From: Leishmania mexicana MHOM/GT/2001/U1103
Lineage: Eukaryota; Euglenozoa; Kinetoplastea; Trypanosomatida; Trypanosomatidae
NCBI RefSeq assembly: GCF_000234665.1
Contig: NC_018337.1
Coordinates: 248,001-312,000 of the forward strand
DNA length: 64,000 nucleotides
Reading direction: 5' to 3'
Positions 1 through 64,000 of this stretch are shown one piece after another. Below the pieces are notes generated by a model. It saw only the letters and a list, made by a program, of their open reading frames with translations. It was not told the DNA's origin and ran no database searches. The stretch's first letter is position 1, and every line of letters begins with the position of its first letter. Both the position numbers and the translations under genes were made by a program.

Positions 1-2
1 CG

Positions 3-341
3 GCGGCAGAGGCGTTCAAGAAGAGCTGCACGGCGGCAGGTGAGGGGGACACGTACCTCACACTGAAGCAGTACATGCCGACTCGTGTCATGCTGAACGA
101 CTATGGCAAAGAGGCCCGCCGCCTCTCTGAATCTGGCGCCACCAAGGCGCAGCTGGAGGAGTTCCGGGGAAAGGGCCGCACCAAAAAGGGCATATTCGAC
201 GGTGATGTGACGAACGGCGAGCTCGAGATTGGCCAAATCGTGTCGGCATGCAAGGACATTCCGACCGCTGCGGAGGTGGTAGAGCGCATTGTAAATGAGT
301 TCCGCACGCGCAACGCGCAACTTGCCAAGATGAATCTGTAG
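3..341 (+). CDS. Nitronate monooxygenase-like protein (2-nitropropane dioxygenase family), C-terminal fragment
   Basis: The frame is open from the window edge to a TAG at 339-341, so only the last 112 residues are seen and the start lies upstream. Family members are FMN-dependent TIM-barrel enzymes that oxidise alkyl nitronates. The visible part fits the family's C-terminal end: a short acidic stretch, then E-I-G-Q-I-V-S-A and K-D-I-P-T-A-A-E-V-V-E-R-I-V, which resembles the usual G-Q-x-x-G-x-I-x-D-I-x-P-x-x-E-I-V ending. The FMN-binding glycines and any catalytic histidine are outside the window, so activity cannot be judged. The gene heads the plus-strand array, and a polypyrimidine-rich spacer follows. 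The assignment rests on the C-terminal motif alone; another flavin TIM barrel is possible. Confidence 0.6.
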   Translation, partial: AAEAFKKSCTAAGEGDTYLTLKQYMPTRVMLNDYGKEARRLSESGATKAQLEEFRGKGRTKKGIFDGDVTNGELEIGQIVSACKDIPTAAEVVERIVNEFRTRNAQLAKMNL

Positions 342-3197
342 AGCACACGAACGAAGCAGTGCACCCTCTTCACAAAGTCGCGCGTTGCGAGTCGCACATA
401 CACAGGACGGGAGAAAAGAGAGCCGCAACAGAGAGGCGCACACGGCAATATACAAGTCCACACGTGTGTGCACCACCACACACACCACCCGACCCTCTCT
501 CTTCCCTTTTCCTTTGTTTTATGGACAGCTGCGTCGTGCGTGCCTTCCTTACTGTCCTCATTTCTCTGCGGGTTTCCACCCCCACACACACACACGCGGC
601 ACTTCCTTCCGGCACCATCACCGCCACCTCAGCAGCCCAGGTGCTTCACAAGGGCGAAAGCAAGGGATGGTAGCGCAAGGTGTGAAAGACACCACACAAA
701 CTCTGTCGCGCCTACTGGCAATGGGACGCCCCATGCACACGCGCACACACACACTCAGAGAGAGAGACCCATGTGCGCATGCTTCGTCTCTCACTGTCTC
801 GCTGTGTCCCACGCTCTCACCAACATGGGCGGATACACTATGGTATAGGTGTGTCTGAAAAAGGGGGGTGCATGCTGACGTATCTCGCCTCTCTTCTACC
901 TCCACTTCTTCCCTCCCGCAGCCATCCAGTAAGATGAGCCCCGCCCTCTCCCTGAAAGAGAAAGCTAGTCATACGACGACGTCTCCATCACTCGCGGACT
1001 GGCACCCCACATCATGTGCGCCACGCTGGCGTCCCCCTCAGACACACGCCGGACCGGTCACGATGGCGTTGTAGTGCGATCCTGCACGCATTCTCCCCCT
1101 GCGCGTGAGCTCGTCGACCGGAATACAAAGCGCCTCCGCTCTGTCGGTCGCTGAGTTCGATATGAGGACTACATGCTCTTTCAATCCGTGCATCATCACA
1201 GAGGTGTCATTGGGGGAACCCCCATTTGCAAGACTCCGATGGGTCACGTTGTTGCACACCCAACGCAACCATCCTACACATCTCTTGCGCCATGAAGGCG
1301 ATCTCCCCCGACGTGTGCACGGCGCGGCTCGAGAAGGGGCGAGCACAGGAACCTCGCATCCGTTCAGGAATTCCGCTCTGTCGTGGGGGAGGTGTGTGCT
1401 TGACATGACCAAACTGCGCACTGCGCGCACACGCCCCACGGCAGTACCAGTCATCACCTTCCCGCCTCAAACACAATGGACACCGCCTTACGACGCTGCG
1501 CCACTCACATGCGACGCCTAGATGGCACAGGGGCGCTCCAATGGCACTCGCATCCCCGAAGGGTGACCGCGAACAGGGGGCAGCATCCGAATGAGAAGAC
1601 GCAGGTGCTCCCCACGCCTCGAATACACGCCATCTTGCTCCCGTGCAGGTGCTCGGCTTTCGAAGCCCGAAGAGGAGGAAGGGTGATCCCGCACGTCCTA
1701 CAAGCCTTACCCGAGGCGCGAGCCCATTGACGCCTAACCAGTAGCCAAGGAAGAGCGGAAGGGGAACTCCCTTGCCTACGGCACAGGTGAAATCGATGCA
1801 CTTTGCGGATCTGTGTGGCGAGATGAAAAGCGAGGGGCTGCAACCAATGCAGCGCGCATGGGACGTACCCCCGCCACCAGTGACAGAAGCCGATGGCGAG
1901 GCCCCTCCCCTCACTGGCAGCAGTCGTTATGGTGCCGAGCGCACCTCCGAACCCTCTCCTTGGTTGGGCGTTCACCGTCGTGGAGGAGAGAAAAGGATGT
2001 CTCAGACGGTGGCATCTTCATTCTCTGGCCGCGACAAGTCAGCAGCTGCCCCGATGAGCAGCGTTACAACGCGGCTGTGGGCCTGGATGCGCAGTCATGG
2101 GAACTTTATGCTCGACGGCTGTGTGGGGGGGTGACGGACCTGGCAAGGTCATCTTTTCCAGGTGCTTCTTCCCGTGCATCAGCGAAGAGCGCATCCAATG
2201 AGCTTCCCCGTTGGCCCAGAGGTGATGCGGAATGGTGACAGCAACATCGCCCTGCCATCCTATGTGTGCCAAGCGACCCGCCTCCAAAATTCTGGCGAAG
2301 GTCTGCATGGAAAACATCCAACGGACGGGTGGTCCACAGGCGGTGGAAACAGCTCTGCAGGCGCCCTGAAGCGTCGCGGGAAAAGCTTAGCGTCACCTTG
2401 AATGACGCCGAGACCAGGGTCTGCAACTCATCTGCGTTGGCTGGCGTGGTGCTTCACGACAGCTTTGGAACTTTTTGTGGTGGAAAACATACGTGCACCC
2501 GGCCGAGCGCCGATTCGATCAAGCAGCTCACCACCAGGAGGATGGGGGCGGTACGCATGCATCCGCATACGAAGCAGATGGTGGCCACCCGTCCCCGTTG
2601 AGGGGAAGGGGAGGGGTATCCAACGCGAGTAGCATCAACTCGGCTGAACTCTGCGCGGCTCGCTGTGTTTTTTCGGGCACTCACGACATTAACAAGAAAC
2701 AACAATGAGAGGCAGCGGCAGCACCACACCTTCCCATCGACAGCACGCCGGCCATGTGATGCATGCTGCAACGCGTGCATGGATGACTGTTCTCCCAAGT
2801 GCATCCACTTCTGAAATACAACTCCGCCGCTACTCCCGCCGACGGCCGGAGCTGTGATGCCGCACACCACACGGTGATGGGGTCTGACTAACGACATGGC
2901 GAGGGACACGACGTGATGGATACGGGGCGGGAGGAGGAGGTGGTCCCTGCACACTGCCCGTAGAAGTCATCGAAGGGCGACAAACAGCGACCCCGGGAGA
3001 CCGGAATGCAGAGGTCAGCTTCCGTCGTTCCTGGCCACATCCGACACGTTTGGTGACATCGACCACAGCGCGCTCGAAAAAATGAGGGATAAAACCCCGC
3101 AACCCTCGAGACACCGCCCTCTACTCCACAACTTTCTCTCTCTCTCTGATCTCATACTGACGAGTGTAGGAAATATTGACATACGCACGCACTTGGA
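342..3197. other. Spacer without a convincing gene (2.9 kb)
   Basis: From 342 to about 860 this is CA/CT-rich, as expected of a 3' UTR and spacer. From about 900 to 2950 the composition becomes gene-like and balanced, but every frame on both strands is broken by stops; the longest minus-strand frames are 1207-1914 and 1505-1975. Cys/His-rich fragments occur in minus frames around 1400-1740 and may be the worn remains of a retroelement, which is not proven. A pyrimidine tract at 3129-3149 with an AG at about 3168 precedes the possible gene at 3198. Confidence 0.5.
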
Positions 3198-4110
3198 ATG
3201 CCCTCCTTGAAGGCTTCGTCGCCTTGCGGTGCCCCCGGAGTCGTTTCTATCCGCAAGGGTGCCGCTGGAGCGATGGTAACGGTGCCAGCTCTTTCCGCCC
3301 CTGCCCTCGAGCCACTCAAAAGTGGTGTCTTTCACCGTGCCATGTGTGCTGAAGCAGCCACCTCGAACATGCCGCTGTTATCCCTTCCGCCGTCGAAGTG
3401 GTCGCGTATCTCACCCACGAGGAGTCGTCCTGTGCCATCCTTTCTCTCTTCGGGTGCATTCGCTACGGTCGACCCGGCAGCCGATGTGAAAGTGTTAGAG
3501 TACGAATCCGATTCCATCAGCACTGCGCGTCGGCTGTCGCTCTCCCTCATCACAGACACGGATATCACCGATGAATGCCAGAGCCTCACCGCCTCCGTTG
3601 ACGGTAGAGGGTCCACCTCCCCTCCCTACACTCTCTCTTGTAGCGCCGGCAGCTTTTAGCACAAGTCGCGCGACTTCGTTGCTGTTCGTGCTTGCAAGTG
3701 CGGTGCATCCTGCGCGACCCCCTACATCCATTGGCGCCGCAACGGTTCGCACCGAGGCGACAGCAAACTCAGACGTCACCACGGCAATGAGCAACACCAC
3801 GAACATGTCGCCAGGACACTCCATGCGCAGCTCTCGTAGCTTCTTTCGCTCCCCGCAGGCGCGTGTGTGGAGGACGGCGGTGCCGCAGAACAACCGTCAT
3901 GTCGGCGGTAGCGTGCCTGGCCCGCTCGAGGAAACCGGGCAGGTGGAAGAGGCGATCAGCGTGATCTTGACGATGGCCAACGCCGGTCACCGCATGTTTT
4001 CGTGGACAGAGCTGAGAAGTCCACACGCGTCATCGAAGAGGATATTCACTTCAATGATGATAATGTCGTCGCCTAACATCACTTTTGAGGTGCGAAGCTG
4101 CGTATTCTGA
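3198..4110 (+). pseudogene. Possible hypothetical gene with a frameshift (two overlapping frames)
   Basis: I do not recognise this protein. The first frame starts at ATG 3198 and runs 153 residues to a stop at 3657-3659. The second frame, open across 3571-4110, continues for roughly 170 residues after the overlap. A single-base shift somewhere in 3571-3659 would join them into a protein of about 300 residues. In favour: a CT tract at 3129-3149 and an AG at about 3168 give a trypanosomatid-type splice acceptor 30 bp before the ATG, and composition is Ser/Thr/Ala/Pro-rich like other low-complexity trypanosomatid proteins. Against: minus-strand frames of similar length overlap, and no motif or domain is visible. 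It could be a broken gene, a sequencing error in a real gene, or chance. Confidence 0.3.
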
Positions 4111-6113
4111 CGTGTGTGTGGGTGGGTGTGGTTGTGGGGTGTGTGGATGGCGTGACGTGAGGCGGGCAGGCCATATAGCTGTATGGTACTTTTTTTTACT
4201 ATATCGACCATTAAACCCTTTTTTCTCTCTCCTCCTGCCCTCCACGCTCCTCAAGCGTGTGTTGGTGTAGGTGCACCCGCCTCCGTTACGGTCTCTCTCG
4301 TGTAATACATACATGAGCCATATCCATGGTGCCCATGCACGAGGACGTGTATGAAAAAAAAGAAGGGTATCCAAACGGAGCGGTGGGGGGAAAGCACTAT
4401 GACTTACATGCACGCCCAGCGGTTTCCTTTCTTTTCCCCTCCCCCCTCCCCTCCATACTTGCCTCTCCACCCACTCACCCATCCTCTTCCTCCAGAAAAG
4501 AGAAGACAGAAAACGATTGGCTCTTTACCCTCTCCTGATTTTTTAGGGGAGAGGAGGGGGAGGAGGAGGAGGGCGGGGGTTTGCGCTTCTATACGCGATA
4601 AACTTGTCGCTATTCTCGCTCCTCTGTGTGCCTGCTCACTCCCTCGTTCTGCCTACCATCTCTACCCATCATCGTATCCACCCTTTCCTTCACTGCCTGC
4701 CTGCCTTAGCCATTATTGTCATCTTTTTATTATTATTATTTTGCCTTTGCGCTCTTCTCGCACGACTACATACGCACGCACACATGTATATGTGTATGTA
4801 TATATGTATTTGTTATCTGTTGTATCCTCTCTGGCACGCTTTGGTGTGCGCAGGGTCAGCGGACCAATCTCCATCATTGCAGCCTCTCCGCCGTGTGTCC
4901 ATCGCCCGCGGCACGAGACAAGACAACAACGAAAACGTCACTTTCTTTTCTTGTTCGTTGTTGTTGCCGGTTTTGTTTTGTGGGTGCGAAGGGAAGAGGG
5001 GAGGGGAGGGGGGGCGACTCTGTGCGTGTAGTTCTTCATCTTCTGATCACTTTCTCCCATGTGCTCTCCCTCTCTTTTTTTTCTCAATCAGAGCTTACTT
5101 CTGGCTCTCCGCCGCCTCTCCTCTCTCAGGCTTCTGTCTTTTTTTTTTCCGGAAGAGGGAGCGGTGCGTGACGGCACGCACGTGTGTCAGAGATCCGTGA
5201 TTCATGTCGTAGCACTCCCTCCTGTGCCCACGTTACCCTTTTCGCTATCTTTTTGTTGTTGTTGTTGTTCCGGCCTTTCGCTGCTGACTTTATTATTATT
5301 CCCTCTGTTTCTTCCTGTATCCACCGCACCACCACGACCCACCTTTCCAGTCCCTTCGTCCTTCTCTGCTCCTTGTACCAAAGGTGAGGGTGTGTGGGAG
5401 GGAGGAGGGGCATTTGAGGGTATCGGCCTCTCGCATTGTTGTTGTTTAGTTTGCCGTGGTGTAAAACGTGGATCTCAAGCATGACTCCCATTCTTTGTTT
5501 TATCTGTGTGTAAACGTGTACTACTTCCGCGCTCCACGAAGCATCCTTCCGCTTTACTCCTCATGTTCAGCCTCCTCTCCCCCTTTACAGTGTTGAGAGA
5601 GTGGGATACCCACTCCTGTAGATGGTTTCACTTTCTTCCCCTCATGCGTGCGCGTCGTCTTGGATCTATGAATTCATGATTGCGCTCCATATGGTGAGGC
5701 TTTTCCGTGCCTTTTTCTTTGCCCGCCCTCCGCCTCTGCTCCACCCCCTCCCCCGCCGCCTCCTCCTCCTGATCCTTGTATGGGGCCTCTTCTTGAGCGC
5801 TCTCCTCTCTTTTCTTTTCGTCGCTATTTCGCCTCGCTGTCGCCGATAATGCACAGCACACACGCAGGTAGGTGTATGGGTGTGTGTCTGTGTTTGTGTC
5901 TGTGTATGTTTTTATTGGTGCCCTTTTTCCTCCCTCCCCTCTCCTGGGTACTTTTCCGATCGGAGGTGGAAGTGGGAGGAAGGGCGGAGAAACAGGCGCC
6001 TTGATGCCCCGAGCGATGCACACCAGCCAGCATGCTCGCCTCCCCTCTCTTTCTTTTCCTCTCTTTGCACTTTTTCCTCCCTTTCATGGCTTTCTCCATC
6101 CAAGTGAAAAGAG

Positions 6114-6126
6114 CTCTCTCTCTCTC

Positions 6127-6172
<46 letters not shown>
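6114..6172. repeat. Compound CT/TA/TG microsatellite
   Basis: An uninterrupted (CT)n block passes into (TA)n and then (TG)n over 59 bases. Such runs are common in Leishmania intergenic DNA and are length-polymorphic. Confidence 0.9.
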
Positions 6173-6173
<1 letters not shown>

Positions 6174-6526
6174 CTTCTCGATTTTGTGCTCTCGTCTAAT
6201 TCATGTGCTGTAGCTCTTCGGAGCTTTCTCTCTTGCGGGAGGGGAGAGGAGAGAGGGAAAGGGAGGGGAACTGAAAGACGGTGCCATGGAACACACATCA
6301 CGAAAGGGGAAAAAAAAGCGTAGAGGCAAAGTCCGAACAAGAGAAAGATGTCGGTGAATCTGGCACTGCCCGTTACTGTGGTCTTCTCCTTCCTCGTTCC
6401 CCTCCCCTCTTACGCTCCCACTCCCTTCGCCCCATGGGAGACGGATTACCTTTCACGTCTATTTATGTGGTGGTTATGTGTGTTCGTCCTTTCTCTCTAC
6501 CCCCCCCCCCAAGCCCGTACGTCTGA

Positions 6527-6541
6527 ATATATATATATATA
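6527..6541. repeat. Short TA microsatellite
   Basis: Alternating A/T run of 15 bases, just downstream of a ten-base C run at 6501-6510. Non-coding spacer sequence. Confidence 0.8.
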
Positions 6542-7496
6542 CATGCTCGTGCGTAAGTGATGCAGCCGTCAGCATTCTAAACAGGAAAACGAACAAACGC
6601 GCGATGGTCCGTGACGCCTTCCCTGTCGTAATCCAATCCGCCCTCGTCGCCGTTGGAGCATGACCCTCTGCAATAGTCGAAGCTCCGTCAAAGCATCACC
6701 GCTGCCCTGCGAACCTCGCCCCCCCCCCTCCTACGGCGTTCTGCGCATCATTTCTCGGCAGAACTGCCACCCTTTCCCCCCCCCTCTCTCTCTCTCTCTT
6801 ACGCTCCATGATTTCGCTACGTCGGCGCCTTTTTCTCTTCCGCTCCACCGTCAGATCGTCTCTCCAACTCTCCCGCCTTCCCTCATCCCAACTTCCTCTG
6901 CGCTGCTGTGGTCTCGCTGCTCGACAGCGGACGAGAAGAGACAGAGGCGCCTTTCCATCGCCCCTTCAGCACGCACGCGTATGTGTGGGTGGTTAGCACA
7001 CAAAGACGAGCAGCTACAACGCACGCCTCATATACGTAAACACGAAAACGAAAAAACATAAAGCGCACAGAGGGGGGGAGGGTGCCGGCCTTTGCGCGTA
7101 GTGCCACCAGCACCATCGCTAAGCCATCCCACTCTCTCTGTATCTGTTTCCTGTGTTTCCCCTCCGTGGCCGCCTAACAAGACACGCGTGAGTGCGAGAG
7201 AGAAAAAGAGAGACGGAGGCGCACACGCCCAAAAGGCAAAACACGCCACTACGGGTATATTGGCTTCTCCGCTCTCTCTCCCCATCTTCCTTACACTTTC
7301 ATGCGTGCATCATCATCATCATCACACACACACGAGGGCATCCGTGCTTTTTCTCCCCCCCTTTTCCTTCGTACTTGGTTTGGTCACCGCTCCAACGCCG
7401 CATTGTAGGCAGGGCAGACTTGCACGTGCGATCTACGGCCGCACTGCCTAACAGAAGGCGAGTCGCACATTTCACACTTTCTCGCCACAGCTGTAG

Positions 7497-10400
7497 ATGG
7501 AATCGCCTCCGGCCCAGGCTGTCTCTGGAGAGCAGCGCGCCCGCTTGCTAGAGCTGGAAGAGCGGCAGCGTCAGCTCAAACGCCTGTGCGAGGAGGCACT
7601 CAGGGAAGAGGAGCAGCATCAGCAAATTCTCCAGCAATTAGAGGAGCACAACACGGCCGCCGTGTCGTCTGTTGGGTCGTTCGCTGCTGGCAGCGCCGGA
7701 AGCTTTACCGGTGCTGCAGCTCTGCATGGGAGGCCTTTCTCGCCCAGCGCCGGAGCGGAACCACTCGACGACTTGCTGACAGGCGAGGTGCAGTCCTTTC
7801 GTGACCCCAACAGCATTGTCCGCGACTCCTCCACCGGCAGTGTAGCCGCAGCGCCCTTGCTGCGTGCTGGGTCGTTGTCGAATCCGCGCAACCCTTCTAT
7901 GGACCGGCCGTGCACTCGACTTGACAATAGCTATCGACCACCGACGTACCCGCTGCCAACGGCGTCCGCAACACAGCCGCCTCCCCAGCCGCGAGCAATG
8001 CTGTACACTGCCTCTCGCCGGCCTAGAGAAGAGGGAAGCCGGGCAGCCGCAGCGGCCATAAATAGCAGCATCCAGCCTTCCATATCTGCGCCAGTGATGT
8101 CGTCGTCCCTACCGGTAACCAAGATGTGGTGGCATGGTGAAAAGGGTGCTGCAGAAAGAAGGCTAGGGTTGAACGTCGCGTTCGCCGCTTCCACGCCAGC
8201 CGAGAGAGTCAGCGCCGGCTATGGCGCGTACGCCGCCTGTTCCCCGCCCGCTGCACCCGCGCCCCTGTCGCCACCGCCACCACCACCGCCGCCAGAGCGC
8301 AGTCGCAGCCGCAGCGCGGGCTACAGCGGTCCCCTGGGAGATCGACTATGGCGCAGTGATGTCCGTCCCCACCACGGCATCCCTCCCCCTCCCCCACCTC
8401 CACCAGCACCGAACGCAGTAGAGGTTATGGTCTCACCTTTCTCTGTGCGGTACTCACGGACACTCGGCGCGCGTGCAGGCTTGTCCCCGCCGCCATCACG
8501 GCCCTCACGCTCATCCGCGCCGCCGTTGGTCTCTCCGGAGGACGTCAAGGACAACCTTCCACCTCCGCCTCCACGCGCGCACAGTCGTGCCGCTGCTTCG
8601 CACAGCGTGCAGCCCACCATGGCAGAGAAGTACCGCAGGTCGCGTAGCTTTCTCAACGCCGACCCGCCGCTGCCACCACCACCACCACCACCACCACCAC
8701 CGCCACCGCCAACAGCACACAAAGACCTGGATGGCGACTCGATCCTGTTGACAACCTCAACGGAGCGCGTCATCGAGCGATGGAGGCATCAATTGAGCCG
8801 CAGTGATGCACTCGGGCAGCGCGATGGTCACTACGCCAGTAGCGGGTACGATCGGAGCGGGGCCGCAGGTCAGCAGTCCTCCATTACCCGTCCAGGCACA
8901 AGGGTGGGCGTCACGTTGGCGGAGCGCCGCACCTCTCAGGCATCTGCCGCCCCGCTACTCTCCGTTCCTTATCGCGAGAGTGCCGCCAGAGAAAACGTCA
9001 AGGTCGCAAGCCGGACACCGCCGCCGCCACCACCACCGCCGCCGCCGCCGCCTGTGTCTGGTACGGCTTTTCTTTCCTCGCCAGCCCGCTACAGCGAAGG
9101 CGGAACCGAGGACGAGTCGCTTCTAAACAGATGGGAGACGGTGTCATTGACACCAAGTCTGCGAAGTACGGAAGAGCGGCGCCTGCGCAGCTACTTCGCG
9201 AAACCAGACGGAGAGGTTGGTCGTTCAGCTCCGGCACATAAACACTACGCGAGCTACAGCCGTCAGCGTGTGCCGGGATCTCGCGATGGAGTGAAGAGCG
9301 CTCGAGGAGGTGCACTCCTTGAAACCGATGGCACGGCTTCCTCCACCTCCCCTCCGGGAGTGACAAGGCCTGAGGGCAGCGTCAGCGCCTGGCAACAAAC
9401 TTCTCGCGCGGCGGAGCCGCCATTGCATCGGCGTTCGACAGCCGCCCCTTTTGCCTCCTCAGCACCTTCTGTAGCTGAAGTCCCTCCACCGACACCGACC
9501 AAGGCGATGCCCAAGAAGACGGCCCTTCACCCGTATGGGTTGCAGGAGTCACAGTCTTCCTCGCTCTCGCCCCCCCCAGAGCCCAGTCTCAGAAATGCAG
9601 CAGCCAGGAACGGCAGTGGCGCCTCTCGGCACAGAAGCGCCACCCCGGCGCCTCTGCTTTCGGCGCTTTTCGCAAAGCATCAGCCAAGCACCTTGCCCGT
9701 CCTGAACGGAAGCCATCTCGACTCGGCGTGGGGCAACGGCGGCACCTCACTCCCCGCGCGGCCGGATGTCAGTGGCGCGGCAACCGCCCCAGCACCGCAC
9801 ACCGCTGTTGCAGCTTCGGACAGCGACTACTTCGACATAGGCCCCGAGAAGGAGGCACTGCTGACACTGCTGCAGGAAAGCAACCGCGGCGCACCAGGGA
9901 GCAGCGCCGGTGTCGCGCTCCCAGCCACCAGCCGCTCGTCGTCGATACAGCCGTGGACGTCGTCCTCGGTGGCAGCTAACGTCGCAGGCAGCGGTCAACA
10001 AGGTGAGAAAGCACCCTCTTACCCTCCCTCGACCCGCCTGTCCGAGAGCAAGCAGACACAGAGTTTTGCTACTCCGCCCGCGATGACGATACTGCCGCCT
10101 CATAACAAAGACTCAGCAAGGCGGCACTCCAATTTCAACCCGTCGGTGGACACGCCGCTCCCGCTCAGCGGAAGCGCCAAGGCAGCCGCTGAGGGAACGC
10201 AGCACGGCAACGAGGTGGCTGCGGCGCAGCTGCAGCAGAAATACGACGCAGCGCAGACCAAGGCAGAAGCGCTGGCGCGGCACCTGGTGAAGGCCATCGG
10301 TGATCGCAAAATGCTTCAGGCCAGTGTCGAGCAGCTGGAAATGCTTGTGGAGGAGTGCAACGCCGAGGTTGGTCGGCTTCAGCAGATTGTGGAGCAGCAG

Positions 10401-13400
10401 CACCAGGACAGTGCCACCTCCCTCGGGGTGCAGGCAGCACTTCGCGCCAAGGAGCGGGAGGTGGCTGTGTACGAGGATGAAATCCGGCGACTCAACGTGG
10501 TGCTGAATGGACACCTCACCCGCACGGCCACCGCTGAGCGTCTGGCGCAGGACAGTGTGCAGCATGGACTGGTGGTGAAGGAGGCGGAGGTGGAGGCGGC
10601 CATGGCAGAGGTAGGTATGGCGCATTTGGCGCAGCGGGAGGCGGAGGAGCGAGCCAACCAGCTGGCGAATGAGCTGGATACAGCGGTGGAGCAGATACAG
10701 TTCCTCGACGAGCGCCTTGCTGAGATGGAGCGGGCTGCAGCGGCAGCGCGCTTCCAGGCGATGCCTGCACGCATCATTGAAGAAAACGACCTGAACTTGG
10801 ACGGCGGCAACGTCGCTCTCTCACACTTGAGCCCAGCAGCGCACTTCACCATGCCCCCCGACGAAGAAACGCGTCATTGGCCGCCGGAAGCGCGGCGAGC
10901 GATGGCGCAGCTTGCCGCACAGGCAGAAGGGCTGCTTTTCAAAAATGCGGAGGGGGAGCGTCACGCCACGATGCGCCTGCAGCACGTGGAGAACACCTGC
11001 AACGAGCTCCAACGGGACCTCCAACGGCGCGGTGAGGAGGTGGAGCGTGCGCGTGAGGCATGCGAACAGCTTCGACAGGAAAAGAGCGCCTTGCAGACGG
11101 TAGGAGGGCTGTGGTATCAGCAACTACGTGAAGTGAAAGAGGATGCGCAGCTCGTCTCGGAGATGGTGCGCACCTCCCGAGAAGACGCGGTGGACGTGTA
11201 TCTGTCCTCGAGAGTGGCAGAGGAGCGCGCTGCTGCGCACTGTGCCGCCGCGGCAGCAGCAAGTCCGCTGCAGCCCCTACCGACCCCAGCGCCGATGGAT
11301 CCGGCAACGTTGAAGAAATCTGCGCAGTTCGCGCAGCAGGTGATGCGCGACTTTCATGCGGTGGCGCGCTTTCTTTCAAGCCTGCGCACCATGAACATAG
11401 GGGACAGCAACGGGTACCAAATCCTGCAGGCTATCGCTAGTGGCCGCAACCCAGCCGAAGCTCTCTACACGGCTGACGACACCGCCACACCGAAGCGGCT
11501 GAGTGAGCGGCTCCCCCCTCACGAAGCGGGTGAGGCAAAGCGCCGCGTGCAAGAGAAGAAGGCTCGCGTTTTGCGTGCCGTAGAGCAGGCTCTGATGGTA
11601 GAACCGGCTTCGGCCGCCCCATACGTCTCGGTAGACGCGCCACACAACCGTCCCTCCAGCGGCGCCACCATCACACTGGGTCTGCCGCCACGCGCGGGAG
11701 GGCAACCACCAGTAGCGGAGGGGGAGGAATGTGAGGTGCCCGACGCCCTCGAGGACGATCTGGCGAACAATGATGAGGTAGAGATGGAGGTGGTGTCCTT
11801 CTCGCTGCACCCAGCGCGGATGGGCAGCCACAGCCTCCGCGACGGCAGCAACGGAATGGTTCACAGCGATGTGCGCCGGCGCCCGGCGTCCGACTCAGTG
11901 ACCTCCTTGCCGCGCAACCGAGTGCCGCCAACCGCGTCCGCCTCAGAGATCAGTTGTGCACCTTCAGCGTTTAGAGCCTCGCCGCCACCGGTCCCGCTCG
12001 CGTTCGATGGCAGGCCGTTCTGCAGCACGTCGTTCATGGACGACAACGAGGCCCCCAGCAACGCCTCGACATCTCGGCCCACCGTAGCCAAAGCGGCACC
12101 GGCGCCCCCCACCCCGCTCCCATCCGTCTCGCGACCGCTGCGTCTCTCTACCACGCCGTCGCAGCCGCAGTTAGACGGCAAGGAAGAGAATGAGGAAGAG
12201 GCGGCGGCACCCTCTGACAAGCAGTCGAGCCCGACTCGTGCGTCGTCGCACACTGTCCTTAGGGCCGACTCGATGCCGATCCGCGAAAACGGCGCCGACG
12301 TCGACTTCGACATGTCCTCCATCACGCTCGTGTCATCCCCTTCCATGTCGCAACAGACGTCCCATCAGCAAACGGCAACGGTGCAACGGTCATCGCCGCC
12401 ACCGACGCTTGCCGGCACCGCTACACCGCCGGCGGATCTCACAGAGGGTGCCCCCGCCGCACGCCCCAACGCTTCCGTACCGATGCAGGTGCAGCAGCAC
12501 CACAAGTCGATGCCCGGGGCAAAAGAGAGTACTTCGCCGCCGTCGCGTCTCCGCTCCCCGACCCCCAACCGGGTGCCTGCGGTGTGGACTGAGATGCACG
12601 CCGAGGTGGACCTTATCACGTCTCCCGTCGAGCGTCCAAAGCCGTCTCAGTCGTTTGCGGACGAACCCCCGCCGCGCGTAGTGTGTGACGGGAACACACA
12701 GCCGGTGCATCTAGGCTCACGGCCGAAGGACCGCAGCACCACCGCGCGTCCGTCCTCTACGCCGCACCAAGGCTCGCGCTCCGGGACGCGCTACAGCTTC
12801 GAAGCGGGAGATGGAGAAAAGACTGCTGCGCCGCCGCGACAGAAAGACCGGCACCGTCGTGGGGCGAGCGATGAAAGCAATGACAATGAGGCCACGCTCT
12901 TCTTTTGCGAACCGCCTCGTGGTGTAGTGCAGGAGGTGGCCCCCGAATCAACGTCAATCCCATTGCAGCAGCAGCACTCTGGCGTAGCCGTGGACCTCCG
13001 CAACGATGACTTTGCCATGTCGTCTCGCAGGGCCTCTGCGGCGGCCGTGACACCGGCGCAGGCGGTCTCCGTCTCTCCAGAGCACACCTCCGTAATTGAA
13101 GAGGAAGAAGCCGACTTAGAAGAGCGAGTGCCGTCCGCTGGCGCAGCAGCAACACGCCTTTCGCTGCACCTCGAGCCGCCGTTAAAAGGGGTGCATTCCG
13201 CCGCCTCGTCTGTGCCGGTCGTCACTCGTGGGCCTCTGAAAGACTCAACGATGAGCAAGCCGAGTTCGTCTCACACTCGCAGTGTCGTCGACGACGACGA
13301 GCCATCCTTGAGTTTTTCGGCGCCGCCACCGCCGCTACCGCCTCCACCGCCGGTACAATCACAAGCACGACCGTCACCTTCGGAGGAGCATCCACACGAA

Positions 13401-14699
13401 GCGCCAGAACTTGAAGCCTTGGCGCGCACGTCGCCGGCAGAAACGTCTGTGTCGGCCGCCGCTTACTCGCGAGCGATGGAGGGCAATGGCGGCTCTGCAG
13501 CCTCTATCGACAACCCCCCGCTCTCCCCGTCGTCCTTGAGCGGCAGCTTTGCAGGCGCACCGCACCGGACGCTGCACCAACCACGCCGGCCATCAGCTTC
13601 TGATGTCGGGCCGAGTCTGAGCTCAGTAGGGGGGGCGGTTGCCCCTCCGCGTCTGCAACGCTCGACTGGCTCGTTGTCATCGGTAGAAGCCCAGCCTCTT
13701 CTGAGCACCTTAACTCCTGGGCCAGCGGCTGCAATGGGTGTCACCGCCGGCGTTGGCCAGCACACCCCCAGCGTTGGTCGTCCTCCTACGGCGAGCTTGT
13801 CGCGTGAACACCCTTGCCCAGAGGTAACGCCCGCGCTTGTGGAGCCTCGGCGCCCCTCTCCGTCGGTGCGACCTGTCCCTGCCGCAATGCTCACAAATTC
13901 TGTGACCTCGGACGATCCTGTCGACTCCACCGCGGCGACGACTGCAGGTCCATCGCCACTGGAGGCGAAGACCTCGCTGGTGCCCGAAAAGGCGGAAGCA
14001 TCACGGGCCCGATCGGAGGGAGTCACTCAGGTCGATGATTCCCTGCGATCCAACAGCAAGGTTAGTGCGAACACCATGTCAGGGACACCTAGAAGTCGGC
14101 TTCCAAGCATCGCCTCCACAGCAGCGCCCGAAAGTCCGATGCACGTGCTAGAAGAACTCCCGGTAGCTTTGCGCCTACCTGGTGAGATGCGCAACGACAC
14201 ACCTGGAAATTTGGGCAGTGCGGTCTCGTTTCCCGCCGAGCCGCTGCAGTCGGCTCCTGTGCACGCACGTGAGATGCCCGCGCGCGCAGGAAGCAGCGCC
14301 GCACCACGCCGTAGCCCTCACGAGGGAGCCGCACCCGCGCCTCTTCCCGGGGTCAACGTTGACGCGCCGGAGTCGAACACGCTAAACCTGCGACGCGCCT
14401 CACCCCAATCGGCACCACCTGTTGCAGCCCAGGCGCCCTCATCCACTATCTCCACTCCGCGTAGCCGCAGCGGAGGTCGAGAGGGCCAGACCAGGGTTCG
14501 GAACTCGACCCCGACAGAGCAGCCGGTGTCGGATGAGGCCGCAGCGAGACGCCGTGAAGATATCGCCAATATACTGAAGCGCATAAGGGCGAAGAAGGAG
14601 CAGGAGCACAAAAGGAGTTCTGAGATGGGCACGCCGACGACCCCCACGTGGAGCGAAAGCTCTTCTGGCACGAAAGACGTGGACTCGCCATCCATGTAG
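7497..14699 (+). CDS. Giant proline-rich coiled-coil protein, hypothetical (2400 aa)
   Basis: I do not recognise a named family. The protein opens with a charged helical segment (residues 10-50, rich in E, Q, R, L). A long disordered region follows with five polyproline tracts, near residues 258-266, 297-305, 390-406 (about 13 consecutive Pro), 507-520 and 1943-1953, separated by repeated Arg/Ser segments. A coiled-coil block spans about residues 900-1250, followed by a more ordered stretch near 1270-1330 (Q-F-A-Q-Q-V-M-R-D-F-H, then N-S-Y/N-G-Y-Q-I-L-type helices). The remainder is Ser/Pro/Thr-rich and ends in a basic helix with I-L-K-R-I-R-A-K-K. Polyproline plus coiled coil suggests a scaffold that could bind profilin, SH3 or WW partners, but no such partner site is demonstrated. 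No signal peptide or membrane segment is evident. The frame is uninterrupted and codon use is GC-rich, as in its neighbours. Confidence 0.85.
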   Translation: MESPPAQAVSGEQRARLLELEERQRQLKRLCEEALREEEQHQQILQQLEEHNTAAVSSVGSFAAGSAGSFTGAAALHGRPFSPSAGAEPLDDLLTGEVQSFRDPNSIVRDSSTGSVAAAPLLRAGSLSNPRNPSMDRPCTRLDNSYRPPTYPLPTASATQPPPQPRAMLYTASRRPREEGSRAAAAAINSSIQPSISAPVMSSSLPVTKMWWHGEKGAAERRLGLNVAFAASTPAERVSAGYGAYAACSPPAAPAPLSPPPPPPPPERSRSRSAGYSGPLGDRLWRSDVRPHHGIPPPPPPPPAPNAVEVMVSPFSVRYSRTLGARAGLSPPPSRPSRSSAPPLVSPEDVKDNLPPPPPRAHSRAAASHSVQPTMAEKYRRSRSFLNADPPLPPPPPPPPPPPPPTAHKDLDGDSILLTTSTERVIERWRHQLSRSDALGQRDGHYASSGYDRSGAAGQQSSITRPGTRVGVTLAERRTSQASAAPLLSVPYRESAARENVKVASRTPPPPPPPPPPPPVSGTAFLSSPARYSEGGTEDESLLNRWETVSLTPSLRSTEERRLRSYFAKPDGEVGRSAPAHKHYASYSRQRVPGSRDGVKSARGGALLETDGTASSTSPPGVTRPEGSVSAWQQTSRAAEPPLHRRSTAAPFASSAPSVAEVPPPTPTKAMPKKTALHPYGLQESQSSSLSPPPEPSLRNAAARNGSGASRHRSATPAPLLSALFAKHQPSTLPVLNGSHLDSAWGNGGTSLPARPDVSGAATAPAPHTAVAASDSDYFDIGPEKEALLTLLQESNRGAPGSSAGVALPATSRSSSIQPWTSSSVAANVAGSGQQGEKAPSYPPSTRLSESKQTQSFATPPAMTILPPHNKDSARRHSNFNPSVDTPLPLSGSAKAAAEGTQHGNEVAAAQLQQKYDAAQTKAEALARHLVKAIGDRKMLQASVEQLEMLVEECNAEVGRLQQIVEQQHQDSATSLGVQAALRAKEREVAVYEDEIRRLNVVLNGHLTRTATAERLAQDSVQHGLVVKEAEVEAAMAEVGMAHLAQREAEERANQLANELDTAVEQIQFLDERLAEMERAAAAARFQAMPARIIEENDLNLDGGNVALSHLSPAAHFTMPPDEETRHWPPEARRAMAQLAAQAEGLLFKNAEGERHATMRLQHVENTCNELQRDLQRRGEEVERAREACEQLRQEKSALQTVGGLWYQQLREVKEDAQLVSEMVRTSREDAVDVYLSSRVAEERAAAHCAAAAAASPLQPLPTPAPMDPATLKKSAQFAQQVMRDFHAVARFLSSLRTMNIGDSNGYQILQAIASGRNPAEALYTADDTATPKRLSERLPPHEAGEAKRRVQEKKARVLRAVEQALMVEPASAAPYVSVDAPHNRPSSGATITLGLPPRAGGQPPVAEGEECEVPDALEDDLANNDEVEMEVVSFSLHPARMGSHSLRDGSNGMVHSDVRRRPASDSVTSLPRNRVPPTASASEISCAPSAFRASPPPVPLAFDGRPFCSTSFMDDNEAPSNASTSRPTVAKAAPAPPTPLPSVSRPLRLSTTPSQPQLDGKEENEEEAAAPSDKQSSPTRASSHTVLRADSMPIRENGADVDFDMSSITLVSSPSMSQQTSHQQTATVQRSSPPPTLAGTATPPADLTEGAPAARPNASVPMQVQQHHKSMPGAKESTSPPSRLRSPTPNRVPAVWTEMHAEVDLITSPVERPKPSQSFADEPPPRVVCDGNTQPVHLGSRPKDRSTTARPSSTPHQGSRSGTRYSFEAGDGEKTAAPPRQKDRHRRGASDESNDNEATLFFCEPPRGVVQEVAPESTSIPLQQQHSGVAVDLRNDDFAMSSRRASAAAVTPAQAVSVSPEHTSVIEEEEADLEERVPSAGAAATRLSLHLEPPLKGVHSAASSVPVVTRGPLKDSTMSKPSSSHTRSVVDDDEPSLSFSAPPPPLPPPPPVQSQARPSPSEEHPHEAPELEALARTSPAETSVSAAAYSRAMEGNGGSAASIDNPPLSPSSLSGSFAGAPHRTLHQPRRPSASDVGPSLSSVGGAVAPPRLQRSTGSLSSVEAQPLLSTLTPGPAAAMGVTAGVGQHTPSVGRPPTASLSREHPCPEVTPALVEPRRPSPSVRPVPAAMLTNSVTSDDPVDSTAATTAGPSPLEAKTSLVPEKAEASRARSEGVTQVDDSLRSNSKVSANTMSGTPRSRLPSIASTAAPESPMHVLEELPVALRLPGEMRNDTPGNLGSAVSFPAEPLQSAPVHAREMPARAGSSAAPRRSPHEGAAPAPLPGVNVDAPESNTLNLRRASPQSAPPVAAQAPSSTISTPRSRSGGREGQTRVRNSTPTEQPVSDEAAARRREDIANILKRIRAKKEQEHKRSSEMGTPTTPTWSESSSGTKDVDSPSM

Positions 14700-16126
14700 C
14701 GCGCCTCGGTGCCTCTCTGGAGTCTCTCCCTGTGGCAGAGAAGCGGCAAAATATCGAAGCCCCGCGAGCACGTGTTTTTCTCCCGCCTCCGCTCACCAGC
14801 TCCTTCAAGCGCACAGGAACCCACGCACACACACCCTTAGCCCCCACCACGATGACGCTAACGCTTCTCACACTTTGACGCGGTCCATCTGCACTTTACC
14901 TTCAACCGGTGTTCGTCCTGCCCCTTCCCCTGCTGCGGCGGCGGCGGTGGCGGCGGCCTGTCTCTCTCTCTCCCCTCCCCCGATCACGCCGCCCCCCTCC
15001 CCGCGAGCTGCCCGCGTCAAGCGCGTTTTTTTTATGTTGTGGTGTCTTCCCTCTGTATTACTTTCGCTTAGAGTTTCTTTCTTTCTTTTCCTTGTTGTTC
15101 CTCTCGTGTCACCACGCACCGCTCCGTTTGTCGTACGAGCGTGCAGAGTATATACAAAACCAAAAAAACAAGGATGTCTCTCGCCTTTCGTCCCCCTCGC
15201 TGCCTCCTCCCCTTTGCTTGCGCTAATGTCATGAGAAAGAGACAGCAGGACATGCAGCGCCTACTCTGTTGCGAGATCCGGCTGTCCGCGGTGCCAGATG
15301 CTCAGGGCCGTCATTCTGCCGAACGTTGTTGAGTGCCGCCTCACCACCCTTCCTCGATGCACCACCCACTCTCCCGTGCTTTGTTTGCGGGGTCTCTCCT
15401 CGTCCAGGGCACCAGCTCGTGGGGGCGTTCTGTCGACCCCCAGCACGTTCGTAAGTATTTTCCTTTGGCGCTCTGTATCTCTCCCCTTCTCCCTCCCTCC
15501 CCCCTCGCCCCACTCCACACGTTGAAGGACTCGCACCAAGTACATAGATATATACACACAGGCAATCATATATATATATATACATACACTCAATAGAGCT
15601 CTAACGAGGCCGGCGGCGCACCGCGTCATCGTATCCTTCTCCCTTTTCTTTTTGCGTGTGTGTTTTGACTGCTGCCCTGACACTCACCGCTCCCTCGAGC
15701 CAAAGCCACGGTCGAAAACTACATGGAGGATTGCGCACCTCTGTGCGCTGTAGACAGCAGCTTCCCTTGTGTGTTTCCAGCACTTATCCGCACCACGCGC
15801 CACTGTGCGTAAGACCGCAACGCCAATACGGTCTTCGCCGCACCAGTGCATAGATTGCACCGTCTCACACATCCGTGTCTGTGCGTTTGGTCTTCCCTCT
15901 TGCTCCCACCAAGGTTCGTGGCGGTCCCCTCACCCCCACCCCCACCCCACACACGCAACGACAAACACGCGCACTCTACCGCTGTTGGTGGACCGAAGTG
16001 GTAACATCACACGGCCACCGCCATTCATCTTTTCGCTCCCTTCTTTGGCGAAGGTGATTGTGTATCTTCACAGCAGTCGTGCCAGCTCGCTGTTGACCGC
16101 TCTCCTCCTCTGTTTTTTCACTCACA
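14700..16126. other. Spacer between two plus-strand genes (1.4 kb)
   Basis: Pyrimidine-rich non-coding DNA with TA runs near 15549-15556 and 15568-15582. A tract at about 16030-16050 followed by an AG near 16072 would serve as splice acceptor for the gene at 16127. No gene or RNA is supported here. Confidence 0.6.
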
Positions 16127-19100
16127 ATGAACACATCCATGGCTGATGTCGACTCCATAGACGCCCCGCCGCGAGTTGCCCCACCGGCTGCACCAGAGGT
16201 CAGCCCCGTCGCGACCGTGCAGGGAGAGCAATCGCCAGACCAGGGGGAGCAGAGATGTGACTTGGAAGACATTTTTCAGCCTTCTTCGACCGCAGACGGC
16301 CACGCTGCGGACCGCGAAAGTGGTCTGCAGAGAGGTGGCGACCGTAGCAGCACCTCTTCCTCGTCTTCGTGCCGGGTGCGCATACCGTTGATGTCCGTTG
16401 CCGCCTCCTGTGCGCGGGTTCCCTCGAAGGAAGTCCTTTACAGGAGACGCAGCGGTTCCCACCAACGCCGCCCATCTCCCTCGCTGGCGAGTGCGACCGA
16501 CGTTGTTGTCGAAGGAAGAGTTGATGACATGTATCAAAGGCACGAAGTCTCCCGGCGCGATCGGCAGCTCACATCGTCACCGGCGAACCCCGGGCCGTCT
16601 CTCGCTCGCCAATACGGCGACAATGCTGCGCCTACGCGCGCCATCGCAGCTGATGTGGCGGCGGTCGCAGCGGAAACCACATCCCATCGACAAAAGAGTC
16701 GCGTCGCGAAGTTCCTTGTTGGCGTTGAAGGCGATCCGAGTGTGACCACCGACGCCCTTCTGCGGCGCATGCAGACCAAGGAGAAGGAGTTCGACGAGAA
16801 GATTCACCAGATTCATCACACATTTCAGAACGCAGGGGAGCAGCTCGTTGTGCGGGACAACATCATCTCCCATCTGAAGGAGGAGCTGGCAGGTCTTCGT
16901 GCGGAGGTCGCGCGGATACCAAAAGAGTACCAGGAGCGAGAGGAGAAGCTACTGCTCCGTGTAGAGGCCATGATGACGGAGCTGTCGGAGGAGCAGAGAC
17001 GTGCCCATCACTCCCGCCGCGCCGCCGAGGAGGAGGTGCGCGCTGTCCGCGATTCCTTGCAGACGGCGGAGCAGCAACTGGCGCAGCAACAACACATGTC
17101 AGACGACCTGGTGCGACAACTTCGTGCAAGCGACAAGGCACTTCAAGAAGAAAAGCAGCGGCATGCCACGGCGCTCGCGGAGAGTCGGCGCGCCTACGAG
17201 GCCAAACTCAACGAGCTCCAACGCACCTTCCGGTCCATGGAAAAGCAGGTGGCCAAGTCGCAGTCACGTCTGGAGGATATGGAGAAGGACCGCTGCCAGC
17301 AGCAGGCACGGCTTCTAGAGTTGGAGCTAAGCGGCCGGCAGCGAATCTCCTCCGAGACGGTCAAGTCCAAGGAGCTTCTTACCGAAAACGAAGCCCTGCG
17401 CGACGAGGTGGAAGCCGTGCGGCTCAGTATGGCGCGTCTGCTGAGACTGATGAGCGAGGTGCCTACCCTGTCGGATTACCTACAATGGAATGAACTGAGC
17501 AGCGAGTTTGTCTTCCTCGGCTACCCTACTCGTTACTTCGACACGAGTCACCGAGGACGAGGAACGTCCTCGCTGTCACCCAGTCGACGCACAGGCAGTC
17601 ATGGCGCCTCTCCAGCGCGGCGTCGTGCTGCGGCCGTAGCCGCAGGGGACGACATCAGCTTCGACAAGCCCGGGCCGTCGAGCCACTCTTCTGGCTACTA
17701 TCAGGACACAAACGTCTCCGGCATCTCTGTGGGCGACACAGGCGTCGAGGATGGCGTCTACGCCGGCGTCGCAGCTTCGCTTTCCAAGAATGTGTGGCTG
17801 AACGGCCGGTGGGCTCAGGAAATGATCTCCATCATCTCGGCAGAGAACAACTTTACTCGTCTGAAACGAATAAAGCTGCTGGAGCTGGAGGAGGCGGCGC
17901 AGCTCAGCGAGCAGCTGCCATCTGCGCGCGACGTACTTGAGTGCCGTAAGCCGGAGCATCATTACTGGATCCCGTACGCCGTCTTCATGGAGGCGCAGAA
18001 ATTCAAGAACAAGTACTACCCAAAACTGCCCGCCATGTCGCACTTTTCGCCATTTCTCATTCAACTCAACAAGATTTGGCGCGCGAAGTTGCAGGACCGG
18101 CTGCGCGTCATGCAGCAACAGAATTATAATCAACCGCAGCAGCTCTCCCGAGCGCGGCGCAGCGTCACTGGTGAGGGTCGGTTCGCCACTCGCGCGCAAA
18201 CTCGTCAAGGCGATGTACCCGACCAGGGAAGCAGCGCAGTAAGCCGGCTGGCAAGTCGGGGCAGCGTCGCACCTTCACCGAAGCCGAGCGAGCTGTTTTC
18301 GGAGTGGGCGCGCCAAGAAGCCCGCATGGACGAAATTCACGCTGAGCACCATCGCCTGCGCCGCGAGGTGCGCCTCCATGTCAGCAGCCAAAAAGGTCTG
18401 CAGCTCTTTCGACTGTACGACGAGCTTGTGCGCGGTGCCCATCAGACCCTCGGCGAAGTCCTTCGGCTGGCAGAGGACCTCTACGACAATGCGACGGCTC
18501 AGCGCGTGTCAGAGTCGGAGGACCGAAAGTGCGCAGCATCCAGCGCGCTTCATGAGATTAAGCAGCAGGCGCAAGCAAGTGCGGAGATGGCTGATCTTGC
18601 TGAGGCGCGTGACCGGCTGCTGTGCGTCGTGGATCACACGTGTCAGCAGGTGTGTGATATCGGAGACTCCTTGTCCACTCGAATGATGTCCTACTATAGT
18701 GACCTGCATCAACTCATTCACATGCTACACGGCCACATTCGCCAGGCTCGTGAACCCAGCCGTCACAAGACGCGCGAGCAGATTAGCAGCGACGGTACGA
18801 GAAGCGGCAGCAGCGCTAGTAGCTCCACCGCCCCGTGGTCTGGAAATGTCTCGAACACCGTGATGTCCACCAAAGAGCTTCAACAGCGTCTTCGCGAGCT
18901 TCTCCACGACCAGTACGGAACGGCCCGCGGCCCTGGGGCCGATGCGGATCATGCTGCAGATGCTGCTGCTGCGCCTGGGGCAATCAGCAGTGACGCACTG
19001 TTGAACCTGGCCGCCAGCATGCTGGACTTCGGCGAAGAGGTCCGCCGCGAAGTGACTCACGCCACCGCGGCCCTTCGCGTAGTTGCCGAGCAGGGCATGA

Positions 19101-19129
19101 GAGAAGCAGCTCAGTACCAAGACGCATGA
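16127..19129 (+). CDS. Coiled-coil protein, hypothetical (1000 aa)
   Basis: No named family is recognised. Residues 1-200 are disordered (Ser, Arg, Pro). Residues about 209-441 are a near-continuous coiled coil rich in E, Q, R and L. A Ser/Arg/Gly linker follows. Residues about 552-660 look globular and are the most likely conserved core, with W-L-N-G-R-W-A-Q-E-M, H-H-Y-W-I-P-Y-A and K-N-K-Y-Y-P-K-L-P in order. The C-terminal third has further amphipathic helices. There is no signal peptide or membrane segment. The organisation is typical of cytoskeletal, basal-body or flagellar proteins of trypanosomatids, but that localisation is only inference. The start at 16127 follows a T-rich tract; a second in-frame Met lies five codons in and cannot be excluded. 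Confidence 0.85.
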   Translation: MNTSMADVDSIDAPPRVAPPAAPEVSPVATVQGEQSPDQGEQRCDLEDIFQPSSTADGHAADRESGLQRGGDRSSTSSSSSCRVRIPLMSVAASCARVPSKEVLYRRRSGSHQRRPSPSLASATDVVVEGRVDDMYQRHEVSRRDRQLTSSPANPGPSLARQYGDNAAPTRAIAADVAAVAAETTSHRQKSRVAKFLVGVEGDPSVTTDALLRRMQTKEKEFDEKIHQIHHTFQNAGEQLVVRDNIISHLKEELAGLRAEVARIPKEYQEREEKLLLRVEAMMTELSEEQRRAHHSRRAAEEEVRAVRDSLQTAEQQLAQQQHMSDDLVRQLRASDKALQEEKQRHATALAESRRAYEAKLNELQRTFRSMEKQVAKSQSRLEDMEKDRCQQQARLLELELSGRQRISSETVKSKELLTENEALRDEVEAVRLSMARLLRLMSEVPTLSDYLQWNELSSEFVFLGYPTRYFDTSHRGRGTSSLSPSRRTGSHGASPARRRAAAVAAGDDISFDKPGPSSHSSGYYQDTNVSGISVGDTGVEDGVYAGVAASLSKNVWLNGRWAQEMISIISAENNFTRLKRIKLLELEEAAQLSEQLPSARDVLECRKPEHHYWIPYAVFMEAQKFKNKYYPKLPAMSHFSPFLIQLNKIWRAKLQDRLRVMQQQNYNQPQQLSRARRSVTGEGRFATRAQTRQGDVPDQGSSAVSRLASRGSVAPSPKPSELFSEWARQEARMDEIHAEHHRLRREVRLHVSSQKGLQLFRLYDELVRGAHQTLGEVLRLAEDLYDNATAQRVSESEDRKCAASSALHEIKQQAQASAEMADLAEARDRLLCVVDHTCQQVCDIGDSLSTRMMSYYSDLHQLIHMLHGHIRQAREPSRHKTREQISSDGTRSGSSASSSTAPWSGNVSNTVMSTKELQQRLRELLHDQYGTARGPGADADHAADAAAAPGAISSDALLNLAASMLDFGEEVRREVTHATAALRVVAEQGMREAAQYQDA

Positions 19130-20215
19130 TCGGAGAGAAAGAGAAGTGGGAACGAACGTCACTGTCTTCACGTGCTGGCCTCCCGCTCTCTACACGTCAG
19201 CTCAGTCCCTCCATTGTAGTAGTCGTTTCCGCGTCCACATAAGACGGTGGATGCGGCGCGCACATGGCACATCTCTGCGTCGCTCGTCAGGTTGTTTGCT
19301 TGCCCGAGTCTGCTATCCTTCTCCTGTATCTGTACCGTGTGCACGAGTGCACGTGCATGCGTATGTGTGTGTGTGTGTGTGGAAGCACGGAGGTCGCAGG
19401 CTTCCCTGCACGTCCTGATCAACTCGTTTGTTTGTTTGTTACGCAGGTCACCAAACCGGATAAAAGGGAGAGAGCGAGGACGAAATGTTGTGGTGCGGTG
19501 TCCGCCATGAAGTGACCAGAAGGGTATCTACGTGGTGTATCATTCACCACGCGAACAAGGAGGTGGTGCAGCAATACCAACGGTGATGTTAGCCACACCA
19601 GTTCTGCGTGGGTAGCGGCGTGTGTGTTCGAATGTCGTTTTATCTTGCTGGCGACGCCATCAAGTCTCTCTCCTTGACAAGCTCACGGGTGAAGTGTACC
19701 CCGGCGCCGCCCGCACAGCTGTACGACGCACAACGTGTGTGCTTGACCGCACTGCGCCTTCCCCTGCTCATACATGCTCGCTGCCCCTCCCCCTCCCCCT
19801 CTCTCTCTCTGGGTTGCTCCCTCTTTTGGATATGCTATCGTGTTTTGTTTTTGGTGGGGTGTGCGGAATGGATCACTGTCTTGGTGCTCCGCGAAGAGAA
19901 GCATCGAAATCTGATTCCTTCGCCTTTCCTCCTCACCCCCCCCACACACATTACGGACACCCTCATTTCGTGCTTCTCACAGGGCACCGTCAAGGGAGGG
20001 GGTGTGGGGTAGGGGAGGAGAGCGCAGACGGCAAGGCACAACGATACGATCAGCGAATCCGTACTATACCTCTGCATATTCAAGGATCAGCACCACCAGT
20101 ACCCGCTAATGGGAAAGATTGGATCGGTGCCGCAGTTGTGTGTCCGCAAAAAGAGACAGGGGAGTGGCTGTTCGAATTCGCTAAACGAAAAGGACGCCGT
20201 CAGTTTTTTGTAGTC
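19130..20215. other. Spacer and 5' leader of the leucine-rich-repeat gene
   Basis: Non-coding, with a TG run near 19363-19380 and a strong pyrimidine tract around 19786-19835. The frame of the downstream gene stays open back to an ATG at 19622, but that Met lies upstream of the tract and its translation (Pro/Leu/Ser/His-rich) looks like leader, not protein. Confidence 0.6.
19786..19835 (+). promoter_or_regulatory. Polypyrimidine tract, probable trans-splicing signal
   Basis: A CT-rich run is followed by AG dinucleotides near 19898 and 19980. Spliced-leader addition at either site would remove the ATG at 19622 from the mRNA, so it decides in favour of the start at 20216. Confidence 0.5.
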
Positions 20216-23200
20216 ATGAGTGTAGGGTCAACGTCACTGCCGCCGCTGCGCCCCTCCGGCGCTGATCTTCTAGCCTGCATCGCCTCCTACTGGTCATCTG
20301 CAACACAAGGAAATGGGTCGGGCATCGTACGGCGCCAGCAAAGGCTTCCACTCGCATGGATCGCTGCTAGCCCTGCAGCGCGCGTTGTTGCGGAGCAGCG
20401 GCATGCGTGGGTGGTGCTCCCCTTTACTCAGATCGGCACCTGCCCCGCTGATGCCAAAGTCGATGGCGCTGCGAGCGACGGAGTAGAGAACACATTTGGA
20501 TCCGTTCTAGCGAACGCCACCGTGCAGCCAAGAGTCCTGAAGCTCGCCCTGAAGACGGACAGCGCAGATTCGAGCGCAACGAGACTTGTCTCTTCGCCTT
20601 TGCAGCAAACCGCACAAGAGAGCGTGGTTGCGAGTGTACTGTCGCGGCTGAGGCGGGCCGGGGAGAGCCTGGGAGACGTCGATCACGCACTCTCGCCAGT
20701 GAGATCTGCAGCGCTTTCTTTCAACGGCCCCGTCTCTCCCTCATCCACGCCGCCGACAACGGCCAATGGCAGAAGCAGCTCAGCGACACAAGGTGTGCCA
20801 GACGCTGCGAACGCTGCTGGATGCTGCGGGGTTCATATTGGCGGAATCACAGTCGTGTTGGTGTCGGGTGTGCACGAGCTCGACGCGGCCGGCGCCGGCG
20901 CAGCATTCACCGAAGACAGAGCGTCGAGCGACGGTGCAGCGAAGCACAAAGGTGCCTTCCCCATCCACGGCGAAGGAGGTCCGGCAGCGCTACGCCCACG
21001 TCTTCTCTTCCCCTCTACCACGTCGTGTGGCGGCTCCGTCGCCTCGATGCTGTCAGTCCCACCCAATGCAGCGGTCTACGAAGGCATGGCTGGAGGGAGC
21101 AGAGAGGAAAGGATGCCGGCCACCACGAACAGTATTTTCCGCTCTGGGGCGGAATTGCACGGCGACGATGGCGGGGCCGCTGATGAGACCGCAAACGACC
21201 CGAAGACAGCCACATCGGTGTATGTGGTGCAGCAGTTCACTGCGCTGCGGAACCGCATACGCGAAGCACAACGGCGACGAGCGTCTGCGGCCGCCGTGTC
21301 ATCACGTGAGCTTCTTACCACGGTATGGTACCGTCAAGTGTTTGTGAGCACTGCGGAGGCGACAGACACGGCGCTGTGCGGTGTCTCACAGTGGTGGCTG
21401 CAGCGCTCGATACGAAGGCACGAGCTTCCCACGACGGCCTCTCAAGTCATCAGCCTCACACACGCAAACCGTAGTGCTCGCGCCAGCGGTAGTAGTTACA
21501 AGGACCCACGAACGCTTCCACCGCCGTTGCTGCACATCAAGTACGTGGACGACGTCTTTGCAGATCTTTGGTGGCCGCGTCGCCTCATCATGGTCGTGCA
21601 TCACCGCCTCTCGGAGCGGACGGCGCGTGCCTCGTGGGTGGCAAAGTTGTTTCTGCTGATGCGGATAATACTCGCTCTCTTTGTAGAAACCGTCCTTCAC
21701 GGCGTTCCGCAAGTCGCTCCCCCCCTCCGCACCAGTGATGAGGGGCACAGCGGCAGCGGAAACGACGCGAGCCAACGACCCCGCGTCCCTCCTGTGGACC
21801 TCATCTCTGCCTTCCACAAAATGGGAAGGGTCTACGGAAGGCACCAGTTGGCAGCTCTCGATGTGAGTCACACTGGAGTGCGTGGCACCCACCTACTCGC
21901 CTGCGTCCTCGGAAGCGTCATGACACCAGTGATGACCAGTGACGGCGAGGCAGCTGCGGTGCATCGAAAGGGATTGTGGGCGCTGGACGTGGCGGGGTGC
22001 ACGCAGCTGCACCACCGTCGCGGGGAGCTGTACGCCTTGTCCCACATGCTGGACCAACTGTGCAGCCACGCTGCCAGTCGAGTTGCTGAGCTCTCCCTAA
22101 GGGAACCTTCTGGAACGCGCGCCGTTGTCGACCTTCTTCTCTCCCTCTCCTTGCGAGATGGCTCGCGACTTGCATCTGAGTCCGCCACCGGCCTCGCACT
22201 GGCCCTTTTCACACACCACGGTCACCTCACCTGGGTGTGCGCCGCCGGCAGCGACGCGGACAGTGCTACTTTGCGTGAGCTGGGCCAGTACGCACTGCTG
22301 GTGGAAGCCGTTTCGGCGACGCAGCAGCCTCAGCCACCCCACTCACCAATGTGCACCTTACGCGCACTGGACCTGACCAGCGCCCTGAGGGTTGATGATG
22401 TAAGCCCGATGGGGTACTTGGCGCAGCTGGAGCAGCTGCTACTGCCTTTCACCTACGTTGATGACGTAGGCATCGGTAACCTGGACGGTCACACATACGC
22501 GCATGACTTAAGTGCGATGTTGACGTTGTTCACTGCAGCGATAGCAAAAGAGGCACCCGAGTTACCAGACAACGCACAGAAATCGCTGCAGAGTACTCTG
22601 GACGCTCTGCAGCAGCTTATCCTCATCGACGACGACGGCGCTGGGCAACCAGATGTGCACCGCGGGAACCCGTGCAAGGGTGTCGTGGAGGCGCTTCACC
22701 AGAAGTTCCGCTCCCACCTGTATCACCTCGACCTTACATACTGTCTCTGTGTCTCAAGTGTAAAGGGACTGGTGCGCCAGCAGCAGCTGGAGCTGCTGAA
22801 CCTTAGCCAAACTCGAGTGAACAAGTTGGGCCTGTTCGGTGGCGCAGACCTGCATCACTCGTCAGGGTCGTCCGCGTCCGCGGCTCAGCCCTGTCGCACG
22901 CCGCCTCTCCGGCTCTTCATTGCGGAGATGTGCGAGCATCTCAGTGACCTCAGCGGCCTCGCTCACATTAGCACACTCGAGTGCGTCATTGTGCGCAGCG
23001 GCTCCCTCGGCGATGATGGGCTGCGCGCCCTGTGCACCCCTGACATGCAGCGCCTCCAGCTGATGGATCTGAGCTACTGCGATCGCCTGCACCATGTAGG
23101 GTGCCTGGCGCAGCTGCCCGCCTTGGAGACACTCATCCTGGACAGCACCGATGTAACCCCAGCGGAGGTGAAGCAGCTTCGCTCCAGTCGCTCTCTGCAC

Positions 23201-23350
23201 ACCCTATCACTGCGCTTTTGCACCGAGTTTGCCTTCATTGGCATGGGCTTGGAGAAGCTGGAGGCGGTAGTGGGCACCTTTGCCGCGCTCCAGAGGTACT
23301 TTTATGAGGACCTTGCCGGAGATGATGAACTTCGCAAGAAGAAGAACTGA
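20216..23350 (+). CDS. Leucine-rich-repeat protein (1044 aa)
   Basis: The C-terminal half carries irregular leucine-rich repeats of the cysteine-containing or RI type seen in F-box/LRR and trypanosomatid LRR proteins: L-D-L-T-S-A-L near residue 720, L-E-L-L-N-L-S-Q-T near 858, L-Q-L-M-D-L-S-Y-C-D near 945, L-E-T-L-I-L-D-S-T-D near 970 and L-H-T-L-S-L-R-F-C-T near 995. The N-terminal half is Ser/Ala-rich and unassigned; I see no F-box. LRRs make a curved protein-binding surface, so an adaptor role is likely but the partner is unknown. The ATG at 20216 was chosen because the upstream in-frame extension to 19622 crosses a splice-type pyrimidine tract. The gene ends in a lysine-rich tail. Transcription is probably polycistronic with its plus-strand neighbours. 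Confidence 0.8.
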   Translation: MSVGSTSLPPLRPSGADLLACIASYWSSATQGNGSGIVRRQQRLPLAWIAASPAARVVAEQRHAWVVLPFTQIGTCPADAKVDGAASDGVENTFGSVLANATVQPRVLKLALKTDSADSSATRLVSSPLQQTAQESVVASVLSRLRRAGESLGDVDHALSPVRSAALSFNGPVSPSSTPPTTANGRSSSATQGVPDAANAAGCCGVHIGGITVVLVSGVHELDAAGAGAAFTEDRASSDGAAKHKGAFPIHGEGGPAALRPRLLFPSTTSCGGSVASMLSVPPNAAVYEGMAGGSREERMPATTNSIFRSGAELHGDDGGAADETANDPKTATSVYVVQQFTALRNRIREAQRRRASAAAVSSRELLTTVWYRQVFVSTAEATDTALCGVSQWWLQRSIRRHELPTTASQVISLTHANRSARASGSSYKDPRTLPPPLLHIKYVDDVFADLWWPRRLIMVVHHRLSERTARASWVAKLFLLMRIILALFVETVLHGVPQVAPPLRTSDEGHSGSGNDASQRPRVPPVDLISAFHKMGRVYGRHQLAALDVSHTGVRGTHLLACVLGSVMTPVMTSDGEAAAVHRKGLWALDVAGCTQLHHRRGELYALSHMLDQLCSHAASRVAELSLREPSGTRAVVDLLLSLSLRDGSRLASESATGLALALFTHHGHLTWVCAAGSDADSATLRELGQYALLVEAVSATQQPQPPHSPMCTLRALDLTSALRVDDVSPMGYLAQLEQLLLPFTYVDDVGIGNLDGHTYAHDLSAMLTLFTAAIAKEAPELPDNAQKSLQSTLDALQQLILIDDDGAGQPDVHRGNPCKGVVEALHQKFRSHLYHLDLTYCLCVSSVKGLVRQQQLELLNLSQTRVNKLGLFGGADLHHSSGSSASAAQPCRTPPLRLFIAEMCEHLSDLSGLAHISTLECVIVRSGSLGDDGLRALCTPDMQRLQLMDLSYCDRLHHVGCLAQLPALETLILDSTDVTPAEVKQLRSSRSLHTLSLRFCTEFAFIGMGLEKLEAVVGTFAALQRYFYEDLAGDDELRKKKN

Positions 23351-25131
23351 TATGCACTCTAGCCAATGTGCTCATCTTTTCTATTCCCCTTCCCTATGTG
23401 AAGACCCAGTGTGCTGGCAGATCGCGTCAGCTGGCTCCTCACAGGGGAGGCGGGCGCTATCGACTCGGAAAAGCCCTTCGTGATAATGACGCAGCTCTCT
23501 TCCAAGTACAAACTATTCTTGACATGGCTTTCCATCCACCCATACGCTCATCCTCTTCTCCCCCCCCCTCCCCCAGGCTAGTCTCTCAGCATCACGAATG
23601 CGGAGCTAGACGAGAAACGCTGGAAGAAGAGGCGGTGGAATGACCGTCACCAATCGCGCGCGATGCCTTATTTTTTTGTTGTCCCCCCGGTGTAACGTGG
23701 AGGGAGAGCAGCGGTGGGTTGGGGACGCAGGACAGGGCGGGATATACGCATGACGTCTGCTGCCTCCGCTGCAACCTACTCGGTGCTTGCATGGGTGGCC
23801 TTTGGGCGCATGGGTGTTGGACGTGCGGCCTGCCCTCTCTCTTCACGTACCTTCATTTTTTGTTTTGCTTTTTTTTCCTGGCGCCGGTTTTCTAACTCTC
23901 TCATCACCGCATAAGAACCCCCTGGTGATGACGGGTGTGGAAACCTCTCATTTCTGCTGCTGACAGGGTCCAGCACCCCGAGGTAGGGGGCGTCCGAGCG
24001 ATGCATCGCTACTGATGCCGGGGGTCAGGCCCTGGATGACAGCGTTGCGTCGGAGCGACCTGCGACAAGAAACACGCTTCTGTCACCCATGTGAAAGCCA
24101 CGGTGTCGGCGTGACTCGAACGCATCGCACCCGGCCCTCACAGTACCCAGTGGTGGGGAAGGGAGAGGAGGGGGCCTGTGGTAGGGCGGGGAGCAGCGTG
24201 GAGTCGACCTCGTGTTGTCTGGCAGAGAGCGGACGCGCTAGAAAAAAAAAGTTTGCATAACAAAACGCATAGTCCTGCATGTGTTTGTGGAGTGTGGAAT
24301 GCGCCGATGTTCGCCTCCCCCCTCCCTCGCTTCTTCTTTCTCAGAACTAACTTTCTGTGTTTCTGCGCGCTGGCCCATCACACAGCTTCAACTACCGCAA
24401 CTCTAACAGTACACTCACTGCTTCTCCCTTCTTTCCACACTCCCGCCGTTGCGCGCGGCCCGGTGGAGTCTGGGTACTCTTGTGGCAGTCGAAAGAGGAA
24501 GGGAGACGCCTTGTCGGGCAAAAATGCAAAGCTGTGACAGCTCCGTCCTCAACCGTACACGGGCCCCTCCTCCCTCTCCTCCTAACGCGCATAGCTCCGT
24601 ACCGGAGATGTACGCCACGAGGGCTCCTCCTGGGGCCTAACTCACCACCTTGCACTAGTACGTGTGTTCCCCGTCTACCTTTACTCTCTCCCCCTTCCTC
24701 CTCCTTGTGGATTATCCGTCCCCTCGGCGGTGCGAAAGAGAACGTGCTGCCGACGTGAGCACAACACGCACATCGAAGCGCTGTGTGACAGGTGAAGGTC
24801 TATCCTTTTTTCTCTCCCTGCGCCCTTTCCCCCCTTTCTCAAACGCGCGCGCACGTCTGCGGAGTGCCGCAACCATCAGCACCACTGCCGTCGCTAAAGC
24901 GATTTCTTTGATTTCGGTTGGCGTACTGTTTTACTTTTATTTTTCCGTGTGTCCCCGCTCTATCTCAAGTACACTGTCGTGCAGCATTGTATCCTCCCCT
25001 CTCCCTCTTCCACGAAACGTGCCTCTGCTCGCCCACCCACCCCAAGCTGCCCCTCGACTCCTTGTACCCCTATAAACGCACACTCTCGTCGCACTAGCGC
25101 AGATACACACACACAGGGGTGCCGGTACAAG
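23351..25131. other. Spacer containing a SIDER-like element and the RPN11 leader
   Basis: Apart from the retroposon remnant at 23918-24250 this is pyrimidine-rich non-coding DNA. The frame of RPN11 stays open back to an ATG at 24949, but that part reads as Pro/Ser/Thr-rich leader and lies among pyrimidine tracts and candidate AG acceptors (25101-25102 and 25114-25115). Confidence 0.6.
23918..24250 (+). mobile_element. SIDER-type degenerate retroposon (ingi/L1Tc clade), non-autonomous
   Basis: The block starts with CCCCTGG, and about 45 bases on has CAGGGTCCAGCACCC. This matches the arrangement of the 77-79 bp signature (Pr77) shared by L1Tc, ingi and Leishmania SIDER elements, where the 5' CCCTG can pair with the downstream CAGGG. 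It ends in a nine-A run at 24242-24250. Candidate imperfect target duplications flank it: GCATAAGAA at 23909-23917 and GCATAACAA at 24255-24263. No coding capacity remains. In Leishmania such elements lie in 3' UTRs and can influence mRNA stability; here it would sit in the 3' UTR of the LRR gene. The assignment is by motif memory, not by alignment. Confidence 0.6.
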
Positions 25132-26061
25132 ATGGACCCCTCGGCCTTCGGAATGATGGCTGGTCGCGGCATGGGCCGCCAGACGGAGGTGCGCGATGCC
25201 CGCGACACTGCGGAGACGATTCAGATTTCGTCCATCGCACTGCTGAAGATGCTCATTCACGGTCGCACCGGCGTGCCGCTGGAAGTGATGGGCCTCATGA
25301 TTGGCGAGGAGATCGACGACTACACGATTCGTGTGGCGGATGTCTTCTCGATGCCGCAGACCGCCACGGGTCAGTCCGTCGAGGCGGTCGACCCGGAGTA
25401 CCAGGTCCACATGCTGGACAAGCTGAAACTGGTCGGTCGTCACGAGAACGTCGTGGGGTGGTACCACAGCCATCCCGGATTTGGCTGCTGGCTGTCCTCG
25501 GAGGATGTGATGACAGCCGCCGGCTACGAGAATCTGACTCCACGCAGCGTGTCGGTCGTGGTGGACCCTATCCAGTCTGTGCGCGGCAAGGTGGTGATTG
25601 ACGCCTTTCGCACTATCCCCCAGGAAATTATGGCTATGCGGGCGATGGGTGAGTACGTGGAGCCGCGTCAGGTGACGTCGAACATCGGATTTCTGTCCAA
25701 GCCGTCGGCTGTGGCCCTCTCCCACAATCTCAACCGTCAGTACTACAACCTCCCCGTCACCTTCCGTAAAAAGAACCACGAGTTGCGGCTGCTGCTGAAC
25801 GTGTACCGCAAGGGCTGGCAGGAGGGCTTCAAGTTGGAGAAGGCAAAGGTGTACCAGCGAGAGACCCGCACGAGCATTCGCGAGCTCATCTCCCTCTCAA
25901 AGCAGGCGGAGAAGTACATCACGCAAGGACGCGACGAGGATGATCTTGGCAACGTCGGTCAGATCAACGCTATGTCCCACCTGCAGATGGAGGCGGAAAA
26001 CGTTATCCACCGCAACCTCAATCAATCGATCGGCGCCATGATCAACGCAGTGGTGTTCTGA
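25132..26061 (+). CDS. RPN11: 26S proteasome regulatory subunit RPN11 (JAMM deubiquitinase, 309 aa)
   Basis: This is the zinc metalloprotease of the proteasome lid that cuts ubiquitin chains from substrates as they are translocated into the core. The MPN+/JAMM motif is intact: Glu51, then His112-Ser-His114-Pro, Ser122 and Asp125, inside G-W-Y-H-S-H-P-G-F-G-C-W-L-S. Family members pair with RPN8 in the lid. The length is close to the roughly 310 residues of human POH1/PSMD14, and the C-terminal helices are present. The start at 25132 gives the expected N-terminus with G-M-M-A-G-R-G-M-G; the longer in-frame option from 24949 is leader sequence. Conservation across eukaryotes makes this the most secure assignment in the window. 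It is surrounded by unrelated genes, as normal for trypanosomatids. Confidence 0.97.
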   Translation: MDPSAFGMMAGRGMGRQTEVRDARDTAETIQISSIALLKMLIHGRTGVPLEVMGLMIGEEIDDYTIRVADVFSMPQTATGQSVEAVDPEYQVHMLDKLKLVGRHENVVGWYHSHPGFGCWLSSEDVMTAAGYENLTPRSVSVVVDPIQSVRGKVVIDAFRTIPQEIMAMRAMGEYVEPRQVTSNIGFLSKPSAVALSHNLNRQYYNLPVTFRKKNHELRLLLNVYRKGWQEGFKLEKAKVYQRETRTSIRELISLSKQAEKYITQGRDEDDLGNVGQINAMSHLQMEAENVIHRNLNQSIGAMINAVVF

Positions 26062-27121
26062 TGTTTTATTTTCCCTCTTTACGTTCTCTTCGACTTCTTT
26101 CCTGTTGCTGTCGTTGCAGCCTTGGGCGACGGGATGCAATGATTTTGTGTGTGTGTGTGTGTATAGGGCGACGTCGACTGCCGACGTGTGACCATGCGGT
26201 GCGCTTTTTGTCTGTGGGCGAAAAGCAAAGGAAACGAAATTATATATATATATTAGACTTGAGCGTGCCATGAGGTCACCAATAACCCTCAACAGACGTG
26301 ACAGCGAGGGCAACCATAATGGAAGAGAAGAGCGCCAGTCTCTCTCAAGACCTGATGTTTCTTCCGTTTTCCGTCCGTGCGCGTCTCGTTCGCCGGCTTC
26401 CCGCGAAGTGCTCAGAAAGGGACGTCGCAGAAATGATGTCGAAGCCCCACGCGGGGCCGGGAACAGAGAGCAGCCGCCGTCGTGGAAAAGACAGCATCTG
26501 CTTTCTCCCTCCCCCCCCCCACCGAAACACTCCTATCCTTCCCTCTTTCCCTATCACTCCCTTCTGCCCCTCTCTCTCTGCCTTTCTCTCGCCAGCAAGC
26601 ATACACTATTTTTTTTCCCCGTCGCACGATCGCTTCCCTTCACTCTCCCGCACCTGCATTCTGACGGGGAACAAGTGAAAAGCCCCTTTCAGCAGCCTCT
26701 TCCCCTCCCAGCGCTCGTCTTTCCCCTTCCCCAACGTACTCTCTCGCACCTCTCCCTCTTCTTCCTTTTTCTCCTCTTTGCCTCTTCCTGTCGCTTGAGG
26801 CATCGCCACTGTTTCACTGTGCAGCACCCCATCTACCCCCTCTCCCCCTTCCTTATTTCCGCCGAGAAACCACCGGTGAGGATTCGCTCTCACTGCTTCC
26901 TCCCCCTCCTCCCCCGAATCTGCGCCACCGGACCACCAACTCAGCGGCACACACTCCCCACCCCCACCCCTTCGTCCCCTCAACGCCCTTCTCTCCTTTC
27001 CCTTCTCGTGCGTTGGTGCATCTCCCCCTCTCGTGTCCTCATTTTTCCCACCAGAGGCGCAGACGTTTTCGTTTTTGTTTTTCGTTGTTTGTTCGCCGTC
27101 AGGCCAGCGCATGGCCCGCCA
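26062..27121. other. Spacer and long 5' leader of the 27122 gene
   Basis: TG and TA runs near 26149-26162 and 26241-26253 follow RPN11. From about 26500 to 27100 the plus strand is almost continuous pyrimidine. The downstream frame remains open through it from 26270, giving a Pro/Leu/Phe/Ser translation that is not credible as protein. Confidence 0.6.
27040..27100 (+). promoter_or_regulatory. Polypyrimidine tract and AG acceptor upstream of ATG 27122
   Basis: A T-rich stretch ends in CGCCGTCAG, giving a textbook trypanosomatid splice acceptor about 20 bases before the ATG at 27122. It supports that start over the ATG at 26270. Confidence 0.55.
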
Positions 27122-30100
27122 ATGCCGCCTCCGTTTCGCAAGCCGTCACTTGGGTCGCAGGGCAAGCGCGCATTGCGACGCAGCAGCAGCCCGGCACCCC
27201 CCTCCTCCCGGTCACGCTCGCCCTCAACGTCGTCCAACGACTCTGATGATGATTTTGTGTACGTTCTGGGTAACGTCAAGAGCACTGAGGAGGCCGTTGA
27301 ATGCATCCGTGCTGTGCAGCAGCCAAAGGAAAAGAACCAAGGACGGTTCTTGGGGGGCCTCGGGGGCTCTGCGAAGAGTCTTACAGAGCTAGTCACAACC
27401 TCAGCAAACAGATACCCTGCATCTCGAAAGATGAAGGGAGAACTCCCGGCGACAATGGAAGAGTTCTACGAGTCTCCACGCTACACCGTCTCCCTCACTG
27501 CTGCCCGGGAAGCCCTCTTCTCTGACGCACTCTCTGGCTTTCACTCCTACGTAGGACGTGAAGAGGACCAGTGTGACCAGCTGCGCACCTACGGTGCTCA
27601 GGGCGGCGCTGTCCGCACCAGCGCCGTCCCCTCCCCCTCGCCTCCCATGACGCAGAAGTGGAACACGACACTTGCCGCCCCCTCAGCATCCCCCGCCAAA
27701 CCCGCATCCATGACTATGAAAGTGACAGGTGTAGTTGAAGAGGGCCACGGGCAGGTCGCGGCTCCCGCTTCTGCTCTACCACAAAACAACAGATCTGAAA
27801 GCGCTGGCGCCTCATCTACCACTGCAAACCAACGTGTTTCCTCGCCGTCCGTCGTGCCAGGTCCCGCTCACACGTCTCTACAGACCAAAGCTGCTTTCCC
27901 GCCGGATACCGTCGCAGCGGAGGCTGTCACCGCGGCAGTGGCAAAAGAAACGGAATCCGGCTCCCCGCGCATTCCCGCCTCCTACATGTTTCTTATGCGC
28001 AGTCGTGACTCAGAGGCGATGAGCCCCGGGTCTTCCCCGGCGCCTGCCGCGACGCCGCAAAGCGTCGCCCTTGAGAACCCGGCGCTTCCATCCTCAAGGG
28101 ACTCGCCTGCGAGCGGCAGGACAACGATAGCTTCCGGACCGGCTCCAGGCCCCACCACAAATCTTCATGTTGACGCGCCTGCATCTTCTTCTGCGGTAGG
28201 TAAAGGGGCGAAACTGGAGGCGATGCGGCCGCACGCCCCCCTGCAGAAGGTGATCCACCATCTCGAAAGTGTGCCGGCTGTGTTTCGCTACCGCTACTCA
28301 CCAGATTTCGAAGAGACGATCGACGAGAACAAGAAGCGGCAGCAGCAGCTCGATCGCGCGCTGCGCAAACATCAGTGGCTCGCCGGCTCCAGAGGTCTTA
28401 CACATGCGGAACGGCAAGAAATATCGAGCCGCTTTGCGGACCCGAACGCGCTGGCCCACGAGTGGCTATACGTTTGGGAGCAGTTCGAGCGTGACATCCC
28501 CCGCGAGACCCTCTTGATCGACGACACACGCTACCACGACGCCAACGATGCCTTGGCGGCTATCTTGAGCTACGTCGAGTACGGCTACGACAGAAGCCAG
28601 CAGCATATGAAGAAGAAGTTGGCCGCCGCCTTGGCAGCTGAAAAAAACGACGATGCTGCCACTACACCGGCGTCGAGGAGAGAGACGACCTTGTTTGAGC
28701 ATTTTTTCTCCGCAAGCACGGCAGCCCTCAAGGGTGCGGTTGTCAAGATGCGGGCGAGCCTGCCGGACTTTGTGGGGGATCCCCTCCTCTCCGTCTCCGG
28801 CTACAACCCTGCGCTCTATCACGCCTCTCTTCTCTTCCCCATCGATCCCAAGGCGCGAAGTGAGAAGATCTTCTGTGCAGTGCGGGAGGTGGTGCTGGCC
28901 TCCCAACAGTCCTTTATGGGGTTCCCGTACCAGCTGTTGTGCGAGCAGGTGGGGACAGAGCGGCTGGGGCTGGCACTGGAAGCACTGGAGAGGGATCAAG
29001 CGGAGGTGGACGACCTGGATGAGGAGGCGGAGGCGGGGAAAACAGCGCTGGTGACTCCGTTGGACACAACGCACGAAGAGAAGGTGACGACTTGTGTCAG
29101 TGGTGCGTCGGCCTCTATCCCCATCAAAAAAACAGCAGAGGCGGAGCCGGCTGTGAAAGAGATCACCACCTCAACGCACTCATCTCTGCACAGCTCACGT
29201 GTGCTGCGCATCTACCATAGTTTTCCCTCCCCGACAAGTGTGACGAACAGGAACGGAAGCGGCCATCGCCACCGGCAGCACACCGTCCACGCTGTAGACG
29301 AGTGGAACGTGTCATCCTCCTCAAGCCGCTTCTCAGACGCGGCCCCCTCTTCACTTTCGCTAAAGATCTCACCGGCAACGACAGCACCACCGCCTCCGCC
29401 AGGGGGCTCGGAGGAGTCCACAGAGGCGAAAGAGCAGCCGGTGCGGGAAGTGGGCAAGCAGCCAGCGGCAGTACCGGACGTCCTTCCGGCACACAGCCTG
29501 TCAGAGGAAGCGCGGCGACGCAAGGAGAACGTGGCGCGTCTCCGCCGAGAGCGGCGTCGTCGCAGGCGCGAACAGCTGCCTCTGTTGGTTGGCGAGCCCC
29601 GTCCTCACGAGTTCGCTGCCTTTCTCGGCATTGTGCGCGGCCGCGTCGTTGCCAAGCAGGTGAGGGAAGAGAAGAAAGAGATCGAGCAGCGGCGATGCGA
29701 GCAGGTGCAGCAGGTTGTGAAGCGGCAGTGCGAGCAGTGGGGCAGTGCACCAGCCTCTGGGCAGGGATCGCGCCCAGGCTCTCGTCAAGTCCCCTCTCCC
29801 TCCCTCGAGATGAAGCAAACAGAGGAAGATCCTTTAGCGCCGACCGCGCAGCCCGCGGACACCGCCATAGCATTCCGCAAGCTATTTCACGAAGATGTCG
29901 AGGGCTCCGCCTATCTGATTCCCACCTGTTCCGCCTCCGCCACAATGGAGCCCTCTTTGCGCCCCCCTCGCTCGCTACTCTCCAGCACTTCGATGCGAGA
30001 GGTATCGGTATCACCCGAGATGCGCGGGATGCGCATTCGCCTCTTCTTTGACGACAAGCGCAACGTGCCTGTCGTCGTGGTGAACAAGCTGTTCCGGTTG

Positions 30101-30334
30101 TTCACAATGCCGGGGCTGCGCGGCTTCACATCCTCCGACGACGACACCACAGAGGCGTTGAACGAAGGAACGGCACCGAAGGCAGCCACAGCGCACCCAA
30201 ACGCTCCTGCGCGCAAGTCTAGTGCTGGACGCACAGGCAGCTCGGAGAAGAGCCTGCTCCTCCTCATTCAAGTTCAGTTTTCGCTCTTTTTGCAGGAAGA
30301 TGCGGAAGTCAGGTGGAAATGGTGGAAGCTGTAG
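27122..30334 (+). CDS. Hypothetical protein, likely kinetoplastid-specific (1070 aa)
   Basis: I do not recognise this protein. Residues 1-40 are basic and Ser-rich with an acidic S-N-D-S-D-D-D-F patch. Residues about 40-160 look ordered (V-Y-V-L-G-N-V, then T-M-E-E-F-Y-E-S-P-R-Y). Residues 160-365 are disordered Ala/Pro/Ser. Residues about 367-640 form the largest ordered part, helical, with F-R-Y-R-Y-S-P-D-F, H-E-W-L-Y-V-W-E-Q-F and S-Y-V-E-Y-G-Y. A very basic helix with consecutive Arg residues lies near 795-820 and is followed by a charged helix. The C-terminus has R-I-R-L-F-F-D-D-K-R-N-V-P-V-V-V-V-N-K. No membrane segment or catalytic motif is evident. The frame is uninterrupted and GC-rich. 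The start is set by the splice acceptor about 20 bases upstream. Confidence 0.8.
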   Translation: MPPPFRKPSLGSQGKRALRRSSSPAPPSSRSRSPSTSSNDSDDDFVYVLGNVKSTEEAVECIRAVQQPKEKNQGRFLGGLGGSAKSLTELVTTSANRYPASRKMKGELPATMEEFYESPRYTVSLTAAREALFSDALSGFHSYVGREEDQCDQLRTYGAQGGAVRTSAVPSPSPPMTQKWNTTLAAPSASPAKPASMTMKVTGVVEEGHGQVAAPASALPQNNRSESAGASSTTANQRVSSPSVVPGPAHTSLQTKAAFPPDTVAAEAVTAAVAKETESGSPRIPASYMFLMRSRDSEAMSPGSSPAPAATPQSVALENPALPSSRDSPASGRTTIASGPAPGPTTNLHVDAPASSSAVGKGAKLEAMRPHAPLQKVIHHLESVPAVFRYRYSPDFEETIDENKKRQQQLDRALRKHQWLAGSRGLTHAERQEISSRFADPNALAHEWLYVWEQFERDIPRETLLIDDTRYHDANDALAAILSYVEYGYDRSQQHMKKKLAAALAAEKNDDAATTPASRRETTLFEHFFSASTAALKGAVVKMRASLPDFVGDPLLSVSGYNPALYHASLLFPIDPKARSEKIFCAVREVVLASQQSFMGFPYQLLCEQVGTERLGLALEALERDQAEVDDLDEEAEAGKTALVTPLDTTHEEKVTTCVSGASASIPIKKTAEAEPAVKEITTSTHSSLHSSRVLRIYHSFPSPTSVTNRNGSGHRHRQHTVHAVDEWNVSSSSSRFSDAAPSSLSLKISPATTAPPPPPGGSEESTEAKEQPVREVGKQPAAVPDVLPAHSLSEEARRRKENVARLRRERRRRRREQLPLLVGEPRPHEFAAFLGIVRGRVVAKQVREEKKEIEQRRCEQVQQVVKRQCEQWGSAPASGQGSRPGSRQVPSPSLEMKQTEEDPLAPTAQPADTAIAFRKLFHEDVEGSAYLIPTCSASATMEPSLRPPRSLLSSTSMREVSVSPEMRGMRIRLFFDDKRNVPVVVVNKLFRLFTMPGLRGFTSSDDDTTEALNEGTAPKAATAHPNAPARKSSAGRTGSSEKSLLLLIQVQFSLFLQEDAEVRWKWWKL

Positions 30335-32349
30335 GGAAGGGGCGCGGTGTTGGGCGCGGTGTTGGGCACCTGAGCCCCCGCTCTCCCTCACTCATCCCTG
30401 GCTCACAGAAGGGTTGTCGCCCAGGTGTCCTCGTCTCCACACACCTCCAGCTCCTGAGGATTTTTTGTACGGGTTTGTGTGTTCACGAACACAGCTATTG
30501 ACCTTGCAGAGCTACTTGCTACTCCGGCCTGTCCTCTTCCCCCTCCCCGATTCCTCCGCCACGCCATTCGTATCACGTTTACGGAAGGGGAATACCCCTT
30601 TCGAGTTTTCCGGCACTGAAGCGTCCAGCCGTGGATCGTGGTGTGTTTGGGTGTCCGGAGCTTCGGATGTGCCTTGTGTTTGCTGGTGTGCACCACGTCA
30701 CCTGCATGCAGGTGCCCATGCTTGTCCTCTCCCTTCCCTCACCTCCCACACACACCCTTTCTCTGAGGAAGGTGGCAGTTTTGTGGGCCACCGGATGCTG
30801 TTTGTGCTCGTACCTGCTTTCTTCTTATATCAACCGCGTGGGGGACTTTCTGCGGGCCCAAAATATACAAACAGAATCGGCCTTAAGCAACGTCGTGTCC
30901 TGAAGACACCTGCATGGGCACTGGCCCACGCAGACGGCGATGATGGCAAGGATTTCTGCGCCTGTCCATCGAGTACTTCCTCCGTTTCTCTCTCGCTCCA
31001 CACCGCTGCACTCTTCTTTAAAGGGTGATACGCGAGCATACGTTTTGTGTGCTCAACCCTCCCTCCCCCTCCCCCGCCTCCTCATCGCCACTCTCCCTCC
31101 CCCATTCCCCAAACTTCATTACGCTGATGTCCTCACACGAGCCCTCTCCCGACACCTACACACCCGCGCACACCGGCATCTATGTGTCTTTTTTTTTTCG
31201 GTCCTCACATTCGCCTCCTCGGTGTCAACGAGCCGAAATACCCCATCCACACGGAGAGCGTAGTGAAGTACCCCACAGCTCCCCACAGACCTGCCTCAAC
31301 ACTAAATCCTAGGCGCACAAAGGGGGCCAAAGCACACTGGGTTTCTCTACGATTATCGATCACCTCCCCCCCCCTTTCCCTTACCGCTGCTCTCAGGTGT
31401 AACCCCTCTTTTTCCTGGTTGTTTTCTTTTGTCTGGTGTCTATTTACTCTCTCTCCTCCAGGGTGGAGGTAGGCAAGGACCTACCGGTTGCTTCTGGCGG
31501 CAGCGTGGAGTTGCGTGGGTGTGGTGCCACCCGTTAGCGAGGCCAACGCGTGTATTTCTCTCTGTGCCTGTGTGTGTGTGTGTGTGTGTGTGTGCAAGCG
31601 AGACCGTCAAGAACAAAACGAAAGGAAAAGGTGTTGCATGCAGCGTGGCTTCTTTTTCTTGGTTTTCTTGTGTCCTCAGTCTCTCTCTCTATATATATAT
31701 ACGTTCCGCTAAGACACGGCGAAGTTTGCCTCCTGTCGAACCCGGACAGACTCTGATAAGCACAAGAAAAAGGGGGGCATCTCATTAGATCTGTTGCCCC
31801 GGCGCTGTCTTGGCGCTCGTGCAGGTGTCCCTTGTCTTTTGAGGCGTATGCTTCAGCAACAGCCGTCTCTGTCCGTTTTGGTCCTTTCTTGTTGCTGTTG
31901 TTGTTTTTTCCCCCATTCATCTTGTTGCCGTACTCCCCCCCCCCTCTCCCTCCCTCTCCTTTGTGGGCCTGTGTTTGTTGTTGTGCGGGTGGTGGTGCAC
32001 TGTGCGTGCTGGATAGTGTATAACGGTTCTTCCTGCCCCCCCCCCAAACGCATTACTCCTCCCCAGGCGCTTCCCATACACGAAAGCGCCTCCCTTCCAC
32101 ACACACACAGACACAGACACAAACAAGCACACACACTTTTGTTTCTTGTCGTACAACTGGCAGGTGCTGAGGGTAATCTCAAGCTGAATAAATCAAAGAG
32201 AAGCACTTATGCGAGGGAGTCCAATTTGGTGTGGGCCGTTCTCTGTCAGCTTTTTCTTGTAAGCTCGTTTGTACCCATTTTCTCTCGTTCTGTGTGTGTA
32301 TGTGTGTGTGCTTCACCACAAAAACGTAAAGAAGCGGAGGAGTGGCAGA
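30335..32349. other. Spacer between the 27122 gene and the ABC transporter (2.0 kb)
   Basis: Non-coding, pyrimidine-rich, with TG, TA and C-homopolymer runs. Frames reach about 270 residues, but they are interleaved with overlapping frames and have microsatellite-driven composition. A pyrimidine tract at about 32262-32290 with an AG at 32329-32330 fits the ABC transporter start at 32350. Confidence 0.55.
31569..31594. repeat. TG microsatellite
   Basis: Thirteen TG units without interruption, in the spacer before the ABC transporter. A CT/TA run follows at about 31680-31701. Confidence 0.85.
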
Positions 32350-35300
32350 ATGGGAAAAGCACGTGTCATGTCAAGCAGCACCTTGACGGGCGTTGACGTC
32401 AGAGCATCGCGGAGTCGCTCCACCTTTCTCGTGCATGGGGTACTGCGGCGTATCCCGGGATACGCCTTCCTTCTGATTCACTTGTGCTTTCTTCACATTC
32501 TGTGGGGGCAACTGGTGGACCAATTCTTCAACGCGACGATCACTTTCACGAATACCAACGTTACCAAAACGGACCTGGCCAAGGAGGCATTCATTCGTGT
32601 ATGTAACAGGATTTGTCGGTCGGTAAACCAGACACTGCTGCATGGACTAGTGGATGTTTTGAAGACGAAGAGCGGCGCGGGAGCGACCGGCGCGCTTGCG
32701 GCGTCACGAGAAATTCTTGCCTTTTTGTGGAAGTCTCCGTCTAGCATGGTGCTCTTCTTCGGCCTTGCATTCATCTGTCTCAACAGTGTACTCGCTGCAT
32801 TGCGGCTCTTCACCGGTTTCCTCAGCAGCCTCACAGCGCTATGTCGGAGTCGACGGCAGCTGGAGCGGGGTGGCTCGCGGAAGCCAGTGCCACTGCACAT
32901 CACTATGCGGTATGGCAACGGGTATGACAGCATGCTTCGTTTCACTCTGGCTGCTGTTGAGCTGGCCTGGTTCATGAGCTACCCTGTGTTGAGCTCGGCA
33001 GAATTCGCGAAGAGCACTGCGGACAAGACGCGTGGTGTGCCTGGGGTGACGGAGCCGACGTATGCTTCTCTGCGCCAACTCCAGGTGCGTCACCAAGCCA
33101 TCGCCAGCTTCCAAATTGAGGCCTCGCTCCTTCTCCCTCCGCAGCTGTTCGAGTCAACAGCCGACGCCATCGCCGCTGGCGCGTTTGTGATCATATTCGT
33201 GAAGGTGGTACTGGGAGTTGTAGTAGCGCTGGATGCGCAGCGCCTCTTTCACGGCCTTGTCGGGGTGCGGCCCCTTTTCATACCGAACGGGTGGGAGCGA
33301 TGTCCCGTATGCGGCGCTCTCTGGAAGCGGTCCCGCAAGGTCACCAACGCGGTCCACCTGTGCCCCAAGATTTTCACTGCCACACCGTTGCTCTCAGGCA
33401 GCTCTCCTGGCGCGACAGCATCGGACACGGAGGGGGAGGAGGAGGAAGACATGCGAGGGCAGGTGCCGGGCACGGTAAGGAGTAGTGTGGGTGACCGCAG
33501 GCGCGTTGGCCCCCCAACGGAAGCAACCCATCGCCCCGGCGACGCCTTTCCCAACCCGAACACGGTCTCGTTTGCCTCGTTGGTGACAGACAGCTGGGTC
33601 AGCCCTCTCATGAACTTCACTCTGCTCTCCCCCCTCAACACCTTCTCGCCCCCGCCCTTGTCCTCCATCACCGATGACGGACGTGGTCATTGGCGCGCAC
33701 TGCTGCGTGTAGTGGACCGACTACCGAGACTTCCACGCTCTCTGCGCACGCGAGACACGATCGACGAGCCAGCGTGGGCGCTGTGGCAGCGCCGACACGA
33801 GCTTGCTGCTCACGGAGAGGCTAGGTGGTTGGAGCGCAGTTTTATGGCCATCACAGGACCTATCCGCCGCGTCCTGCTGCGTGCCTTCGCAGTCTTCTTC
33901 CTCCCTCCCTCCGCGCGCGGAGCGGACACCCGACAGGACGCATGGGGTCCTGTCCGTAGTGGCTCGTCGCTCTTTCGCGTGTTTCTGCGCCACCCCAGCG
34001 GCCGTCAGTTTGTGCTTGTCTGTGTCCCGCTGAAGCTGACCCAAGACTTGCTGTCGCTGCTGGCCCCGCGAGTCGTAAAGTCGCTGGTGGCCTTTCTGAA
34101 GGAGGTGAGCGCATCGAACGTCAGCGTACGTCAGAGCTACCTCGGCCGCGGCCTCCTGATTTGCCTGAGTCTCATTCTGGTCGTGTCGCTTCAAGCTCTC
34201 TTTTTCCAGCTGTACCTGACCCACCTGTACGCCGCCTGCCTCAAGTCCGCCTCCGCATTGAAGACGTTGCTGCTGCGGCAGGCTCTGGCAACGCCATTGG
34301 CGTACGCCGGTGGAGGCAGGGGCGGTGGCGGCAAGAGGGCCCCCATGTCACCCTCGGCATCCGAAATCCCGCATTCCCCCACTCGCCCGAGTGAGAAGAA
34401 CGACGGGAAAGTAAAAGATGGGCTGTCCTTGTCAACGGTAATACCAACAGCTGAGGAAGTGACCACCACCCCTACGCTGTCACGCGAAGGCGTAATCATG
34501 TCACTTCTGACCGTCGACGTCACCAACTGCGCCGACTGCCTCATCTTCTTGCACAACGTGTGGGGTCACCCCTTCGTGATCATATCATCCTTGATGAGTA
34601 TGTACACATACGTCGGTCTCTTCTCTACGCTCGCTACGTTTGCCGCTCTCATCGCGCTGATTCCCCTGAACCGCAGCAGTGCCGCCCGCGTGCGCACAGC
34701 GCAGCAGCAAGCAAAAAACAACGAGTCTCGTCTCAGCGATCTCACCGCTGCCCTCTCGTCAATGCGCACAGTGAAGTCCATGGCACTGGAGGAGTGCCTC
34801 GTTGGGCGAGTGGAGGAAGCCCGCGTGAGAGAGAGTGATGGAACGAAGCTCGTTGGACAAGCAGAGAGCGTCGCTGCGGCGCAAACGGAAGTGACAACGT
34901 TGCTGGTCGCGCTCGTGTGCTGCGGGTCGTACCTTCTCACCGGTGGCGTCATGGACGCGGCGGTTCTGGTGCCGACGATGGCGGCGCTGCAGGTGATGCG
35001 GTTCCCTGTGTGGACGCTGCCGCACCTCTACTCGCAAGTCTCTCGCGGCTACACCTCGATGCAACGCATCGAGCGCTTTCTCTCCGAGCTCGAAGCCGGC
35101 GAGAACGCCAGCACCGCCTACGTGGAGCATCGCCTACGTCAGCAAAACGGCGAGGGTGCGGCGAGAGAAGTTCAGTCATCGGTTGCCGTAGCTGTGAGGG
35201 CCGGCGAAGTGCGATGTGACCGTGGCACATTCGCATGGAGCACGCAGGCAGCCGTGGCAGATCAAATCGCATTCGACAACGCCCTCTCCTGCAGCTCCCC

Positions 35301-38300
35301 GAAAGGGTTGCGCGCCTATGCCCGCTCACCGAACGCTGCGTCCAAGGAAGGTGACAGGCGAGGGGAAGAGGATGCCGCTTCAAGTTCTATGTTCAGCGTG
35401 TATAGTAGTCCGCGGGAGAGCGCCTCTCGCGCGGTCGTTCTACACGGCATCACCCTCAACATCTTTCCGGGTGAGTTTGTCGTGGTGCATGGTCCCACAG
35501 GGTGTGGGAAAAGCGCCCTGCTACTTTCCATGCTAGGAGAGCTGTACGTCATGCCGAATGACAGTGATGCCACGAGCACGAGAAGCACAACAGCAGCGTC
35601 GTCGGAGACGAGGGTTTCATCTGATAGTCAGGGATTTCAGGTGGGCGGTCGTGTGGTGTACTGTGCCGAGGTACCATGGTTGCGCCAGGGGACTATGCGA
35701 GAGAATATTCGCCTCGTCTCCGACGACGTCCCCGAGAGCCCGACGGAGAGAGAGTGGTACAATCGCGTGCTCGAAGCCTGCGCCCTCAAGAATGACATCA
35801 AGGCGTTGGCAAAGGGTGATCGCACCATGGTGGGTGAGGGTGGCTCGAAGTTGTCGGGGGGGCAGCGCGCGAGAGTGGCGCTAGCGCGTGCTGTGTACCG
35901 CTACAGCGAGACGGACGTATTCATCCTTGACGATGTCCTCTCCGCACTCGATGTGGAGGTGCAGAAGCACATCATTGCGAACCTGTTCCATGGACTCCTG
36001 TGTGCTGACGCAGGATCCTCCTCCGCCGAGCAGCGCCGCACAAAAACTGTTGTGCTCGCCACACACGCTGCGGTGAACCTGCTGATGCCAGATCGCGTGC
36101 TCCATCTGTGGCCGGATGGCACACTGCACGAGGACATGACCCACCAGGCGCCGACGGAGGACCAAGTGCACCGGCAGAAGAGCGCGTGGCGCAACGCGAC
36201 GGCGGCGGCGGCGACAAAAGAGCACCGACGGTCCATTCACTACCAGGCCGCTGGCACTGCGGCGGCAGATTTGTCGACGCGCCAGAACGAGTTCCTCCTT
36301 CCTCTGTCCACAAAGTCGAAGCCGGTGGCAGAACCATCACCCAAGCAGTCATCTGCGCCATCCGTGCGGCCGCCTGCGGCCGGCATCGATTCCCTTCTCC
36401 CACGCGCCGCGGATCTGCACCGGCTCTTCATCGAGTACATCGGCGGCGGGCGGCTCTTGTGGTTCTTTGCCCTCAGTGTGACCATGCAGCTTTTCCGGAC
36501 GCTGATGGATAACTGGCTGGGTGTGTACATTTCTCTCTACGATAAGCGTAATGCAGCCTACGAGACCATTTTGCGCAGTACCAAGTCCCAGCGAGCGCGC
36601 AAGTTCATGCTCGACATGCTGTCTCTTGTCGTCCTGCGAGGCGACAAGGCTACGCCGGCCCCACCACCCCCACCGGTGGTCCCCGTCTTCACCATCTTTG
36701 GTGTTCCTGTTGTGTGGCGCAACCCTTTTGTGCTGGACACCGTTGTCGCGCAGTTCCTTGGAACGTACGCCTTCATCGGCTTCAGCGCCGCGCTGCTGTC
36801 GATGATCCGCACCGACTACTTTTTCCGCTCGTATCAGCGCATGGCCGACGCGCTGCAGCTGCATGCAGTGCGCAAGTTGTTCAAGGCGCCGGTCTCCTAC
36901 TTCGACCGCATTCCGTCCAGTCGACTGTTGCAGATTCTCAGTCGCGATCAGGAAGTGGTAGATCGCGCCCTTGGTGAATCGGTTCAGCTCATATTTCTGA
37001 CAATTCTCCAGCTCTTCGGGATGGTGTGCTTCAACGCTATCCACTTCGGCCCTTTCATCGCTGTGTTTCCGATATCCGCGCTTCTCTTCTACCATCTGAC
37101 AGTTCGCTTTCTATCCTTCACCAAGCAAGTTCGCGCCCTGGAAGGTGTGCTGCAGAGTCGATCAGTTGCCGTCATGAAGGATGCCGTGAACGGGGCGATC
37201 ACGATTCGAGCCTTCGGTGCGGTGCTACAGGATCAGCTTGTGCAGGAGATGGACGAGGCGCTCGACGCTGTTCACATCGCCGCCAACGCCGGACTTACGG
37301 CGGATCGCTGGGTTGCCCTGCGGCTGGAGTTTGTTGCCCTTGCCTTAACTTCAGCGCTCGCACTCCTTTCGGTTCTGACGGTGTGTCTGTCGGCAACGAC
37401 GTCCGCAGGCAGCGCGGCGTTTGCCGGACTGGGCATCATTTCCAGCATGACCGCGTCGCGCTCCCTGTCGATGCTGTGCCGGCGCTTCGGCATGTTTCAG
37501 AACCAGTTCGTCAGCGCTGAGCAGCTTCTGCGCCTCGAGGAAGAGATACCAGCGGAAGAGACACCTGCAGCCGCAGAGGGTTGCAGCGATGATGAGTCCT
37601 CGGCGTCGGAGCGCTGCGCCGCCACGGAAGCGGGCACGTGCCTGCTGCTCGATGTACGCCACCTGTGTGCGAAATACCAACCACAACTTCCGTGGGTGCT
37701 GTCGGACATCTGTTTCACGCTGCGCCCGGGCGAGTGTGTGGGCCTGATTGGCCGTACAGGCAACGGCAAGTCGTCCCTCTTCAATGCCTTGCTTGGGCTC
37801 ATGGACGTCGTGGAGGGTGAAATCCGTATTCCTGGCGCGCTGTTTTCTTCCTCACCACAGCCAAAGGCACGACAACTCAACGCGATCCACCTCCCGCAGC
37901 ATGAGCTTCGCAAGAACTACTTCCAGCTGGTCTCCCAGGAACCGCTTCTCCTGCAAGGCACATGTCGCACCAACCTCCTCCTCGGCCTCGATGACGACAG
38001 TGCTGCGTCTCTGGGGGCATCTGATGAGCCCCGGGTCACAGTTGACGCGGAGGCCCTAGACGCGCGCCTGAGCGCGGTTCTGCGGAAGGTGGCCCTAGAT
38101 GAACTTCTCGAGCCGTCGTCCACCATGCCACTCCCGGGACAGCCGGCCGTAACTGGCGGCGATGGTGAGGTTGCGTCATCAGCAACCCGCGACGCAGAGG
38201 AGTCCGCCTCTGACTCTACCGCATCCCCAACCTCTACCGCCGACGTCGCCACCCGCGCGCTGGACCACGTCGTCACCGCTGGTGGATCAAACCTTTCCGC

Positions 38301-38622
38301 CGGACAACGCCAACTGTTGTGCCTCGCCCGCGCCATCCTGCACCGACCACACGTGGTTTTACTGGACGAAGTTAGCTCACGGGTGGACCGACGCACGGAT
38401 GACCTGATCCAGCGAGTCATCAAAGAAGAGATGCTATGCCGCGGTGGTGAGGGCGACGGCGACAGAAGTGCCGTGAAAAGCGGCGTCCTTCTCATTGCCC
38501 ATCGCCTGGAGACTATCATGTCCCTGTGCGATAGCGTCGTCGTCATAGAGAAGGGCAGGTGTGTCGCGCACTTGTCAAAAGAGGAGGTCAACTGTTTGGA
38601 GGACTTGGAGTCATACCTCTGA
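32350..38622 (+). CDS. ABC transporter, ABCC (MRP)-like full transporter (2090 aa)
   Basis: A membrane ATP-driven transporter with two halves. Hydrophobic segments near the N-terminus suggest an extra TMD0-like region; TMD1 begins near residue 555 and TMD2 near 1360. NBD1 has Walker A at about 1048 (G-P-T-G-C-G-K-S), signature L-S-G-G-Q near 1168 and Walker B ending I-L-D-D near 1191-1196. NBD2 has Walker A at 1801 (G-R-T-G-N-G-K-S), signature L-S-A-G-Q at 1982 and Walker B L-L-D-E at 2004-2007. Asp instead of Glu after the NBD1 Walker B is the usual ABCC asymmetry. The NBD1 Q-loop reads Y-C-A-E-V-P-W, with Glu where Gln is expected. A CxxC-x14-HxC cluster (Cys318, Cys321, His336, Cys338) lies in a predicted soluble stretch. 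Both H-loop histidines are present. Substrate is unknown; Leishmania ABCC proteins include thiol-conjugate and drug exporters. The start at 32350 follows an AG acceptor; Met at 32368 is an alternative. Confidence 0.9.
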   Translation: MGKARVMSSSTLTGVDVRASRSRSTFLVHGVLRRIPGYAFLLIHLCFLHILWGQLVDQFFNATITFTNTNVTKTDLAKEAFIRVCNRICRSVNQTLLHGLVDVLKTKSGAGATGALAASREILAFLWKSPSSMVLFFGLAFICLNSVLAALRLFTGFLSSLTALCRSRRQLERGGSRKPVPLHITMRYGNGYDSMLRFTLAAVELAWFMSYPVLSSAEFAKSTADKTRGVPGVTEPTYASLRQLQVRHQAIASFQIEASLLLPPQLFESTADAIAAGAFVIIFVKVVLGVVVALDAQRLFHGLVGVRPLFIPNGWERCPVCGALWKRSRKVTNAVHLCPKIFTATPLLSGSSPGATASDTEGEEEEDMRGQVPGTVRSSVGDRRRVGPPTEATHRPGDAFPNPNTVSFASLVTDSWVSPLMNFTLLSPLNTFSPPPLSSITDDGRGHWRALLRVVDRLPRLPRSLRTRDTIDEPAWALWQRRHELAAHGEARWLERSFMAITGPIRRVLLRAFAVFFLPPSARGADTRQDAWGPVRSGSSLFRVFLRHPSGRQFVLVCVPLKLTQDLLSLLAPRVVKSLVAFLKEVSASNVSVRQSYLGRGLLICLSLILVVSLQALFFQLYLTHLYAACLKSASALKTLLLRQALATPLAYAGGGRGGGGKRAPMSPSASEIPHSPTRPSEKNDGKVKDGLSLSTVIPTAEEVTTTPTLSREGVIMSLLTVDVTNCADCLIFLHNVWGHPFVIISSLMSMYTYVGLFSTLATFAALIALIPLNRSSAARVRTAQQQAKNNESRLSDLTAALSSMRTVKSMALEECLVGRVEEARVRESDGTKLVGQAESVAAAQTEVTTLLVALVCCGSYLLTGGVMDAAVLVPTMAALQVMRFPVWTLPHLYSQVSRGYTSMQRIERFLSELEAGENASTAYVEHRLRQQNGEGAAREVQSSVAVAVRAGEVRCDRGTFAWSTQAAVADQIAFDNALSCSSPKGLRAYARSPNAASKEGDRRGEEDAASSSMFSVYSSPRESASRAVVLHGITLNIFPGEFVVVHGPTGCGKSALLLSMLGELYVMPNDSDATSTRSTTAASSETRVSSDSQGFQVGGRVVYCAEVPWLRQGTMRENIRLVSDDVPESPTEREWYNRVLEACALKNDIKALAKGDRTMVGEGGSKLSGGQRARVALARAVYRYSETDVFILDDVLSALDVEVQKHIIANLFHGLLCADAGSSSAEQRRTKTVVLATHAAVNLLMPDRVLHLWPDGTLHEDMTHQAPTEDQVHRQKSAWRNATAAAATKEHRRSIHYQAAGTAAADLSTRQNEFLLPLSTKSKPVAEPSPKQSSAPSVRPPAAGIDSLLPRAADLHRLFIEYIGGGRLLWFFALSVTMQLFRTLMDNWLGVYISLYDKRNAAYETILRSTKSQRARKFMLDMLSLVVLRGDKATPAPPPPPVVPVFTIFGVPVVWRNPFVLDTVVAQFLGTYAFIGFSAALLSMIRTDYFFRSYQRMADALQLHAVRKLFKAPVSYFDRIPSSRLLQILSRDQEVVDRALGESVQLIFLTILQLFGMVCFNAIHFGPFIAVFPISALLFYHLTVRFLSFTKQVRALEGVLQSRSVAVMKDAVNGAITIRAFGAVLQDQLVQEMDEALDAVHIAANAGLTADRWVALRLEFVALALTSALALLSVLTVCLSATTSAGSAAFAGLGIISSMTASRSLSMLCRRFGMFQNQFVSAEQLLRLEEEIPAEETPAAAEGCSDDESSASERCAATEAGTCLLLDVRHLCAKYQPQLPWVLSDICFTLRPGECVGLIGRTGNGKSSLFNALLGLMDVVEGEIRIPGALFSSSPQPKARQLNAIHLPQHELRKNYFQLVSQEPLLLQGTCRTNLLLGLDDDSAASLGASDEPRVTVDAEALDARLSAVLRKVALDELLEPSSTMPLPGQPAVTGGDGEVASSATRDAEESASDSTASPTSTADVATRALDHVVTAGGSNLSAGQRQLLCLARAILHRPHVVLLDEVSSRVDRRTDDLIQRVIKEEMLCRGGEGDGDRSAVKSGVLLIAHRLETIMSLCDSVVVIEKGRCVAHLSKEEVNCLEDLESYL

Positions 38623-38879
38623 GTCGCGCACTGGGTCCTGGGTGGTGGGCCGCTTGTGGATATCTTTTCCTCGAACGGAAACAAGGACGGTGTGATTTGC
38701 TCTTGCTGGGCTTGAAACCACAACTTGAGGTCGGCAGAACTGGCTGTCGCGCACCTGCACAGTGTCTTCCCACCAAACCACACCGACTAACGCCATTTCA
38801 GCTGTTATTTTTCTCCTTTGCCGCCTGCGAACGCCGTTGGCACATTTACTTGCCTGAAATTGCCCGGCCGGCCTCACCT
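38623..38879. other. 3' flank of the ABC transporter
   Basis: Ordinary-looking sequence after the transporter stop; presumably 3' UTR. The character changes sharply from about 38880. Confidence 0.5.
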
Positions 38880-41800
38880 CGAGACGAGAAGCCGGCACTC
38901 CAAATGACCTTGTCGGACTGCGCGCGCGCCCCCGGCAACCCCTCTACCCAAGCTGTCCGCCCCCCCATTCGACAACAAAACCCGCCATGGCGGCAGAAGC
39001 CAACCAGGCGTCGAGCCCCCCCCCCCCACTGGGGAGGCGACGAGCCCCTTGGCGGCCCGCCCCCACCACGCGCCGCGACAGGGGCACCACCCTCGAGGCA
39101 CGGGTGGCCACGCGCACATCCACCACCAGAACAAAAGACCCACAAGCAACCCCAAGGCCGAAGCCCCAACACAACCCATCACACCAAAGCAACCTGACCA
39201 CGTTTACCCCCCCCCACGGCGAAACGACGCAAACCCCACCCTCCGGGAGCTAGGTACAACATTCCCAGGGGCCCCCACCCTCCCGCGCCAAAGCGGGTTT
39301 GACGGAGAAACCCACCCCTTTGCGCAACACACCTCCCCCGAATACTTTCTGGCACCCTTGCGCTGAAGAGCCTTTTCTTCCCCTCTCCCTTTTCCTCCGC
39401 CCGTTTTGGCTCTCTTGCGGCCGCGCGTTCCCGGGTGCCCCTTCCCCCGCCGGTGTGGCTGGGTGGCAGCGTGCGCCCCTCTTTCCCCCGGCACCCCCGC
39501 GGCCCCCCCCCGCCGCGCCCCGCCTTCCCGGGGGGCAGCCGGCGGGGGGGTCTTTCCCGCGTGGCCTAGGGGCCGCGGGTGGGGGGCGGGCCGGCCAGGC
39601 CCCTGGGCGCGCCCGCAGGCCCCCACAACCCCCACCACGAGAACGGCAAGCGCGGGGCGCACCCACGAAAAGGCACGCAAAACCCAGAAACGCCACAGCC
39701 AACAAACAGACAAACCCCAAGGACCACCACCCCCATCGCAAACACCCCAAAAAACAACCGAGGGCGGAAACCACCACGACGGCGACTATTTGGAAAAAAA
39801 CAAAGCCCCCATAAGCAAAACACGAAATTTTCCGACGCGCGGTTGCCCCAGAAAGGCGCGCAGCCCACAGCCTGCGCCAGGGAAAAGCCAACCTAAGGAA
39901 ACCCCGCCTTTCCCCGGAGTGCGGGCAAACAGCGAAAAACCCAAAGCCGCACAGGGCCAGACGCCCCAGCAAGCATTTGCGGCGCGCTTTTAGGCCCGCG
40001 GTCAGGAAACCCCACCCTGCGACCCCGCGGGTCCGCAGGGGTCCTTTATTTATAAACAATCACCTTTTTCCTCCGAATGCCTTTACCACCCGGCACACAC
40101 GAGGCCCTCCAAACACCGGCGGGGGGCCCCAAGATTTCCCAAAAAACACCCACGCTGCGCGCTGAACGGCGAAGGCGAGAAAAAGCGGCTTCGGACCCAC
40201 CAACGCCCCGCCGAAAAAAACCACCCGCCCCACAAACGCCACAAACAAAAACAGCATTTACCCCCCAACCCGGACAATTGCCGTATGTGGAAACCAGAAC
40301 CTTGCGAATAGCATGCGGTCAGCTTTCGGCCGGAAATACCACCCCCAGACTGGCGCCAAAAAAGGAATTAACCCCAACCCACGCCCTTTTGAGCCCCATT
40401 ATCCGACGAAAAAAAAAACGCGCGCCAAGCTCTTGGGGATAAGGGTCTTGTCCGAAAAACTTCTCCGCCACCACAGCATTTTCCAGCCCACGCCCCGAGC
40501 GCAACCAGCAAGCGTTCTTTTGACGGAGCCGTCGCCCCCAAACTCGAAAAAAACACCTTAACGCGGCGCATTGGCGGGAGCGCGCAACGGTTTCTGTTTC
40601 CAAACCCCCCGGCCCGCCAACCCCAGAACACCCGTTGGGCCTTTAAGGGCGCCCCGGGTGAGCAATGCGGGGGCCAAACGGATGAGCCTGTGCGCACGCC
40701 GGCGTCGGCTATATTAGCAGGGTCACGTTTGGCAAAGGCGTGGCACCTGGAGGCCCCATATTTGCGGGCTTGTCACGGACAAAATAAAACATTTTTGATC
40801 TTTTATTTAACAGGCGGCGGGCGCGGCCCGCGCCACAACCCCGACCACACGCAAAAGGCAAACCAGCGCTTTCCCCACCCCTTAAAGCACGCCACCAAAG
40901 AAAAAAAATCATCAAAAAAATTATTCGGCGGAGGGCTATCGGTTTTGGCCGAAATTTTCACAAAACGACGCCTCGCGGCTAAGAAAAGCGCGAAAACAAC
41001 TTCCGAAAAAGACCTTTTGTTTTTGTTTTTCCTTTTTGGCGCCGCGTTTGTTCGGACAAAAACGGCCCGCTTTCCGGCGAAGGCTCTCTGAATATTGCCG
41101 GTGGGAAACAAAAATGGGAAGAGGTGGGGGGTGGGGGGAAGAATTTTCGGAACGCAGTCCTCCTTTAAAGAAAACGCATCTGGCAAACGAAAAATAAGCA
41201 TACCTTCGGTTTGGGTCTGCGCGGAGCTGGGGTACACGTAAAAAAGGCCCTTTTTTCCTGCAAGTATTTGGGTCCAGAAATCATTTATTCCGGCTTCATC
41301 TCCTTTTTCGTTTTCAGAAGGTTTGCGCACGATTGGCCTTCGGCAAGAGAAGCCCTTGTCTTGTCAAAAGGTTTCTGTGCTGAAAAACCCCATGCTCAGC
41401 AGAAGTCAGCGTCTGGGATTTGCATGCGGTGGTTTTTTTTTTAACGCAAAGGGTGGGTGCGCGATTCGGCAGGGCGTAGGCCACGTGAAAAAGAATAGTG
41501 TCGTTTGCTTTCGGGCAAAATTTTTGGAAGGCGTGTGGTGACAAGGTGGATGGCGTATTTTGCTTTAATAGAGGATATCGTCGGAACCTTTTCTGTTTTT
41601 TTTTTATGTTCTGGGATGGTAAAATTCTGTTTGTCCGGGTGCTTTTTCCCGGTGTCTTTTTTGGTCTGCTCTATATGAGGGGTGGGTTGCTAACGAATCC
41701 GCCAGCGCATTCTTCTCCAATAGGAAGCGGTCGTGGGGCTCCTTTGGGAAACCGAGCGTTGGGGGAGGCGGGGAGGATAAGCACAGGAAACATTGTGTTG

Positions 41801-42980
41801 CCCCAGCGCTTGCAAAGGCATGGTGTTTTTGTGGGCGGTTTCTGTTTTTTTTTTATTTCCATCTTAAGTTTTTTTTTTTTTTTGGTTTCGGTGACTGCCG
41901 TGCAGCGCGCCCAAGCCGCAGAACGCTCGTTTTTTTCCGACAATATTGGCTGGAAGGATGTATGGGACACATCCTATAAGCGCATTTGTTCTGGGAGGGG
42001 GGGTGCTTTTGGTTGCCTTTATCACGCCCGGGGTGCGTTCCAGGGTCGTTTTGCTGGCTTCTCTTTCTGGCGTGGCGTGCCCCGGGGGGGGGGGGCCTGG
42101 GATGCGCCTGTGGTGCGCGGGGCCCCTCGGGATCAGCTAAAGTAAAGGCCAAGTGGGGTTGCGTGGTTTTGGGGTTTCTGGCTTTGTGCCTGTTGACCCT
42201 TTGCGGTTGGCGAACGCCTGCGTGGGTCGTGTGTGCCGGGGGCCGGTGATGGCTGGCTGTCGAAAAGGGTCTCTGTTTGTGTTTTTTTGTCCTTGTAGGA
42301 AAGCTCTTTCTTTTTTTATTTGAAAGGGGTCCCGCTAGCCCCGTCGCGCAAAGCGCGTTGTTGGTGGTGTTGGTTCTGTGTTCCCGCTTTGTTCTCTTCG
42401 GTTTTGTGGCCCGGGGGGTGGGGGGCGTGGGGCCCCCGTGTCTGCCGGCGCCGCGCCGCTGGGGTTTTAAAAGGCCAGGCGCCGGCAACTTAGGGGCCTC
42501 ATGGCGGTTTATCTCTGGTGATGCCGGTGTGGTTGTGGATGGTGTTTTCTTTGAATGGCCTGCTGGGGTGTGTGTCTGTGTGGTGTTCGTTTGGTCGGTG
42601 GGTTTTCCGCGCGGCTCGTGCGTTTCCTGTTTTTCCCTCGCTGGGGGCTTCTGTGGGGGCCCTGCGCCGCCCCCCCGGACCCCCCCCGCCCCTGCCCCTG
42701 CCCCGAGGCCCCCCGCCCCCGCCCGGGCCTCGGGGCCTCCCCACCAAAGGGAGGCGGGAAACCGGCACCCGCGACGCCGACCGCGCCCACCCCAACGAAA
42801 GGCAGCGGGGCGGGGCGGGGCTCGGGGGGCGAAGGGAGGGGCCGGGGGCGGGGTGGGTAACCGGTTTCGCCTCGGGGGAGGGCGAGGCGCATCACGCAAA
42901 GGCAGAAAAGCCGCACGGGGGACTGTTGGGAACAGTTGGATTGGTTAATTTTGAAGGTTTCTGTTTTTCATTCGGCGGGC
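38880..42980. other. Anomalous low-complexity block, probable assembly or base-calling artefact
   Basis: About 4.1 kb unlike anything else in the window. It has long C runs on the left (39019-39028), G runs (42087-42096) and T runs (41869-41883) on the right, and A runs in between. The plus strand is A/C-rich from about 38.9 to 40.9 kb and G/T-rich from about 41.4 to 42.95 kb, the pattern expected if the right half is a noisy reverse complement of the left. Two short stretches support that: 39614-39640 against the complement of about 42630-42660, and 39420-39480 against the complement of about 42720-42790. Long frames exist on both strands but have Pro/Thr/Lys/Gly composition typical of noise. 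I find no credible gene, tRNA or mobile element. It lies in a convergent strand-switch interval. Confidence 0.65.
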
Positions 42981-42988
42981 CAACATTA

Positions 42989-43267
42989 TCAAAATTCATT
43001 CTTGTTACACACCTCATTTAACGGCTTTGACGCGGTCTTTCCGCTTCGCTGCTTGCGCCAGTATAAAGTAGCGTAGGACGGTCCAGGTGTATCCACTGGT
43101 TTGTAGGGCATCCGCCCAACCATGCCGCTCACGCTCATGAACCGGAACGTGGAAAGGCGATCGCACTTGGGACAGTGATCTGTTCGTGTAAGGAGCCTAC
43201 GGGTGAAGCTGTTCGAGACGAGGAACTCGTAGGCATAGCCGCATTTCAGACATGAAAATACCGCCAT
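42989..43267 (-). CDS. Small zinc-ribbon protein, hypothetical (92 aa)
   Basis: Reads M-A-V-F-S-C-L-K-C-G-Y-A-Y-E-F and then D-H-C-P-K-C-D: Cys6, Cys9, Cys32 and Cys35 make a clean zinc-ribbon arrangement. The rest is basic with aromatic residues (P-S-Y-A-T-L-Y-W-R-K). A longer frame begins at 43324, but the Met at 43267 puts the first knuckle near the N-terminus as is usual for such proteins. The stop at 42989-42991 lies within a few bases of the anomalous block, so the last residues (after about residue 80) may not be genuine. It is the most downstream gene of the minus-strand group. Function unknown; zinc ribbons often bind nucleic acid or protein. Confidence 0.6.
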   Translation of the reverse strand: MAVFSCLKCGYAYEFLVSNSFTRRLLTRTDHCPKCDRLSTFRFMSVSGMVGRMPYKPVDTPGPSYATLYWRKQRSGKTASKPLNEVCNKNEF

Positions 43268-44244
43268 GATTCTTAGCTGTTTGGTTTCAGCGGAAGGAAG
43301 CTGAGTGTGACGACACGCGCACACGCAAAATCACTGCCAACCGAATTTCGACTTTGGGTGTGCGATGATAAGGGGTTACGGGCGTGGGAAAGAGAGGGTT
43401 GAGGGGGTCAAAGTAGAAGGCAGCACCGTGGTGCCAGCGTCGCAATTACGGGGCGCAGCGACGTTGAATGCAACAGTAGAGCACTCTGTACGTAGTGCAG
43501 TTCTGACTCAGACGGCACACAGCTACATCGGTGTGCAGTGAACGGCGAAGCACAAGGGCAGGACAACAGAGTGAACGTAGGAATTTTTTCTTCCATTGAG
43601 GCGCGTAAGCGAGGGTCCTACACCTCAGTGGTCCGAGAGAAAGAAACACTACCGAACACGTACACAGACAGACGATGACCTGGGCAAACGGCGCGCCAGG
43701 CGTCGTCCTCAGGCATATACCTCAAGACACACGTGCAAACAAGATGAAGGAACTACGATTGTAGTCTACAAAAATACACACACACACACACAAGTAAAAG
43801 CGGCCGCAAACTACACCGAAGTAACTCCACGTCTCAAGGTAAGACGATAGTGTGAGAAAAGCTCACAACTGTCCCGCAACACGAACCAGCGCTTACTTCG
43901 AGAGTGGACCACTATGGAATCAAAGGGGGATAGGGCAAGAGAAGAAAATGGGGACAACGAGCGCGTCCACTATGAACAGATGACTGAGGAATCATAATAC
44001 AATGAAAAAAAAATACTAAGCACGCGACAGAGTACATGCTCTGCGGTATGCGAACGCCAACACACTCACTCCACAAACCAAAGAACCGATGAGGCGCTCT
44101 CATCCACCTCAAGGGACCAGCACCAACATGATGGAGGCCAAAACCAGCGCGTCCTGCTCAGCGAAAATGCGAACCGAAACAAGCAGAGAAAACTTGATGA
44201 CGGGGTCCTATCGAGCAGAAAAACACCCATTGACGCCGTTCTTA
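43268..44244. other. Spacer between two minus-strand genes
   Basis: AT-richer than the left half of the window, with a CA run at 43776-43792. It should hold the 3' UTR of the repeat-protein gene and the leader of the zinc-ribbon gene. No further gene is supported. Confidence 0.55.
43776..43792. repeat. CA microsatellite
   Basis: Seventeen-base alternating A/C run on the plus strand (TG on the coding strand). Read on the minus strand it lies in the leader side of the zinc-ribbon gene. Confidence 0.8.
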
Positions 44245-47200
44245 CTAATCGTGATCAAAATCTACCTGGACAATCTGGTCTCCAGGCACGTGGCATGCGT
44301 TGCTGGAATCAATCACGAACGCTGCCTTCAGTGCCTCCGGTCTATTACGCATCAAACGAGTCCAGTCGCCATCGAAGATCTTTGTGAGCCTGTGTGTCAC
44401 CTTCTGCTTTCCGGTGGGCACAGGGTCAGTCCAAAAACTGTTGAACTCCTTCAGTCTATTGATCTCTCTCTCCTTGGCATCCAGCAGAGCACGAAGATTC
44501 TCATTTTCTTTGCTGGCGTCCAGCGCATTCGCCAACTCGCTCTGCAGGTCCGCCATGTCTCGGCTTCGCTGCTCCAATGCCTCCACAGCCGTTCGCCCAG
44601 CGACATCAGCGGCTTCCAGCAAACCCTGAACCTCCTCCAAGTTGCCTAGCAGTTCATCATATTCATCCTTCTTCAGCTCAAGCTCGTCTAACGCTGCCTC
44701 CAGATCGTCACACAGCTGGTGACGCTCATCTTCCGCTACTTCCAGAGTAACTGCTACCTTCTTGTATGCATCCAGAGCGTCCGAAAGTTGCTCTTTCAAA
44801 CCACAAACCTCGTCCTCTAACTTAGCATTCTTCTCCCGCGCCTCATCCAACTCACTTCTAAGATTCTCCAAGGCATCAGCAACTTCCGCTTCTCGCGCTG
44901 GTGCATGATGGGCAGCCTCATCTGCCACGCCGCGCACATGCTGCAGCTCCTCCGCCAGCTTGTCGGCCTCCGCCTTGGCGCCCTCCAGTTCCACGGCGAG
45001 CCGCTGCACTTCGTCCGCCATGCGCTCCGCCTCGCCCATAGCTCGCTCCCCTGCGGCGTCTTTGGCCTTGAACTCTTCGATGGTGACGGCGTAGACCGGC
45101 TCGTTGGCGATGGTAGTCGGGTCGATGGGCTGGTAGGCGGGGTCGAGGAGCATGTGCTGCTGCGATGCAGTGCCGCGTGGTGCAGCGCTCTGTCCGCGTG
45201 GGGCTGCGCGGCCAGCGGGAGAACGACTACTAGTGGGTCCGCTGCTTGGCTCCACGCCGTCGGCATCCGCAAGTTCCGGCTCCGCGGCGCGCGCCTTCTT
45301 GGCGTCGTGGCGCTTCTGGCGAAACGCCTCGAGTTCCTCAGCGAGCTGATCTGCGAAGTCGCGCACATGCTGCAGCTCCTCCGCGGTGGCCACGTAGAGT
45401 GGCTCCTCCGCAATAACGGCGGGGGCCACGGGCACGGTGGCAGGGTCGACGGCCTGGCGCTGCACTGCGCCGACGTGCGGCAATGCTGCCCCCTTTCCGC
45501 TGCGCGGTGCGACGGCGTCGGCAGCAGCCAAGGCAGGGTCGCTTGCGCGCGCCTGCTGGGCATCGTGGCGCTTCTGGCGGTGCGCGGCGAGCTCCTCGTC
45601 CTTGGCGGCGAGCTCCTCCGCCAGCTTGTCGGCCTCCGCCTTGGCGCCCTCCAGTTCCACGGCGAGCCGCTGCACTTCGTCCGCCATGCGCTCCGCCTCG
45701 TCCATAGCTCGCTCCCCTGCGGCGTCTTTGGCCTTGAACTCTTCGATGGTGACGGCGTAGACCGGCTCGTTGGCGATGGTAGTCGGGTCGATGGGCTGGT
45801 AGGCGGGGTCGAGGAGCATGTGCTGCTGCGATGCAGTGCCGCGTGGTGCAGCGCTCTGTCCGCGTGGGGCTGCGCGGCCAGCGGGAGAACGACTACTAGT
45901 GGGTCCGCTGCTTGGCTCCACGCCGTCGGCATCCGCAAGTTCCGGCTCCGCGGCGCGCGCCTTCTTGGCGTCGTGGCGCTTCTGGCGAAACGCCTCGAGT
46001 TCCTCAGCGAGCTGATCTGCGAAGTCGCGCACATGCTGCAGCTCCTCCGCGGTGGCCACGTAGAGTGGCTCCTCCGCAATAACGGCGGGGGCCACGGGCA
46101 CGGTGGCAGGGTCGACGGCCTGGCGCTGCACTGCGCCGACGTGCGGCAATGCTGCCCCCTTTCCGCTGCGCGGTGCGACGGCGTCGGCAGCAGCCAAGGC
46201 AGGGTCGCTTGCGCGCGCCTGCTGGGCATCGTGGCGCTTCTGGCGGTGCGCGGCGAGCTCCTCGTCCTTGGCGGCGAGCTCCTCCGCCAGCTTGTCGGCC
46301 TCCGCCTTGGCGCCCTCCAGTTCCACGGCGAGCCGCTGCACTTCGTCCGCCATGCGCTCCGCCTCGTCCATAGCTCGCTCTCCTGCGGCGTCTTTGGCCT
46401 TGAACTCTTCGATGGTGACGGCGTAGACCGGCTCGTTGGCGATGGTAGTCGGGTCGATGGGCTGGTAGGCGGGGTCGAGGAGCATGTGCTGCTGCGATGC
46501 AGTGCCGCGTGGTGCAGCGCTCTGTCCGCGTGGGGCTGCGCGGCCAGCGGGAGAACGACTACTAGTGGGTCCGCTGCTTGGCTCCACGCCGTCGGCATCC
46601 GCAAGTTCCGGCTCCGCGGCGCGCGCCTTCTTGGCGTCGTGGCGCTTCTGGCGAAAAGCCTCTAGCTCGTGGAGACTATGAGCGAGGCGCTGGTTGGCCT
46701 GCACTGCACCTGCCTGTGCGTCACGTAGAGCGGAAGCCATGTAATGCTGGAAGAAGAACAGGCGGTCTTCTAATTCAGTGGCGTAGATCCGGGTACTAGT
46801 CGCAGCAGCGTACTGGTGAAGAAGATGAGATGCAGTGATAGCCAGTTTTTGATTTTGGGTGTATCGCGTGATCTTGGCATCGACAGGAATTTGCTCGACC
46901 TCATCCTTAGTCAGCACGCATCGCTTTACATCGCTGTCCACGTTGACCGGAGAGATGACGGCGGACAACGGAATGGTCACGAGGACTGATGTCCTGGTGA
47001 AGGAGGTGACCTGACCGGGGAGTGCAGCCGCGTCCTTTGAAGACAGCTCGTCCTTGAGCTTGGCGATCTTGGCGCGACAGGCCTTCATGCCAGCAATGGC
47101 GGCTGCGATGGCGTCGTTCTGCTCCTGGATGCGCTTGTCGTGCGCCAGGAGGTTGTACGCCTGCTGGTAGGCAAGAGCCGTGGTGACCCACGCGTGGAGG

Positions 47201-47621
47201 CTGGCCACCACCGGCGAGTTGCGCGCCGCCGCCTTGTAGTTCAGCTTGGGGTCCTGCTCCAGGGACTGCTGCAGGCTTTCCGCAGAAGGGTAGGGCTTCT
47301 TGAGAACGTCTGTCTTGGCGATCTCATCGAGAGCGGCTGTCTTGCGGTAGTCCAGTTGCACATCTGCCCACTCATAGAACTCAACCGCCGTGGGATCGCA
47401 CTTGGCCACCGGCCACACCGCCTTCAGCACTGCTACAGCAACCGGGGATGGGGCGGCCTGGGCCGTGACCTTGCGCAAATCGACCTCGTCAATGAGCTCT
47501 ACTTTTTCACGGGCCTTGTCAAAGTGACCTCGAACGTGTGAAACACGATCCTCGTTGCTACGGCGGATGGATGCGAGCTTCTCTCGTGCGACGCCCAGCA
47601 TGTCATGATAGTTCTTCATGC
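44245..47621 (-). CDS. Giant coiled-coil repeat protein A (FAZ1-like candidate), 5' end lost in the gap
   Basis: Partial: the frame runs from the edge of the N gap at 47621 to a stop at 44245-44247, giving about 1125 residues. By comparison with the neighbour at 48545-54562, roughly 75 N-terminal residues are missing in the gap. The first 245 visible residues are nearly identical to the neighbour and resemble the dynein stalk region (A-P-S-P-V-A-V-A-V-L-K-A-V-W, later S-L-H-A-W-V-T-T-A-L-A-Y). A divergent segment follows, then 2.6 copies of a 222-residue repeat, a coiled coil of about 200 residues, and a C-terminal module ending I-F-D-G-D-W ... A-C-H-V-P-G-D ... F-D-H-D. FAZ1 of the flagellum attachment zone is a similarly repetitive filament protein; this identity is a guess from architecture and recalled gene order. 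No signal peptide or membrane segment is visible. Confidence 0.8.
44946..46657 (-). repeat. 666-bp (222-aa) tandem repeats, 2.6 copies, in the coding sequence
   Basis: Identical landmarks recur exactly 666 bp apart (for example 45152, 45818 and 46484). Copies differ at only a few bases, such as GCCCATAG against GTCCATAG and CTCCCCTG against CTCTCCTG. Each unit encodes coiled-coil segments (E-L-E-G-A-K-A-E-A-D-K-L-A-E-E-L) separated by Ser/Pro/Ala linkers and by E-P-L-Y-V-A-T and E-P-V-Y-A-V-T motifs. The near identity points to recent amplification or homogenisation. Confidence 0.9.
46887..47621 (-). repeat. Near-identical duplicated segment, copy 1
   Basis: 735 bp collinear with 53605-54339 (offset 6718) without indels; by eye I find five base differences. 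Homology stops abruptly at 46887 inside the coding sequence and runs into the N gap at the other end. Confidence 0.9.
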
Positions 47622-47721
47622 NNNNNNNNNNNNNNNNNNNNNNNNNNNNNNNNNNNNNNNNNNNNNNNNNNNNNNNNNNNNNNNNNNNNNNNNNNNNNNN
47701 NNNNNNNNNNNNNNNNNNNNN
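47622..47721. other. Assembly gap of 100 N
   Basis: Exactly 100 unknown bases, a conventional size for a gap of unknown length. It removes the 5' coding end of repeat protein A. The lost part must be at least about 225 bp if that gene keeps the N-terminus of its paralogue. Confidence 0.98.
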
Positions 47722-48544
47722 TGCGTACAAAACGTAGTGTGCAAACGGGAACTGTTCACACACATACACGTGAGCAGTGCAGGCAACAACGCACAGAGAA
47801 GGTACCTATGTACCAAATCATGAAGGCAATCGTCTAAATAGCGCTCCGTGCAGAAACACATGCGATATTACCGTGCTGTGTGCGTAAGATGAGCCAAATG
47901 CCGTAAAGTTCAAGCAATTTATGGACATTTTAGATCTCTGAGCATACACGGCACCCCTTCGACCTCAGCAGGGCTGTTTTCTGTTTCCTTTTGCTGACCA
48001 GTGGCGACCACCAATCAGCGCATTGGGTCGCTTCCGGCGAGACGCATCTAAGCATCCCCTCGGACACGATATCGCACCGAATCACCCCGCAATGTTCCCA
48101 AAACACACCCACCCACACACACAAACAATGACATACACACGAAGGGGAGAGGCGTAAGTAGTGCCATCAGCAATAGAAAATGTGACGGTGCATATCTTTC
48201 TCAACCTCCTCTCCTTGCTATGCGCTCTGGGTGCAAAGTCCACCTCCCCCAAAAAGAGCACAGGCTACTATTCCTGCATATGCAAACAGAAATGCACAGA
48301 AAAAGCACGACCACAACACTTCACTTCCCCAACGCCATAGTGAACACGCAAGGTTGGGGAGAAGATGACAGTGCAAGTGGAAGCTGGTTGAGGGAGTGAA
48401 AATATAGAGGGAGAGGGAGTGGGGAGAACGGACAAAAGGCTCGCCAAACGCTCGAACAACTGTTCCCCTGTCTTCAGCTCTCCCATACGTTCACCACTCA
48501 GAACTGCGCCACACATCACCCGCCTCCCGAGCAAGAATCACGAC
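47722..48544. other. Spacer between the two repeat-protein genes
   Basis: AT-richer non-coding DNA. It should contain the 3' UTR of repeat protein B and the splice acceptor and leader of repeat protein A, although part of the latter may be in the gap. The minus-strand pyrimidine-rich stretch at about 48400-48420 is a possible tract. No gene supported. Confidence 0.5.
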
Positions 48545-51500
48545 TTAGTCGTGATCAAAGCTCACTTGTTTGATGTTGTTGCCGGGAACGTGGCATGCAT
48601 TACCGGAATCAATTATAAACGCCGCAAATAGCGCCTCTGGACGCTCGCGAACAATCCTTTCCCAGTTTCCATCAAATATCTTCGTGTGCCGGGTGACAAT
48701 CTGCTTCTTGTCCCCGGGGGGATCCTCCCAAAGCTCATTGTGATAGCGCAGTTCCTTTACTTCGCATTCCTTGTCGCGTAATAGGGCCAGCAGTGCATCA
48801 TTGATTCCCTTCAGCTTCTTCAACTCCATCAAAACAACAAGAAGCTCCCCCTCCATGGCCGCACCATCTTCTTGCCGACGACAATCCACCTCATAAGCTT
48901 GATCGCGTACTTTCTCAAGTTCCACCATCAGTCCTGAGTTTTCCCTCAACTTTTCCTCCGCAGCTTCCTGCGCAGCACAGGCCAGCGCCAGTGCCTTCTC
49001 CAAAGCGGCCTGCTTAGCTTTGTACTCATCTAGCGTCACCACGTAGAGCGGCTCTGCCGCGATGGTTGCGGGGTCCACAGAGTCCCCGCCGTGGGGCACC
49101 TGGGCAGCGGGCCGTCTGCCGTTGCCTGCGCCGGTATCGACCGGCGAGACCCCATCAGCTGCCGCCAGCTCCCGTTCCCCGGTGCGCGCTTCCTTCGCAG
49201 CGCTCCGCTTCGCCCGAAACGCGGCCAGCTCTGTATCCTTGTCAGCAAGCACTCTCGCCCGACTCTCGGCCTCCTCCTGCGCCTTCTGGAGCTCACCCGC
49301 GAGCGTCTCGGCCTCTTCCTCAGCCTTCTCCAGGTCGCCGGCCAGCCGCTCGTTGTCGCTGGCCAGCTTGCGGTTGTCGGCCAGCTGCCTCTCACCCTCC
49401 TCCTGCGCCTTCTGGAGCTCACCCGCCAGCGTCTCGGCCTCTTCCTCAGCCTTCTCCAGGTCGCCGGCCAGCCGCTCGGCCTCCTCCTGCGCCCTCTCCA
49501 GCTCGGCGGCCAGCCGCTCGTTGTCGCTGGCCAGCTTGCGGTTGTCGGCCAGCTGCCTCTCACCCTCCTCCTGCGCCTTCTGGAGCTCACCCGCCAGCGT
49601 CTCGGCCTCTTCCTCAGCCTTCTCCAGGTCGCCGGCCAGCCGCTCGGCCTCCTCCTGCGCCCTCTCCAGCTCGGCGGCCAGCCGCTCGTTGTCGCTGGCC
49701 AGCTTGCGGTTGTCGGCCAGCTGCCTCTCACCCTCCTCCTGGGCCTTCTCCAGGTCGCCGGCCAGCCGCTCGGCCTCCTCCTGCGCCCTCTCCAGCTCGG
49801 CGGCCAGCCGCTCGTTGTCGCTGGCCAGCTTGCGGTTGTCGGCCAGCTGCCTCTCACCCTCCTCCTGCGCCTTCTGGAGCTCACCCGCCAGCGTCTCGGC
49901 CTCTTCCTCAGCCTTCTCCAGGTCGCCGGCCAGCCGCTCGGCCTCCTCCTGCGCCCTCTCCAGCTCGGCGGCCAGCCGCTCGTTGTCGCTGGCCAGCTTG
50001 CGGTTGTCGGCCAGCTGCCTCTCACCCTCCTCCTGCGCCTTCTGGAGCTCACCCGCCAGCGTCTCGGCCTCTTCCTCAGCCTTCTCCAGGTCGCCGGCCA
50101 GCCGCTCGGCCTCCTCCTGCGCCCTCTCCAGCTCGGCGGCCAGCCGCTCGTTGTCGCTGGCCAGCTTGCGGTTGTCGGCCAGCTGCCTCTCACCCTCCTC
50201 CTGCGCCTTCTGGAGCTCACCCGCCAGCGTCTCGGCCTCTTCTTCAGCCTTCTCCAGGTCGCCGGCCAGCCGCTCGGCCTCCTCCTGCGCCCTCTCCAGC
50301 TCGGCGGCCAGCCGCTCGTTGTCGCTGGCCAGCTTGCGGTTGTCGGCCAGCTGCCTCTCACCCTCCTCCTGCGCCTTCTGGAGCTCACCCGCCAGCGTCT
50401 CGGCCTCTTCCTCAGCCTTCTCCAGGTCGCCGGCCAGCCGCTCGGCCTCCTCCTGCGCCCTCTCCAGCTCGGCGGCCAGCCGCTCGTTGTCGCTGGCCAG
50501 CTTGCGGTTGTCGGCCAGCTGCCTCTCACCCTCCTCCTGGGCCTTCTCCAGGTCGCCGGCCAGCCGCTCGGTCTCCTCCTGCGCCCTCTCCAGCTCGGCG
50601 GCCAGCCGCTCGTTGTCGCTGGCCAGCTTGCGGTTGTCGGCCAGCTGCCTCTCACCCTCCTCCTGCGCCTTCTGGAGCTCACCCGCCAGCGTCTCGGCCT
50701 CTTCCTCAGCCTTCTCCAGGTCGCCGGCCAGCCGCTCGGCCTCCTCCTGCGCCCTCTCCAGCTCGGCGGCCAGCCGCTCGTTGTCGCTGGCCAGCTTGCG
50801 GTTGTCGGCCAGCTGCCTCTCACCTTCCTCCTGCGCCTTCTGGAGCTCACCCGCCAGCGTCTCGGCCTCTTCCTCAGCCTTCTCCAGGTCGCCGGCCAGC
50901 CGCTCGGCCTCCTCCTGCGCCCTCTCCAGCTCGGCGGCCAGCCGCTCGTTGTCGCTGGCCAGCTTGCGGTTGTCGGCCAGCTGCCTCTCACCCTCCTCCT
51001 GCGCCTTCTGGAGCTCACCCGCCAGCGTCTCGGCCTCTTCCTCAGCCTTCTCCAGGTCGCCGGCCAGCCGCTCGGCCTCCTCCTGCGCCCTCTCCAGCTC
51101 GGCGGCCAGCCGCTCGTTGTCGCTGGCCAGCTTGCGGTTGTCGGCCAGCTGCCTCTCACCCTCCTCCTGCGCCTTCTGGAGCTCACCCGCCAGCGTCTCG
51201 GCCTCTTCCTCAGCCTTCTCCAGGTCGCCGGCCAGCCGCTCGGCCTCCTCCTGCGCCCTCTCCAGCTCGGCGGCCAGCCGCTCGTTGTCGCTGGCCAGCT
51301 TGCGGTTGTCGGCCAGCTGCCTCTCACCCTCCTCCTGCGCCTTCTGGAGCTCACCCGCCAGCGTCTCGGCCTCTTCTTCAGCCTTCTCCAGGTCGCCGGC
51401 CAGCCGCTCGGCCTCCTCCTGCGCCCTCTCCAGCTCGGCGGCCAGCCGCTCGTTGTCGCTGGCCAGCTTGCGGTTGTCGGCCAGCTGCCTCTCACCCTCC

Positions 51501-54500
51501 TCCTGCGCCTTCTGGAGCTCACCCGCGAGCGTCTCGGCCTCTTCCTCAGCCTTCTCCAGGTCGCCGGCCAGCCGCTCGGCCTCCTCCTGCGCCCTCTCCA
51601 GCTCGGCGGCCAGCCGCTCGTTGTCGCTGGCCAGCTTGCGGTTGTCGGCCAGCTGCCTCTCACCCTCCTCCTGCGCCTTCTGGAGCTCACCCGCCAGCGT
51701 CTCGGCCTCTTCCTCAGCCTTCTCCAGGTCGCCGGCCAGCCGCTCGGCCTCCTCCTGCGCCCTCTCCAGCTCGGCGGCCAGCCGCTCGTTGTCGCTGGCC
51801 AGCTTGCGGTTGTCGGCCAGCTGCCTCTCACCCTCCTCCTGGGCCTTCTCCAGGTCGCCGGCCAGCCGCTCGGCCTCCTCCTGCGCCCTCTCCAGCTCGG
51901 CGGCCAGCCGCTCGTTGTCGCTGGCCAGCTTGCGGTTGTCGGCCAGCTGCCTCTCACCCTCCTCCTGCGCCTTCTGGAGCTCACCCGCGAGCGTCTCGGC
52001 CTCTTCCTCAGCCTTCTCCAGGTCGCCGGCCAGCCGCTCGGCCTCCTCCTGCGCCCTCTCCAGCTCGGCGGCCAGCCGCTCGTTGTCGCTGGCCAGCGCC
52101 TCGGCCTGGTCCTCTGCGTTGTGGAGCGCGGCCTGTTTGGATTTGTATTCATCTAGCGTCACTACGTAGAGCGGGTCTGCGGCGAGGGTGGCGGGGTCGA
52201 CGGCCTCTCTGCTCACGTTCACGACGGCAGAGAGGCGGGTGCGGCTGCTTGTGTGGGCATATGACAGCGAGAGCCCATCGGCCGCAGCGAGCTCGGGTTC
52301 ATCGGCGCGAGCGTCTTTGGCAGCGCGGCGCTGCTGGTGGAAGGCGTCGAGCTGCTGTTGTTGTTTTTCGCTGAGCTGGGCGGCAAGTTGAAGTTTGTTG
52401 TCGAGGTCATTGCTACGACATTGGGCTTCGTGTAGGTGGCTTTGAAGCTGCGTTATAGCGGCTTCCTGTGCGTCAAGCTGGGTCTCGAGGTTGTCTGCGC
52501 GTTGTTTTTCTTCGTCACAGAGTGCCTTTTGAGCGTTCAACTCATCGATAGTAACGGCGTACAACGGTTCCTCTGCGGTGGGTGGGATGGGTGAGAGATT
52601 GCGGTGTGCGCGAAGCTGTTGTGCTTCCTGGTGCTGCATGTGGTAGTGCTCGAGCTGTGCGCCTTGCTTGTCTGCAAGGTCCTTAAGCTTTGCGACGAGG
52701 TTTTGAAGGCGATCAATCTCATCGGCAAGGTCCGAGTTGCGCAGGGTGAGAGCGTCCTGATCGCGCTGAAGCACCGCAGCCTGCTTCTTGAAGCGTTCCG
52801 CAGACTTTTCAAGGGTGTACTGGAGCGACCTGTTCTCGTTGTTGATCTTATCCAGAAGCATGAGAAGATCCCCAATTTCGCTCTCGTATGCGTCTTTGTC
52901 TCCTAAGTAGTCGAATCCGGCAAGTTGGGTAACGAACTCGTCGAAGCCAAGCCCCGCAAACTTGTGATCGTCGATTCCCAGGGCGTGGCAGATTTCAGTC
53001 ACGGCCCTGTCCAGACCTGTTTTTGGAGCGTCGCGATTTTTGTAAATGTAATTCATCAGCCGTGTGGGCATCTCCGAAAGACGCTCATCCACTTCCGTTC
53101 GCGTCATCTTGGCAGGGTGGGTTATCTCACATCTCACACACAACTGATCACACTCTGGGACAAACTTAATGTGCTGAACAAAGTTGGGATCAACGTGGAC
53201 TGCAAGCGCTGTATCAGAAGCGAAGGCGGCACGCACTTCCTCGAATCTCTCTGCTATCAAGTACGCCCATTCGGCACCAGGGTACTTCTTCACGTGTGAT
53301 GTTGCCACTGAGACAGCTTCGTAATCTGGTTCCCACCTCTCATCATGGTTTTGCAGTTCAGCAACCAGGGCATTCAAACGATCGATTTCCTTCTGAGTGT
53401 CCTCAGTGCGTTCCCACTTGGCTTCTGCCTCACCATTTCGGATAATAGACGAAAAGTAGTGCTCCTGTAGGTAGAGACGCTTTTTTTCCAGCTCTGCAGT
53501 GTAAAGGGAGAGTGTGTGCAGTTCTGCTGCTGCTTCGACGTACCGGGAGGCAATAGAGTTCATGCGACTCTTTAGTTGAAAACGCAATGCCTTAGCTTCA
53601 AGGAGAATTTGCTCGACCTCATCCTTAGTCAGCACGCATCCCTTTACATCGCTGTCCACGTTGACCGGAGAGATGACGGCGGACAACGGAATGGTCACGA
53701 GGACTGATGTCCTGGTGAAGGAGGTGACCTGACCGGGGAGTGCAGCCGCGTCCTTTGAAGACAGCTCGTCCTTGAGCTTGGCGATCTTGGCGCGACAGGC
53801 CTTCATGCCAGCAATGGCGGCTGCGATGGCGTCGTTCTGCTCCTGGATGCGCTTGTCGTGCGCCAGGAGGTTGTACGCCTGCTGGTAGGCAAGAGCCGTG
53901 GTGACCCACGCGTGGAGGCTGGCCACCACCGGCGAGTTGCGCGCCGCCGCCTTGTAGTTCAGCTTGGGGTCCTGCTCCAGGGACTGCTGCAGGCTTTCCG
54001 CAGAAGGGTAGGGCTTCGTGAGAACGTCTGTCTTGGCGATCTCATCGAGAGCGGCTGTCTTGCGGTACTCCAGTTGCACATCTGCCCACTCGTAGAACTC
54101 AACCGCCGTGGGATCGCACTTGGCCACCGCCCACACCGCCTTCAGCACTGCTACAGCAACCGGGGATGGGGCGGCCTGGGCCGTGACCTTGCGCAAATCG
54201 ACCTCGTCAATGAGCTCTACTTTTTCACGGGCCTTGTCAAAGTGACCTCGAACGTGTGAAACACGATCCTCGTTGCTACGGCGGATGGATGCGAGCTTCT
54301 CTCGTGCGACGCCCAGCATGTCATGATAGTTCTTCATGCGTCCATTTTCCGTGTCGACCTCTTTGAGGAGAATGGAGCGCAGCGTGTCAATGTCTCCGGT
54401 GTGAAGGCCCCATTGCTGCACGACGGCCGTGTAGTCCTTGATCTCACGCACCGTACCCAGGGTCCACTGCCATGTCTTCGCAGCGTGGAGGTAGTCGTAG

Positions 54501-54562
54501 GCGACCACCTGCCCAGGTTGCAGTTGGGTAAAGGGGGGATTGATGTTGCTCGAAAAAGACAT
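48545..54562 (-). CDS. Giant coiled-coil repeat protein B (FAZ1-like candidate, 2005 aa)
   Basis: Residues about 15-60 look like a small beta-barrel (Q-P-G-Q-V-V-A-Y-D-Y, then W-T-L-G-T-V-R-E-I). Residues about 110-300 resemble the dynein heavy-chain stalk: an A-x-P-S-P stretch, V-L-K-A-V-W, D-P-K-L-N, then S-P-V-V-A-S-L-H-A-W-V and long flanking helices. Residues 320-650 are unique helical sequence with two Cys (C-D-Q-L-C-V-R-C). Residues about 650-820 are coiled coil. Residues about 820-1775 hold tandem 56- and 42-residue coiled-coil repeats. The C-terminus repeats the module of its neighbour (I-F-D-G-N-W ... A-C-H-V-P-G-N ... F-D-H-D). The start at 54562 (M-S-F-S-S-N-I) is the first Met and precedes the barrel. 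A filamentous cytoskeletal role is likely; FAZ1 identity is a hypothesis. Function is otherwise unproven. Confidence 0.85.
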   Translation of the reverse strand: MSFSSNINPPFTQLQPGQVVAYDYLHAAKTWQWTLGTVREIKDYTAVVQQWGLHTGDIDTLRSILLKEVDTENGRMKNYHDMLGVAREKLASIRRSNEDRVSHVRGHFDKAREKVELIDEVDLRKVTAQAAPSPVAVAVLKAVWAVAKCDPTAVEFYEWADVQLEYRKTAALDEIAKTDVLTKPYPSAESLQQSLEQDPKLNYKAAARNSPVVASLHAWVTTALAYQQAYNLLAHDKRIQEQNDAIAAAIAGMKACRAKIAKLKDELSSKDAAALPGQVTSFTRTSVLVTIPLSAVISPVNVDSDVKGCVLTKDEVEQILLEAKALRFQLKSRMNSIASRYVEAAAELHTLSLYTAELEKKRLYLQEHYFSSIIRNGEAEAKWERTEDTQKEIDRLNALVAELQNHDERWEPDYEAVSVATSHVKKYPGAEWAYLIAERFEEVRAAFASDTALAVHVDPNFVQHIKFVPECDQLCVRCEITHPAKMTRTEVDERLSEMPTRLMNYIYKNRDAPKTGLDRAVTEICHALGIDDHKFAGLGFDEFVTQLAGFDYLGDKDAYESEIGDLLMLLDKINNENRSLQYTLEKSAERFKKQAAVLQRDQDALTLRNSDLADEIDRLQNLVAKLKDLADKQGAQLEHYHMQHQEAQQLRAHRNLSPIPPTAEEPLYAVTIDELNAQKALCDEEKQRADNLETQLDAQEAAITQLQSHLHEAQCRSNDLDNKLQLAAQLSEKQQQQLDAFHQQRRAAKDARADEPELAAADGLSLSYAHTSSRTRLSAVVNVSREAVDPATLAADPLYVVTLDEYKSKQAALHNAEDQAEALASDNERLAAELERAQEEAERLAGDLEKAEEEAETLAGELQKAQEEGERQLADNRKLASDNERLAAELERAQEEAERLAGDLEKAQEEGERQLADNRKLASDNERLAAELERAQEEAERLAGDLEKAEEEAETLAGELQKAQEEGERQLADNRKLASDNERLAAELERAQEEAERLAGDLEKAEEEAETLAGELQKAQEEGERQLADNRKLASDNERLAAELERAQEEAERLAGDLEKAEEEAETLAGELQKAQEEGERQLADNRKLASDNERLAAELERAQEEAERLAGDLEKAEEEAETLAGELQKAQEEGERQLADNRKLASDNERLAAELERAQEEAERLAGDLEKAEEEAETLAGELQKAQEEGERQLADNRKLASDNERLAAELERAQEEAERLAGDLEKAEEEAETLAGELQKAQEEGERQLADNRKLASDNERLAAELERAQEEAERLAGDLEKAEEEAETLAGELQKAQEEGERQLADNRKLASDNERLAAELERAQEETERLAGDLEKAQEEGERQLADNRKLASDNERLAAELERAQEEAERLAGDLEKAEEEAETLAGELQKAQEEGERQLADNRKLASDNERLAAELERAQEEAERLAGDLEKAEEEAETLAGELQKAQEEGERQLADNRKLASDNERLAAELERAQEEAERLAGDLEKAEEEAETLAGELQKAQEEGERQLADNRKLASDNERLAAELERAQEEAERLAGDLEKAEEEAETLAGELQKAQEEGERQLADNRKLASDNERLAAELERAQEEAERLAGDLEKAQEEGERQLADNRKLASDNERLAAELERAQEEAERLAGDLEKAEEEAETLAGELQKAQEEGERQLADNRKLASDNERLAAELERAQEEAERLAGDLEKAEEEAETLAGELQKAQEEGERQLADNRKLASDNERLAGDLEKAEEEAETLAGELQKAQEEAESRARVLADKDTELAAFRAKRSAAKEARTGERELAAADGVSPVDTGAGNGRRPAAQVPHGGDSVDPATIAAEPLYVVTLDEYKAKQAALEKALALACAAQEAAEEKLRENSGLMVELEKVRDQAYEVDCRRQEDGAAMEGELLVVLMELKKLKGINDALLALLRDKECEVKELRYHNELWEDPPGDKKQIVTRHTKIFDGNWERIVRERPEALFAAFIIDSGNACHVPGNNIKQVSFDHD
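49236..52107 (-). repeat. Tandem 168/126-bp coiled-coil repeats (about 17 units)
   Basis: The codons for K-L-A-S-D-N recur 17 times between 49364 and 51931. Spacing fits 168 bp for most intervals and 126 bp for three, ending near 49740, 50540 and 51840. The long unit has 56 residues (A-E-R-L-A-G-D-L-E-K, A-E-E-E-A-E-T-L-A-G, E-L-Q-K ...); the short unit lacks 14 residues of the A-E-E-E-A-E-T-L-A-G type. A truncated unit ends the array at the low-coordinate side. Copies differ at isolated bases only. Confidence 0.9.
53605..54339 (-). repeat. Near-identical duplicated segment, copy 2
   Basis: Partner of 46887-47621. The five base differences I find cause four amino-acid changes (Gly/Arg, Thr/Lys, Glu/Asp, Ala/Pro) and one silent change. 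Outside the tract the two genes are clearly different until the C-terminal module. Confidence 0.9.
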
Positions 54563-57500
54563 TTTGGTAGGGTTCTGGAAGGCTTAGCGTGAGAAATTTC
54601 GTCTATGTTGTTGTAGTTTTCTTCGGAGTCAACACTAAAACTTTCGGGGGGTTTCGGTATAAGTGTTTGGCAGGTGGAGGTGGAGAATGGTGCGAGACGA
54701 GCACCGTGCTCCGTACTCAGAAACACGGTGGTAAAGTAGGAGGTACGTGGCTCCTGCACTGCTGACAGTAATGGGGCTGCTGATGATGAATGGGAAAAAT
54801 GTGCCTTGTGAGTCGAGATGAAAATACTGTGAAAGACGCTTGTGAATTGAGCTGATGCTTTCTGTATATTGGTTGAGGTGAGGCACTCGGGAATGAATTG
54901 AATGTACGCTTTTCTTTTTGATAACAATGTGGCTGGGATGAAAATGTTGTTCCGTAGAGGTGGAGAAAGGGAGAAAGTCGCACGAAGTGAAAAGAAAGGG
55001 GAATAGTTGTAGTAAAGAAAGGCCACTCTGAGGACGTAGCGGAGAAGCGCACAAGCACACAAGGTAAAGCAACGGCAGAAAGAGAGCAAGCTCACAGGTA
55101 CTGGAGGACAATGACAATCAGGACACTAGATGTGTTATGATATCGCAACGATAGTATGAGAAAGAAACGAAGCAAAAATGCACTAGAGGCAAAAGGGTAC
55201 TATGATTCTCGAGGGCTACCGCGAAGGAATATGCTGTAGTTGGGTATGGTACGTATGAGTAAGTTGTGCAGTGGAAAATCAGACAAATGAGCAGAGGGGG
55301 AGAGGTGAAGAGAAAAACGGGGAAGAGGAAATTGGAAAGGTGGCTGAGCAGTTGCCGTATTGCTGCACCGTTATTGACGCCCTGTCAGAGTTGCATGAGG
55401 CAGCGCGGTAGACTTTGTCCTTGCTTGTGGGGCATGCCGCTATTCATAGCCTTATCATGACAGCGGAAGACAGAGTTTGAAGTACAGAAGGAATAGGGTA
55501 TTGGAAGTTGTTTCTGTCAGTTCAAAAAAAAGAAATAAATATGATGCCCACGGGGAAGAAGAGTAGTAAGCAATGTCACAGGGAAATCAAAACCGAAACG
55601 AGAGAACAGAGTTACATCCCGTTTATTATTGCATTTGCTCTCCGTCGGCGGGTGAAGGATTACGGATTGAGCCAACTGTGCACTGGGCGGACTCAGATGT
55701 AACTTTGCAGTACACAATTGTTGCCCAGACGATCAAATGGAGAACTGTAGAATTCCGCTCTGTGACGATTCGGGACCCGAGAAAGATATGAGGACAGGAA
55801 AAGCTGCAACAGGAACAAGCTTGCTTCGCTTGAGTGCTTAAGTTTCACTTTATGTTGCGAGTAAAAAGTGATGGAAGAGGTAGACGAGCAGTTCACATCC
55901 ACTGCTTTCATCGATTCTTGCATTGCGAAATGCCAAAATCAAGCACAATGTCCTTCGATCAAATGGCTCAACTCACTTGACACACACACACACACACACA
56001 CAGGTAAATGAGCGTCAACTGAACCTGGAGATCTATGTCATTTCGGCGGTGAGTGAGAAAGCCTCCAACTTTCCTACGAGAGAAGTCACCGAAACATGAA
56101 CGAAATCTGTTTTGCGCTAAATGGGATCGACGCCTTTCGCTGCAGGTTTCACGTACATGGTTCACAAAGTTGCCTTTGCTGTTACACATCCCACCCTAGT
56201 ATGCACTGTGCGCGTTGAAGGCTCCTGTATGGGAAGAACAAAAGCAAAACACATGACATGGACATAGCTGACCCCCTAGTGCCCCTACGACAGACACCAC
56301 CGCTTACGCCTTGGAGCAGAATTCTTGGCGCGGTCCGGTTGAACCAAGGCACTCAGTTCACCCAAGTTCGTGTGGCACCGATCGCGCAGCACGTATGCGA
56401 AGGAGGGACACAGGAGGATAAAAAGACCACGTTAGGCACATGACCCGATGCAACGGCAGAACGGCTCGTCGACAGTACGGATTTAGCAGATGTAGATGTG
56501 TCTGTATGTGTAGATCTATCGACTTGGTCGTGGTGGAATGGCATGGTGAAAAAAAAAACGTTGCCAGAGTAATGAAAGTTCTTTAAGCTAGAAGGCGTGT
56601 ACTGTATTCGACACCCAAGAGAGATTTTGACTTCAACCTCAGCTACAGGAGAAGAAGTTGTCGCTGTGCCGTGGGGAGATCGTCATGGCCATAGGGCGTG
56701 TGTGTGTGAATTAAGCGCGGCCGAACTTACGCTCTGCGTTTGTAGACTGATGAGGGTGAGTCGGAGTGCATGAGGGCCAAGCAACACCAGTCGAGCAAAT
56801 TTGTCTCTCTTAACATGGGGCCTGTTCTCTTCGTCGGTTAAAGTAAGGATTTGATGAATCGTCAACTCGATGCACAGTGAACTTCTCCAAACGTAATCGT
56901 GACCGCAAGTTTCTTCACAGCACCAGCCCAGACCTGCCCCCTGACACCAAGAGTGTGCAGCCGTACCCGAGGGCAAGTTGCAGAATCTTGGCTTCCCCAC
57001 AAAGAGTGGGGTACCAGGCCCTGTAATACCGTGGTGAGGTGGCCGGTATTATGAGGGCGGAGGTGAGGATGCTGGAGACAGTGCCATGTCGCGGAAAGAG
57101 ACTTCAGGTACGAGCCATTGTTGCAAGTGCGGCCAAGAGCCGAAGCACTTGAACCTTGATGCTGGCAGGACTGCAGCCAATACCGTTCCAGCGACACGTT
57201 TGGCAGGCTGGGGGTGGAAAGGGTGTTGGGTGGGGGGGATGCGAAAGACCAATTGTTTTTCCTTGGCCGCTCTGTGTCGAATACCTTCGCAAAGGTCCGT
57301 TCCCAGCTGGGCTCATGAACTTGCAAATCTCTCTTACGTGATTTTGGATAATCGAACCACTGAAAACGCAATGAGCGGGGAAAATGCAACTAGGACTGGT
57401 GACATTTGGCAATGGGCAACTGCGTTGCTAAGGACTGCTGGCTGTCGGGATCAAGTATTCTGTAGCTTGTGGAATGATCAAGTGCAGTTTTTTTTTGTTT

Positions 57501-58025
57501 TGGGTTTCACAGTTTTGCAAAGCTGCTGATCTGCACTGGTCTGCAGGGAGGAATGGCTTTTCCCTCTTCTCGATTTGTGCCACTGCAAGGAAGCTTAATG
57601 AGCCTAGTGAGAAGCAGTGTGAAATGGGCGCCTTTTTTGCCGGTGGGGCGGAATTTACCGGAGCTTGAGGTTGCGCTGTAGCAGCTGCTTACAAGTCGTC
57701 GGCTGCGGTGACTTTAAGGGCAGTTCTTTGCAATGCAGAGCAAAAGTAGCATCGCGATACTTTGCGGTTTGGAGCATGGCTGTTGAACCCTTTTCTCATT
57801 CTGATAAAGTATGCATCACTATCCGTTGAATGATGCCGCTTTGAGGCTTTTCTACGACAACTTACCCAGCATTTCCTTCGCTTACACTACCTCCATCACT
57901 TTCATATCTCCGTTCTTTGCTCCTCCAAAAGCGCATTTGTACTTGCAAGCCTAGGTCTATCTTGTACGTGGAAGACCTGGCACGTTAGCTTTTTCCCGCA
58001 TTCCTTTCTCTCTTTCACGCTTCGG
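54563..58025. other. Divergent strand-switch region (3.5 kb), AT-richer
   Basis: Genes point away from each other on either side (minus gene at 54562, plus gene at 58026). In trypanosomatids such regions are where RNA polymerase II starts polycistronic transcription. I see no TATA-type promoter and no tRNA or snRNA gene. The sequence is AT-richer than the left half (line 55801-55860 counts 26 G+C of 60). Overlapping frames on both strands at 56862-57529 (147 and 175 codons) lack recognisable motifs. A CA run lies at 55981-56002. Confidence 0.6.
55981..56002. repeat. CA microsatellite in the strand-switch region
   Basis: Eleven CA units without interruption. Confidence 0.85.
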
Positions 58026-58655
58026 ATGAAGCGCGTTATAAAAACTGGTACCCCGGGGCCCCGGCAGGCCTACATGAACAAAAGCAAGTACAACCCAAAC
58101 CGTTACAAACAGGAGAAGGATCGCATATCTCGACAAACAGAGTTTGTAATGGCGAGCCTGTGCTGTCGGCGGTGCTGTGAGATTATTCAATGGAAGGTTG
58201 ACTATGGTAAGTATACTTCACAAGAGCAGAGCCGCCGTTGCAACTTGTGCCGGGATAATAAAGTGACTCATGCTTACCACCGCATCTGCCAACAGTGCGC
58301 TGAACGCGAGGCAGTGTGTGCAAAGTGCCAAAAGCACCCAGCAGCATCAGCCGCCAACACCGAGGCTGACGTGCCCAAAACGGACTCAGATCAAGAATCG
58401 TCGGAAGGGAGTGTCGAGTACTTAGAGAAACTGAGAGAGCCGAGCAAGTATGCGTTTGTTGACGTCGCTCCCGATGAAGAAGAGCTTCAGCGGCTCACGG
58501 GTCTCAATACTCGCGTTTTGCAGCAAAAGTTAAGGAAACGACGAGAGGCTGAAGCTCGTCAATCCCTAGGTAGTTTGCGCGAGCGTGAAAGGCGAACTGT
58601 GCTGCGGAAAGCAACCATCCAAACTGACGCCTCCGACAGTGACGAGAATTTGTAA
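58026..58655 (+). CDS. C9orf85/DUF2039-type zinc-binding protein (209 aa)
   Basis: Matches the arrangement of the eukaryotic DUF2039 family: a basic N-terminus with R-Q-A-Y-M-N-K-S-K-Y and Y-K-Q-E-K, then paired cysteines at 46/47/50/51, the hallmark I-I-Q-W-K-V-D-Y-G-K-Y, then Cys72-x2-Cys75, A-Y-H-R-I-C-x-x-C (88/91) and C-A-K-C (98/101). These should bind zinc. The C-terminal half is acidic then highly charged and helical, ending D-S-D-E-N-L. The family's molecular function is not established. It is the first plus-strand gene after the divergent strand switch. No AG lies between the nearest pyrimidine tract and ATG 58026, so the start could instead be the Met 16 codons in. Codon use is less GC-biased than in the left-hand genes. 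Confidence 0.8.
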   Translation: MKRVIKTGTPGPRQAYMNKSKYNPNRYKQEKDRISRQTEFVMASLCCRRCCEIIQWKVDYGKYTSQEQSRRCNLCRDNKVTHAYHRICQQCAEREAVCAKCQKHPAASAANTEADVPKTDSDQESSEGSVEYLEKLREPSKYAFVDVAPDEEELQRLTGLNTRVLQQKLRKRREAEARQSLGSLRERERRTVLRKATIQTDASDSDENL

Positions 58656-59022
58656 GCGTGTAATCTCATAACACAGCCGCGAGGAACCAAAGACGCTCTG
58701 ATAACAGTCGGTTAACTGCGTCCCCGCCAGTCAAAGTGAAGGTGGCGAAAACGAGTCCCAAACATGAACAGTGCTGAATATTCTCTCGTACTGTATGCGG
58801 CGCACAAGGGAATGCTACTAATTATCTCTTTCGCGCTCGAAGCGCATCACTTACCATAGCATGCTCGTGTGTATTATGTCACGCATGATTCTCTCCAGGG
58901 CTCGATGAGCCCGTGTGAAGAAGCTCAAACGGTGCTCTTATACTCCCTGTCCCTCTTTATGGCCACTTTCCTGTGTTTTTATTGCCCCTTTCAAGGACTC
59001 ACTAGATATTGACCCCTTACAA
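58656..59022. other. Short spacer before the TMEM216-like gene
   Basis: 367 bases. A pyrimidine-rich stretch at about 58932-58993 ending in AG at 58994-58995 looks like the splice acceptor for ATG 59023. The in-frame ATG at 58915 lies before this acceptor and is unlikely to be used. Confidence 0.5.
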
Positions 59023-59505
59023 ATGCCCGCCTCTGGCGGCGCCACTGGGGGTGCATCTTTTCTATTTCACCTCCAGCTGCTTACGTCAATAGGATGGTCA
59101 GCGATCTGGTGGATTGTGACATTAGGTCTTCTAATCTTCAAAGCTCTCTACCTACCGTTTCCACCAGCTGCTCTCCCAATGGAGATAGTCGCGTCTTTCT
59201 TGGTTCTCCTTGTGAATACTTTTGGTGTCCTCATAGGGATGCGTGGAAACAAAACGGAAGGCACCTCAGCGATAGTCATCAGTGCCGTTCTTTTATCGAT
59301 TGCCGCTGTGGGGGCCATTTACTACATGTGGCTACAAACATATGTGCTGATGATGGATTTGGCGTTTTCAGCGACCTACCTAGGGATTAACTGTGTTGCG
59401 ATACTGCTTGGTTTTTGGGCTACTCAAAGTGTCGCCAGGCTTGCTCGAGTGCCTGCCTTCAAGCTTGAAGTCGAAAGCGGGAGGAGTGAGAAAAAGAAGA
59501 ACTAG
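59023..59505 (+). CDS. TMEM216: TMEM216-like tetraspan protein of the ciliary transition zone (160 aa)
   Basis: Four hydrophobic segments (residues about 15-40, 50-72, 82-102 and 108-135) in a 160-residue protein fit the TMEM216/TMEM17 (Transmemb_17) family. Motifs in family order: a K-A-L-Y-L-P-F-P-P stretch after TM1, G-M-R-G-N-K-T between TM2 and TM3 (family: F-x-G-x-K-G-N), and Y-Y-M-W-L-Q-T-Y-V-L at the end of TM3, strikingly close to the vertebrate Y-Y-L-L-L-Q-T-Y-V-L. Human TMEM216 has 145 residues. In ciliated eukaryotes these proteins belong to the MKS/B9 module that gates membrane protein entry at the base of the cilium; a flagellated trypanosomatid would use it at the transition zone. 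The C-terminal tail is basic. The start at 59023 follows a splice-type tract. Confidence 0.75.
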   Translation: MPASGGATGGASFLFHLQLLTSIGWSAIWWIVTLGLLIFKALYLPFPPAALPMEIVASFLVLLVNTFGVLIGMRGNKTEGTSAIVISAVLLSIAAVGAIYYMWLQTYVLMMDLAFSATYLGINCVAILLGFWATQSVARLARVPAFKLEVESGRSEKKKN

Positions 59506-59906
59506 ATTTGGTGATAGAGATTCTTTTCCTTTACATATCTCAGTGGTGTTTTAGGGCGATTTCCCTCAAATCTTGTATAAATGCTGTATATCATCGAGAA
59601 AGGTAGCGCTACGGCGAGGTGCTCGCCTTTCAAACCCTTCTGAGCTTCATGCTTTTATCAAAGTACAAGAATAGAAACACACATTGCTACGACAATTAAG
59701 GTGCACGCATATAAGCAAAGCAGCAATAGCAGCAGCAGCACCAAGAACACGGTGTGCAGGACAAGATAAAAACAAGCGAAAAGAATGCATGATCTTCTCC
59801 TTATAGCCACAGAATACCAATAAGCACGTATACCTCTGTTTTACATCAATTCATCTGCTCTATTCACAAGTTTTCAGCCGACTACTTGGGCGCTGCATCT
59901 GGATAG
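59506..59906. other. Short spacer, nothing recognised
   Basis: 401 bases of AT-richer sequence with a short AGC run near 59725-59740. It lacks the long pyrimidine tracts seen in left-hand spacers. No RNA gene recognised. Confidence 0.5.
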
Positions 59907-62354
59907 ATGTTTCAAAAAAGAGCTGTGCTACTACTATCAGCGCAATGGCGACCTCATTCTGAGCAACTGAAGCTGTGGGTTATCGGCTCAGCCAGTGATG
60001 TCACAACACTTTCCCTTGCTCGTGACTATGTTAACAACCTCGATATGGGGAGTGCTTTGCAGACGTTCGAAGACGGTTTGGAGCTTACTAGCATTCTCCC
60101 CGCTATCAAATATCCTCTTGGCACTCATACTATCTCAAAGCTCTCTTCTCACCTCGAAGCTTCTGCAGGCGAAGTTAGTGCGAAAGAGCTTCGTCAGCTG
60201 GCGTCGAGCATCAGTTTGTCACCGGAGCACTTGGAATACTATGATGCAGCGCTGAGTACTCCCAGTGTCGTAGCAGCGATCCGGTGCTGCTTACAGCTTG
60301 CAGACAACTCAGAGCTGGTTGCTTTTGCACGGCCGTTTTGGCGGGGATGCGAGCGAGCACTGCAAGTGAGTACAAGACTATCTTCTCAGGTCACTCAAAT
60401 CACCGCCGACGAGTTGGCCTTTCGCCTTTCGACCTCTAGCAACAAAGCGACTTTCTTTGATCTTACTCTGGTGGAGGGTTTACCGCTCGAGCAAAAGGAG
60501 ATGGAGGGATTAGTAAAGCAGCTACAGTCTGCCACAAGGGAATTGGAAGAGGCAGAGCTTGTGGATTTGCTGGAGAGAATTGCCGCTCCAAGGAACTCCC
60601 AGCGTTACGCAGCATGGGGCGCGGCTGTTCAGAGGGCACTTATCGAGAAGGGTGGGGTAAGTGATTCGAATTGTTTTCATGTTTTTGTCAGGCTCATGCT
60701 CACGGGAACAATCATCGAAGATTCCATCTGCCGCCAAATATGCAAAGCAAGTGGATACCTTGACTCTGAGCACACCGTTGAATTGCTAAATGCGCGGCGA
60801 GATTCGGATTTAGCCTCATGCTCAAGCTCTTCCTCGCTGGAAGATGTGGAGGCGGCGCTGCAAAGCTGCATACGCATGCGCCTCGAGCAGTCTCAGCCTG
60901 AAACACCCACTGACGAATACTTGGAGTGGGTGCTGTGCCTGTCTTTTTTCTCACGGGAGGAGGCATCGCTCTTGCTTAGCATGGCGGTGACAAGCGGCAG
61001 ACTCGCCGGAGAGCTGTCTGCGAAAGAAACGGCCGTCGTGTGTAATGTCATGATCAGCACTGGCGTCTTCTTAACTACGTTGCTGCCCGCTATTCATCGC
61101 AGCGTGGAAAGAAATGAGCTCAGTCAACTCACTAGTGTGCATGCACTGTACATTCTGCAACGAAGTGGAATAAAGGCTTCCCCCGCTCTTCTCAAGAAAG
61201 CCATTGGCCGAGCTGGGGCGCGTCTTGTAACCGCTTGCGCGTCAAAGGGCAACGTTGACGACGAGCTCTTTCCCAGAGATAGAGCACTACTGATCGCTGG
61301 GCTCTGCTTTGTCGAGGATGAACAGCAACCTGTTCTGCTGCAGCGAATTGTCAAGTCTCAGGAGTTGTCTCTTTCTGCTGCAATGTATTTCCTTCGCCAT
61401 GCAGGTCAAACAACGAGTTCAAATCGTTGGGTGAGAAAGGTCGTACTAAGTCGGGTACTACGGTCTGTGAGCAGCTGTCGCGCAGAGGATCTCTGCTTGG
61501 TTCTCTTAGCCCTATCTGATCTCGGCATTCGCGACGCTGTCGCATTTCAACGTGTGCTCGAAGAGCTGAAGCGAAAAACTCCTCGCACACAGGATGTGGT
61601 AGTCGCAGCTAAAGCAGCGCGTAAATTGAGGCTTACGCCTCTTCTTGAGCAATCAGAGCTCATTGAGAGCTTAAGCCACATCGCCAACGTTTCGTCAGAT
61701 GACCTTCTCGCTCTGTTGAGTTGCAGCACCGCGAAGCAGCGGCAGTCTCTTTTGCGTTTCCCGGATGTGGTCGCAACTCTCAACCGGATATCACTCGCAG
61801 ACAGTACGACTTCGGATTTGGTACTGCTCTTCACTTTTCTGCCATCACAGGGCGGCAAGAGAGCAGAGGTGGTTGCCGAGCTGCAAGCCCGAGAACCTGT
61901 CGAGCGAGGTGCCCTCTCTGCTGACGATGTCATAGCAGCATTCGAGTGTGCTGCTTCCAGTCAAGAGGTGGAGAGCCTTGCCAGGGTGCTCATCCGTGCT
62001 GCTCAAAACTGCGAGGAGAGCCACTTGATGCGACTGCTCCGGTGTGCTAGCAGGTATTCCAAGGTCCCAAAAGCCTTCTTTCGGATCGCAGGAAAGCCTA
62101 TTATCTCTGCCGTGAACGAGAAAAGGTTGTCGCTTGTCAACGCGAGTGCGTGGCTGAACTTTTACGTTAATAATCAGATTCGAGATGATAGCGTTGGAAG
62201 GAGCCTACTCTCATTGCTATCGAGTTCACAATTACGGTCTCCCTCGCCGTTCCATCAAGCCTATTGCCGAGGAGCGCGGTTTTACGGAGTCAGCGTGAAA
62301 AAGTCGCGAGCGAAGAAACGGCTCTCTGATTTCTCTCTGCTGACTCCTCAGTAG
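59907..62354 (+). CDS. Helical-repeat protein, possibly mitochondrial (815 aa), hypothetical
   Basis: No named family recognised. The N-terminus (M-F-Q-K-R-A-V-L-L-L-S-A-Q-W-R-P) is basic and hydrophobic without acids, compatible with a short mitochondrial presequence. The remainder is Leu/Ala/Ser-rich and almost wholly alpha-helical, with recurring pieces such as L-L-D-L-L-E-R and L-S-A-x-x-x-x-L-R, suggesting degenerate helical repeats of the armadillo, HEAT or PPR-like kind. The C-terminus is basic (V-K-K-S-R-A-K-K-R-L). Trypanosomatid mitochondria contain many large helical RNA-processing and mitoribosomal proteins with this look, and the next gene encodes a mitoribosomal-type protein, but that is circumstantial. 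GC content is low for the window (line 61621-61680: 27 of 60). Confidence 0.8.
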   Translation: MFQKRAVLLLSAQWRPHSEQLKLWVIGSASDVTTLSLARDYVNNLDMGSALQTFEDGLELTSILPAIKYPLGTHTISKLSSHLEASAGEVSAKELRQLASSISLSPEHLEYYDAALSTPSVVAAIRCCLQLADNSELVAFARPFWRGCERALQVSTRLSSQVTQITADELAFRLSTSSNKATFFDLTLVEGLPLEQKEMEGLVKQLQSATRELEEAELVDLLERIAAPRNSQRYAAWGAAVQRALIEKGGVSDSNCFHVFVRLMLTGTIIEDSICRQICKASGYLDSEHTVELLNARRDSDLASCSSSSSLEDVEAALQSCIRMRLEQSQPETPTDEYLEWVLCLSFFSREEASLLLSMAVTSGRLAGELSAKETAVVCNVMISTGVFLTTLLPAIHRSVERNELSQLTSVHALYILQRSGIKASPALLKKAIGRAGARLVTACASKGNVDDELFPRDRALLIAGLCFVEDEQQPVLLQRIVKSQELSLSAAMYFLRHAGQTTSSNRWVRKVVLSRVLRSVSSCRAEDLCLVLLALSDLGIRDAVAFQRVLEELKRKTPRTQDVVVAAKAARKLRLTPLLEQSELIESLSHIANVSSDDLLALLSCSTAKQRQSLLRFPDVVATLNRISLADSTTSDLVLLFTFLPSQGGKRAEVVAELQAREPVERGALSADDVIAAFECAASSQEVESLARVLIRAAQNCEESHLMRLLRCASRYSKVPKAFFRIAGKPIISAVNEKRLSLVNASAWLNFYVNNQIRDDSVGRSLLSLLSSSQLRSPSPFHQAYCRGARFYGVSVKKSRAKKRLSDFSLLTPQ

Positions 62355-62835
62355 GATGCCGTGCGTGCAGCCCAAGTGGTGCTCGGCTATTTTTCTCTTT
62401 CCCCCGATCTCTCAGTTCAATAGCAGTTTTGACTGCTTATGGACCAGCAATGTGAAAATCGTCTCCTGACCAAACTGACATTGAACTCTTGCTCTCCTTC
62501 CGCAGCGTTATGCTGTCTTCCTTTTGCTCCTCGAGAGCAAGGCGGGTTTGTGTGCAAAGCAAGCATCGAGCTATAGCTGACAGCGTCGCGTCACCCACGG
62601 CAGCAGTTGCACTCGTATGTCTCCAGATGCAACTTCTCTTTCTATACTTCTCCGCGTTCATTTCATTTGCTCAACTTCCGAATCTGTCTTTCCTAAATGG
62701 GGGGAGGGGGACCTGCGCCGACAGCAACAACGATCACGAAACGAGAGAAAAACTGTAGCTGACTGGATTTTCTTCGGATTCGATTGCTGCAACAGAAACT
62801 CGTCGAGGAAAAACACTACCGAAAGAGCAGACATT
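62355..62835. other. Spacer before the SOD-like gene
   Basis: 481 bases. A frame of 89 codons at 62489-62758 has no features and overlaps a minus-strand frame of similar length; I do not support it. No RNA gene recognised. Confidence 0.5.
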
Positions 62836-64000
62836 ATGCTGTGCGCTCGCACCCGGCTTCTTTTCATGCGTCCCGAAACCGCTGCTGCAGAGCTGCGACG
62901 GCTTCTCCCACTGTTGTCGTTCACTGGTAGAAGAACCGGTGCAGCCACGCATTCAGTGGCGTCGCTGATCGTGTCTACAGCGTACTCGGCTACAGCAGCA
63001 CGGTCGGTGACGAACCACTCACGCGACTGCCCTGTCCTCTCGAAGAAACTGCCGTTGTCGCTCATTGGGAAAGAATCCAGTTTTTCGGCGCGACCGTGTC
63101 TGAACTGCGTGCGCGAGCGAGTGCACTACGTTTCTTCGGTGTCTTTCTGTGATTATTTCGAGAAGAAGTGTGCAGAAGCGCAACACCACCGGAACACGAC
63201 ATCCAGCAACAGCGTCGTTGGTACTGCGGCACTTCCAAAGCTCTTGCTGGAGGCGATCGAACGCAGCTACGGCTCTGTCAATGCGTTCAAGGATAGCGTG
63301 GCGCTTCATTCAACAGGCGCCATGAGCCCTGGGCGGCTGTGGATCGTGTACACCCCTCCTATCAGCGGTAGCGAACATGGAGCTGTGAGCCTGGTAAACC
63401 TTCCAGCTTGCAAGGTTCCCCTGGTACACGGTCTCTGGCCGCTTGCTGTGATTAACATGACAGAGAAGCGTTTGTGTGAACAGATTGCGTGCTGCTCTGG
63501 AAAAGGTGGCGACGCCGTCGATGCTGATAACGCTCCTGCATGGTCCCATGGGGCTCGTACGCCTAAGACACTAGGTGCGCTTGTACCCACAGCGGAGGGA
63601 AATCATCGAGCAGGGAGCATGGCGCAAGTAAAGCTCTCTTCCATTCAATCCGCCATCGCAGAGGATGCACTATGCGGAATGAACTGGAAATTTGTTGAAG
63701 CGCAGCTCACGTCTGCGTTGGCGTACTACAGCTCCAAGGAGCGCACACAAACACAGCGCGAGCATCGAAAAGAAAAAGAGCATGTGGCGGCAGTGCGGGC
63801 TATGGGCCAGCTGAAAGACAGCGGTGCAGTGATTCATGCGACGGACTCGGTGACAATCACATCTTCGAACTCGTTTGTTGCATCGCCGGCAAGCAAACCG
63901 AACCTTTCACCTGGCGCGGATGTGACGTCATCTTCGCCAGCAAAGGCAGATATCAACGCGGTAGGAGAAGCCAGTACTCAAACAGCTGCAGTGGCGGCCC
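62836..64000 (+). CDS. Superoxide-dismutase-like protein lacking metal ligands (mitoribosomal mS42/mS43 type), 3' end outside window
   Basis: The frame is open from ATG 62836 to the window edge (388 codons). The Fe/Mn-SOD C-terminal fold is traceable: L-P-K-L-L-L-E-A-I-E-R-S-Y-G-S near residue 135 (SOD: helix ending F-G-S), G-R-L-W-I-V-Y (SOD: G-W-x-W-L), V-P-L-V-H-G-L-W-P-L-A-V at 194-205 (SOD: P-L-L-x-x-D-x-W-E-H-A-Y) and N-W-K-F-V-E at 283-288 (SOD: N-W-x-x-V). The Asp and His metal ligands of the D-x-W-E-H motif are Gly199 and Leu203 here, so no catalysis is expected. Between the two motifs is an insert of about 75 residues. SOD-derived subunits mS42/mS43 are known in mitochondrial ribosomes, including those of trypanosomes, and the basic N-terminus fits mitochondrial import. 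The C-terminus after residue 300 is charged then Ser/Ala-rich. Which of the two paralogues it is cannot be told. Confidence 0.7.
   Translation, partial: MLCARTRLLFMRPETAAAELRRLLPLLSFTGRRTGAATHSVASLIVSTAYSATAARSVTNHSRDCPVLSKKLPLSLIGKESSFSARPCLNCVRERVHYVSSVSFCDYFEKKCAEAQHHRNTTSSNSVVGTAALPKLLLEAIERSYGSVNAFKDSVALHSTGAMSPGRLWIVYTPPISGSEHGAVSLVNLPACKVPLVHGLWPLAVINMTEKRLCEQIACCSGKGGDAVDADNAPAWSHGARTPKTLGALVPTAEGNHRAGSMAQVKLSSIQSAIAEDALCGMNWKFVEAQLTSALAYYSSKERTQTQREHRKEKEHVAAVRAMGQLKDSGAVIHATDSVTITSSNSFVASPASKPNLSPGADVTSSSPAKADINAVGEASTQTAAVAA

Follow-up and report, generated by a model that had tools for sequence, protein, structure and literature searches.

The window analysed, a 64,000-nucleotide stretch of Leishmania mexicana contig NC_018337.1, carries on its minus strand an open reading frame of 2005 residues (positions 48545 to 54562) that, judged by its sequence, is the L. 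mexicana orthologue of the flagellum attachment zone (FAZ) protein FAZ1. Pfam detects the FAZ1_C repeats (E = 6.1e-119) and the FAZ1_cons domain (E = 3.7e-32), and the Trypanosoma brucei protein P0011 is 44% identical across 98% of residues 1 to 520. An earlier note on this DNA had guessed at a FAZ protein, which is right. P0011 is taken to be T. brucei FAZ1, listed as Tb927.4.3740 in a table of a review (PMC4827413). The two orthologues share the N-terminal head, the FAZ1_cons domain (PF23398; residues 419 to 510, positions 53033 to 53308, minus strand), the coiled-coil FAZ1_C repeats (PF23404; 49264 to 52097, minus strand, with a 168-bp unit corresponding to four 14-residue repeats) and the C-terminus, where the L. 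mexicana protein carries a half-copy of FAZ1_cons (48545 to 48700, minus strand, equal to C33:296545-296700). They differ in that their repeat sequences are not alike and in that L. mexicana has a tandem paralogue combining the same head with another repeat body. Localisation to the FAZ filament has been stated for L. mexicana FAZ1 (PMC4760377), under a printed gene identifier that is that of FAZ5 and so does not link the localisation to the gene described here.

The visible part of the paralogue lies at 44245 to 47621, also on the minus strand, and ends in its own C-terminal FAZ1_cons half-copy (44245 to 44400). Its head (46861 to 47622) is 96% identical to FAZ1 residues 75 to 328. The earlier note had credited this neighbour with the same head, which is correct, and had placed its beginning at 44245, which is instead the 3' end. 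The true start, with the first residues, is hidden by a run of 100 N (47622 to 47721, unstranded), an assembly gap; the GTG start listed at 47769 falls past this run. A Leishmania infantum relative, P0003, has a complete head ahead of the same kind of repeat body. The deposited sequence of chain BG of 7aih, named mL100 and found also in 7am2 and 7ane, matches P0003 over residues 1 to 1272 (2691 bits); we take these three to be Leishmania mitoribosome entries. Read literally, this would make the paralogue the mitochondrial ribosome protein mL100, with the head serving there, which we consider highly improbable. Neither Foldseek search with the head models retrieved the mL100 chain among its best 50 matches; those structures therefore probably contain no built head. 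At E ≤ 1e-5, P0003 has no further relatives in the PDB. We suspect a naming or sequence-assignment problem. Among open-licence papers nothing was found on mL100 in the Leishmania mitoribosome, and the titles listed for mL100 in Trypanosoma were unrelated.

The architecture of the FAZ1 head was derived from a model of residues 1 to 330 (mdfb94029a135, mean pLDDT 84.8), with secondary structure assigned by DSSP. All its elements are encoded on the minus strand. The first three strands of a small beta domain (residues 15 to 56, positions 54395 to 54520, VxAY...WxWxLGTV...QW) precede the stalk helix CC1 (residues 58 to 116, 54215 to 54391), a globular helical tip (residues 117 to 235, 53858 to 54214), the stalk helix CC2 (residues 236 to 268, 53759 to 53857) and a set of returning beta strands bearing a CVLTxDEV motif (residues 279 to 313, 53624 to 53728). 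Beta strands fall at residues 19 to 26, 30 to 41, 45 to 54, 279 to 292, 296 to 300 and 308 to 312, and W31, W33, L35, G36, T37 and W51 are invariant in 15 sequences from two families. CC1 and CC2 pair as an antiparallel coiled coil about 9 nm long (CC1 having 59 residues), and in the model this stalk appears to interrupt the beta domain, with the third strand before it and the fourth after it. When the base was compared with the five-stranded Tudor/SH3-like barrel, no family match was obtained, and the fold search barely covered this region. A dynein-stalk-like module had been proposed for residues of about 110 to 300, on the strength of motifs that are indeed present (PSP, residues 132 to 134; VLKAVW, 139 to 144; DPKLN, 198 to 202; SPVVASLHAWV, 210 to 220). 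The module exists, yet it is wider than these limits: CC1 already begins at residue 58, and beta strands flank the stalk at residues 19 to 54 and 279 to 312.

Homology of this head to the stalk and microtubule-binding domain of dynein heavy chains is supported by profile, sequence and fold comparisons. An HHalign profile of nine FAZ1 heads (omitting P0002, P0004, P0007, P0013 and P0014; a seven-head alignment, A4, additionally omits P0003, P0004, P0006 and P0007) matches a profile of twelve L. mexicana dynein stalks with E = 2.6e-10 over 183 colinear columns. The controls were far weaker: E = 0.12 for the reversed profile, and best values of 0.044 in 60 column shuffles, 0.0067 in 60 shuffles in blocks of seven, and 1.3e-5, over 96 columns only, among six coiled-coil decoys. 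A chance or convergent coiled coil without common descent from dynein is very unlikely, because the tip alone, with the coil removed, still matches (E = 1.9e-6, the best of 100 shuffles reaching 0.017), because an hmmsearch of the PDB retrieves dynein microtubule-binding domains (E = 6e-7), and because the Foldseek top 11 include seven tip-only structures, of which five align with the model at 2.4 to 3.5 Å over 125 to 149 residues and two at 4.2 and 5.3 Å. Dyneins fill ranks 1 to 42 of that search, including the yeast microtubule-binding domain 6kjo (140 of 141 residues at 2.5 Å) and 6rzb_C (148 of 149 residues at 3.1 Å). Only the tips superpose closely, whole stalks fitting loosely (5ayh, 12.8 Å; 3wuq, 6.0 Å; 8i3j, 6.7 Å). 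The Pfam stalk family PF12777, the profile suggested earlier as a check, has no match in the whole protein at E ≤ 1 or in residues 61 to 320 at E ≤ 10; given the agreement of the other profile, sequence and fold tests, this miss is read as a lack of sensitivity. FAZ1 thus shares the antiparallel coiled coil and helical tip of the dynein stalk (PF12777; 5ayh, 3err, 6kjo, 6rzb). Unlike that stalk, it is set in a small beta domain rather than an AAA ring, and it has an acidic tip, altered contact residues and no CC2 proline, a residue found after the tip in many L. mexicana dyneins.

What computation demonstrates is the fold of the head, its homology with dynein's stalk and tip, and the absence of a motor. 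No AAA family is found by Pfam at E ≤ 1 in the 2005-residue FAZ1 or in the paralogue, as the earlier note had anticipated, and the hallmark of a dynein heavy chain motor, a single chain with AAA+ ring, tail and stalk, was not found. The resemblance itself has a precedent, so that the earlier impression of an undescribed fusion holds only in part: Trépout 2020 (PMC7394968) reports Phyre2 predictions of a dynein stalk and motor among FAZ proteins, assigns motor domains to FAZ1, FAZ10 and perhaps FAZ2, and proposes an 'alternative pull' model in which FAZ1 and FAZ10 act as motors. Those predictions are what favours FAZ1 as a dynein-like motor pulling the filament along microtubules, a reading to which we give almost no credence. 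Against it, Pfam finds no AAA family, the fold matches lie mostly within model residues 55 to 276, that is, within the stalk, and the later part of the protein consists of coiled-coil repeats and FAZ1_cons; stalk-containing templates may explain why Phyre2 assigned a motor. Our data therefore support a motorless stalk in FAZ1, with stalk and tip only, against the published motor idea. The open-licence literature yielded no paper treating FAZ1 together with the dynein stalk microtubule-binding domain, a dynein stalk in kinetoplastids, or a microtubule-binding stalk in Leishmania, and no title on a dynein stalk outside dynein.

FAZ1-type heads are shared by other L. mexicana genes, among them a FAZ10-like giant at C22:538446. 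The C9 family (P0015-P0027, 'kinetoplast-associated protein-like') and the C30 family (P0028-P0043, Leishmania 'dynein heavy chain coiled coil stalk domain' proteins) share with FAZ1 the beta start, CC1, the tip, CC2 and a following SSI...LT segment similar in sequence to FAZ1 residues 279 to 313, and PF12777 scores above its cut-off in the L. mexicana genes of both. The C30 protein, of about 627 residues, has none of the FAZ1 repeats, while the C9 protein carries FAZ1_cons and a hydrophobic C-terminus resembling a tail anchor. In one relative, C33:956964, the beta part and hairpin occur without a tip, and the head can therefore exist without it.

The composition of the tip bears directly on its function. 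Yeast R3124, K3116/K3117 and R3201 are presumably the basic microtubule-contact positions of the dynein tip, and they were tabulated for FAZ1 heads (without P0006, P0014 and the FAZ10-like head), for four of 13 C9-family rows and for five of 16 C30-family rows. At the position of R3124, 10 of 12 L. mexicana dyneins have a basic residue and all eight FAZ1 heads have Thr. The tip is acidic in the same eight, with a net charge of -1 to -7, whereas 11 of the 12 dyneins carry +1 to +5. K3116/K3117 correspond to D119/E120 in 8/8 heads, although the L. mexicana dyneins themselves have Asp at 3116 in four of 12 and a basic residue at 3117 in only two. The charge and contact residues of the tip argue partly against canonical microtubule binding. 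Together with the higher L. mexicana-T. brucei conservation of CC2 (23/33 residues, 70%, the best head segment) than of the tip (55/119, 46%), as in a partner-binding face, and with the tipless relative, they make it possible, if on balance doubtful, that FAZ1 has kept the dynein-type fold and lost its grip on tubulin, the stalk docking onto another FAZ or collar protein. Against this loss of function, the tip fold is kept, as is the Arg at the R3201 position, invariant in all eight heads, and the C9 and C30 tips in the table are neutral to positive (0 to +8), but P0044 and C33:969588, two more relatives, stand at -2 and -1.

On balance, we lean slightly towards the view that the motorless dynein-type stalk which FAZ1 and its paralogue each carry on a beta domain serves as a passive arm, docking the FAZ filament onto microtubules. 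The extended coiled coil of repeats would polymerise into or along the filament, from which the heads would project as non-motile arms and hold neighbouring microtubules, either the quartet or the subpellicular microtubules, and would thereby link the filament to the corset with no movement powered by ATP. We infer that the tip may bind tubulin directly. Of the filament docking on microtubules envisaged in the earlier note, the FAZ assignment stands and the docking is plausible only, with tip charge and contacts partly against it. The literature describes visible linkers between FAZ filament and microtubules whose identity is uncertain (PMC7394968, PMC4827413), and the review places FAZ1, as a suggestion, in filament zone 5 and not in the quartet-linker zone (PMC4827413), which speaks against the docking reading. 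More tentatively, and with a little less than even confidence, FAZ1, the paralogue, C22:538446, C9, C30, C33:969588 and the tipless C33:956964 may be the L. mexicana members of a kinetoplastid family of motorless dynein stalks set on a beta domain, several of which would form static links of the FAZ filament or of membrane to microtubules, a dynein arm recycled as a fixed clamp. The motorless arm of FAZ1 offers a concrete candidate for what ties the filament to the microtubule quartet and corset and, if this reading is true, its head would be a clear case of the dynein stalk reused outside dynein.

The minus-strand open reading frame at 48545-54562 (2005 aa) is, judged by its sequence, FAZ1. 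A Pfam search hit FAZ1_C (E 6.1e-119) and FAZ1_cons (E 3.7e-32), and P0011, a flagellar attachment zone protein of T. brucei, is 44% identical across 98% of residues 1-520; this bears out the earlier guess of a flagellum attachment zone (FAZ) protein. FAZ1_cons (PF23398) has 74 matches at E<=0.1 in the L. mexicana genome (32.0 Mb, 545 contigs, the window lying within contig C33), many of them in tandem on contigs C26 and C32. The tandem neighbour at 44245-47621 (-) is a paralogue that joins a FAZ1-type head to a different set of repeats and ends in half a FAZ1_cons domain; 100 N conceal its first residues, and its L. infantum relative P0003 carries a complete head on a paralogue-type body. The two heads are 96% identical over FAZ1 residues 75-328, identity dropping sharply at about residue 316. 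From the ATG at 47619 downward, 5 of 240 codons differ from the FAZ1 head at about 53615-54337 (1 silent, 4 not). The L. mexicana paralogue head matches L. mexicana FAZ1 at 236/240 positions versus 230/241 for P0003, a closeness due either to gene conversion or to an assembly effect next to the N run. Separately, the PDB entries 7aih, 7am2 and 7ane assign a sequence of the paralogue/P0003 kind to a chain named mL100, a mitoribosome protein name; this is possibly a misassignment.

FAZ1 and the paralogue form a short minus-strand block flanked by plus-strand genes, including an RPN11-like proteasome subunit (24949-26061), an ABC transporter (32269-38622), a DUF2039 protein (58026-58655) and a Transmemb_17 protein (58915-59505). 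Four plus-strand ORFs of 1000-2400 aa at 7497-30334 had no Pfam match at E<=0.001 (0/6 ORFs scanned). Three long antisense frames (1021-1102 aa; 49062-52374, +) stay open through the FAZ1 repeats because the repeat units are multiples of 3 and high in G+C.

The FAZ1 head does not match the Pfam dynein stalk, PF12777, the profile check suggested in the earlier note, and that annotation is absent from all FAZ1 rows of the protein-database search. Profile-profile comparison detects the resemblance. A profile of nine FAZ1-type heads (residues 57-275), aligned by HHalign to the stalks of the 12 L. mexicana dynein heavy chains (PF12777 matches in open frames of 4136-5702 aa), gave a probability of 96.8 and E 2.6e-10, with 183 columns in register. 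Controls were weaker: E 0.12 for the reversed profile, and at best 0.044 for 60 column shuffles, 0.0067 for 60 shuffles in blocks of seven and 1.3e-5, spanning 96 columns, for six coiled-coil decoys of the same family. The decoys indicate that coil by itself lifts HHalign scores, and the coil was therefore taken out; the coil-free tip (residues 125-235) still matched the dynein tip at E 1.9e-6 (best of 100 shuffles, 0.017). A HMMER dynein profile was also searched against the N-terminal 420 residues of 14 proteins, a small set to which the E-values refer: E was 5.6e-10 or lower for each of the ten complete FAZ1 heads and for both readings of the truncated paralogue (P0002, P0007), 2.2e-7 for P0014 and 0.0075 for the headless P0013. 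Against PDB sequences, a seven-head FAZ1 profile returned 16 rows at E<=10, comprising 13 dyneins (best E 6e-7), one mL100-named relative and two other proteins (0.42 and 1.3). The dynein-stalk likeness pointed out in the earlier note thus holds, and homology between the FAZ1 head and the dynein stalk is true, non-obvious and missed by Pfam.

In the FAZ1 model, the stalk is flanked by strands at residues 19-54 and 279-312. The pattern VxAY..WxWxLGTV..QW is conserved, with W31, W33, L35, G36, T37 and W51 invariant in 15 sequences from two families. We read this beta part as a small SH3/Tudor-like domain with the stalk inserted, the domain name being inferred, as the beta part yielded no fold or family match. 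The dynein AAA ring is likewise broken by its stalk.

Across the genome, PF12777 exceeded its cut-off in the 12 dyneins and two other genes, C9:306429-306968 and C30:501562-502062, whose families include the database name 'Microtubule-binding stalk of dynein motor', so that databases flag these two already. The FAZ1 head as query gave eight matches at E<=1: FAZ1 itself, the paralogue, the C9 and C30 genes, and four further loci. The FAZ10-like C22:538446 aligned by HHalign to the FAZ1 head at E 1.3e-11 over 270 columns and to dynein at 1.4e-4; C33:969588 did so at 1.9e-6 and 6.3e-5. Since the single-sequence dynein scores of these two do not beat those of coiled-coil decoys, both owe their stalk assignment to their likeness to FAZ1. 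C22:538446 is a FAZ10 candidate, lying on the same chromosome as LmxM.22.1320, named FAZ10 in PMC4760377. C33:956964 is FAZ1-like and aligned with the FAZ1 head through its beta part, 77 columns at E 2.5e-9, against 0.022 for dynein; it has a beta domain and a shorter hairpin that lacks a dynein-type tip. Behind the hairpin lie a FAZ1_cons-like stretch and DKDAYESEIGDLLMLLDK, the latter identical to that of FAZ1. C23:566380 (E 0.74) was taken as chance. The C9 protein (L015:1550-5872) and the database protein P0044 combine a stalk with a terminal hydrophobic segment resembling a tail anchor (e.g. ...VCLGVLLLFSFTTLQYKKY), making them candidate microtubule-to-membrane tethers, perhaps of FAZ-associated ER. 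P0014, a 1155-aa T. theileri FAZ1_cons protein, is publicly named 'dynein heavy chain, cytosolic', for which it is far too small; its stalk-like head may be the cause.

Docking on microtubules has as its main rival a pseudo-MTBD, a microtubule-binding-type domain that may instead dock on a protein. We took yeast R3201, R3124, K3116 and K3117 as contact positions, reportedly from Redwine 2012. The R3201 position is Arg (R208) in 8/8 FAZ1 heads and basic in 8/12 L. mexicana dyneins. The R3124 position is Thr in all eight heads and basic in 10/12 dyneins, and K3116/K3117 are Asp/Glu in all eight; the dyneins themselves have Asp at 3116 in 4/12 and a basic residue at 3117 in only 2/12. Tip net charge is -1 to -7 in 8/8 FAZ1 heads, +1 to +5 in 11/12 dyneins (-1 in the other), 0 to +3 in C9 sequences (n=4), +2 to +8 in C30 sequences (n=5), -2 in P0044 and -1 in C33:969588. 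The FAZ1 tip has therefore retained its fold and altered its surface.

The earlier statement that this fusion was undescribed stands in part: in the open-licence literature, outside which most subscription papers lie, we found no paper that describes FAZ1 as having a stalk but no motor, but Trépout 2020 (PMC7394968) used Phyre2 to predict dynein stalk and motor domains among FAZ proteins and put forward FAZ1 and FAZ10 as pulling motors. The present data uphold the FAZ1 stalk and speak against the FAZ1 motor. The review PMC4827413 lists PFAMB506 as common to FAZ1, FAZ8, FAZ10, FAZ4 and FAZ6.

FAZ1 heads would most likely be passive arms, putatively docking the filament onto microtubules. Passive docking fits the reports that L. 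mexicana FAZ1 takes up a line-and-ring position beside the flagellar pocket and that the FAZ filament-like structure is associated with the microtubule quartet (both from PMC4760377, whose section 6 prints LmxM.36.5970 for both FAZ1 and FAZ5, probably a slip), as well as the thin appendages of ~30-50 nm that lie between the sticks of the filament and microtubules (PMC7394968, section 3.5). At about 9 nm, the stalk by itself would be too short for that span, so the arm would also need part of the coiled coil. FAZ1 is a known cytoskeletal protein that carries a motorless dynein stalk on a new base.
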